Positions 1 to 32,812 of a DNA stretch of 32,812 nucleotides are shown here, piece after piece. The notes under the pieces are model-generated. The model had not been told where the DNA came from, did not search any database, and saw only the letters and a program-made list of their open reading frames with translations. This stretch comes from a virus. The stretch lies in IMG/VR virus record IMGVR_UViG_3300021356_000086, positions 1 to 32,812 of that record. One strand, 5' to 3'. Every line of letters starts with the position of its first letter. Within the stretch, counting starts at the first letter, position 1. Both the position numbers and the translations under genes were made by a program.

Positions 1-215
1 ATGTTGTAGAAGGATTATCTAATAATGATAATAATGATAATGATTATTCCGGTAAGGAAGTGACCGATCTAGCCGATAGCGAAGTTGTAGTTGACGACGA
101 TATTGGATTTGACGAAATAGAGGTAGAGAGAGTCATACTGTCCCATACAACTCTCGGCGGACCTACCCCTTTATTAGATTACCCTGTAGATATTTATTAT
201 AAGCTAGCTTGCTAA
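1..215 (+). CDS. C-terminal end of an unknown acidic protein (5' truncated by window edge)
   Basis: An open frame enters from the left edge in the frame beginning at base 3 and ends at TAA 213-215, giving about 70 residues. It begins with an Asn/Asp-rich stretch (SNNDNNDNDYSG), continues as an acidic segment (VVVDDDIGFDEIEVERV) and ends LLDYPVDIYYKLAC. No family is recognised. It is the only gene on the plus strand and converges on the minus-strand late operon, so it probably belongs to a different transcription unit of the phage. The composition looks like real protein and there is no competing gene on the other strand here. Function cannot be inferred from this fragment. Confidence 0.6.
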   Translation, partial: VVEGLSNNDNNDNDYSGKEVTDLADSEVVVDDDIGFDEIEVERVILSHTTLGGPTPLLDYPVDIYYKLAC

Positions 216-281
216 CGATCAACCATTTAGTTGACCTATAAATAAAGTAATCCAATACTTATATAATAAATGACCTTTTAT
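216..281. terminator. Convergent intergenic gap with a weak hairpin
   Basis: This 66-nt AT-rich gap separates the stops of a plus-strand and a minus-strand gene. It holds one short inverted repeat, TCAAC at 219-223 and GTTGA at 230-234, with a six-base loop. No clear T-tract follows on either strand. The convergent position makes a transcription end likely, but the hairpin is weak. Confidence 0.25.
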
Positions 282-1115
282 TTAAACGGTGAAGTTTTCG
301 TAATAATGTTTATCCATTACATTCATTAAGTAATTGCTTTCAAAATCACTTACATAATCTGTAAAAGCTTTTCTTTTACCATAATGTCCTATGTCGTTGT
401 AATACAAATGACATATCATTGGCTCGTCTAAGTTTGGGTAAAGCAATTTAAAACCTTTTGCTTTTAATTTTTGTGTTTGTACGGGCTCTTCACTATAAAA
501 TATAGCTTTTTCAAAGACACCCGAATATTCGCCCCACTTACTTGTACCAAATGAAAAATTAGCACAAAATTTAGTAGGTATAAAGGTTTCTTCACTATTT
601 GGATATACCGGACGCCAATTTTGAGGTAGCCACTCACAAAACAATTTATCATTTGTTAGTTCGGGATATAGTAATTTACCTATATCCTTTGGCTCTCTTT
701 TACCATTTTCATAGGTATAAGGTGATCCGTATCCGGTAAATATTGTTTTAGGATCACGATACATAATTAAACTTGTAAGTGTTAAGTCCCAATTATGAGG
801 AAACCAACTATGACTATCTATTTGTAGTACATAATCCTCATTTTTATACATACTATCTACGCTAGCTCTAGCTTTACCAACGCCTATATTAAACTTTTTA
901 AAAGGTTGTGTAATGACTCTAAATTGCGCCCCAAAGCTCTCAGCTTCCGTTTTAACGGCCATAAAATCCTTTAGGGTGTCCTCGTCTTTATACATCAAAC
1001 TAATCCCAAATTTTAGTTTATGTGGAGCTCTTGCTTTTAAAACACAATCCATAATTGTAGGTCCAAGCTCTGTGTCGTCTAAAGAACAAATTTTAACGAA
1101 AATTGTTTGGGACAT
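282..1115 (-). CDS. GlcNAc-transferase-like glycosyltransferase (PF11397 / GT60-like)
   Basis: This 277-aa protein looks like the GlcNAc glycosyltransferase family that includes Skp1-hydroxyproline GlcNAc-transferase. The N-terminus (IFVKICSLDDTELGPTI) matches the family's opening strand and 'D-x-E-x-x-P-T-I' turn. It is followed by a PHKLKFGI segment and by the DxH sugar-nucleotide/metal motif in YVLQIDSHSWF (D100, H102) before NWD. Near the end, EPMICHLYY matches the family's terminal His segment. It lacks a signal peptide and would act in the cytoplasm, presumably with a UDP-sugar. It is the last gene of the late operon, overlaps its paralogue upstream by 23 nt, and has an ATG start. The acceptor is unknown: a virion protein is my inference, and a host glycan is the alternative. 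Confidence 0.8.
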   Translation of the reverse strand: MSQTIFVKICSLDDTELGPTIMDCVLKARAPHKLKFGISLMYKDEDTLKDFMAVKTEAESFGAQFRVITQPFKKFNIGVGKARASVDSMYKNEDYVLQIDSHSWFPHNWDLTLTSLIMYRDPKTIFTGYGSPYTYENGKREPKDIGKLLYPELTNDKLFCEWLPQNWRPVYPNSEETFIPTKFCANFSFGTSKWGEYSGVFEKAIFYSEEPVQTQKLKAKGFKLLYPNLDEPMICHLYYNDIGHYGKRKAFTDYVSDFESNYLMNVMDKHYYENFTV

Positions 1116-2094
1116 ATCTATCTATTGTTTTTCCTGATAATATTTTAACTTTTGCATATTCTTGATATTTAATAATTTTATCATAATTATTGGGATCGTC
1201 TAAATAATTAGAAACATTATCATACTTTTGCTGTTGTAAGGCTTGATAATCTGGGTACAAAAACTCTATTTGATCTCTAGTAGATTGTACATCAAATGGC
1301 TCTCTACCCATATATAAGTGCATAATGGTTGGCTCGTCAAATAAAGGAAAGACAAAGTTAAAACCTGCGTCAAATAAGTTTATAGTCCACGGCATCTCCT
1401 CGTCCTCAAATATAACCCACTCAGGTAAATGTTCTACTAAGTTATACCTAGAAAAACTAAAATTACCGGAAAATCTTACATTAGGTACAATTTCGTCGCC
1501 ATTTGGATTTAGATCTGTCATCACATGAGTTGGTAATCTATCATGCCAATTAAATCTCATCATTTTTTGGTGTATATCATTTTCGTCGTCAACGACAAAA
1601 TATTGATAGCGTAGATTAGTCAATTCTTTTCTAAAATGCGGAACTCTATTACCCTCGTCGTCAAAATAATACAATCCTGCATAACCGTTGATAATTGGCT
1701 TAGTTATACCTCGATCGTCCGCTATTTTGTGCTTTTCTTTAATTTTAGTGTCCCAACCATTAGCAAACATCATGTGTCCGTCGATAAGCATTTTATACTC
1801 TTCGTCTTGACACATAGCATACGATTTTATACGACCTTTAGCTAGACCAATAATATCTACAATATTATCTTCCGTAATATGCTCGTAATCTACTCTAAAC
1901 TCATTATCAAATTGACTTATAAAATCTTTAAATGCGTATCGCATATAATTTTTGGTGTATTGAAAATATATTCCAAACACTAAATTTTCTGGTTGATCAG
2001 CACTTAAAATACAATTTGATATAGTAGGACATACTTCGCTGTCATTAAAACAGGCGAAATACACATAAATCTTTTCAGCATTGTCCTCCTTCAC
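1093..2094 (-). CDS. Second GlcNAc-transferase-like glycosyltransferase (PF11397 / GT60-like)
   Basis: This 333-aa paralogue of the downstream gene opens with KIYVYFACFNDSEVCPTI, has YKMLIDGHMMF as its DxH motif (D105, H107) followed by NGWD, and ends its core with EPTIMHLYMG. About 45 extra C-terminal residues after the core are charged and Tyr-rich. The start is uncertain. GTG at 2094 gives MKEDNAEK and has AGGTGG upstream. A much stronger AAGGAGG lies just inside that start, but it sits three bases before an out-of-frame ATG. The paralogue's N-terminus aligns from about residue 7, so any of these starts leaves the domain intact. Two non-identical copies suggest two acceptors, two donors, or successive sugar additions. 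The gene overlaps the small Cys-rich gene upstream. Confidence 0.78.
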   Translation of the reverse strand: MKEDNAEKIYVYFACFNDSEVCPTISNCILSADQPENLVFGIYFQYTKNYMRYAFKDFISQFDNEFRVDYEHITEDNIVDIIGLAKGRIKSYAMCQDEEYKMLIDGHMMFANGWDTKIKEKHKIADDRGITKPIINGYAGLYYFDDEGNRVPHFRKELTNLRYQYFVVDDENDIHQKMMRFNWHDRLPTHVMTDLNPNGDEIVPNVRFSGNFSFSRYNLVEHLPEWVIFEDEEMPWTINLFDAGFNFVFPLFDEPTIMHLYMGREPFDVQSTRDQIEFLYPDYQALQQQKYDNVSNYLDDPNNYDKIIKYQEYAKVKILSGKTIDRYVPNNFR

Positions 2095-2212
2095 AGCACG
2101 CCACCACCTTTTGATTAAATTGCGGACATTTGTAATTATAGCAATATAATCCCGCGTGTCTTTCCATTAATGTATGGTTGCATACAGGACACGGCGGGTC
2201 ACTCTTCTTCAT
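2075..2212 (-). CDS. 45-aa zinc-ribbon-like protein
   Basis: A short open frame (ATG 2212, TGA 2075) encodes MKKSDPPCPVCNHTL..., then a second cluster YCYNYKCP, and a Cys-rich tail (ACCEGGQC). CPVC plus CYNYKC is the layout of a compact zinc ribbon. It overlaps the end of the preceding gene by 14 nt and the start of the glycosyltransferase gene by 20 nt, fitting the packing of this operon. No function is recognised. A small metal-binding accessory protein is the most that can be said. Confidence 0.6.
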   Translation of the reverse strand: MKKSDPPCPVCNHTLMERHAGLYCYNYKCPQFNQKVVACCEGGQC

Positions 2213-2357
2213 CTTTTTGTTCCGGATTGTCTAAAAACACTACTTTTATAGACATTTTGCATTTACTTGGTGCTTGATCACACATCCATTTATTTAACTG
2301 TATATGTTTAAGTGGCGTATTGCACTCAACACATCTATTGATTCTTCTTCTGCTCAT
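2199..2357 (-). CDS. 52-aa CxxC protein
   Basis: ATG 2357 is preceded by GAGGAGA at good spacing and the frame ends at TGA 2199. The protein starts MSRRRINRCVECNTPLKH, has a second pair of cysteines (MCDQAPSKC), and ends in an acidic tail (DNPEQKDEEE). Four cysteines in a C-x2-C ... C-x6-C pattern could bind zinc. It overlaps both neighbours in different frames. Family unknown. Confidence 0.6.
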   Translation of the reverse strand: MSRRRINRCVECNTPLKHIQLNKWMCDQAPSKCKMSIKVVFLDNPEQKDEEE

Positions 2358-2478
2358 TATAAATCTCCTCTGCTATCTCTTTAAAATATTTAAAAAATTT
2401 GTTGCTCATTATACCTATCCATACAAGAAGTCCAATAGATATAAGTGATACTGTTAAAACTAAAATTATTTCTGTCAT
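2335..2478 (-). CDS. 47-aa single-pass membrane protein
   Basis: ATG 2478 has AAGGGAG five bases upstream and the stop is TAG 2335. Residues 3-24 (IILVLTVSLISIGLLVWIGI within it) form one transmembrane helix, followed by a short Lys/Glu-rich cytoplasmic tail. It overlaps the next gene by 23 nt. Small membrane proteins of this kind are common near phage lysis genes, so a lysis accessory role is possible but not shown. Confidence 0.6.
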   Translation of the reverse strand: MTEIILVLTVSLISIGLLVWIGIMSNKFFKYFKEIAEEIYNEQKKNQ

Positions 2479-2501
2479 TAGAACTCCCTTCTGGGACTAA
2501 T

Positions 2502-2696
2502 TTACATAACTGCTTGAACAAGAACTACTAAAGCAGATACAGCTACTAGCCATCCACTTAATTCAGCTCTTGATATTTTTGAATTTACCTTCTCGTGTAA
2601 TTGATCGATTCTATCGTTGATTCTTTCCTGCCCATCCAATACAAGCATAATCATTTCCTTTTGTGTAAGACCAACAGGATGCTTATGCTCACTCAT
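2502..2696 (-). CDS. 64-aa coiled-coil protein with C-terminal membrane helix
   Basis: The first 45 residues are charged and predicted helical, with heptad-like spacing in LDGQERINDRIDQLHEKV. Residues about 48-64 (GWLVAVSALVVLVQAVM) form a transmembrane segment at the very end. This is the layout of XhlA-like phage lysis accessory proteins, which also carry a coiled coil before a tail-end helix. I do not see a diagnostic motif. The ATG at 2696 has GAAGAG six bases upstream and follows directly on the previous stop. Confidence 0.7.
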   Translation of the reverse strand: MSEHKHPVGLTQKEMIMLVLDGQERINDRIDQLHEKVNSKISRAELSGWLVAVSALVVLVQAVM

Positions 2697-2954
2697 TTAA
2701 AACTCTTCTTTTTTTCCGCCAAATGCTTCGTTTATTTCATCAATAGTTAGTTTACCGTCGTCGAGAAAACCACGAGCTAGTGCTTCTGTGACTTTGGCGA
2801 CACCCAAAGACCCGGCCAAAAGCACGGAGCTAAGGGTGTCAATACCAATAATTGATCCTGCTCCAATGATTGCGAGTCCGTTAGCAACGAATACAGCGAC
2901 CATACGAGCCATGATCATTTTGATTTTTTGCAATTTGGATAAACCGCTAGGCAC
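2697..2954 (-). CDS. 85-aa hydrophobic holin-like protein
   Basis: Two hydrophobic stretches (about residues 15-35, MARMVAVFVANGLAIIGAG, and 37-55) are followed by a conserved-looking tail, RGFLDDGKLTIDEINEAFGG. Small two-helix proteins with this tail occur in marine phages and are often called holins. That label is tentative here because a better r1t-like holin lies beside the endolysin. The tail resembles half an EF-hand or dockerin loop. The start is GTG at 2954, with a strong GGAGG six bases upstream. Confidence 0.7.
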   Translation of the reverse strand: MPSGLSKLQKIKMIMARMVAVFVANGLAIIGAGSIIGIDTLSSVLLAGSLGVAKVTEALARGFLDDGKLTIDEINEAFGGKKEEF

Positions 2955-2992
2955 TATTTACCTCCGCAGCATCCATTTCCGCAACATTCCAT
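2954..2992 (-). CDS. Possible 12-aa cysteine-rich peptide
   Basis: A minimal frame, MECCGNGCCGGK, starts two bases after the preceding stop and ends in a TAG that shares its G with the GTG start of the next gene. This fits the stop-start packing of the operon, and two CC pairs in 12 residues are unusual. Against it, the upstream GAGA is a weak ribosome site, and the sequence may simply be the GGAGG leader of the next gene. Confidence 0.35.
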   Translation of the reverse strand: MECCGNGCCGGK

Positions 2993-2994
2993 AA

Positions 2995-3300
2995 TTAATC
3001 TCGCAATCTAATAGTCACTAACCATATAATTGTAGATACGACTATTGCAATACCTACAATATCTTGTGCTGTTCCGGTCAAAGTAAACCAAGCAATAAAA
3101 AAACCAAGTAAGGTGAAGATCTGTGCTATTGATTCTTTAACAACATCAAATAGCCACTTTGCTATACCTTTTATACTTATTTTCTTTATTTGCTTCCAAG
3201 TCCACTTTGTAGAACTTATAAAACTTTTTATGGACAACTTAACAAATTGATAAGGTAGTCCCAATACATTATTTAAAAATCTAAAAATCTTTTTGATCAT
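2995..3300 (-). CDS. 101-aa membrane protein
   Basis: The first 55 residues are strongly basic and amphipathic (FVKLSIKSFISS, KWTWKQIKKISIKG). They are followed by two transmembrane helices at about 58-75 (IAQIFTLLGFFIAWFTL) and 80-97 (DIVGIAIVVSTIIWLVTI), with a short basic end. No family is recognised. It starts with ATG directly after the large secreted protein's stop, so the two may be made and used together at the membrane. A holin or membrane anchor are alternatives. Confidence 0.65.
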   Translation of the reverse strand: MIKKIFRFLNNVLGLPYQFVKLSIKSFISSTKWTWKQIKKISIKGIAKWLFDVVKESIAQIFTLLGFFIAWFTLTGTAQDIVGIAIVVSTIIWLVTIRLRD

Positions 3301-6084
3301 CTAAAATCTCCTAATTAAAGCACCCGCTTGAGCGATAATTTGGGAAGCAATAATAACCGGTACTACTACTTCTTGTGCTTTTTCTTTTTGGTCGCTTGTC
3401 ATGTCAGCGCCTATCGACCCCAGATCCATCTCTCTAATATCTATATTAACACTTGTCAGCTCACCTATTGGATTTTCCAAAAACGCCTCTACTTGTACCT
3501 CTGTGACAACATCTGCAAGTGTAAAATTCTCAACATCTTCGTTAGCAATAGCTCTTTCAACATATTCCTCAACAGCTGTAGCTATGTTTTCTTCTTCGGC
3601 TGCTTGTTTTGCAATAATTTCCACATCTTCCGCAGCTGTTTCTTCTTCAAAACCTAATACTTCACCAACGGCTTGTTTTTCTTCTTCGTCTAATTCAGCT
3701 ACGGTTTCTACCTTTGTGACTTCTTGTACTACCGCTTTTACAACAGCTTTAGTTGTGGTGTCAGCATTACCTAAGTTTTGTACGGAAACTTTAGCTACCT
3801 CTTTTACTACTTCTACTTTTTCTTGTGTATCAAGTTCGGCAACAACTTCCGCAACAGCCTCTTCTACCTGTTCTATGTACTCTTCTTGTTCCTCAACCGA
3901 AAGATCTTCTAACTCTTCTTCCTCGATAATTTCTATATCATTATCCTCAAAAACTTCGGTCAATTCCTCTACCTCTACTACTTCTGTAATAGCTTCCTCT
4001 GCAGCCTCAACTAAAACTTCTACTTCTTCTTCTGTGAGTTGTACCTCTTGATCTCCCTCCGTACCAAAAAATGAGTTATCCTCATCTTGTTCAGGTTTAT
4101 CAGGTATAGTCGTTGTCGTAGTTGTAGTCGTTGTAGTAGTGGTTGTAGTCGTAGTAGTAGGAGGAACGACAATAACAATCTCTTCCAAGTTAATTTCTGG
4201 CGTTGTATCAACTTTATAATCATCAAAATTCGTGTTTTCCTTTATTTCAATTATAGTTTCTACTAACTTGATTATGTCTATTGGCTCTCCACCACCACCA
4301 AATTGTGATTGGTCGTCATCGTCTGTGTCTGTAGTCGTAGTAGGTAATACAATAGAGTCTTTGATCTCTTGCTCAATACGAGCTTTTTCTTCCGCTAATT
4401 CTCTAGCAACTCTTTCATCATCTGTTTCGCTATAACCTGTTTCAGCTTTGTTTTTGTCACGCTGTCTTTGTAATTCCGCTAATCTATCTTGTTCTTCTTG
4501 ATATTCTCTATCAGCACGCTCTTGGTTAGTTTCATAATATCCTGTTTCGGCTGAGTTAGATTGTCTTTCTTGCTCTAAAGCCGCTTCAATAGCTCTTAGA
4601 CGGGCTTGCTCTTCCTCATACTCTCTTTGCTCACGATCGCTACGCTCTTGGTTTGTTTCGTAATAACCTGTTTCGTTATAATTTTTATTTTTTTCGTTTT
4701 GTATAGCTTCTTGTCTTTTGCGTTCAGCTTCTTCTTCAGCTAAACGCTTTTGTTCGGCGTCGTAGTCATCTTGAGCTTTTTGATTAAATACTGTTAGTGT
4801 CGGCTCGGTAGAATAGCCACTATAAACATTATAAGTAGAGCTATAAGCTCTAATTGAAAATTCGTAAGTGTTGTTAGTAATTGCACTATAAGGTATAGTG
4901 TACTCCGTATTTGTAATGTTATATACAACCGTTTCGTTTTGAGCGTCTATTCTGTAATACAATTCATAAGTTGTTGCAGTTCTAGTACCTGTGTTAGGCT
5001 CATCCCAATCTACTTTTACACCTACATTGTACTCTTGCGAAACAACGGGATTCATTGGTGGTCCTAATGTGTTATCAACAACATAAGTTGCTTCAACATC
5101 ATTACACATCCAATTAGTAGCACAAGTTGACAAACGATAGTAGTAAGTACCGTTTAGAGTTTCGTATTCTATTGCGTCATTATTATCTACCCACGGTAAA
5201 GTAAATTCCGTAGTATCAGTATCTGTACTCCTATACACCTCAAACCAAGTGTTAGCGTTATAGTCCTGATCATAGGTTTCTGCTACTAATATTCTATATC
5301 CACCTATTGTGACACCGTTATCGGATGGTGTGTCCCAATCAACTGTTATACCGCTTGAGCTTTCACTAATTGTATAACTAGATATTCCGTTGGGTGCAGG
5401 GGGTAAAGTTGTAGTAGTAGTTGTAGTAGTTGTTGTGGTAGTTGTAGTTGTCGTAGTCGTGGTAGTAGTATCTACACTTGAACTATTAGCTTCTGGAACA
5501 GTAGTAGTTGTAGTAGTAGCAAAACTACCTGTAGCAGTTGCATCGTCGTATTGAAAATACATATCGTCAAAGCTAGACCAATCGTGTATGTCAACAACAA
5601 ACTTTGTTATAAATTTATCTGTGTTTTCTGCTACTGCATTGTAATCAGTAAAAGATTTATAAAATGTGTCATACATATCTGCACCATTATTTCCATAAGC
5701 CTGTGCAGACTTGTTTTCTGTTTCGGTTGTATCATCCGAATAATAAAAAGTGACTGAATATGCTGCGTTTACTGCACCTACTTCAAAACCTACTTCATAC
5801 ACATCTATATCGCTAGAAAATTCAAAAGTATATTCGTGTGTACAACCACTATGAACTTGATGACATAAGCTTAAAAATTGTCCCTGCGTTCCGTAATTAC
5901 TATTTTCTGTATAAACAGTATTATGTGAATTACTATTTTCTCTTGTAATTGTAAAGTAGCCATCCCAATCTTGATCGCTAAAACCCTCGTTGACGGTGAC
6001 TTCTTGTGCTACTGCTAATGGGAAAGGATATATTAGTAAAGCAACAATTAATAAACGAACTAAGGTATTGAACTTACGAAGCAC
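3301..6084 (-). CDS. 927-aa secreted multidomain protein with FN3 domains and poly-Thr linkers
   Basis: A Sec-type signal peptide (residues 1-26: basic start, hydrophobic core LLIVALLIYPFPLAVA, AxA cleavage site) leads to a beta-rich N-terminal domain (about 30-188) with a possible disulphide pair (CHQVHSGC). Next come a long poly-Thr linker, two fibronectin type III-like domains (about 228-340 and 341-432, each with a VDWD strand), a charged coiled-coil region with three repeats of ETGYYETNQER type (about 468-575), a second Thr linker, and a very acidic helical region (about 680-890). The end, VVVPVIIASQIIAQAGALIRRF, looks like a membrane anchor with a basic stop. The GTG start fits a weak upstream site. 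It is presumably exported and anchored in the host envelope, where it could act as an adhesin, in superinfection exclusion or in lysis. It resembles surface proteins of Acidimicrobiia more than virion proteins. Confidence 0.75.
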   Translation of the reverse strand: MLRKFNTLVRLLIVALLIYPFPLAVAQEVTVNEGFSDQDWDGYFTITRENSNSHNTVYTENSNYGTQGQFLSLCHQVHSGCTHEYTFEFSSDIDVYEVGFEVGAVNAAYSVTFYYSDDTTETENKSAQAYGNNGADMYDTFYKSFTDYNAVAENTDKFITKFVVDIHDWSSFDDMYFQYDDATATGSFATTTTTTVPEANSSSVDTTTTTTTTTTTTTTTTTTTTTLPPAPNGISSYTISESSSGITVDWDTPSDNGVTIGGYRILVAETYDQDYNANTWFEVYRSTDTDTTEFTLPWVDNNDAIEYETLNGTYYYRLSTCATNWMCNDVEATYVVDNTLGPPMNPVVSQEYNVGVKVDWDEPNTGTRTATTYELYYRIDAQNETVVYNITNTEYTIPYSAITNNTYEFSIRAYSSTYNVYSGYSTEPTLTVFNQKAQDDYDAEQKRLAEEEAERKRQEAIQNEKNKNYNETGYYETNQERSDREQREYEEEQARLRAIEAALEQERQSNSAETGYYETNQERADREYQEEQDRLAELQRQRDKNKAETGYSETDDERVARELAEEKARIEQEIKDSIVLPTTTTDTDDDDQSQFGGGGEPIDIIKLVETIIEIKENTNFDDYKVDTTPEINLEEIVIVVPPTTTTTTTTTTTTTTTTTIPDKPEQDEDNSFFGTEGDQEVQLTEEEVEVLVEAAEEAITEVVEVEELTEVFEDNDIEIIEEEELEDLSVEEQEEYIEQVEEAVAEVVAELDTQEKVEVVKEVAKVSVQNLGNADTTTKAVVKAVVQEVTKVETVAELDEEEKQAVGEVLGFEEETAAEDVEIIAKQAAEEENIATAVEEYVERAIANEDVENFTLADVVTEVQVEAFLENPIGELTSVNIDIREMDLGSIGADMTSDQKEKAQEVVVPVIIASQIIAQAGALIRRF
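4108..4158 (-). repeat. Imperfect ACN trinucleotide tract (poly-Thr linker 2)
   Basis: Seventeen consecutive Thr codons use mixed ACT, ACA and ACG. It separates the coiled-coil part from the acidic part of the secreted protein. The mixed codons suggest selection on the protein rather than recent slippage. Confidence 0.85.
4400..4685 (-). repeat. Three tandem coiled-coil repeats inside the secreted protein
   Basis: Three units of roughly 36-42 codons share the core ETGYYETNQERxDRE (third copy ETGYSETDDERVARE), each followed by a Glu/Arg/Gln-rich helix. The first two cores are nearly identical in protein and similar in DNA, indicating duplication inside the gene. Confidence 0.8.
5407..5469 (-). 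repeat. Imperfect ACN trinucleotide tract (poly-Thr linker 1)
   Basis: Twenty-one consecutive Thr codons with mixed third bases form the linker before the first FN3-like domain. Unit changes would stay in frame and only alter linker length. Confidence 0.85.
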
Positions 6085-6098
6085 TCTCTCATCACTTC

Positions 6099-6443
6099 CT
6101 ACCTCTTCCCGCCATCATACTTTACTGCGTGTCCTTCCTTAACCATTAGTTCGTTTATATTGACCTCATTTATGTAGATCTCCCCCAAGACACGGCCATA
6201 TTTACCTACACCATAAGATTTCATTTCTAATTCGTCCTCGGCGGACTCAAGTTTGTCTATAAGCCAAGATTTCGCAGCCAACCCTCGTTTTTTCTCTTCT
6301 TTATCTCTTGTTCGTGATTCAGGAGCATTAATACCCACGAGTCGAATACGACATTTATGCCACACATTAAAACCCAAATCAATTCTGACATCGATCGTAT
6401 CTCCATCTACAACTCTTAATAACTCTATTTTATAATAATACAT
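6099..6443 (-). CDS. Staphylococcal nuclease-like (SNase/thermonuclease) endonuclease
   Basis: With the start at ATG 6443 the protein has 114 residues beginning MYYYKIELLRVVDGDTIDV. It shows the SNase core: VVDGDTI (D13, D15), RLVGINAPE (R34 and E42 with the same spacing as R35 and E43 of the staphylococcal enzyme) and GRVLGEI (R84, equivalent to R87). The usual Asp of the GIDAPE loop is Asn39, which may weaken calcium binding. There is no signal peptide, so it acts in the cytoplasm or virion, perhaps in host DNA breakdown. I chose 6443 because AAGGGA lies at good spacing. The longer ATG at 6470 lies inside a hairpin and would add nine residues unlike the family. Confidence 0.85.
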   Translation of the reverse strand: MYYYKIELLRVVDGDTIDVRIDLGFNVWHKCRIRLVGINAPESRTRDKEEKKRGLAAKSWLIDKLESAEDELEMKSYGVGKYGRVLGEIYINEVNINELMVKEGHAVKYDGGKR

Positions 6444-6458
6444 TTGATCCCTTAAACA

Positions 6459-6483
6459 ATAGGAGGACATATAGTCCCCCTAT
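6459..6483 (-). terminator. Ten-base-pair hairpin between holin and nuclease genes
   Basis: Arms at 6474-6483 and 6459-6468 surround a five-base TATAT loop. In the minus-strand transcript all ten pairs form, one of them as a G-U wobble. In the plus strand the same site has an A-C mismatch. It is followed by TGTTTAAG rather than a run of T, so it may be a partial terminator, an RNA stability element or a processing site upstream of the nuclease gene. Confidence 0.45.
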
Positions 6484-6502
6484 CGACGCACTTGTAATTA
6501 AA

Positions 6503-6727
6503 TTAACCTTTTGGAAAGTTAGACATAAATTTGAACGGTGCTTCCTCAATAACATTTTGTAATGCTGAGAAAAACGCAGCGCCTGCTGCGACAACTGCAC
6601 CCTCAAGTACACCCATATCCAACCATCCGGTTTGGGCTGCAACAATTACACCAAAACCTGCTTGAAGTCCTGTTCTAACTGCTCTTATTAATGACACTTT
6701 AAAAGCGTCTGTTAATTCCCAATTCAT
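6503..6727 (-). CDS. r1t-like phage holin
   Basis: The 74-aa protein has a charged start (MNWELTDAFKVSLIRAVRT), a first helix GLQAGFGVIVAAQTGWL, a turn with LDMGVLEG, and a second helix AVVAAGAAFFSALQNVI before a short charged tail. The order 'R-A-x-R-T, helix, W-x-D turn, Ala-rich helix' matches the r1t holin family (PF16945), common in actinobacterial phages. It forms pores in the inner membrane to release the lysin. It sits nine bases downstream of the endolysin gene, as expected for a lysis cassette. Confidence 0.72.
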   Translation of the reverse strand: MNWELTDAFKVSLIRAVRTGLQAGFGVIVAAQTGWLDMGVLEGAVVAAGAAFFSALQNVIEEAPFKFMSNFPKG

Positions 6728-6736
6728 ACGAATCTC

Positions 6737-7531
6737 CTAACTTTCTTTTGCAAAAGAAATGTCCCAAGTTTGCTTACCTAAGACACCATCTTCTGTCAAC
6801 CCAAATTCTTTCTGGATTTCCAGAACTTTTCCTTTAGCCTGATTACCAAACCACCCGTCAGCTGTTATACCAACTTGCTTTTGCCAATCTTTAAGTTTTT
6901 CGTCAAAAATCATTGGCGATTGTTTTTTGTATAATTTATCAGGCCATTTAGGAAAATCTTTAGAAAAATCAAATATTTCAGTTTTTTTCTTTTCATCAAT
7001 AGGACTATAAGAAATTACAGGCTCACTTCCTGATACGGTTTTAAATTCTTGTCCTTCTATGTAGTCAAAATCTATATATCTTACTAATACTTTTTCGCCA
7101 CTAAGTATTGCATCTCTTATCATCGGGTAAACGGTCTTATACGCATTTACGGACGATCCCACAAACCCGTCACTTTGCACAAGATTACTTGTTTGTGAAT
7201 TTCCTAAAATTAAACAACCGCTGGTCGATTCATCTGTATTCCCCGTGTGCCAAAGTATATACTCGAATCCCGGGACATTGTTGACATAGATCATGCCACG
7301 ATGCCAATCAGCACCATACTTGGAGGTATAACGCGAATGAAAGCCACCTTCGCTACGAAGTGTTAGTGTGTATGTCCCTGCGGGAATACGCGTTTCATGT
7401 TTTATCTTCTCGGCTCGAAATTCATCTTCAACGGTATAGCAAAGAAACTTGCGTTTGTTGTCTGTGACATCAAATAAAATACCACTTGTTGAATCTTCTT
7501 GTGAGCTGATTCTTAGGACTTCTAATTTCAT
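6737..7531 (-). CDS. Endolysin: DUF5675 domain plus peptidoglycan-binding domain
   Basis: Residues 1 to about 150 match DUF5675: opening MKLEVLRISS, the ETRIPAGTYTLTLR strand, then WHTGNTDESTSGCLILG with H95 and C106, an arrangement recalling the H ... S-x-G-C active site of YkuD-type enzymes. After a linker, residues about 205-264 form a PG_binding_1 repeat pair (WQKQVGITADGWFGNQ and EFGLTEDGVLGKQTWD). The protein probably cuts or modifies peptidoglycan during lysis. It has no signal peptide, so it needs the neighbouring holin. DUF5675 activity is not established to my knowledge, so the lysin role rests on the cell-wall-binding domain and neighbours. Confidence 0.78.
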   Translation of the reverse strand: MKLEVLRISSQEDSTSGILFDVTDNKRKFLCYTVEDEFRAEKIKHETRIPAGTYTLTLRSEGGFHSRYTSKYGADWHRGMIYVNNVPGFEYILWHTGNTDESTSGCLILGNSQTSNLVQSDGFVGSSVNAYKTVYPMIRDAILSGEKVLVRYIDFDYIEGQEFKTVSGSEPVISYSPIDEKKKTEIFDFSKDFPKWPDKLYKKQSPMIFDEKLKDWQKQVGITADGWFGNQAKGKVLEIQKEFGLTEDGVLGKQTWDISFAKES

Positions 7532-7567
7532 ACATGACTATATTAAATGACAAGAAGTTGGTTTCAG
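7532..7567 (-). promoter_or_regulatory. Possible near-leaderless promoter of the lysis genes
   Basis: TAATAT at 7540-7545 lies eight bases before the endolysin ATG, and CTGAAA at 7562-7567 lies 16 bases further upstream. No ribosome site precedes this ATG, unlike most genes here. A transcript starting at or close to the ATG would explain both facts, and leaderless mRNAs are common in Actinobacteria. Both boxes match consensus at only four of six bases. Confidence 0.25.
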
Positions 7568-7571
7568 GTAT

Positions 7572-8813
7572 TTAACAGTTGTTTGGAAAAAATGTTTGAT
7601 CTTTTACAAAATAAGTGTCACTTTTAGCACTAATAGTAAAGCAAACCTGTGCAGGTCCCGAGTCGTCACCTGTCATATCTTTAAACCACTTAGAGCCACC
7701 GTCCATAGACGGTGCTTGTAAAAACCAACGGCCACGATTTGGGTGCATAAAGTAGTGATGAAAATGACCCCATACAAGTAGATCTGCGTCTCCTACAGGT
7801 GTTCTACCCATACATTGTCCTGCAAACCATTTAATACCTTTATCAAATGCAAACCTACCAGATTTTACTGAAACTCCGGAACGAAATTGGTGTCCGTGAG
7901 CAAAACCCACAATTTTACCTGATATATCAACGGTTGCTGATAATTCGTCTTCCGGTATATAAAATTTAACATGACCAAATGCTTTAGGGTTTTGTTCAAG
8001 TATCTCTTGTACTTGTTCAACAACCGCGACATCATGGTTGTCCGCAAAGTCTGTATAAGTTTTTCCGTTGTTTCTGTTTTCTCCGTGATTTCCGGCTATT
8101 GCACATACAACTACATTTTTAAATAATGGCGACCACTCTGTTAAAGCTTTTACCATTATTCTACGAGCAACCTTAACCTGATCACGAAGATTCAGCTCGC
8201 CACCCCACTCTTGAGTCGGGTAATGCCCACTACAATTTTCGATAATATCACCTAAAGATAATATGTATAAGTTTTGGATTTTCCTACCATTTTTGCGTTG
8301 TGTTTCTACATAATCAACAAAGTCAGGTATCATTTGATTTAATCTTTCTACAATACCTTTTGTACCATCTCCATCCGGCTTGCCTAACTGCCAATCACTC
8401 CAACAAAAGACAATGCTATCGTCTGTGCTTGTTTGTAGCTTTTTAGGTTTCTTTGCTTTCTTTACTTCTTTTAGCAAAGCGTCGTAGTCAGGATCGTTAG
8501 GGTTTACTTTCCCACGAGATTGTATTCGTGCTTTGTAATAAAATAGTCGTTTCCCACCATCGACCATAGAATCCCAACTACGAACTTCTACCGGCTCTAT
8601 AACCTCGTATTTCTTTGGATCAAGCTCAAGTTGTTCTAATATATCGTCAAAGACTTTTATATTACTATCTTCTTGAGGTTGCGAAGTTATTTCACCCTTA
8701 CTCCCTTTGAGCCTATAACCCGGCTCAAAACCTTTAGGATGTACATTTTTAGATTTTCTTTTAGCGTTTGTTAAATCGCTTTTATTTTTATTATATTCGT
8801 CAAGACTTGACAT
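7572..8813 (-). CDS. Calcineurin-like metallophosphoesterase
   Basis: The 413-aa protein has a basic, low-complexity N-terminal part (1-130) and a metallophosphoesterase domain with all core motifs: SDWQLG (D140, Q142, replacing the usual D-x-H), GDIIE (D189), GNHGE (241-245), HGH (306-308) and GHFHH (349-353). Such enzymes bind two metal ions and cut phosphoesters. Phage members are annotated as phosphoesterases or as DNA-repair exonuclease-like, with unknown substrate. It overlaps the HTH gene upstream by 14 nt, and both proteins begin MSSL(D/E)EY, suggesting a shared N-terminal interaction motif. A role in DNA processing or packaging is a guess. Confidence 0.85.
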   Translation of the reverse strand: MSSLDEYNKNKSDLTNAKRKSKNVHPKGFEPGYRLKGSKGEITSQPQEDSNIKVFDDILEQLELDPKKYEVIEPVEVRSWDSMVDGGKRLFYYKARIQSRGKVNPNDPDYDALLKEVKKAKKPKKLQTSTDDSIVFCWSDWQLGKPDGDGTKGIVERLNQMIPDFVDYVETQRKNGRKIQNLYILSLGDIIENCSGHYPTQEWGGELNLRDQVKVARRIMVKALTEWSPLFKNVVVCAIAGNHGENRNNGKTYTDFADNHDVAVVEQVQEILEQNPKAFGHVKFYIPEDELSATVDISGKIVGFAHGHQFRSGVSVKSGRFAFDKGIKWFAGQCMGRTPVGDADLLVWGHFHHYFMHPNRGRWFLQAPSMDGGSKWFKDMTGDDSGPAQVCFTISAKSDTYFVKDQTFFPNNC

Positions 8814-9036
8814 ATTGTTCCATAGTATTTCTCAAAGCTGTTCTTATAGAGTCTATGGACAAAGGACAATTTTTCTCTTCAATTAACCATTTTGCTGCTG
8901 TTTGTGCGGGTACACCTTTTAATTTTACGCCCTCACAAGCTTCTATCCACGCAGCCCTGTTAGACTCGTTTTGCTCTCGCCACGCCGTTGATCTTCTTGT
9001 GGGTTGAGATGATGCATACTCTTCTAAAGAAGACAA
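8800..9036 (-). CDS. Small helix-turn-helix-like protein
   Basis: This 78-aa protein starts MSSLEEYASSQPTRRS, the same opening as the metallophosphoesterase that follows it. The rest is helical, with GVPAQTAAKWLIEEKNCPLSIDSIRTALRN resembling a helix-turn-helix in which SIDSIRTALRN is the recognition helix. Small HTH proteins directly before a phosphoesterase are a recurring pair in actinophages as I recall them. It may bind phage DNA or guide the phosphoesterase. Confidence 0.6.
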   Translation of the reverse strand: MSSLEEYASSQPTRRSTAWREQNESNRAAWIEACEGVKLKGVPAQTAAKWLIEEKNCPLSIDSIRTALRNTMEQYVKS

Positions 9037-9038
9037 AA

Positions 9039-9272
9039 TTATTCCTCTTCTGCTTGAGTTGGTGCTGTTTTTTGTGCGCCAATATCATTTAACACTTGAT
9101 TTAAAGCATTGTTTTGTACTTTTAGCTCACTATTTCTCAACTCAAGATTAGCTATTTTATTAGCAGTATCTTGCACTATTTCTTTATATGTTTTGTTTTC
9201 TGCTAACAAACGATTAACTAAGTCCGCTGTTTGTTCAGGGGATAGTTCTTGTTGTTGTTCTGGATTAGCCAT
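9039..9272 (-). CDS. 77-aa coiled-coil protein
   Basis: The protein begins MANPEQQQELSPEQTADLVN and continues as a long helix with heptad-spaced Leu and Ile (NKIANLELRNSELKVQNN), ending in an acidic tail. No family is recognised. AAAGG precedes the ATG. It follows the only sizeable gap in this part of the operon, so it may be the first gene of a short HTH-phosphoesterase unit. Confidence 0.6.
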   Translation of the reverse strand: MANPEQQQELSPEQTADLVNRLLAENKTYKEIVQDTANKIANLELRNSELKVQNNALNQVLNDIGAQKTAPTQAEEE

Positions 9273-9342
9273 ACCTTACCTTTCAACTATTTATACATCA
9301 GTATATTCATTATTATATACACTCAAGAAGACATTTTCTTGA
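9273..9342 (-). promoter_or_regulatory. Intergenic gap with hairpin and possible -10 box
   Basis: A perfect seven-base inverted repeat (TCAAGAA at 9323-9329, TTCTTGA at 9336-9342) begins just after the stop of the small upstream gene. On the minus strand it is followed by TATAAT at 9312-9317, about 40 bases before the ATG at 9272. There is no recognisable -35 box, since that place is taken by the hairpin, which could be an operator or the end of the upstream transcript. Confidence 0.3.
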
Positions 9343-9343
9343 T

Positions 9344-9493
9344 TTATGAAGAAGTTTTTTTAGATTCCTCTTTACCGTAAATTTCGTTAAATGGTTGGTC
9401 ACTAAGGGGTTGATCTACAATACTTCTTGGTGATCTGTCCGTTATTTTGCTTTTTTTAAGCAAATCATATTCTAAGTTGTAGTTATTTACCAT
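9344..9493 (-). CDS. 49-aa hypothetical protein
   Basis: ATG 9493 lies six bases after the ferredoxin stop and the frame ends at TAA 9344. The protein (MVNNYNLEYDLLKKSK..., then PRSIVDQPLSDQPFNEIYGK) is hydrophilic and has no recognisable domain. AGAG is a weak ribosome site, and coupling to the ferredoxin gene is likely. It closes the modification island. Confidence 0.5.
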   Translation of the reverse strand: MVNNYNLEYDLLKKSKITDRSPRSIVDQPLSDQPFNEIYGKEESKKTSS

Positions 9494-9499
9494 AATACT

Positions 9500-9763
9500 C
9501 TATGGTACTATAAAAATACATTCTCCCGGGCATTCCTCTGCTGCTTCGGTCACTAAATCCTCTTGACCTTTAGGTACTCGTGCTAACCCCTCTGCACCCT
9601 GATCGTTGTTGTGTATTTCGCTAAAAATTTTTAATTCACCAAAATTACCAACTACTTCTTGAACATAAGCTAAACCGTCATTTTGCATAACAAAAACATC
9701 AGGTGCTATTTCAGCGCAAAGTCCGTCACCTGTGCAAAGATCTTGATCTATCCATACTTTCAT
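9500..9763 (-). CDS. [3Fe-4S] ferredoxin, actinobacterial style
   Basis: The 87-aa protein starts MKVWIDQDLCTGDGLCAEIAP and ends AAEECPGECIFIVP. C10 and C16 flank Asp13 where a [4Fe-4S] ferredoxin has its second cysteine, and C78 sits in the closing C-P motif, so a [3Fe-4S] cluster (or an Asp-ligated [4Fe-4S]) is expected. C82 is an extra cysteine. Relatives in Actinobacteria pass electrons to oxygenases such as cytochrome P450. No P450 or reductase gene is in this window, so it would rely on a host reductase. It overlaps the upstream DUF6065-like gene by 4 nt, placing it in the same translational unit as the oxygenase-like genes. Confidence 0.88.
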   Translation of the reverse strand: MKVWIDQDLCTGDGLCAEIAPDVFVMQNDGLAYVQEVVGNFGELKIFSEIHNNDQGAEGLARVPKGQEDLVTEAAEECPGECIFIVP

Positions 9764-10506
9764 TGAAACCTATTCTTGTTAATCTGTCTGTACCCACCTG
9801 TCATTTTACTTCTTAATTTAAAACTTTCGTCCCTTATAGCGTGATCGTGTTTTTCATCCCACTTACTAATTACAAGATTCTTTTTTTCTCTTTTAAAAGG
9901 TATTACATGTAAAAACGGCATACCTCTTTTAATTAATCTTTCACCCTCACTATGCCATACGCTAGGAAAATTTACTTGATGGAAAGTGTCTGTTTCTACA
10001 ACACCCGGAAACAAAGTAAAATCTTTATTAGGGTGTAGTTGCGGTTGTAAAAATAGTGTTGACCAACCCGGTGGTGTCCAAAAAAACCACGGGCTAGTAA
10101 ACTTTACAGCTCTACGATAATCATTTCTTTCAAAAGGATATGTGCTGAATTGTTGCTCGTCATGAAACTCTAAAGTACTTCCTATTCCATTGTCGTCACT
10201 AAAATTAGTTTCAAAATGGAAAGTTTCACCTACTCTTTGTATTAACATATCACACCAAAAAGGAATAATATAACCCTCCGTAAAGTAATCAACAACAGCA
10301 GGACACTTCTTTATCGTATGCAAATTCAAATCTTTTATAAGAGAACTCATAATAGGAAATGGTTTGTGATTGTCTTGTTGAAGATCTAAAGGTAGTTTTT
10401 TAAACCACTCCGGTATCATTTGACTTGCAGGTACAGGTGGTGCTATGTCGGGTAAGGCAGGTATAATACTTGCAAACTCTATATTATTTTTTTTTACCCA
10501 CCTCAT
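9760..10506 (-). CDS. DUF6065-like protein (copy A)
   Basis: This 248-aa protein shares an ordered set of motifs with two others here: IPEWFKKLP, KKCPAVVDYFTEGYIIPFW (66-84), SPWFFWTPPGWS (138-149), PGVVETDTFHQVNFPSVWH (167-185) and GMPFLHVIPFKR (195-206). The 'TPPGW ... ETD ... P-x-x-x-x-x-P' order resembles DUF6065, a family of unknown function that probably forms a beta sandwich. The ETDxxH pair and H185 could bind a metal, but that is inference. It lies between a 2OG-Fe(II) oxygenase-like gene and the ferredoxin gene with 4-nt overlaps on both sides, so the products are probably needed in balance. Confidence 0.6.
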   Translation of the reverse strand: MRWVKKNNIEFASIIPALPDIAPPVPASQMIPEWFKKLPLDLQQDNHKPFPIMSSLIKDLNLHTIKKCPAVVDYFTEGYIIPFWCDMLIQRVGETFHFETNFSDDNGIGSTLEFHDEQQFSTYPFERNDYRRAVKFTSPWFFWTPPGWSTLFLQPQLHPNKDFTLFPGVVETDTFHQVNFPSVWHSEGERLIKRGMPFLHVIPFKREKKNLVISKWDEKHDHAIRDESFKLRSKMTGGYRQINKNRFQ

Positions 10507-11009
10507 TTTTCACCTGTAAAAAACCAATGTTCCGGCTCAACAAAATGAAAAAACGCAGCCCCTACACCATTGTTATCTACATTTGGAAAAGGCGGTCGCC
10601 AATGTTCTTGATCTTCCCCGTAAAATGCTAAGGCTTGATTTGGTTTCAAAATATATTCTCGACCTTCTACAATTAAAGGCCAATCCGTATCACTATACAA
10701 ATGTAAATCTATTGTATATGTACAAGCATTGTTGTCTTTGTGTTTTACTAATTCAGCAAGCTCACCCTCATAATGACAGGCTAAAGCATAGCTAGGTAAT
10801 AGAGTAGGGGATTGGAACACATCTCTAGCAACCGCTACTGATCTGTTAAAGTACGGCATAATCGCACGCCATAAATCACTACTACAACCATACCTACCAA
10901 AAAATTCGTTGTATTCAAAGTTTTTGTAATTTCTTTTTACTAGTCCAACAAGTCGATCAAAAATATCTTGTGGGAATAGTTCTTCAATTAGTATTTCTTT
11001 TCTTTCCAT
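10503..11009 (-). CDS. 2OG-Fe(II) oxygenase-like protein, short type (copy A)
   Basis: The 168-aa protein has the jelly-roll iron motif H90-x-D92 (in VKHKDNNACTYTI) and a distal H136 (GEDQEHWR), the facial triad of Fe(II)/2-oxoglutarate dioxygenases. It aligns with the product of 13343..13900 along its whole length (LLP, HKD, YSD, W, VEGRE, A-F/Y, H). The usual Arg or Lys that binds 2-oxoglutarate 10-12 residues after the distal His is not evident in GVGAAFFHFV, so another residue may do this or the activity may differ. Substrate unknown; protein or nucleotide hydroxylation are possible. It overlaps neighbours by 4 and 22 nt. Confidence 0.65.
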   Translation of the reverse strand: MERKEILIEELFPQDIFDRLVGLVKRNYKNFEYNEFFGRYGCSSDLWRAIMPYFNRSVAVARDVFQSPTLLPSYALACHYEGELAELVKHKDNNACTYTIDLHLYSDTDWPLIVEGREYILKPNQALAFYGEDQEHWRPPFPNVDNNGVGAAFFHFVEPEHWFFTGEK

Positions 11010-11818
11010 AATTTCTGTTTCTTTGGTACTAGTCTTCTTGGTCTTCTACTTAAAGCTTCGGGATATAATTGATTAGTATCTCTACGATTAACTGAGGATT
11101 GACTAATCAAATTCCATTGTTTACTAAACTCCTCGTTCCACGGTACATATTCTAGCTTCACCGGTTTAGAAAATAATAAATTAAACATAATTACATCGTG
11201 ATTTAGTAAACACTCTTCACGATCAAGATCAACCCACTCAAAAGCCCAAGATAAACCTCTAGACCAAGAGTGTATAGGCATAAATCCGGGTATTGTACTA
11301 ATAGGTAAATCTTTACCCACATTTCTATCACTAGGTAGTACATCCATCCATACTTCCGGATCGTCACAAAATAACATAACCGGCATAGATATTTGCATAG
11401 TAGGTACTCCCGGTCTAGCCCAACCTTCTTTTTCTTCAACAATAAGCTGATTAAAAGGTCCGTGGTGTTTTACATTACCGTAAAAATGTGCGTTAAAATC
11501 AAAACCACCGTATCTATCTACATCGTCAGCCAACTCATTTTTTCTCATTTTGATTTTTACATAACTATATGGAAAGTTAACTTCATATAATCTATTTCTC
11601 ATAAATTGTGTAGATACACAACCATTAGGGGCTTTTACAAACTTTTTAGGTAGTTCATAATTAACTGAGGGTAAAGCATTACTTTCCTCATTTTCTAATT
11701 GACCCCATTGTAAATTAGGTACGGGTACTGTGTATGCAACCCTAGGTGCGCTTCTGCTTATATCTTTCATAGGCTTTGACCATATATCAGTAATTCTAGG
11801 TATTGGACATTTACTCAT
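10988..11818 (-). CDS. Divergent DUF6065-like protein (copy B)
   Basis: The 276-aa protein is placed among the DUF6065-like genes and shows a related but divergent order of motifs: GWARPGVPTMQISMPVMLF in the place of TPPGWS, IPGFMPIHSWSRGLSWAFEW in the place of the VETD segment, and KPVKLEYVPW in the place of PFLHVIPFKR. The ETD and its His are not kept. The N-terminal 90 residues are Pro-rich and unlike the other copies, and the last 30 are basic. It may be an inactive or re-purposed member, perhaps a partner of the complete copies. Relationship by motif order only. Confidence 0.45.
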   Translation of the reverse strand: MSKCPIPRITDIWSKPMKDISRSAPRVAYTVPVPNLQWGQLENEESNALPSVNYELPKKFVKAPNGCVSTQFMRNRLYEVNFPYSYVKIKMRKNELADDVDRYGGFDFNAHFYGNVKHHGPFNQLIVEEKEGWARPGVPTMQISMPVMLFCDDPEVWMDVLPSDRNVGKDLPISTIPGFMPIHSWSRGLSWAFEWVDLDREECLLNHDVIMFNLLFSKPVKLEYVPWNEEFSKQWNLISQSSVNRRDTNQLYPEALSRRPRRLVPKKQKLWKEKKY

Positions 11819-12629
11819 CTATAACCCCCTCTTCTTTCCATATCTTTTTATTTTGTTGCGTAAGCCAACGGTAAAAACCGTTTTGTCTTGTTCTTTCCGC
11901 AGACCTGCTTTTTGAGTAATAAACTTTGTCTAAATCATCCATATCTCTACTTTCGTAGTCTTTTAAATCAAAACCACTTCTCTTGTAGGGTATTACTTGT
12001 ATTAGAGGCGTACCCTGTCTAAATGTTTTTTCACCAACTCCGTGATATATAAAAGGTATATTCATTTGATGATAAGAGTCAGTTTCTACAAGACTAGGCA
12101 TAATTTCTATTTCCCAAATACGATGATACCACGGCTGAGTTATGATAACTGACCAACCCGGTGGTGTCACTATATCCCACGGATTTGTAAATTTTAATGC
12201 TGTGTTAAAACTTGTAGGTTGAAAAGGCATATTACCTATGGACGCGGGATCGTGATATGTAATAGTTTCATTGTAAGCGTGCTTGTTGTACCAATTAAAT
12301 CCTGTTTGCTTATTATGACTAATTTTAAGATCAAGCCATAAAGGTATAATATATCCCGCCGTCATCATATCTTTTACAGTAGGACATTTTTTTAAAGAAT
12401 TATCTTTGTAAGGAACTGTATTCCAACTATCGTCGTCTTCTCTTAACTCTGTCCACTCTCTTTGTAAATGTTTGTACCAAGCAGGTATAAACTCTTTAGC
12501 AGGACGAGGTGGAGCTAGATCAACATATTCAGGATCACCTGTAAGGAATAAGATTTTATCGTCGCCAACTTTATGTTTTTTGACTTCTAAAAATCTACTA
12601 TATTCTTTTCGTTCCCACCATTTAGCCAT
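11811..12629 (-). CDS. DUF6065-like protein (copy C)
   Basis: The 272-aa protein carries the full motif set of copy A: FIPAWYKHL, KKCPTVKDMMTAGYIIPLW (80-98), NPWDIVTPPGWS (149-160), LVETDSYHQMNIPFIYH (180-196) and GTPLIQVIPYKR (206-217). The basic first 20 residues and C-terminal 50 residues differ from copy A. It overlaps its neighbours by 8 and 1 nt. Two complete and one divergent copy in one operon, plus another complete copy beside a tail fibre at 31577, suggest each serves a different structural protein or step. Confidence 0.6.
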   Translation of the reverse strand: MAKWWERKEYSRFLEVKKHKVGDDKILFLTGDPEYVDLAPPRPAKEFIPAWYKHLQREWTELREDDDSWNTVPYKDNSLKKCPTVKDMMTAGYIIPLWLDLKISHNKQTGFNWYNKHAYNETITYHDPASIGNMPFQPTSFNTALKFTNPWDIVTPPGWSVIITQPWYHRIWEIEIMPSLVETDSYHQMNIPFIYHGVGEKTFRQGTPLIQVIPYKRSGFDLKDYESRDMDDLDKVYYSKSRSAERTRQNGFYRWLTQQNKKIWKEEGVIDE

Positions 12630-13342
12630 TATTCCATCAACACCATTGCTTGTTCTACTATTTTTAAATTGTCGTCTGGAAAATCACCTGTATATTGATT
12701 TCTTAAAGATATAGCATTTGTATCTTTATCCCAATGGATTATTTTATAAGTTGTAAAAGGTTGTGCTTTCAAATCGTCAATTTTGTCGTCTATATTATCC
12801 ATAAGATCGGGTGTCCAACTAATAATGACTTTCATATCGGGATTGTCTGCAATAGTATCTACACAACCGTCAAGAACATCTAATTCACTACCGTTTGTAG
12901 TTATTACTAGTAGATCAAGATCTGTTAAATCTAAGCTATCTACTGTAATTACCTCAACTGCTTGTTCACCCTCACCAAAATCAACATCTAGTTTTGCACC
13001 AGACTTGTTATTGTCAAAGTAGTGCATTGTACCGCTATAACTTGTACTCGCACAAGCTTTATTTATGTTTGTAGCACTTGAGCAATTTGTTTCTAAATCT
13101 GTAAATCTTGAAGTTATTGGCTCAACATTTATTACTTCTTTACCATTTGAAGTAAGCACTTTACTTGCTACTCCTACTCCTGCACCAACAAATAATGCTT
13201 TGTCAATATTTGCAATGTTTTCATTTACATAAAATTCTAAAGACGGATCAAGTGTAAGCCTGTTATTCATTAATAGTTGTTCAGCCCTATCACCTGCGTC
13301 GTATTCTATTGATTCCCCCACACTTAAATCTATTTCTACCAT
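12629..13342 (-). CDS. FkbM-like SAM-dependent methyltransferase
   Basis: In this 237-aa protein ALFVGAGVGVASKVL (49-63) is the SAM-binding glycine loop, INVEPITSRFTDLETN provides the acidic residue ending strand 2 (E74, followed by P), and VITVDSLDLTDLDLLVITTNGSELDVLDG matches the typical FkbM segment 'tLD-l... DllKiD-x-x-G-x-E-x-x-v-L-x-G'. The Lys-Ile-Asp of FkbM enzymes is Ile-Thr-Thr here, a notable change. FkbM proteins O-methylate sugars and small molecules, so methylation of a sugar placed by the window's glycosyltransferases is possible but unproven. A virion structural role for a degenerate copy is the alternative. The acidic composition is marked. Confidence 0.6.
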   Translation of the reverse strand: MVEIDLSVGESIEYDAGDRAEQLLMNNRLTLDPSLEFYVNENIANIDKALFVGAGVGVASKVLTSNGKEVINVEPITSRFTDLETNCSSATNINKACASTSYSGTMHYFDNNKSGAKLDVDFGEGEQAVEVITVDSLDLTDLDLLVITTNGSELDVLDGCVDTIADNPDMKVIISWTPDLMDNIDDKIDDLKAQPFTTYKIIHWDKDTNAISLRNQYTGDFPDDNLKIVEQAMVLME

Positions 13343-13900
13343 TTAGTACCAATCTTTCTTAATTTCTGTATAGTGACGACCGGACGGAAACACCGGCTCA
13401 CCACCACTAAATTCACCTAAAACAAAGTGGTAGTTGTCTGGTCGTGCATAATTAAAGTATAGCGCAACAGTCACTCCTCCCGGATTTCGTAATCGACCGT
13501 GATCTGTTTGTTGCCCTTCATAAGCTAAAGCCTCTTCGTCTGCTAATACTATTTCCCTACCATTTACATTCATATTCCAACCGCTCTCACTGTAGTAGTT
13601 GTACATAATTGTAAACTCAACAGGATCTGTATCTTTATGCACAGGATAGTTTGCATTAGTTTCATACCAATTTAAAGTAGCAAAGGTAGGAAGTAAATTG
13701 GGAACATCAAAGACTTCTCTTGCTTTGTCAATACTAAATATATGGTACATATCGAGTTCGGGACAAGTCTTTTTCATCATACCTGTTTCGTGTCTTTCCC
13801 AAGTTTGATCGTCATAATAAGGCGACTCATTGTCTAACCAATGTCGCATTTCTTCTACTTGATTTCCCTTAAATAAATCTGTGATGATTATTGCATCCAT
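13343..13900 (-). CDS. 2OG-Fe(II) oxygenase-like protein, short type (copy B)
   Basis: With the start at ATG 13900 the protein has 185 residues (MDAIIITDLFKG...). It carries H88-x-D90 (YPVHKDTDPVEFTI) and distal H134 (GQQTDHGR), and is the clear paralogue of the product of 10503..11009. I prefer 13900 because AGAGG lies six bases upstream. The ATG at 13906, which overlaps the previous stop as ATGA, has that site directly against it. As in the paralogue, no obvious 2-oxoglutarate-binding Arg or Lys follows the distal His at the usual place. Its C-terminal 30 residues (GGEPVFPSGRHYTEIKKDWY) are absent from the paralogue. Confidence 0.65.
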   Translation of the reverse strand: MDAIIITDLFKGNQVEEMRHWLDNESPYYDDQTWERHETGMMKKTCPELDMYHIFSIDKAREVFDVPNLLPTFATLNWYETNANYPVHKDTDPVEFTIMYNYYSESGWNMNVNGREIVLADEEALAYEGQQTDHGRLRNPGGVTVALYFNYARPDNYHFVLGEFSGGEPVFPSGRHYTEIKKDWY

Positions 13901-13902
13901 TT

Positions 13903-14577
13903 TCATCCTCTTGGTAAATAAAAATCTGGTAATCCATCTGTGTCTATTTGATGACCTAACCATGTGACTATTGCATACTTAGTACCACTAATTATAGGCA
14001 TAGCCCTATGGGAATAAGCGTAATTGCTAGGAAACAAAACTAAAGCAGGTTTATCGGGTTTTACATTTTCGTCAAAGTGTATAAAATATGTACCGCCACC
14101 CTCATACTCAGCAGGATTTAAAAGTATTAGCGCACTTAAATATCTAGGCATGTGTGGTGCATAATCACAATGAGCTTTATATTCTTGACCGCCCTGATAA
14201 CGCAATAAAGTATATCCCTCGTCAAACATAATTGGAAACTCGTACTTTTTAGTGTATTCATTTACATACTCACTTAACTTTTGTGTTAGTAATTCTTGTA
14301 GGTTAGCTATATCTCTAAAGTACTTGTCATTACCATTTTTAACGGACTCTCTGTATAGTCTTGATTCTTTAGGTAAAAAGTAATGTTCAGTAATACCAAA
14401 AGTCTTATTTGACCTAATATCTCCGCCTTTGTGTCCTTTACCAACGGACGCGTCTTTAAAACCTAATTCAAATGTTTCGTCTTGATCAATATCTTCACAT
14501 ATTTTTATAATTGTTTTAGCTTGATCTTCTGTAATGAAATCCTCATAGATTTCAACACAACCCATAATTTTTTTCAC
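13903..14577 (-). CDS. Prolyl 4-hydroxylase-like 2OG-Fe(II) oxygenase (copy 1)
   Basis: This 224-aa protein has a complete 2OG-Fe(II) signature: H136-x-D138 in YKAHCDYAPHM, YLSALILLN and EGGGTYF as in prolyl 4-hydroxylases, distal H190 in FPSNYAYSHRAMPI, and K200 ten residues later for 2-oxoglutarate (SGTKYAIVTWLG). The length and 'GG-x-T ... P ... H ... G-x-R/K' order fit the P4H catalytic domain. Likely reaction: Fe(II)-, O2- and 2-oxoglutarate-dependent hydroxylation of proline or another residue in a protein. The start is GTG 14577 with GGGAG upstream, overlapping the previous stop as GTGA. Substrate unknown. Confidence 0.85.
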   Translation of the reverse strand: MKKIMGCVEIYEDFITEDQAKTIIKICEDIDQDETFELGFKDASVGKGHKGGDIRSNKTFGITEHYFLPKESRLYRESVKNGNDKYFRDIANLQELLTQKLSEYVNEYTKKYEFPIMFDEGYTLLRYQGGQEYKAHCDYAPHMPRYLSALILLNPAEYEGGGTYFIHFDENVKPDKPALVLFPSNYAYSHRAMPIISGTKYAIVTWLGHQIDTDGLPDFYLPRG

Positions 14578-15290
14578 GAAAACTCCCTCATCTTGATTTG
14601 GTCTATTGGATTACCATTATTATAGCTATCCATATCAAAATTACTACTAAGTGAAACTAAAAATGCAGACTTACGCCCGTTTAACAAAGGTGTTGTTGCG
14701 TGTGAATAAACAAAAGAACTAGGCATAATTACAACCGATCCGGCAGGTGGTTTATATGGATCAGCCTCCGGAAAGTATCTAAATTTTAAACTACCACCCA
14801 TAAAATTGTCATTGAGATAAGTTAATATAGTTATTCGACGCATATACGGTGCAATGTAATATTGATTTGTTTTAGGATTTCTAACTGAGTGATTGTCACT
14901 ATGATATGTCATGTGTTTTGGCGGACTATAAGTTATGTATTGGTACTTTTCTAACCAATTAACTTCTTTTTCTACATCTGGGTACAATTCAAAATATTGT
15001 GCTGCTTTGTTTAAAGCGTTTGCTTGTACTTGTTTTAAAAATTGATAATGTGTTTTTTTTGTAAATTGAGCTTCAGGATCAAATCTTATAGGTCCGTTAT
15101 CGTTATATAAAGATTTTGCTGCTTCGTCTGTTTTAGTAGATTCTAAAGTTTGTTCAGCTTTCCAATTATCTACATCTTCGTCCATAGATTCTATTATGCC
15201 GTCAGGTACTTCTAAACAATTTTCCCAAGCGACTACACCTCTAATAACTTCTTTAGGTGTACCACTTACCCATAAATTATTCTTCTTCAT
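14574..15290 (-). CDS. Prolyl 4-hydroxylase-like 2OG-Fe(II) oxygenase (copy 2)
   Basis: This 238-aa protein has H130-x-D132 in MTYHSDNHS, the P4H-like ITILTYLNDNFMGGSLKF strand, a PAGSVVIMPSSFVYSHATTP segment with distal H197, and R206/K207 (NGRKSAF) for 2-oxoglutarate. The first 90 residues form a separate helical part, with charged EQTLESTKTDEAAK. It is only distantly similar to copy 1, so the two probably act on different residues or proteins. It starts at ATG 15290 inside the end of the upstream gene (14-nt overlap) and ends in a GTGA overlap with copy 1. Confidence 0.85.
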   Translation of the reverse strand: MKKNNLWVSGTPKEVIRGVVAWENCLEVPDGIIESMDEDVDNWKAEQTLESTKTDEAAKSLYNDNGPIRFDPEAQFTKKTHYQFLKQVQANALNKAAQYFELYPDVEKEVNWLEKYQYITYSPPKHMTYHSDNHSVRNPKTNQYYIAPYMRRITILTYLNDNFMGGSLKFRYFPEADPYKPPAGSVVIMPSSFVYSHATTPLLNGRKSAFLVSLSSNFDMDSYNNGNPIDQIKMREFS

Positions 15291-15747
15291 TTGCTTTTTC
15301 GTATATAGCGATTTCTTTTTTATCCATTTCTTTTTTATCCTTATAAAAAATTATGTCATACCATCCGGGTTTAAGAGCAATATGTTCACTATAAAAATAT
15401 TTCCTATGGTTATCGTATTGTAGTAAATGAGTATCTAATTTATTTTGTTGATCGCTAGGATTATCTAAATTTTTTGACCAGATCTCCATTGAGTATTGAG
15501 GCATATTATCTTTGTCAATAAATTCGTCAACATATATGTATTGGACAAATTCTGTTGAGGGTGCATTTACAGGAACATGAGCTTTTCTATATTCAGGTAT
15601 TTCAACAAGTTGTGCGACACTAGGGTCTTTAACAAAGTCTTCTATGTTTGGTGATAACCCTGTATGTACTTCAGCAACTACTTGTTCCCATTCTTGTTTG
15701 TAATCATCAATAGATTCACCTTCGGGTATGTAGTATATTAATCTCAC
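15277..15747 (-). CDS. 156-aa hypothetical protein
   Basis: GTG 15747 follows AAGGGAGG closely and the frame ends within the start of the P4H-like gene. The protein begins MRLIYYIPEGESIDDYKQEW, is rich in Asp, Glu, Lys and Tyr, has a central beta-like part (EFVQYIYVDEFIDKDN) and ends in a very charged Lys/Glu helix. No family is recognised. Its place between adhesin-like genes and hydroxylase-like genes makes a structural or assembly role possible. Confidence 0.6.
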   Translation of the reverse strand: MRLIYYIPEGESIDDYKQEWEQVVAEVHTGLSPNIEDFVKDPSVAQLVEIPEYRKAHVPVNAPSTEFVQYIYVDEFIDKDNMPQYSMEIWSKNLDNPSDQQNKLDTHLLQYDNHRKYFYSEHIALKPGWYDIIFYKDKKEMDKKEIAIYEKANEEE

Positions 15748-15764
15748 AATCCTCCCTTCTTTTA

Positions 15765-16688
15765 TTAGGCTGTGAGTGTTGCTTGAATATCAAGTTGTGC
15801 CTTTAAGTAATCGATTGTTGCACCAAAACTAACATCTTTTGTAGCTTTATAAGCATCAACATCGGCCAAGAACGCAGTTTCGTCAAATGCGTCTATATCT
15901 TCACCAAGTTTGTAAAGACAGTTAGCAACTGCTTTCTCACAGACTTGTAGGGCATCAGCTTTTTCCGTTGCTAAAGCATCGGCGCTAATTGATAGATCCA
16001 TATCTTCTCCTATATTGTAAGTGTTTCCTAGACAGTATAGCATTGAATATTCACGAATATCTTTTATTCCCGGACTACCCTCGACAGGCCAAACCCAATC
16101 GTCAGGTATCTCTACAAAATATGCGTTAGCTTTACTGTAAAATATTTTTATAAACGAATATGACCCCTGATCAGTTCCGTCATCTCCGTCATCTGTTGAT
16201 ATAGTATCAAGTTCTTTATCAAAATTATTTATTGTGCTACAAGTAATATCAGTAGCTAGAATATCCGTATAGGTATTGTCTGCATAAACATAAGGGCTAT
16301 CGTTTTTTATATAAAAATTTACATTAGGATTTATATTTGTGTCAACATCCCAAACATAACCTACTTCATACTTATATTCGTTTAGTAAATCGTCTGTTAA
16401 TTTAAGTGGTGTATCATATTCACCGTTGTAATCTGTTATAAAATCTTTGCGTCTTATATATAAAGAAAATCTTTTTGCATTGTTTAACTCAACATCAACA
16501 TAACCAAGTGTTCCGTCAACTACAAAATTTAATTTTTTTCTTGGACCATAAGGATATACATTATCGATTAAATCATCTGGAAATAAATTAGGTGCGTCTT
16601 GTGGATATAAAGTGCCGGGAAAATAAAATAAATCCCAATTACTATAATCTTGATCTTCTCGTTTGTAATAAACTCTAACTGTCGCCAT
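15765..16688 (-). CDS. 307-aa protein with PUD/CBM41-like N-terminal domain
   Basis: The opening MATVRVYYKREDQDYSNWDL resembles the start of bacterial pullulanase-associated (PUD, CBM41) domains, 'v-x-v-H-Y-x-R-x-D-x-D-Y-x-x-W-x-L', which bind alpha-glucans. The next 80 residues (VDVELNNAKRFSLYIRRKD) fit the rest of that fold. The middle (about 110-230) is beta-rich with an acidic turn (DGDDGTDQG), and the C-terminal 70 residues are helical and Ala/Asp-rich. It probably is a virion carbohydrate-binding protein. The family match is from a short motif only. Confidence 0.5.
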   Translation of the reverse strand: MATVRVYYKREDQDYSNWDLFYFPGTLYPQDAPNLFPDDLIDNVYPYGPRKKLNFVVDGTLGYVDVELNNAKRFSLYIRRKDFITDYNGEYDTPLKLTDDLLNEYKYEVGYVWDVDTNINPNVNFYIKNDSPYVYADNTYTDILATDITCSTINNFDKELDTISTDDGDDGTDQGSYSFIKIFYSKANAYFVEIPDDWVWPVEGSPGIKDIREYSMLYCLGNTYNIGEDMDLSISADALATEKADALQVCEKAVANCLYKLGEDIDAFDETAFLADVDAYKATKDVSFGATIDYLKAQLDIQATLTA

Positions 16689-16800
16689 AAATCAACCGCC
16701 TATTTTCTTCTAAAGCTTCTAGCCATTCCTCTTCTGGTACATTATGTACGCCTATACAATTACCTATTGGGCTTCTACCACAAGTACATTTTTTAGCCAT
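16675..16800 (-). CDS. 41-aa CDGSH-like iron-sulphur protein candidate
   Basis: ATG 16800 lies two bases after the preceding stop with AAGG seven bases upstream, and TAG 16675 lies inside the start of the next gene. The protein begins MAKKCTCGRSPIGNCIGVH: C5-x-C7 ... C15-x3-H19 with Arg-Ser after the second Cys and Gly before the His, the pattern of [2Fe-2S] CDGSH proteins (C-x-C ... C-x-G-x-H). The gap between the second and third Cys is one residue shorter than in mitoNEET. The remaining 22 residues are a charged helix (EEEWLEALEENRRL). A zinc site is the alternative. Confidence 0.65.
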   Translation of the reverse strand: MAKKCTCGRSPIGNCIGVHNVPEEEWLEALEENRRLIYGDS

Positions 16801-16802
16801 AA

Positions 16803-17462
16803 TTAGACCTTAAATGTTTTTACATTACCGTCATTGTGTCCTGTGACATCTGTGGCTAGTCCTGTAAGTGGTATGTCTTGACTAACTATAAAAATTGCAC
16901 CACCACCGGTAGTAGATTCTCCTGTAGCATATACAGTTCCATAACCACTAATATTTCTTGCACATAAAACTACAATTCCACCACCTGCGTTTGTTGTATC
17001 TCCTGATCCGCCAACTACAGCTTCGGGTGTTGTTTGACCACCGTGTACAATAACTCCGCTTATAGCTAAGTCTGGGTGGTTAAAATATTCTATACCTTCT
17101 GTAGGTGCTGTAGCACTTGTACCATTTCCCGCACCACCAATACTGTTAGTTGCATTACCTGTAGTACCGCCTTTTAATGTTCCGTCTGTACTAGCTGCGC
17201 CTTTTCTACCTAATGAACAAGTAGCTTGTTCGCTTGGTGTACTAGATAACATTAAAGAGTTTCTAACAAAAACTCTATACCCTGCTGTGTTTAAATGTAT
17301 ATCGTCATTTATAGTTAAGTTGTTGTAGTGCATATCACGAGTCAATGTTGTATTAGATGATATTGTGACATTACCGTCATTACCTGAGCCATAAATACTG
17401 TCTGGTATCACATCAAAAGTTTCAAAGTCGCTTGGTACTACACCTATTTCTTTTATAGCCAT
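16803..17462 (-). CDS. Gly-rich fibre/adhesin protein (219 aa)
   Basis: The start at ATG 17462 lies one base after the upstream stop, with GGGAG six bases before it. A longer in-frame start at 17495 would run into the upstream gene. Residues about 25-70 contain GNDGNVTISSNTTLTRDM and HYNNLTINDD, a module shared with the upstream gene. The rest is Gly/Thr-rich beta structure (KGGTTGNATNSIGGAGNGTS, GGGIVVLCAR). Such Gly-rich beta proteins form tail-fibre shafts or tips. A virion receptor-binding role is likely. Confidence 0.65.
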   Translation of the reverse strand: MAIKEIGVVPSDFETFDVIPDSIYGSGNDGNVTISSNTTLTRDMHYNNLTINDDIHLNTAGYRVFVRNSLMLSSTPSEQATCSLGRKGAASTDGTLKGGTTGNATNSIGGAGNGTSATAPTEGIEYFNHPDLAISGVIVHGGQTTPEAVVGGSGDTTNAGGGIVVLCARNISGYGTVYATGESTTGGGAIFIVSQDIPLTGLATDVTGHNDGNVKTFKV

Positions 17463-17463
17463 T

Positions 17464-18792
17464 TTACGCTCCCGGATCTGTGTCGCTAGCAGCAATATTG
17501 TAAACCGTTAATACAGTTCCAGCACCTGCTGTTCCTGTACCACTCGTACCTGCGGCTGCTGCTAATGTCAAACCGCTAGGTAAAGGTTTTGTTCCCGAAA
17601 TTAAAATTACTGTTCCGCCCCCCGCGTTATACCCGTCTGATGCTGTTCCGCCTGAGCCACCTGCACCGCCGGGGTGATAAACTGTTGGGTTTGTGTTAGA
17701 AGGATTTGTACCGTAGTTGGTAGGGTTGCTTCCGTAGTTAGTTGGATTTGACCCGTAGTTTGCCCCATAATTAGTATTGTTAGACCCATAGTTTGTTGTA
17801 GGGTTATTACTTCCATAGTTTGTGTATGGATGTGAGTGGTTGTAGTGATAATGATAATATCCGGATTGATAGTTATTAATTGATGGACCGCCGTGCCAAT
17901 GATAATGTGTGTGAGGATTTGATCCGCTGTAAGAGTATGGGTTTCCGGGTGATGTGTAGGAATAGTTGTTCCCCGGATAGCTATATCCGTATGAATAGTT
18001 ATTTCCTGAATAAGAATAGTTATTTCCCGGATGTGTGTTTGTATTACCCGGAACTGTGTTTCCCGGTGTACTAGCGTCTGGTGCAGGAGCGCCTGATGTT
18101 CCATCCGTTCCAGCAGATGCGTCATCGCCGTCGGCTCTAACTGTACCGTCACCTACTATTGTCTTAGCAATAACTAAAACAACTCCACCGCCTACCGCAC
18201 CTGTACCCGCTGTTGCTGCATTACCGGTTGCACCTTTACCACCCGGCGCACCAACTGTTTGATAGTCACTCCAATTTGAGTCACCACCGTCTGCACCTGC
18301 TGCGGCGTTTGCTGTAATCGATCCGTCATCCCCACCAGATCCACCTCCTATAAACTTATAAGAGCCAGACGCAGGATCAAACTTTGACCCCTGTATAGCT
18401 ACTGTTAAATTAAAAAATTCGTTTTCCCCACTAAAAAATTTGTTTGCGTTATGTGCTGAGTCTGATTGTGATCCTGATTTACCGCCTAATGTGTCAGTTG
18501 CTGCTGTACCTTTAGCAAAGCCACCCTTAAGAGTTCCTACAGTAGTTTTGTTTGTAAATCTACCTATTCTTGAAGTGCTATCTGTAAATGTAAGTGTTCC
18601 TTTGACAAAGATACGATAGCCGTTGCTATCTAATGTACAGTTAGCATTTATTGTTAAATTGTTGTAGTACATATCTCTTGATAGTGTGGTATTTGAGGTT
18701 ATTGTGACATTGCCATCTTGTCCAAAACCATATACTTCATCACCACCAAGTCTGTCTAAAAAGACCGGCTCGGGTATTTCTATGGAAGGCAT
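17464..18792 (-). CDS. Gly-rich fibre protein with Tyr/Asn/Pro/His low-complexity insert (442 aa)
   Basis: The N-terminal part (GQDGNVTITSNTTLSRDM, YYNNLTINAN) is homologous to the next gene product, and the Gly-rich frame (GGGSGGDDGS, TAGTGAVGGGVVLVIAK, AGGGTVILISGTKP) looks like a stacked beta fibre. Between about residues 244 and 373 it is interrupted by a low-complexity stretch built from PGNNYSYSG, YGYSYPGNNYSY, a His/Tyr run (PHTHYHWHGG, YYHYHYNHSH) and NYGSNPT repeats. Proline, tyrosine, serine and threonine there are candidate sites for the hydroxylase-like and glycosyltransferase-like enzymes of this operon, and the histidines could bind metal. It probably is a virion surface protein. 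Confidence 0.7.
   Translation of the reverse strand: MPSIEIPEPVFLDRLGGDEVYGFGQDGNVTITSNTTLSRDMYYNNLTINANCTLDSNGYRIFVKGTLTFTDSTSRIGRFTNKTTVGTLKGGFAKGTAATDTLGGKSGSQSDSAHNANKFFSGENEFFNLTVAIQGSKFDPASGSYKFIGGGSGGDDGSITANAAAGADGGDSNWSDYQTVGAPGGKGATGNAATAGTGAVGGGVVLVIAKTIVGDGTVRADGDDASAGTDGTSGAPAPDASTPGNTVPGNTNTHPGNNYSYSGNNYSYGYSYPGNNYSYTSPGNPYSYSGSNPHTHYHWHGGPSINNYQSGYYHYHYNHSHPYTNYGSNNPTTNYGSNNTNYGANYGSNPTNYGSNPTNYGTNPSNTNPTVYHPGGAGGSGGTASDGYNAGGGTVILISGTKPLPSGLTLAAAAGTSGTGTAGAGTVLTVYNIAASDTDPGA
17672..18062 (-). repeat. Degenerate repeats encoding a Tyr/Asn/Pro/Ser/His-rich segment
   Basis: Short imperfect units of 9-15 nt encode NYGSNP-, PGNNYSY- and HYH-like repeats. Codons vary between units, so the repetition is older than very recent slippage. 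The segment interrupts an otherwise Gly-rich beta fibre. Confidence 0.7.
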
Positions 18793-19121
18793 TAGCTTAC
18801 CTCAACACCGGAAACATGTACATTTATAGAACTAGCTGCGCTTGCCTTACCTCTAATAGACGCGTTTGCCGCAACAACCATAGCCAAGTCAATAACTTGA
18901 GTTGTGTTAGCTTGCACAGTTATATCACCAAATATAATGTGACTATCTGCTGTAGTTCCACCAGAAGGTACAACTTTTATCTGTGCTGTTCTATCAGTAG
19001 CTGTGTAATTTGCAAGTATGAGTTGCTTGATAATGATCTTGTTGCTGTTTGTAAATATTTCAGCTTCGGATGTACCAAGCGTTTCACTAGCATTTAGTTC
19101 TGCTGCTGTATATACTGCCAT
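18792..19121 (-). CDS. Small beta-domain virion protein (109 aa)
   Basis: The protein starts MAVYTAAELNASETLGTSEA and has alternating hydrophobic strands (KIIIKQLILANYTATDRTAQ, QVIDLAMVVAANASIRGK, INVHVSGVEV). The layout is like that of the product of 21985..22314, in which an immunoglobulin- or jelly-roll-like domain is built around a 'sub-strand, I-P/V-x, A-x-x-Q' pattern. These are probably fibre or decoration proteins. Its stop shares one base region with the following start. Confidence 0.6.
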   Translation of the reverse strand: MAVYTAAELNASETLGTSEAEIFTNSNKIIIKQLILANYTATDRTAQIKVVPSGGTTADSHIIFGDITVQANTTQVIDLAMVVAANASIRGKASAASSINVHVSGVEVS

Positions 19122-19129
19122 TTATTCTC

Positions 19130-19585
19130 CTATAATCCCAACCACTGTAAAGCTTCAGTAGTATGTAATTGTTGTGCTTTCACTTTTACCATTGCACTTG
19201 CAGAGTTGTCATAAAGCATAACTAAATCGTTATCTTCATCTACATCAATACTTGTACCGTCGGTAAGTCTTGTAGCATCTATAACAAGTGTGACCGCCCC
19301 ACTATCAGCACCACCGTCCAAACCAGAAGTAGCCGCGGTTGTGACAACTGTGACATCCCCTGCTTCTATTGACTGCCAACTTGAGCCATTGTACACTTGA
19401 AGTCTTGAATCTGTGCTGTTGTATATAATTTCACCGGTAGTAGCCGAACTTATTGCATCTCTTTGCGTTGTAGTAAAACTAGGTATTAACGGTCCGCCAT
19501 CGGTTGATCCGGCGACAAATTCACTAAAACCGGTAGTATCACCACTAGTCGTGACTACTCTAATTAAATGTTTTCTATTTGCCAT
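19130..19585 (-). CDS. Tail-fibre-like protein with YNGSSW motif (151 aa)
   Basis: The N-terminus (FSEFVAGSTDGG) resembles the start of other phage fibre proteins. Residues about 38-70 hold TQRDAISSATTGEIIYN followed by RLQVYNGSSWQSI, a widespread phage fibre motif also found in the product of 22317..22565. The rest is beta-rich and Thr/Asp-rich (DGTSIDVDEDNDLVMLYD). It is probably a fibre shaft or connector. Confidence 0.65.
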   Translation of the reverse strand: MANRKHLIRVVTTSGDTTGFSEFVAGSTDGGPLIPSFTTTQRDAISSATTGEIIYNSTDSRLQVYNGSSWQSIEAGDVTVVTTAATSGLDGGADSGAVTLVIDATRLTDGTSIDVDEDNDLVMLYDNSASAMVKVKAQQLHTTEALQWLGL

Positions 19586-19622
19586 GATTTCCCTTAATTA
19601 AGATTCTATTGTAGTTTAGCAT
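19575..19622 (-). CDS. Possible 15-aa leader peptide in an unusual gap
   Basis: A short frame, MLNYNRILIKGNHGK, starts at ATG 19622 with AAAGG six to seven bases upstream and ends inside the first codons of the following fibre gene. It occupies a 62-nt gap that is long for this operon. A chance frame is equally possible. Confidence 0.2.
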   Translation of the reverse strand: MLNYNRILIKGNHGK

Positions 19623-19647
19623 TAGATACCTTTCTTATTGTGTTTTG

Positions 19648-20484
19648 TTAATTCCATACTCTTGCTAAAAACCAACAAGTGTGATTAGTTGTTGTTCCAT
19701 CATTGTTATAGTGTCTATTACTATCATTTCTAGTAATATTTCCTTTCCATGTATAACCTGTTCCATCATCAACATGTGTATTAAAACCACCAGAAGATTC
19801 TTGATGAGGTGGATCTGGAACTAACCTACCACCATCATTACTTAAACTGTAGTTGTAATGTATTCTATTGGATGTAAATGCTCTTCTACCTGTACCACCT
19901 GAAATCATATCACTATCGTTGTAATACCAACCTCTTGATGTACTTCCACCAAGATAGTAGTTCATAGTTTGAGTTGTACTATGTTTGTAAGATTTCCAAC
20001 TTACATCGTTATTATGATCTTCAATAATCAACAATTCGTTCCAAGAAAAATGATTCCAAGTTTCTAATTTTAAATTTTTCTTTACAAGTGAAGTCCAAGA
20101 AGAGTGAGAAGTACCCTGTGAATCTTCAAATACTGTAGTGTTCATATATTGACCTTTCCACCAATTTCTTGTGTCTCCATATACATTGGTTGCAGAAAAC
20201 AATAAAACATAAGATTTTCCTGAGTTTTGATAATTTATTTCACACCAAGCTAAATCTGTATCAGTGCTGTTATTGTTTATATAATATAAACCACTTGTAG
20301 CAGCAGGGTTGTCTGTATATATAGCATCGGCACTTGAAGCAGGTGCATCTACTGATTCTCCTAAACCTAAAGCCCACTCATTATCAGCTTGCATAATGTG
20401 TTGCTCATTTACACCAAATAAACCTGATTTGGTAGATGTTCTATAATTTCTTGGTTTTTTACCACGCATTCTTCCATAAGCCAT
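19648..20484 (-). CDS. Adhesin with possible fibrinogen-related domain (278 aa, copy 1)
   Basis: The N-terminal 40 residues (GRMRGKKPRNYRT, SGLFGVNEQHIMQADNEW) are shared with the product of 21203..21976 and probably fix the protein to the tail. The central part (SGLYYINNNS, DLAWCEINYQNSGKSYVLLF) resembles the 'G-x-Y-x-I ... v-x-C-x-M ... G-x-W' opening of fibrinogen-related domains, followed by WNHFSWNELLIIEDHNNDV. The C-terminal part is rich in Trp, His, Asn and Gly. A receptor-binding role is inferred from modular structure and location. The domain assignment is tentative. Confidence 0.55.
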   Translation of the reverse strand: MAYGRMRGKKPRNYRTSTKSGLFGVNEQHIMQADNEWALGLGESVDAPASSADAIYTDNPAATSGLYYINNNSTDTDLAWCEINYQNSGKSYVLLFSATNVYGDTRNWWKGQYMNTTVFEDSQGTSHSSWTSLVKKNLKLETWNHFSWNELLIIEDHNNDVSWKSYKHSTTQTMNYYLGGSTSRGWYYNDSDMISGGTGRRAFTSNRIHYNYSLSNDGGRLVPDPPHQESSGGFNTHVDDGTGYTWKGNITRNDSNRHYNNDGTTTNHTCWFLARVWN

Positions 20485-21194
20485 TAGACAATACCCCTTC
20501 CATTGTAATAAGTGTAAAGTTGTCCTATTTCACTCAAACTTAAATTTCGACTATATATAAGAATTGCGTAAAGCTTTCCACTATCAAATTGATAGCTACC
20601 ATAATAATTAAATCCAAAACCAGACCAATTAAAATCTGCATTAACAAAAGAGATCATGATCGCACTAGAAGTTCTTATATTGTCATATAAGTTATAACGA
20701 ATATTAGAAGATGAATTATTTTTATACACAGCACCTATGCTTACATTAGAATAATAACCTTTATTACCTGACCTATAAGCACCTAGATAATCTCCTCCAC
20801 CTGTATTACCATTGCTGTCAAAAAGAGATTGTGTATCTGTAGTTTGCATTACATAAATAACTGTTCTGTTGCTACCTAAAATACCTGTTTTAGAAACTTG
20901 AAAATTAGTAGCTAAGTTGAAATATCCACTTGAGTTCCAATTAGGATTTGTTAATGTTGCGTGATTATTATTACCACTAAGGTCTGTCCAAGTAGTTCCA
21001 GAGCCACTATAACTAGGTTGTTTACCTGCATCCCATTCAACTGTTAAGTTTGAAGTGACAGGAATACCACCTGTATTCTTAGCATTAGTTTCTATAAGGT
21101 GTATGTTTTCGTCATTATTAAAATTACCACTATTTTGTTGATCGGTCATAGTAGGTCTTCCTGCCTTAAATCCATATATACCTCTATCGCTCAT
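20484..21194 (-). CDS. LamG/concanavalin-A-like lectin-domain protein (236 aa)
   Basis: After a 50-residue N-terminal part, TVEWDAGKQPSYSGSGTTW, then TDLSGNNNHATLTN, is the classic opening of phage LamG-like domains. The end, KLYAILIYSRNLSLSEIGQL, followed by YTYYNGRG, is the equally typical closing motif ('iYnR-x-L-s-x-x-E-i-x-q-x-y'). These domains bind glycans and are common on tail fibres and capsid decorations. The gene shares a base with the next start and lies between two paralogous adhesin genes. Confidence 0.8.
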   Translation of the reverse strand: MSDRGIYGFKAGRPTMTDQQNSGNFNNDENIHLIETNAKNTGGIPVTSNLTVEWDAGKQPSYSGSGTTWTDLSGNNNHATLTNPNWNSSGYFNLATNFQVSKTGILGSNRTVIYVMQTTDTQSLFDSNGNTGGGDYLGAYRSGNKGYYSNVSIGAVYKNNSSSNIRYNLYDNIRTSSAIMISFVNADFNWSGFGFNYYGSYQFDSGKLYAILIYSRNLSLSEIGQLYTYYNGRGIV

Positions 21195-21202
21195 AATATT
21201 TC

Positions 21203-21976
21203 CTAACTATATACATAGACATTTACTCTATCTAGTGAGTGAGTATTGCCACCATAAGAATAACCACCTGAAAATGTGCAACCATTACCATGCGCCCAAC
21301 CCTCTGTGCCACCATGACCACTCCAAGTCCATGTAAAACTTCTTTCACAGTTATTAGGTCCTGAATCTCCCCAACCTGTTCCTGTTTCTGTCCAACTATT
21401 AGTTCCACCATTCCATAAAGATGTATATCTTTTGTACTGTGCATCATAACCTGTGCTAGATGAATTAAATGTTGACCAATAAAATGTTCCATTTTGTTGC
21501 CCTATAAGTCTTAAAGAATCACCATATAATCTTCTATTTATGACCATGTGTAAGTCATTCCAATCTCCAATCAACTCATCAATCCAAGTAGCTTGAAGGT
21601 AAGCAACTGTATTACTTCCTAAATTGCTTGAAATCATATTATTTTGATTTAAGCCTGAGTTATTCCACCAATCACCATTTCTACCAACAGCTACTAAAGT
21701 TAAGCCTTTTCCTGATACTGTACTTTGAGAAAAATTTACATAAACTAATCTTGTTGCTTGTGCTGCAGCAGGTTTGATGTAGTAATTACCATCTGTTTGT
21801 GTATATTGATATATTTCTGCTGCATTTTCAGCAGGATTCTGTTCTATTTCTCCCGGAAAACTTGACCACTCGTTATTTAGTTGTGCATCGTGTTGTGCAT
21901 TAACACCATAAAGACCTGAACGAGTTTGACTATTATAATTTCTAGGTCTATTACCACGCATCCTACCTCTTGGCAT
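21203..21976 (-). CDS. Adhesin with possible fibrinogen-related domain (257 aa, copy 2)
   Basis: The N-terminus (GRMRGNRPRNYNSQTRSGLY, then GVNAQHDAQLNNEW) is the same anchoring module as in the product of 19648..20484. The following DGNYYIKPAAAQATRLVYVN and GKGLTLVAVGRNGDWWNN again resemble the start of a fibrinogen-related domain, although the usual Cys is replaced. The C-terminal third is rich in Trp and Gly (GTGWGDSGPNNCERSFTWTW) and has little similarity to copy 1. A conserved base with a diverged tip is typical for receptor-binding proteins under selection. Confidence 0.55.
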   Translation of the reverse strand: MPRGRMRGNRPRNYNSQTRSGLYGVNAQHDAQLNNEWSSFPGEIEQNPAENAAEIYQYTQTDGNYYIKPAAAQATRLVYVNFSQSTVSGKGLTLVAVGRNGDWWNNSGLNQNNMISSNLGSNTVAYLQATWIDELIGDWNDLHMVINRRLYGDSLRLIGQQNGTFYWSTFNSSSTGYDAQYKRYTSLWNGGTNSWTETGTGWGDSGPNNCERSFTWTWSGHGGTEGWAHGNGCTFSGGYSYGGNTHSLDRVNVYVYS

Positions 21977-21984
21977 GGCTACTC

Positions 21985-22314
21985 CTAGGTTATTTCAAGA
22001 ACTGATAAAACTATTTCGAGGTCTCCTGTTGCACCTGCCCAAGCTCTTACCTGATCTCCCGCCTCTAAAACTAACTTACCACCAATAGGGTTGAATGATG
22101 AGTCGGCAGGTATAGATATAGTATGAGCAAGAGCGCTAGCCGCAGTAGTCGAAGAATCGTAATAATCAACATATAAATCTGCTGCATTAGTACCGTCAAC
22201 ATTTGATACCTGACACAATATAACAATAGCTTCTGTTGAAGCTGGACATTGATATATAGAGGTATCTGCTGTAGTACCTAAACTAGCTTGTACTGATTTA
22301 AACGCTTCTGCCAT
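21985..22314 (-). CDS. Small beta-domain virion protein (109 aa)
   Basis: I place the start at ATG 22314 (MAEAFKSVQASLGT), with AGGTGG six bases upstream. The longer in-frame ATG at 22383 lies deep in the upstream gene. The protein has strands TEAIVILCQVSN, AADLYVDYYDSS, ALAHTISIPADSS, GKLVLEAGDQVRAWAG and DLEIVLSVLEI, as in small phage fibre or decoration domains. It is the likely relative of the product of 18792..19121. Confidence 0.65.
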   Translation of the reverse strand: MAEAFKSVQASLGTTADTSIYQCPASTEAIVILCQVSNVDGTNAADLYVDYYDSSTTAASALAHTISIPADSSFNPIGGKLVLEAGDQVRAWAGATGDLEIVLSVLEIT

Positions 22315-22316
22315 AA

Positions 22317-22565
22317 TTATCCACCTAACGCTAGGACTAGACCAATACTTGCTCCACCTGATCCGGTAGAAACTGAGTCCCAACTACTACCATTGTAAAC
22401 CTCTATTTTTGAAGTTGTGGTATTCCAGATCACTTCCCCGGCTGACACACCTGATAATGCATCTCTATCGGTAGTTGTGTAAGCTTTTAAACCAACGGGT
22501 ACTGTAAAATCTACACTTGCACCTGTCGATCTTGGTCTTATCTCATTTACTTTTAATATTGACAT
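22317..22565 (-). CDS. Short fibre protein with YNGSSW motif (82 aa)
   Basis: The protein begins MSILKVNEIRPRSTGASVDF, an opening shared by many short phage fibre proteins ('i-x-V-d-x-I-x-p'). It carries TTDRDALSGVSAGEVIWN and KIEVYNGSSWDSV, the motif also seen in the product of 19130..19585. A short Gly-rich end follows. It is probably a fibre connector. Confidence 0.65.
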   Translation of the reverse strand: MSILKVNEIRPRSTGASVDFTVPVGLKAYTTTDRDALSGVSAGEVIWNTTTSKIEVYNGSSWDSVSTGSGGASIGLVLALGG

Positions 22566-22580
22566 TTATTCTCCTATGGT

Positions 22581-23276
22581 TTATGTTTTCCTATATCCAT
22601 ATACTTGTACATTTGCTGTTGTAAAATTATTTCCATTTTCTAAATATAATTTAAAACCTGTATTTGTATTGCTACCATCATCTTGAATCCAACTACCCCA
22701 TCTTTGTTGTATTTCTGTTGAAGACCTTTGAAGGCTGTGATACCAACCCATGTGTCTTGTCTTAGAGTTTGGTGTAGTATAGGCGTTATAAAGCTCAAGA
22801 GTGTGTACACCAGATACCGGCATTGTTGAAGCAATAGTTCCAAAACACCCTACATAGTTTTGATTGAATCCTTCGTGTCCTGAAGCACTTGGGTCTCCAG
22901 AGCTATCGCTATCATTTGTTCTATGGAACATAGCGTGAAAATCAATAGTGCTAGATGTGTAATCAGCATTACTTCCTGATGAGCCTGTCCTATAAGACAA
23001 AAATAATTTATTACTTCCTGTATCTGCCATTAAATCGGTTGCAATTATTTTGTAGTTGTCGTAAGTGCTTGAAAATACATTATCAAAAGTTAATGCTGAA
23101 ACATCAGCATCTGAATCCCCAACTACTTGAGATGATAAAAATACTAATCCTGCTTGATTTATTGCACTAACATCTACTCCATCTACTTGTCCGTCTTTTA
23201 TATTTACTCCATCAATAGTCACTCCATTAGCGGAAGTATTTTCACTTATAGTATCTACTTTTATTTCACTAGCCAT
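22581..23276 (-). CDS. Tail-fibre tip protein (231 aa, copy 1)
   Basis: The N-terminal module, IKVDTISENTSANGVTIDGV with NIKDGQVDGVDVS, is shared with the product of 23306..23983. The remainder is a beta domain ending in FTTANVQVYGYRKT. DNVFSSTYDNYKIIATDLM is a typical phage fibre tip motif ('v-F-t-s-t-Y-d-n-Y-x-i'). The tip differs strongly between the two copies except for that motif and the end (VQVYGY / VRVYGY). Receptor binding is likely. Confidence 0.7.
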   Translation of the reverse strand: MASEIKVDTISENTSANGVTIDGVNIKDGQVDGVDVSAINQAGLVFLSSQVVGDSDADVSALTFDNVFSSTYDNYKIIATDLMADTGSNKLFLSYRTGSSGSNADYTSSTIDFHAMFHRTNDSDSSGDPSASGHEGFNQNYVGCFGTIASTMPVSGVHTLELYNAYTTPNSKTRHMGWYHSLQRSSTEIQQRWGSWIQDDGSNTNTGFKLYLENGNNFTTANVQVYGYRKT

Positions 23277-23305
23277 TATTCATTCTCCATTTACAAAACC
23301 TTCTT

Positions 23306-23983
23306 CTATAAGTTGTACCCATATACTCTTACATTACAACTAAAATTATTACCACCAGATGTTTCAAGTCTTATACCTGTAAATTGAGTTGTTTCTGGAA
23401 ATCTATATTCAACATCGGCTCTTCTATAGTTTCCATTGTAATATTCCACTGATTCTTGCTTTTGGAATGTTTGAGTTGCTTTGTTAGGATTTCTAAATTT
23501 ACACTCAGACCAACCAACATAACTAGAGCCTACACCAGAGTTTGCCCACCAATGAATCCATCCATAATCTGCTGTTTGACCTGTGTTAGCACCCTGTGTT
23601 CCTTGAGCATTATCATTAAAATCTTGCCACCAAAAAGCGTATGTATAAGTATCTAAAGTTGCATCAGAGCCACTAGCTCCACCTGTTCTAAATCGAAATC
23701 GTAAATATTCACTAGCTGTTCCATAAGTAATATCGTTAAATTGCAATAAATAATTATCGTATGTTGTAGTAAATATATTGTCTAAATCAGTACCACTTGT
23801 GTTTACTGAACTGAAAGATTCATTTTTTATAAGTGTCAAACCCGGTGCCATATTTCCTACTGTTGTATTTAAAGCAGAAACATCTACTCCATCTACTTGT
23901 CCATCTTTTATATTTACACTGTCTATGGTGACACCATTAGCAGCAGTTTGTTCGTTTATTGTATCTACATTAAGTTCGCTCAT
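23306..23983 (-). CDS. Tail-fibre tip protein (225 aa, copy 2)
   Basis: I choose ATG 23983 (MSELNVDTINEQTAANGVTI), which has AAGGA nine bases upstream and aligns with the start of copy 1. An upstream in-frame ATG at 24070 would add 29 residues overlapping another gene. Shared features are the NIKDGQVDGVDVS module, DNIFTTTYDNYLLQFNDITY and the end NNFSCNVRVYGYNL. The tip core is Trp-rich (YAFWWQDFND, WIHWWANSG). Confidence 0.7.
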   Translation of the reverse strand: MSELNVDTINEQTAANGVTIDSVNIKDGQVDGVDVSALNTTVGNMAPGLTLIKNESFSSVNTSGTDLDNIFTTTYDNYLLQFNDITYGTASEYLRFRFRTGGASGSDATLDTYTYAFWWQDFNDNAQGTQGANTGQTADYGWIHWWANSGVGSSYVGWSECKFRNPNKATQTFQKQESVEYYNGNYRRADVEYRFPETTQFTGIRLETSGGNNFSCNVRVYGYNL

Positions 23984-24215
23984 TATGGTAATTCCTTCCT
24001 TTACCTGCAAAATAGTTTTCAGGATCGTATTTTGAGTCCACCATCTCTTGTAGTGTTTTACCACCCTCATTATTATACTTTACGCCATCGTCGAAATCGC
24101 TCCTTTCCAACCTGTTGATCTCCCTTTTTTTATCGTCAATAATAAGACGGACTATAAATCCAAGACCATAGCCAAGAGCTACAGAGCCTAGTATTATAAT
24201 TATTTGATCTGTCAT
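23970..24215 (-). CDS. 81-aa single-pass membrane protein
   Basis: Residues 4-26 (IIIILGSVALGYGLGFIVRL) form a transmembrane helix, followed by a basic and then mixed-charge cytoplasmic part (DDKKREINRLERSDFDDGVK) ending in Gly/Tyr/Asn-rich sequence. It overlaps the giant fibre gene by 4 nt upstream and the next fibre gene by 14 nt. No family is recognised. A membrane protein amid fibre genes is unusual. Confidence 0.65.
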   Translation of the reverse strand: MTDQIIIILGSVALGYGLGFIVRLIIDDKKREINRLERSDFDDGVKYNNEGGKTLQEMVDSKYDPENYFAGKGRNYHNERT

Positions 24216-27200
24216 ACAACCACCAATGTTCCGGCTACATCAACAGTACCCTCTATATCTAGTGGTCCTGCAGCAACTGTACCGGTGTTTGCAGTAATAG
24301 TAAAAGTTTCACCTGACGCAAGTGTTGTTCTATGTATAAAGAAACCACCATTTGCTGACATTGTTGCATTATTGTCAATTATCATTCTTTCTGTACCGGC
24401 GGTATCTATTCTTACTTTGTCCTCGTCGGAGCTTTCCTCTACATGAACTCTTGTATCGCCATCAGCGTCTTCTATATTTGTAGGTCTTTGAGGTACAAAG
24501 TTTGTTCCGTTATAAACTAAGCTATCTCCGGTAGCTAAACCTGTTGTATCTGCATTAGTTAAATCATTAACGGCTAAAGAGCCACCACTATCTGCCCAAC
24601 TAATTGTTCCTGATCCGTTTGTTGTAAGCACCTGTCCATTTGTACCTGCACCACCGTTAATTTTAAATTTTGCAGATTTAAGATCAAATACACCATCCGA
24701 CTCAATCCTAACTCTTTCAGTACCTGCGGTAGATATTCTTATATCATCAGCGTCGGTTGTTGCTTCTACCTGTATCTTTGTATCGTTGTCATTATCTCTA
24801 AATGCTGTTGCACTAGCACTTGTAGAAGTAATTTGTATTGGGTCGGTTGTACCGTCTGTAAGTGTGACATCAATATCCGTACCTGTGCTACCAAGATTTA
24901 AAAATTCAATAGGGTCACTAGAACTATCGGCTAGTGTTAATGGTGCTTCACCTGTTAGAGAAGATCCTGATCCTGATACAAGATTACTCTTTGTGATCTT
25001 CTTATAACTAGTTGTACTTGTATCATATACAAGTAATACATCGTCGTCGGCCACGCTTGCACTTGTTAGTGCTGACTTACCTGTTAAGAAAGTAGTTGTA
25101 AGTCCTGTAGCATTACCTTCAAAAGTACCCGCCACAAAAGTTTCACTACCTACTGTCCATTTATCATTTGTTTCATCCCAAACTAATGTTTTGTTAGTAG
25201 CTGATCCTCTTTCTATTTCTATACCACCGTCTTGTGATGGTGATCCTGTTTCGTCGCTATTAAGAGTTATGACACTATCACCAATGTTTACTGTATTAGA
25301 GTTAACTGTTGTAGTTGTACCTGATACGGTAAGGTTTCCTGTAATAGTTGCATCTCCGCCAACTGATATGTCATTTGTGACTGTTAAATCATTTCCAATA
25401 GTTGTATCACTAGGAAGTCCAATAGTTATTGTTCCTGAACTTTCAGCAACCTCTACTTCATTAGAAGTTCCTGAAAATGTAATAGTTCCACCCAAAGCGG
25501 TAGCTGTTGAGTTTGATCCGTCGGTGACTGTTATAGAACTATTAGCTAACTTTGAATTAGGTATGCTTGCGGTACTTAACTCACCTGTTGTTGAATTGTA
25601 TGATAAACCTGATCCTGACGCTGCAGATATTGCACCCCTAGCTCTTGCATTAGTGAAATATAGATTTGTACTACCTTCACTTGTATTGTCAGTTGTAAGA
25701 CCTACATTTACCCAAGCACTACCGTTGTATCTTAATACTTCGTTAGTAGCTAAAGATGTAAGCGTGACATCGCTAAGTTGTGATATAGCTGAACTAGCGT
25801 CACCCGGAATCCATTTAGAGCCAGACCATTTTAACGCTTGCCCAGAAGTTGGGGCTGATGTGGCCGTATCAACATCACTTAAATCATTTATAGAAACTGT
25901 ACCAAAATCAATATCTACTTCATTATTAGAAGTATCGTCCGTAATAGTTATTTTTGAAGATCCCGCATTAAGTTTCTTAAACTGTAGATCTTCACCGACT
26001 TTACCGTCAAATAGTCCTACACCTGCTGTTCCAATGTTAGATGCTGTGTTTGTTTCACCAGACCCAGACAAACCAGATACAGAGGCTAAAGCAAAGCTAC
26101 CTGCGGAATTGTCCCAAGATACAACTTTTTGATCTTCGTTTGAGCCGGGTGCGGAAAAACCTACATTAGCTAAGTCTTGCAAATTTGCTAGAGCTATTCT
26201 CGCGTCTGCTCTTGCGTTTGTATAGTAAAGGTTTGACCCTTCGGCTAAATCGCTTGTAGTGTTATTTGAAAGATCATCTTCGGTGTCTGTTGACGCAATA
26301 GTTAAAGTATTTGCTGCGTCGTCATAAGTTAGGGATATATTACTACCTGCTGTTAGTAAATTATTTACACGATCATCTACTCTTTCTTCGGTAAAGTATT
26401 TGTTGTTAGTACCTTCGCTTAAATCGTCGGTATTGTTATTAGATAAATCATCTTCTGTATCAGTTGAGGCGATTGTAAGTGTATTAGCATTATCGTCATA
26501 GGTAAGTGTAATATTTGACCCTGCTGTTAATAAGGCGTTTACTCTATCGTCAACCCTTTCGTCTGTAAAGTATTTATTTGTACCCTCTGTCAAATCACTA
26601 GTAGATTTACCGCTAAATGCTGTGTTAAATCTTGTTGATGTGTAATAAAGGTTTGTGCTACCCTCACTTAAGTCGTCTGTATCTTTAGCTGTAAATGCAC
26701 TATCAAATCTAGCTTGTGTGTAATAAAGATTACTTGATCCTTCACTTAAACTATCTGTGTCGTGATTTGCTATTGAGGAAACTGTACCTGTGACATTACC
26801 TGTTAAGTTTCCTGTAAATGTAGAGTGAATACTTCCTGCGTCAAACCTCTCGCTACCAACAGTCCATTTATTATCTGTTTCTTCCCAAATTAAAGTGACA
26901 TTTGTAGAGCTTCCGCGCTCAACTTCTATACCTGCATCTTCACTAGGCGTTCCTGTGACATTGTTGTTTAATACAATTATGTTGTCATCAACTGTCAATG
27001 TTTCGGTATTCAAAGTTGTAGTAGTACCACTTACTGTTAGATCTCCTGAAACTACTAAATCGTTAAATGTGACATCGCTTGTTGTTGAAACAGCCTGCGG
27101 TATAGAAATTTGACCACCAGATAGTGTTATACCTGTACCTGCTGAAAAATGTGACCTTACTTCTGTTGCACTTGGTCCTGTATATGTTATGACACCCGTT

Positions 27201-29896
27201 GATGAATTGTAAGCTAAAGACCCGTCGCCACCGCTATCTGTGACGGAAATAGCACTACGAGCTCTAGCGTTAGTAAAGTAAAGATTTGATGTTCCCTCGC
27301 TTAAATCATCTGTATCACTTGCACTTAAAGAAGTTCCCTGTACTGATACAACAGCGTCCCCACCCATACCTGAGTGATGTTGACAATAATAGTAAAGAGT
27401 GTCTGCGGTTGCTGCGTCAACAACTATTTGTGTATAAGCACCCGAGCTACCCGGCGTTCCGTTGTAGCTTACACCGGTAGTGTATTCTGATCCTGATCCG
27501 TGTGTACCATTTTTAGTTGTAGAAAATTTAAGTGGGTGTCCTGAGTTAGAGCTATCACTAGTATCAAACCTATAAGTGATACCCGGAAGTAATTGAATAC
27601 TTGCTGTTGTTTCGCCGTCTAGGTGATATTTGTTTCCGCTTACATTTGCAACCGTGACATCAAACTCAATAATTGCTGTGTTGTTTTCAAAGTTTATTGT
27701 CTTATTGGTTAGTGTATCTGTAGAGCTTTCGGTCACTACAGTACTATCTATTGCTATTGTGCCAGACGAGTAATCTATACCCGTACCACCTGATAAGTGA
27801 CTATCAACTCTTGCAGTTGTAAAGTATTGATTTGACCCCTCACCAATATCATCTGTGTCTAAAGTTAAAGTACCACCTAAAGCAAGTGAGTTTGAATTTA
27901 TTGTGACAGAGCTATTAGCAAGATTGGAATTTGGAATAGCAGATAAGTTAAATACACCTGTTGAAGAGTTATATGTCAAACCAGAACTAGCTGTAGCACT
28001 AACCGAAGCTCTAGCTCTTGCGTCTGTGTAGTAAAGATTAGAAGATCCTTCTGTAAGATTGTCTGTGTCTTTCGCTGCTAATCTTGTGTCAAATCTAGTA
28101 TCTGTATAATAAAGATTTGTTCCTTCACTTAAATCACTAGTTGACTTACCTGAAAACGCAGAGTCAAACCTAGCGGTAGTGTAATATAAATTAGAAGATC
28201 CCTCACTTAAACTATCAGTATCATGGTTAGCAATACTTGAAACTGTACCTGTCACATTACCGGTGACATTACCGGTCAAATTACCCTCAAATGTAGAGGC
28301 TACAAATGTTTCAGTTCCTATTGTCCACTTGTCTGTAGTTTCATTCCAAACAAGAGTTTTATTAGTTCCGTCACCTCTCTCAATTTCAATACCACCGTTT
28401 TCGGTTGGCGATCCGGTTGCATTGGAATTAAGAACAATAACATTGTCTGCTAAATTTATAGTTTCAGTATTTACGGTAGTTGTTGTACCGGAAACAGTTA
28501 AGTCACCTGAAACAACTAAGTCATTAAAAGTCACATCACTTGTAGTGCCAACTGCCTGACCAATACTTATTTGACCTGAAGATAGTGTGACACCTGTACC
28601 TGCGCTAAAGTGCGCTCTTACTTCAGCGGCGCTTGGACCGGTATAAGTAAACACACCTGTAGAATTGTTGTAAGCTAAACTACCATCTCCACCTGAGTCT
28701 GTGACTGATACAGAAGTTCTAGCTCTAGCATTTGTAAAGTATAAGTTAGAAGATCCCTCGCTTAAGTTATCGGTATCTTTACTAGCAAGTCGTGTATCGA
28801 ATCTTGTATCGGTGTAATAAAGGTTTGAAGATCCTTCACTTAAGTTATCTGTGCTAAAAGGTGATAAAGATACAGTTGCGTCTATTGCACCATCATTTGC
28901 ATCGTCATAAGCAAAAGATATACCTGTATGCGATCCGTTTGTGACAAACTGCGCACCTACTATATCTTGTGCCTCTTCTGTACCAACGGCAGCCGATATT
29001 GTTAATGTACCTGCACCATCTACATAGCTAAGAGTTATATTGTCACCGGCTTGTAAAAGCGTAGCAACTTGATCGTCAACTCTTTCAGTAAGGTCTGCTG
29101 TTATTTCGCTAAGGTCAGTTGTAAATGTTAATGTACCTGAGCTTTCGCTAATATCAACACCCGCACCACCTGTAAATGTGACAGTACCACCTAAGCTTAT
29201 TGCTGAGGAGTTTGATCCGTCACTAAAAGTCAAGCTTGAATTACTAAATGCAGAGTTAGGTAAATTAGTAAATGTGTTTGACCCACCGTCTAAGGTTTTA
29301 TTTGTTATTGTATCGGTAGAAGTTTGTGTAAGTATTTCGTCATAAGTACCACCTTCACCCAATACCCAACGATTAGTAGATACATCATAAAAAAGTCTTG
29401 CGTCGTCTGTATCGCTTGTGTCAACAATAATACCTGCGTCAGCTTCGCTATTACCTGTATTTAATTTAACAAAAGCGTCGTCAACAGTAATAACTGTAGA
29501 GGTTGTACTAGTAAGTTCACCCTGAACATCTAAATTACCCTGAATTGTTGCTGATCCTGAAAGTGTTAATCCTGTAAATGTTGGTGAGTCGCCCGTACCT
29601 ATACCTAAACTTGTTCTTGCAGTTGCACCACTTTCTACCTGCCACGCTGTACCTGTCGATACGATAAATGCACCATCCGAGTGAACAAGATTTGATATTG
29701 TAGTTAAATCGGCGTCATAAGCTTGTACATTCGATCCTATTTGTAAACCTAGACCAATTCTTAAATCTGCTAAAGAAGAATACGATCCACCTGTACCACC
29801 ATCGTCTAGTCCTACATAATCGGCGCTTTGAAACTCAGCAAAACCGTCAGGATTACTCCCGTCATAATTCAGCCTTATTGGATTCTTTTCTGCCAT
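24212..29896 (-). CDS. Giant repetitive tail fibre (1,894 aa) with a cupredoxin-like domain
   Basis: The start (PIRLNYDGSNPDGFAEFQSA) and TSLGIGTGDSPTFTGLTLSG are typical of long phage fibres. The body repeats DLSEGSSNLYYT-type units (more than ten copies, with DTRFDTRLA or NARARxxxS tails) and three copies of a larger unit containing GDLTVSGTTTTVN, NGGIEIERG and KTLVWNETTDKWTIG. Residues about 742-853 form a different domain: a beta part with GHPLKF (H787) and YYYCQHHSGMGG (C838, H841, M844), the ligand set of a type 1 copper protein. The last 60 residues contain a beta tip (ETFTITANTGTVAAGPLDIE). No signal peptide or membrane helix is seen. It forms a long tail appendage. Glycan binding by its tip is probable but not shown. 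Confidence 0.85.
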   Translation of the reverse strand: MAEKNPIRLNYDGSNPDGFAEFQSADYVGLDDGGTGGSYSSLADLRIGLGLQIGSNVQAYDADLTTISNLVHSDGAFIVSTGTAWQVESGATARTSLGIGTGDSPTFTGLTLSGSATIQGNLDVQGELTSTTSTVITVDDAFVKLNTGNSEADAGIIVDTSDTDDARLFYDVSTNRWVLGEGGTYDEILTQTSTDTITNKTLDGGSNTFTNLPNSAFSNSSLTFSDGSNSSAISLGGTVTFTGGAGVDISESSGTLTFTTDLSEITADLTERVDDQVATLLQAGDNITLSYVDGAGTLTISAAVGTEEAQDIVGAQFVTNGSHTGISFAYDDANDGAIDATVSLSPFSTDNLSEGSSNLYYTDTRFDTRLASKDTDNLSEGSSNLYFTNARARTSVSVTDSGGDGSLAYNNSTGVFTYTGPSAAEVRAHFSAGTGVTLSSGQISIGQAVGTTSDVTFNDLVVSGDLTVSGTTTTVNTETINLADNVIVLNSNATGSPTENGGIEIERGDGTNKTLVWNETTDKWTIGTETFVASTFEGNLTGNVTGNVTGTVSSIANHDTDSLSEGSSNLYYTTARFDSAFSGKSTSDLSEGTNLYYTDTRFDTRLAAKDTDNLTEGSSNLYYTDARARASVSATASSGLTYNSSTGVFNLSAIPNSNLANSSVTINSNSLALGGTLTLDTDDIGEGSNQYFTTARVDSHLSGGTGIDYSSGTIAIDSTVVTESSTDTLTNKTINFENNTAIIEFDVTVANVSGNKYHLDGETTASIQLLPGITYRFDTSDSSNSGHPLKFSTTKNGTHGSGSEYTTGVSYNGTPGSSGAYTQIVVDAATADTLYYYCQHHSGMGGDAVVSVQGTSLSASDTDDLSEGTSNLYFTNARARSAISVTDSGGDGSLAYNSSTGVITYTGPSATEVRSHFSAGTGITLSGGQISIPQAVSTTSDVTFNDLVVSGDLTVSGTTTTLNTETLTVDDNIIVLNNNVTGTPSEDAGIEVERGSSTNVTLIWEETDNKWTVGSERFDAGSIHSTFTGNLTGNVTGTVSSIANHDTDSLSEGSSNLYYTQARFDSAFTAKDTDDLSEGSTNLYYTSTRFNTAFSGKSTSDLTEGTNKYFTDERVDDRVNALLTAGSNITLTYDDNANTLTIASTDTEDDLSNNNTDDLSEGTNNKYFTEERVDDRVNNLLTAGSNISLTYDDAANTLTIASTDTEDDLSNNTTSDLAEGSNLYYTNARADARIALANLQDLANVGFSAPGSNEDQKVVSWDNSAGSFALASVSGLSGSGETNTASNIGTAGVGLFDGKVGEDLQFKKLNAGSSKITITDDTSNNEVDIDFGTVSINDLSDVDTATSAPTSGQALKWSGSKWIPGDASSAISQLSDVTLTSLATNEVLRYNGSAWVNVGLTTDNTSEGSTNLYFTNARARGAISAASGSGLSYNSTTGELSTASIPNSKLANSSITVTDGSNSTATALGGTITFSGTSNEVEVAESSGTITIGLPSDTTIGNDLTVTNDISVGGDATITGNLTVSGTTTTVNSNTVNIGDSVITLNSDETGSPSQDGGIEIERGSATNKTLVWDETNDKWTVGSETFVAGTFEGNATGLTTTFLTGKSALTSASVADDDVLLVYDTSTTSYKKITKSNLVSGSGSSLTGEAPLTLADSSSDPIEFLNLGSTGTDIDVTLTDGTTDPIQITSTSASATAFRDNDNDTKIQVEATTDADDIRISTAGTERVRIESDGVFDLKSAKFKINGGAGTNGQVLTTNGSGTISWADSGGSLAVNDLTNADTTGLATGDSLVYNGTNFVPQRPTNIEDADGDTRVHVEESSDEDKVRIDTAGTERMIIDNNATMSANGGFFIHRTTLASGETFTITANTGTVAAGPLDIEGTVDVAGTLVVV
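25100..28548 (-). repeat. Three copies of a ~110-residue fibre module, plus many short SEGSSNLYYT repeats
   Basis: Module copies lie at about 28210-28548, 26750-27090 and 25100-25400. Each reads VSGDLTVSGTTTTVN or close, then a VIVLNS/N strand, GGIEIERG, TLVWNETTDKW and TFEGNLTGNVTG-like ends. Between them the SEGSSNLYYT unit recurs. The copies differ in codons, so duplication is old or the sequence is under strong protein-level selection. Confidence 0.8.
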
Positions 29897-31077
29897 TATT
29901 CACCCATATTTATATTTTCAGTTTGCGTACTACCGTTTGCTAAGGTACTTGTAAAAACTAGGGACTTACCGTCACTTGTGGGTGGCATAATTATTCTGGA
30001 CAATGTACTGCCATCCGACTGCAAAACTTCAATAGCTCTTGTACTCATAGCTACCGTACTTCCACCACCATTGACGGTCGCACTAGTTGTCACCGGAATA
30101 AAGTGATTTTTAAGCGGTACACCACTTGCACCACCGCTTTTCAACGATAAAGGCATTTTACCACTATGACTATGAGTTATAGGTATCTTGGCTTTGAGCG
30201 TGACAGTTTTTGCAGAAGTATCTGTCAAAATGTCTAACGATCCGTCCCTAGTCACAACTCCTGTCGGGTCTGTGGAAGTTTCTAAATTTAATGTATCACT
30301 AGTTGATCCTGCACTAATTGTTGATTGATTTGGTGCGCCAACGCTAGCAAATATATTTTGGCTACCACCACTACCACCTGCACTAGATATAGTAATTTTA
30401 TCATTGTTAGTATCGGTTGTAAGAGTTATACCTGAGCCTGCAACAAATGTCAATGTGTCTGTTTCGCTATCAGCCTCAACATTTGAGCCACTAGCAGATC
30501 CAGATCCTGCTTGTACGCCAAATTGTGAAAAAGCATTTGCTGCGGTATTTGTATTAGATATAGTTATTTTTTTAGGACTTGCAGAGGTATTAGTTGTTAA
30601 AGATATACCCGATCCTGCTTCAAACTCTACATTTTCACTAGTTGATGTGGCTGATATAGTTGTCTGTCCATTTACTTGTAATCCTGCAAAAGCGTATTGT
30701 GCCGTTGCGGGTGAAGTCCAAGATATATTACCTAAACCGTCTGTTGTTAAAACTTGTCCACTATCACCGTCGTCACCATTGATAAGCAACTTACCTGATT
30801 TTATATTTATTCTACCTGTGGAGTCTATTCTTAGTGCTTCTGTAGAAGCTGTACCAAAAGCTATATGTGTTCCTGTTGAGGTTGTTGCAATAGATAGATT
30901 ACTATCAGATACGACGGATTGTCCGTCCATATAAAGATTTGCACCATAAGAAATTAATTGAACTGTGGCGTTAGATAAAGTAAAACCCTCACCGGAAGAA
31001 GATGTGTCAAAAAAGTTGTCTTGACTTAATAAATTGTTAATTGCAACTGTATTTCTACTATGAGTTGTTAACGACAC
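29896..31077 (-). CDS. Tail-fibre protein (393 aa)
   Basis: The protein is Ser/Thr/Gly/Asn-rich and beta-like. It contains STEALRIDSTGRINIKSG and GQVLTTDGLGNISW, motifs that recur in the giant fibre (TERVRIESDGVFDLKSA, GQVLTTNGSGTISW), and repeats of the form 'SGITLTTDT-x-x-x-KITIS'. The last 90 residues (HSHSGKMPLSLK, ATVNGGGSTVAMS) form a separate beta tip. Its stop overlaps the giant fibre start by one base, so the two are co-translated and may form one appendage. Confidence 0.8.
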   Translation of the reverse strand: MSLTTHSRNTVAINNLLSQDNFFDTSSSGEGFTLSNATVQLISYGANLYMDGQSVVSDSNLSIATTSTGTHIAFGTASTEALRIDSTGRINIKSGKLLINGDDGDSGQVLTTDGLGNISWTSPATAQYAFAGLQVNGQTTISATSTSENVEFEAGSGISLTTNTSASPKKITISNTNTAANAFSQFGVQAGSGSASGSNVEADSETDTLTFVAGSGITLTTDTNNDKITISSAGGSGGSQNIFASVGAPNQSTISAGSTSDTLNLETSTDPTGVVTRDGSLDILTDTSAKTVTLKAKIPITHSHSGKMPLSLKSGGASGVPLKNHFIPVTTSATVNGGGSTVAMSTRAIEVLQSDGSTLSRIIMPPTSDGKSLVFTSTLANGSTQTENINMGE

Positions 31078-31315
31078 CTTTTATCTCCTGTCTATCGTAA
31101 GTGCCACCTAGATCTTCATACTTTTTGTAAAGAACTTCTAAGTTTTTTCTATGCTCTTTGTATTCATACTCCCACTCAACATAATCAGGGTGATTGTCTG
31201 GTAGTTTCACAATTTCTAAATCCAAAACAGCTACTTCTGTTGCAAGTATTTTTTGTAATGTATATCTTCTTTTGAATATATCGTCAATTACCTTAAATTC
31301 GTGTGATTCAGCCAT
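31058..31315 (-). CDS. 85-aa coiled-coil protein
   Basis: The protein is mostly helix (ILATEVAVLDLEIVKLPDNH, EYEYKEHRKNLEVLYKKYED), with a short loop after the first helix and an end GGTYDRQEIKGVVNNS. The 'L-G-G-T-Y/F' end resembles that of the product of 32338..32550 (DAGGTFD), so the two may be related fibre-assembly or capping proteins. It overlaps the following fibre gene by 20 nt. Confidence 0.6.
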   Translation of the reverse strand: MAESHEFKVIDDIFKRRYTLQKILATEVAVLDLEIVKLPDNHPDYVEWEYEYKEHRKNLEVLYKKYEDLGGTYDRQEIKGVVNNS

Positions 31316-31324
31316 AGACTCCCT

Positions 31325-31344
31325 AGTAATACTTATATATTACT
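31325..31344 (-). other. Seven-base-pair hairpin directly before a ribosome site
   Basis: AGTAATA at 31325-31331 pairs with TATTACT at 31338-31344 around a six-base loop. In the transcript it ends directly before AGGGAG, the ribosome site of the gene at 31315. It lies in a 57-nt gap that contains nothing else I can identify. It could tune translation or protect a processed end. The stem is A/U-rich and only moderately stable. Confidence 0.4.
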
Positions 31345-31372
31345 TAGTGAAATTTTGATTTAAGGTTTTTGG

Positions 31373-31567
31373 TTAAGCTTGAAGTTCAAATAATTTTGCT
31401 TTTAATTTAGTGATACTGTTATTAACAGTAGTAATGTCTGCTTGAATACCTACATCTTCTTGATCAGCAAGCTCAAGTTCAAACATACGCTCTTCTTCTT
31501 TTTTGAGTCTTGCTTGTACATAAGCTATTTGTTCTTCATTTGTTAAATATTCGTAAGTGTGTGGCAT
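31373..31567 (-). CDS. 64-aa coiled-coil protein
   Basis: The protein (MPHTYEYLTNEEQIAYVQAR, then KKEEERMFELELADQED) is highly charged and helical with Leu/Ile heptads towards the end (NNSITKLKAKLFELQA). Family not recognised. With two similar small coiled-coil genes nearby it may support fibre assembly. Confidence 0.6.
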   Translation of the reverse strand: MPHTYEYLTNEEQIAYVQARLKKEEERMFELELADQEDVGIQADITTVNNSITKLKAKLFELQA

Positions 31568-31576
31568 AATTAAATA

Positions 31577-32341
31577 CTACCTATCTTTTTTAAATCTTTG
31601 AGTAATTGCTCTATACGAGTTTTTAAATTTAGAATTAAGTTCACTTTTCTCAACTCTATCTAAATCTATATCTTTTTGTGTCATTTGATCAACCTTAAAA
31701 TCCCAATCATCTCTTTTAAAAGGTATGACTTGTATAAAAGGCGTTCCTCTGTCTATGACTACATCTTTTGTTGAGTGCCATATTGTAGGAAAGTTTATGT
31801 GGTGATAGTGATCTGTTTCTACTATTCCGGGTAATACGGTAAATCTTTTTTCAAATTGATATACAGGTTGCATAAACAATACTGAATATCCGGGTGGTGT
31901 ATATATACGCCACGGGTTGTTAAATTTTACACCCTCTTTAAAATCAGTTTTCTTTAAAGGCCAATTATATATTTGTTGGGTAGAGTGAAAATCTATTCCG
32001 TATTGTGACATACCTTTGTTATCCCACTCTAAAGTTTCCATATCTCTTTGAACTAAAAAGTCAGCCCACATTGGAATAATAAAACCCTGAGTTATTAGAT
32101 CGACAATAGCAGGACATCTTTTGACCGTACCACCACTCCACTTGATAGCCGTTTCTTTTGACTTTCCAAAGTAATTTGGTTTACCTTTTTCGTGGACAGC
32201 GTCTTGAGTTATGTATTCGTCCATATCTCTAAACCATTTTGGTAAGAAAAATTTAGATGGTTTTATACGCGCATATTGTTCAAGACCGGCAACATCCGTC
32301 TTAAATTCTATAAACTTGTTTCCCCCCAGATCAAATTTCAA
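31577..32341 (-). CDS. DUF6065-like protein (copy D)
   Basis: This 254-aa protein has the complete motif set of copies A and C: FLPKWFRDM, KRCPAIVDLITQGFIIPMW (74-92), NPWRIYTPPGYS (142-153), PGIVETDHYHHINFPTIWH (171-189) and GTPFIQVIPFKR (199-210). It is far from the modification island, next to the gene for an S74-chaperone fibre, and overlaps the small upstream gene by 4 nt. Its presence beside a fibre gene supports a link between the family and tail appendages rather than host metabolism. Confidence 0.6.
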   Translation of the reverse strand: MKFDLGGNKFIEFKTDVAGLEQYARIKPSKFFLPKWFRDMDEYITQDAVHEKGKPNYFGKSKETAIKWSGGTVKRCPAIVDLITQGFIIPMWADFLVQRDMETLEWDNKGMSQYGIDFHSTQQIYNWPLKKTDFKEGVKFNNPWRIYTPPGYSVLFMQPVYQFEKRFTVLPGIVETDHYHHINFPTIWHSTKDVVIDRGTPFIQVIPFKRDDWDFKVDQMTQKDIDLDRVEKSELNSKFKNSYRAITQRFKKDR

Positions 32342-32550
32342 TCGAATGTACCCCCTGCATCAGTATATTCAGTAGCTTTAGCGTTAATTTCGTTTTCTAT
32401 TTCCGTAAGAATGTCATCTTCTTTATCAGTTCTATTTTTGTAATTATAATGTTTCATTTCAAGTTCTTGCAATTCACCTTTAAGTCTTTCAAGTAATTCT
32501 TCATTAGACTCTGATTCTGGTTCTTCAAAAATTTTATATGTTATAGTCAT
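32338..32550 (-). CDS. 70-aa coiled-coil protein
   Basis: The protein begins MTITYKIFEEPESESNEELL and continues as a charged helix (RLKGELQELEMKHYNYKN, ILTEIENEINAKATEY), ending DAGGTFD. It starts at the base where the upstream fibre gene stops (TAATG). No family recognised. Its end resembles that of the product of 31058..31315. Confidence 0.6.
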   Translation of the reverse strand: MTITYKIFEEPESESNEELLERLKGELQELEMKHYNYKNRTDKEDDILTEIENEINAKATEYTDAGGTFD

Positions 32551-32812
32551 TAAGCACCTTCTAGCTCATCTATTCTTGCTTCTAATACATTTATCTTAGC
32601 TGATAATTGCTGAACTGCTTTGACTAATGGTCCAACAAATTGTTCATAATCAACTCTACCAAAATCATCTGAATCACTTGAAATTGTTTTATCCGTGTCA
32701 GTTATATCACCTATTTTTAAACCACCAAAAGCATTATTACTTCCTGTTGTGTCAAATACAGCAGTTTTAACTTCTTGTGCTATAAAACCCTGCTGAGTAT
32801 TACCTATTAATG
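32550..32812 (-). CDS. C-terminal end of a tail fibre with S74 intramolecular chaperone (5' truncated by window edge)
   Basis: The last 87 codons of a gene entering from the right edge read GNTQQGFIAQEVKTAVF ... FGGLKIGD ... VDYEQFVGPLVKAVQQLSAK followed by a coiled-coil end (INVLEARIDELEGA) and TAA at 32550-32552. GFIAQEV and the 'Y-x-x-l-v-p-l-v-k-A-v-q-e-L' helix are hallmarks of the Peptidase S74 / endosialidase chaperone domain, which trimerises a fibre or tailspike and then cuts itself off. The catalytic Ser and the fibre itself lie outside the window. Confidence 0.88.
   Translation of the reverse strand, partial: LIGNTQQGFIAQEVKTAVFDTTGSNNAFGGLKIGDITDTDKTISSDSDDFGRVDYEQFVGPLVKAVQQLSAKINVLEARIDELEGA

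Follow-up and report, generated by a model that had tools for sequence, protein, structure and literature searches.

The array of short genes behind the fibre

The window, the whole 32,812-nucleotide stretch of DNA analysed here (IMG/VR record IMGVR_UViG_3300021356_000086), comes from an uncultured marine phage, and its ferredoxin gene offers a hint that the host is an actinobacterium. Two sister open reading frames are found on its minus strand, at 19648-20484 (278 aa) and 21203-21976 (257 aa), and between them lies a third, encoding 236 aa on the same strand (20484-21194). Proteins are referred to below by the first coordinate of their genes. The sister genes are situated just downstream of the gene for a long repetitive fibre protein of 1894 aa (24212-29896, minus strand; phrog_697 structural protein, E 1.9e-70), within an array of short adhesin-like proteins whose genes occupy one strand and are tightly spaced with the fibre.

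From the fibre onwards, and all on the minus strand, the array consists first of two adhesin-like proteins with a second leader, SE-x-x-VDTI-x-E-x-T, encoded at 23306-23986 (MSELNVDTINEQT; start set at an internal Met) and 22581-23276 (MASEIKVDTISENT), which are 35% identical over 243 aa. A short protein follows (22317-22565) that matches phrog_1325 and the tail fibre family phrog_30742, and then a 109-aa protein without assigned function (21985-22314, start again set at an internal Met), whose orthologue in the close relative L001 is 93% identical and whose longer open reading frame matches phrog_1276. Beyond the sister genes, another short protein (19130-19585) has a VYNGSSW segment in common with that of 22317-22565 (BLASTP, 51% over 43 aa), and a Gly/Asn/Tyr/His-rich protein (17464-18792) shares its N-terminal part with the product of 16803-17495 (53% over 79 aa). 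Common N-terminal parts with differing ends recur in the array. Its far side is occupied by 2OG-Fe(II) oxygenases.

Each sister protein can be divided into a GRMRG leader (aa 1-43), putatively serving virion attachment, and a putative fibrinogen-like domain that extends to the C-terminus. In 21203 the leader is encoded at 21848-21976 and the domain (aa 44-257) at 21206-21847; in 19648 they correspond to 20356-20484 and 19651-20355 (aa 44-278), all on the minus strand. The intervening product of 20484-21194, a small and probably LamG/concanavalin-A-like protein, lacks the GRMRG leader.

Shared and divergent parts of the sister proteins

The two sister proteins align by BLASTP at E 2e-17, with 31% identity over 182 aa. 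Their leaders are 58% identical to each other and contain the motifs GRMRGKKPRNY/GRMRGNRPRNY and SGLFGVNEQH/SGLYGVNAQH. Similarity was also assessed segment by segment, with 1000 shuffles for each. Residues 1-43 gave z 19.3, a score reached by none of the shuffles, while residues 44-83 gave z 2.9 (9 of 1000), residues 84-172 z 3.4 (1 of 1000) and residues 101-172 alone z 3.6 (4 of 1000). Between the C-terminal parts no similarity is detectable (z -2.1, with 990 of 1000 shuffles reaching the score). In hhalign the pair matches at E 1e-15, with homology detectable to about residue 172. The shared base is thus strong for 43 residues and can be followed to about residue 172, after which, in the last third, similarity is no longer detectable.

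A reading made earlier from the sequence alone had placed these genes correctly, together with their motifs and a shared N-terminus of about 40 residues. Its further statement that almost nothing is shared at the tip applies to the last third but not to the preceding part, where weak homology continues, and a version in which only the leader is shared was rejected on the same grounds. The 20484 protein was considered as a third paralogue and rejected (E 0.12 against 21203, no GRMRG leader).

That reading also took the locus for an array of receptor-binding cassettes with a common docking peptide, which could widen host range. On this account the tips would be unrelated, interchangeable and swapped by recombination. 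The array itself stands, as do its recurring common N-termini with different ends, and the sharp contrast between the leader and the last third speaks for the account. The fibrinogen-like domain discussed below is moreover carried on another leader in the IMG/VR locus L002 and in cyanophage S-RIM14. However, 19648 and 21203 are homologous beyond the leader, and most likely they represent a single type of domain in two diverged copies, not cassettes without kinship.

Conservation in L001, the one close relative found, also argues against exchange. Nine orthologous genes keep their order there, including 19648, 20484 and 21203; the fibre-proximal part differs, with seven genes in L001 and two to three in the window. 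The 20484 orthologue is 92% identical. Identity in 21203 is 91% for the leader, 57% for residues 44-80 and 88-94% for later segments; the corresponding values for 19648 are 74%, 73% and 82-90%. From residue 81 on, pN is 0.03-0.15 and pS 0.38-0.61. The motifs are not invariant, since L001 has GRMRGKRPRDY, SGLYTVNSQH and SGLFGVNEQM. In this single comparison the tips are conserved about as well as the leader or better and are not the most variable part, and the result leans towards the uniform conservation that had been named as its refutation.

The GRMRG leader had further been read as a common docking peptide. Searched as a 43-aa query at E<=10, it matched none of 50,697 phage records; in IMG/VR, 20 pattern stretches yielded two confirmed ones at a single locus, the L001 contig. 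Confirmation in one viral contig speaks against a widespread docking tag at the search sensitivity used. Taken with the homology past the leader and the conserved tips, this makes exchangeable cassettes an unlikely account of the GRMRG pair.

The idea of a leader with exchangeable tips fits the neighbouring SE-x-x-VDTI-x-E-x-T leader better. This leader is present in 134 confirmed IMG/VR stretches. A set of 84 proteins was drawn from 80 loci (the best 80 of the 134), two window proteins and two from L001; 14 without a stop codon in the locus and 4 under 90 aa were dropped. The remaining 66 complete proteins, at most 65 of them distinct as L025 and L001:2954-3418 are one gene, form six tip clusters of 53, 6, 3, 2, 1 and 1 members by single linkage (BLASTP E<=1e-5 across 50 aa or more of the sequence beyond residue 45). 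The cluster of three includes L001:1503-2663, which has an extra C-terminal part. This leader family is the better place for studying tip exchange.

Evidence on the putative fibrinogen-like and LamG-like domains

No Pfam family matches 19648, 20484 or 21203 at E<=1. In PHROGs, 21203 has no match, 19648 a weak one (E 0.018), and 20484 matches families of unknown function (best 5.6e-8). At E<=0.01, tblastn against the 50,697 phage records returned nothing for 21203 or 19648 and four records for 20484. IMG/VR scans with the three genes recovered little besides the L001 contig: two loci for 21203, one from 53 pattern stretches for 19648 and two from 38 for 20484.

The relationship to fibrinogen-like proteins comes through two proteins of L002. 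Residues 59-255 of 21203 align with L002:5755-6798 (BLASTP E 2e-12), and residues 41-89 of 19648 with L002:4770-5753 (E 2e-5). Both L002 proteins exceed the curated 30-bit cut-off of NF040941, the NCBIfam fibrinogen-like GGGWT_bact family, with 34.2 and 57.1 bits, respectively, so the window proteins are homologous to accepted members. Their own scores are below the cut-off or absent. 19648 reaches 17.3 bits (E 0.0037), and 21203 has no match to NF040941; its one NCBIfam match, to a tetracycline resistance protein (E 0.047), was dismissed as chance level, with 11.9 bits where the cut-off is 1425. In L001 the orthologue of 19648 is likewise below the cut-off, with 16.4 bits (E 5.4e-4) for the L001 record and 13.9 bits (E 0.041) in a comparison where a chance-level match (E 0.024) outscored it; the L001 orthologue of 21203 has no match to the family. 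Three of 14 control genomes match NF040941 at E<=1, none above the cut-off.

The domain start PA-x-SA...I...SGLY-x-I of L002:4770-5753 and of S-RIM14 Sn110110_032 aligns with the window proteins, and for 21203 the alignment to its L002 relative covers most of the domain. For 19648 there is a further weak match, to the S-RIM14 protein (E 1e-4), which scores 66.9 bits against NF040941. In contrast to these proteins, the window pair has a different leader, and the YCDxxxxGGGW signature is gone from both translations, which read WCEINYQNSGKSYV (19648) and YVNFSQSTVSGKGLTL (21203) at that place. An IMG/VR scan with the L002 protein gave six loci; the five besides L002 itself have its leader segment in common and, by eye, no fibrinogen-like domain.

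Structure prediction for 21203 gave a modest model (mean pLDDT 55.6, pTM 0.58), while the model of 19648 is too poor for use (pLDDT 32.9). Foldseek places FGL1 first (E 7.6e-4, the sole match at E<=0.001), and the best 50 of 116 matches are all titled fibrinogen or fibrinogen-like, though TM-scores are about 0.3 and rmsd about 12 in the top rows. A second structural comparison gave a best Z of 7.6 (rmsd 3.8, 139 aligned), where values under 8 can signify merely a common arrangement. The likeness to ficolin, FIBCD1, intelectin-1 and FGL1 is at fold level, with 8-18% identity in their rows, for a protein of phage origin. Since L002 proteins are in the folding alignment of 21203, the fold is not independent evidence. 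In profile searches of the PDB, A8 finds a serum lectin (E 1.2e-6) and intelectin-1 (6.1e-6), matches probably carried by the L002 sequences it contains, whereas A1, for which only window and L001 sequences were used, has no fibrinogen-like chain among its three matches at E<=10. The best of these, crustacyanin (E 0.096), was dismissed as chance level. Profiles A6 and A3 gave no PDB matches, and a scan of the genome collection with A6 produced 70 pattern stretches and no confirmed one. Overall, the post-leader parts of 19648 and 21203 are most likely diverged fibrinogen-like domains.

The LamG-like gene reported between the sisters is a probable one. Residues 44-113 of 20484 align with residues 75-147 of a Synechococcus phage S-H9-2 protein (E 1e-12), which has a Laminin_G_3 match (PF13385, 2.8e-16) at aa 152-293, just past the aligned stretch; 20484 is homologous to this protein, but is itself under Pfam detection, and its significant alignment precedes the Pfam stretch. 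A forced alignment continues through that stretch at 35% identity. 20484 also matches S-SKS1 (E 3e-8), whose aligned part alone has no Pfam match. On this sequence evidence, the 20484-21194 product is probably LamG-like.

A purely structural role for the pair, as minor virion or baseplate decoration proteins that bind no receptor, would suit the array neighbours whose PHROG matches are to structural or unknown families only. The likely lectin-type folds and a neighbourhood rich in adhesins make such a role quite improbable.

Place in a presumed marine host-recognition module

Two papers describe variable recognition modules of marine phages, termed a host-recognition cluster or metaviromic islands, and name genes for lectin-like, fibrinogen-like coiled coil and concanavalin A proteins and Fe(II)-dependent oxygenases (PMC3909814; PMC7029224). 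The window resembles these in its fibre-adjacent module, with several putative binding domains next to a long fibre gene. It differs from these descriptions, which concern pelagimyophages, cyanomyophages and pelagiphage relatives (PMC3909814; PMC7029224), in that the window phage may infect actinobacteria and that 19648, 20484 and 21203 show conservation in L001, its single known relative here. The published 'fibrinogen-like coiled coil protein' may be a counterpart of the window domain.

Gene order in cyanophages is comparable. In S-SM1 the fibre is followed by short proteins and then by 2OG-Fe(II) oxygenases. One of the short proteins is homologous to L002:4770-5753 (97% of query, 36.7%); it does not match NF040941 or align with 19648 (best E 1.3). 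This protein and the fibrinogen-like protein of S-RIM14 lie after the fibre, as the window pair does. Such positions, the strand and tight spacing shared with the fibre, and the order kept in L001 make it highly unlikely that the pair lie outside the virion, as secreted or intracellular proteins with no part in recognition, even though the leader has no match in Pfam, PHROGs or NCBIfam.

The pair are probably paralogous adhesin-like proteins of a marine phage host-recognition module, each with a leader and a diverged fibrinogen-like domain. The basic leader (aa 1-43) would attach each protein to the virion, and the globular domain (from aa 44 to the C-terminus) would bind a glycan on the host surface. 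Duplication may have produced the two copies, in which the leader and the beginning of the domain are still recognisable and the C-terminal third would have diverged. In animal fibrinogen-like lectins the ligand pocket is in the C-terminal third, so that the two proteins may differ in the ligands they recognise. The small, probably LamG-like protein and the other short proteins downstream of the fibre would complete the array.

A broader arrangement can be suggested tentatively. In a phage of streamlined marine actinobacteria, several short leader families might address lectin-type domains, the fibrinogen-like pair and the LamG-like protein among them, to the virion, giving one particle mixed glycan-binding heads. 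GRMRG might then be a docking tag specific to this lineage, with no relation to the leaders of the form P-x-G-x-TAQRP...Y[NT]G-x-x-W that the fibrinogen-like proteins of L002, S-SM1 and S-RIM14 carry.

The locus is an ordinary, if sparsely annotated, part of presumed marine phage host recognition. Likely functions, and a tie to the fibrinogen-like recognition fold, are gained for two phage proteins that Pfam leaves unassigned. If the actinobacterial host is true, candidate recognition genes would be added for phages of uncultured marine actinobacteria.

The GRMRG-leader pair and its counterparts

The window comprises 32,812 bases with a G+C content of 36.6%, and its array of long open reading frames lies on the minus strand. 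Reading these frames confirmed the coordinates claimed for the two leader-bearing proteins, 21203 (21203-21976) and 19648 (19648-20484), and for the gene between them (20484-21194). By BLASTP, the pair shares 31% identity across 182 aa (E 2e-17). In a segmental comparison with 1000 shuffles per segment, residues 1-43 gave a z-score of 19.3 (score reached by 0/1000 shuffles), residues 44-83 gave 2.9 (9/1000), residues 84-172 gave 3.4 (1/1000) and the C-terminal parts gave -2.1 (990/1000). Profiles built from each protein and its orthologue in L001, a closely related viral contig, align over aa 1-172 (E 1e-15). The pair can thus be divided into a leader of 43 residues with strong similarity, a middle of weak conservation and a last third that is unrecognisable between copies. 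The sequence-only reading of a shared N-terminal base with diverged tips was correct, but set the boundary of the shared part too early, as similarity runs to about aa 172.

The proposed GRMRG docking peptide, looked for in IMG/VR viruses, was confirmed in one locus only: 20 pattern matches yielded two stretches confirmed by leader alignment, both on the L001 contig. There, nine genes, the counterparts of those from 22317 through 16803, stand in unchanged order, and the orthologues are 86% (21203), 92% (20484-21194) and 82% (19648) identical. By segment, 21203 is 91% identical at aa 1-43, 57% at aa 44-80 and 88-94% thereafter, while 19648 is 74%, 73% and 82-90% identical. Across all segments of all three genes, pN is lower than pS. 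The window and L001 vary where leader and domain join in 21203 and in the front part of 19648. The tips, proposed to be the most variable part, are 88-94% (21203) and 82-90% (19648) identical in this comparison with a single relative. Divergence is greater in the fibre-proximal part, which has 2-3 genes in the window versus seven in L001.

Probable fibrinogen-like and LamG-like domains

Neither 21203 nor 19648 has a Pfam match at E≤1. Distant relatives occur in another viral contig, L002, where the product of 5755-6798 aligns with 21203 aa 59-255 (E 2e-12) and its neighbour (4770-5753) with 19648 aa 41-89 (E 2e-5). Both exceed the 30-bit cut-off of NF040941, an NCBIfam family defined by a fibrinogen-like YCDxxxxGGGW domain, at 34.2 and 57.1 bits, respectively. 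For Pfam Fibrinogen_C, the former falls under the family cut-off (0.0014) and the latter over it (2.4e-5); in a PDB search the latter also retrieved fibrinogen (best E 8.4e-5) and intelectin-1 chains (best E 1.3e-4). These adjacent proteins (L002:4770-6798) have a common leader of their own (MATL...NDTGF), forming a parallel pair.

Within the window, 19648 scores 17.3 bits against NF040941 (E 0.0037), under the cut-off. The family is not matched by 21203, and for 19648 the orthologue in L001 matches it at E 0.041, outranked by a chance-level match. Searches of the PDB with a profile restricted to sequences from the window and L001, and with a further profile, A6, found no fibrinogen-like chain. 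The structure model of 21203, for which the underlying alignment included the L002 proteins, has a pLDDT of 55.6 and a pTM of 0.58. Of its 116 Foldseek matches, the 50 listed are by title all fibrinogen or fibrinogen-like entries, led by FGL1 (E 7.6e-4, TM-score about 0.3, rmsd 11.8). A second structural comparison gave a best Z of 7.6 (rmsd 3.8 across 139 residues) and, for intelectin-1, 6.4 (rmsd 5.0 across 172 residues), values below the Z of 8 under which the tool's own note deems matches not specific. The model of 19648 failed and was unusable. The two proteins are probably diverged relatives of the fibrinogen-like group. Neither is counted as a member of NF040941, since neither reaches its cut-off or carries the YCDxxxxGGGW signature.

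In L002 and cyanophage S-RIM14, the fibrinogen-like domain stands behind leaders other than GRMRG. A short stretch of the domain is matched in DSL-LC01, a freshwater Actinomycetia phage (41.5%, 20% of the query). Searches of one literature library for phage tail or receptor-binding proteins with a fibrinogen-like domain found no paper, and of the 12 matches listed, out of 373, for fibrinogen with cyanophage or myovirus, none was on the subject by title.

The middle gene (20484-21194) lacks the GRMRG leader. Its LamG label is probable through a Synechococcus phage S-H9-2 relative, although it has no Pfam match of its own at E≤1. This relative aligns with aa 44-113 (E 1e-12) and carries Laminin_G_3 (2.8e-16 whole; 1.3e-16 for the C-terminal part alone). 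The significant alignment stops immediately ahead of the Pfam-matched region; when forced, the alignment continues across that region at 35% identity and shows a common C-terminal motif, IY-x-R-x-LS-x-SE. An S-SKS1 protein also aligns (E 3e-8); it matches Laminin_G_3 as a whole (5.7e-24), and the aligned part alone has no Pfam match.

Host and neighbouring genes

A marine acidimicrobial bacterium is a fair guess for the host, judged from sequence relationships. A single-cluster ferredoxin (9500-9763, minus strand; Pfam Fer4_15, 1.5e-18), possibly an auxiliary metabolic gene and host marker, matches nothing at E≤1e-5 among 50,697 phage records; its confirmed relatives in genomes number at least 573. 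Those listed are mostly Acidimicrobiia and other actinobacteria: 75 of the best 80 name actinobacteria in their titles, counting OCS155 as actinobacterial, and five do not (L110, L128, L138, L159, L177). Within these 80, the top identity (75%) belongs to a Ca. Actinomarina genome and an OCS155-cluster genome, and the lowest E-values to other Acidimicrobiia and one further bacterium. For the MRE11-type exonuclease, the 20 listed phage matches are all Streptomyces or Arthrobacter phages (about 31% identity); 975 phage records match, including hosts from other phyla. Counting against an actinobacterial host, the fibre stretch 24212-26212 matches a single phage at DNA level, Roseobacter phage CRP-207 (225 bases, 69.8%). 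Phages with Ca. Actinomarina or Ca. Actinomarinales as their assigned hosts are described in passages of PMC3861242 and PMC7771536.

Elsewhere on the minus strand, two 2OG-Fe(II) oxygenases (13903-15290) lie beyond the far end of the adhesin array; in cyanophage S-SM1 such oxygenases likewise follow short proteins. The products of 9760-10506, 11811-12629 and 31577-32341 are alike by eye; DUF6065 is matched by the third over the cut-off and by the first under it, and the second matches phrog_7084 (1e-52). A 927-aa protein (3301-6084) has two long Thr runs and a start that looks signal-peptide-like by eye, and matches neither PHROG nor Pfam families at E≤0.01. Two adjacent glycosyltransferase-like genes (282-2094) comprise 282-1115 (Pfam GlcNAc match) and 1093-2094 (phrog_24687).

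A second leader and the cassette interpretation

Two genes upstream of the pair, 22581-23276 and 23306-23986 (minus strand), share another leader, SE[IL]-x-VDTI-x-E-x-T-x-x-NG. In IMG/VR, 397 pattern matches to it yielded 134 confirmed stretches, of which the best 80 were kept. Of 84 proteins examined, 66 were complete and at least 90 aa long; compared after residue 45, their tips fell into six clusters of 53, 6, 3, 2, 1 and 1, so that one tip type accounts for 53/66. The proposed cassette array with one docking leader, which could widen host range, suits this leader better than the GRMRG pair, and SE-x-x-VDTI-x-E-x-T, common in IMG/VR, is a better candidate than GRMRG for a docking leader open to exchange. 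In L001 it occurs on a 386-aa protein with a distal part faintly similar to the LamG-like gene (E 0.018). Further pairs in the window, 16803/17464 and 19130/22317, share segments that differ from both leaders.

The general idea of such recognition modules in marine phages is already in print, as seen in passages of PMC3909814 and PMC7029224. The former describes metaviromic islands of marine phages, and also tail fibres that vary more in C-terminal regions than at the N-terminus; its table of the islands' most frequent genes includes carbohydrate-binding, tail fibre, C1q-like, lectin-like, Fe(II)-dependent oxygenase and fibrinogen-like coiled coil proteins. The latter describes a pelagimyophage host-recognition cluster, along with putative receptor-binding proteins whose domains include concanavalin A.

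The pair and its common leader are real, the module is of a known kind, and the cassette interpretation is partly supported. Beside the fibre (24212-29896) lies a homologous pair with a common leader and graded divergence, its order conserved in one relative. The pair may have arisen by duplication, with the leader attaching each protein to the virion. The domains would bind glycans on the host surface, and divergence in the last third would give the two copies different specificities.
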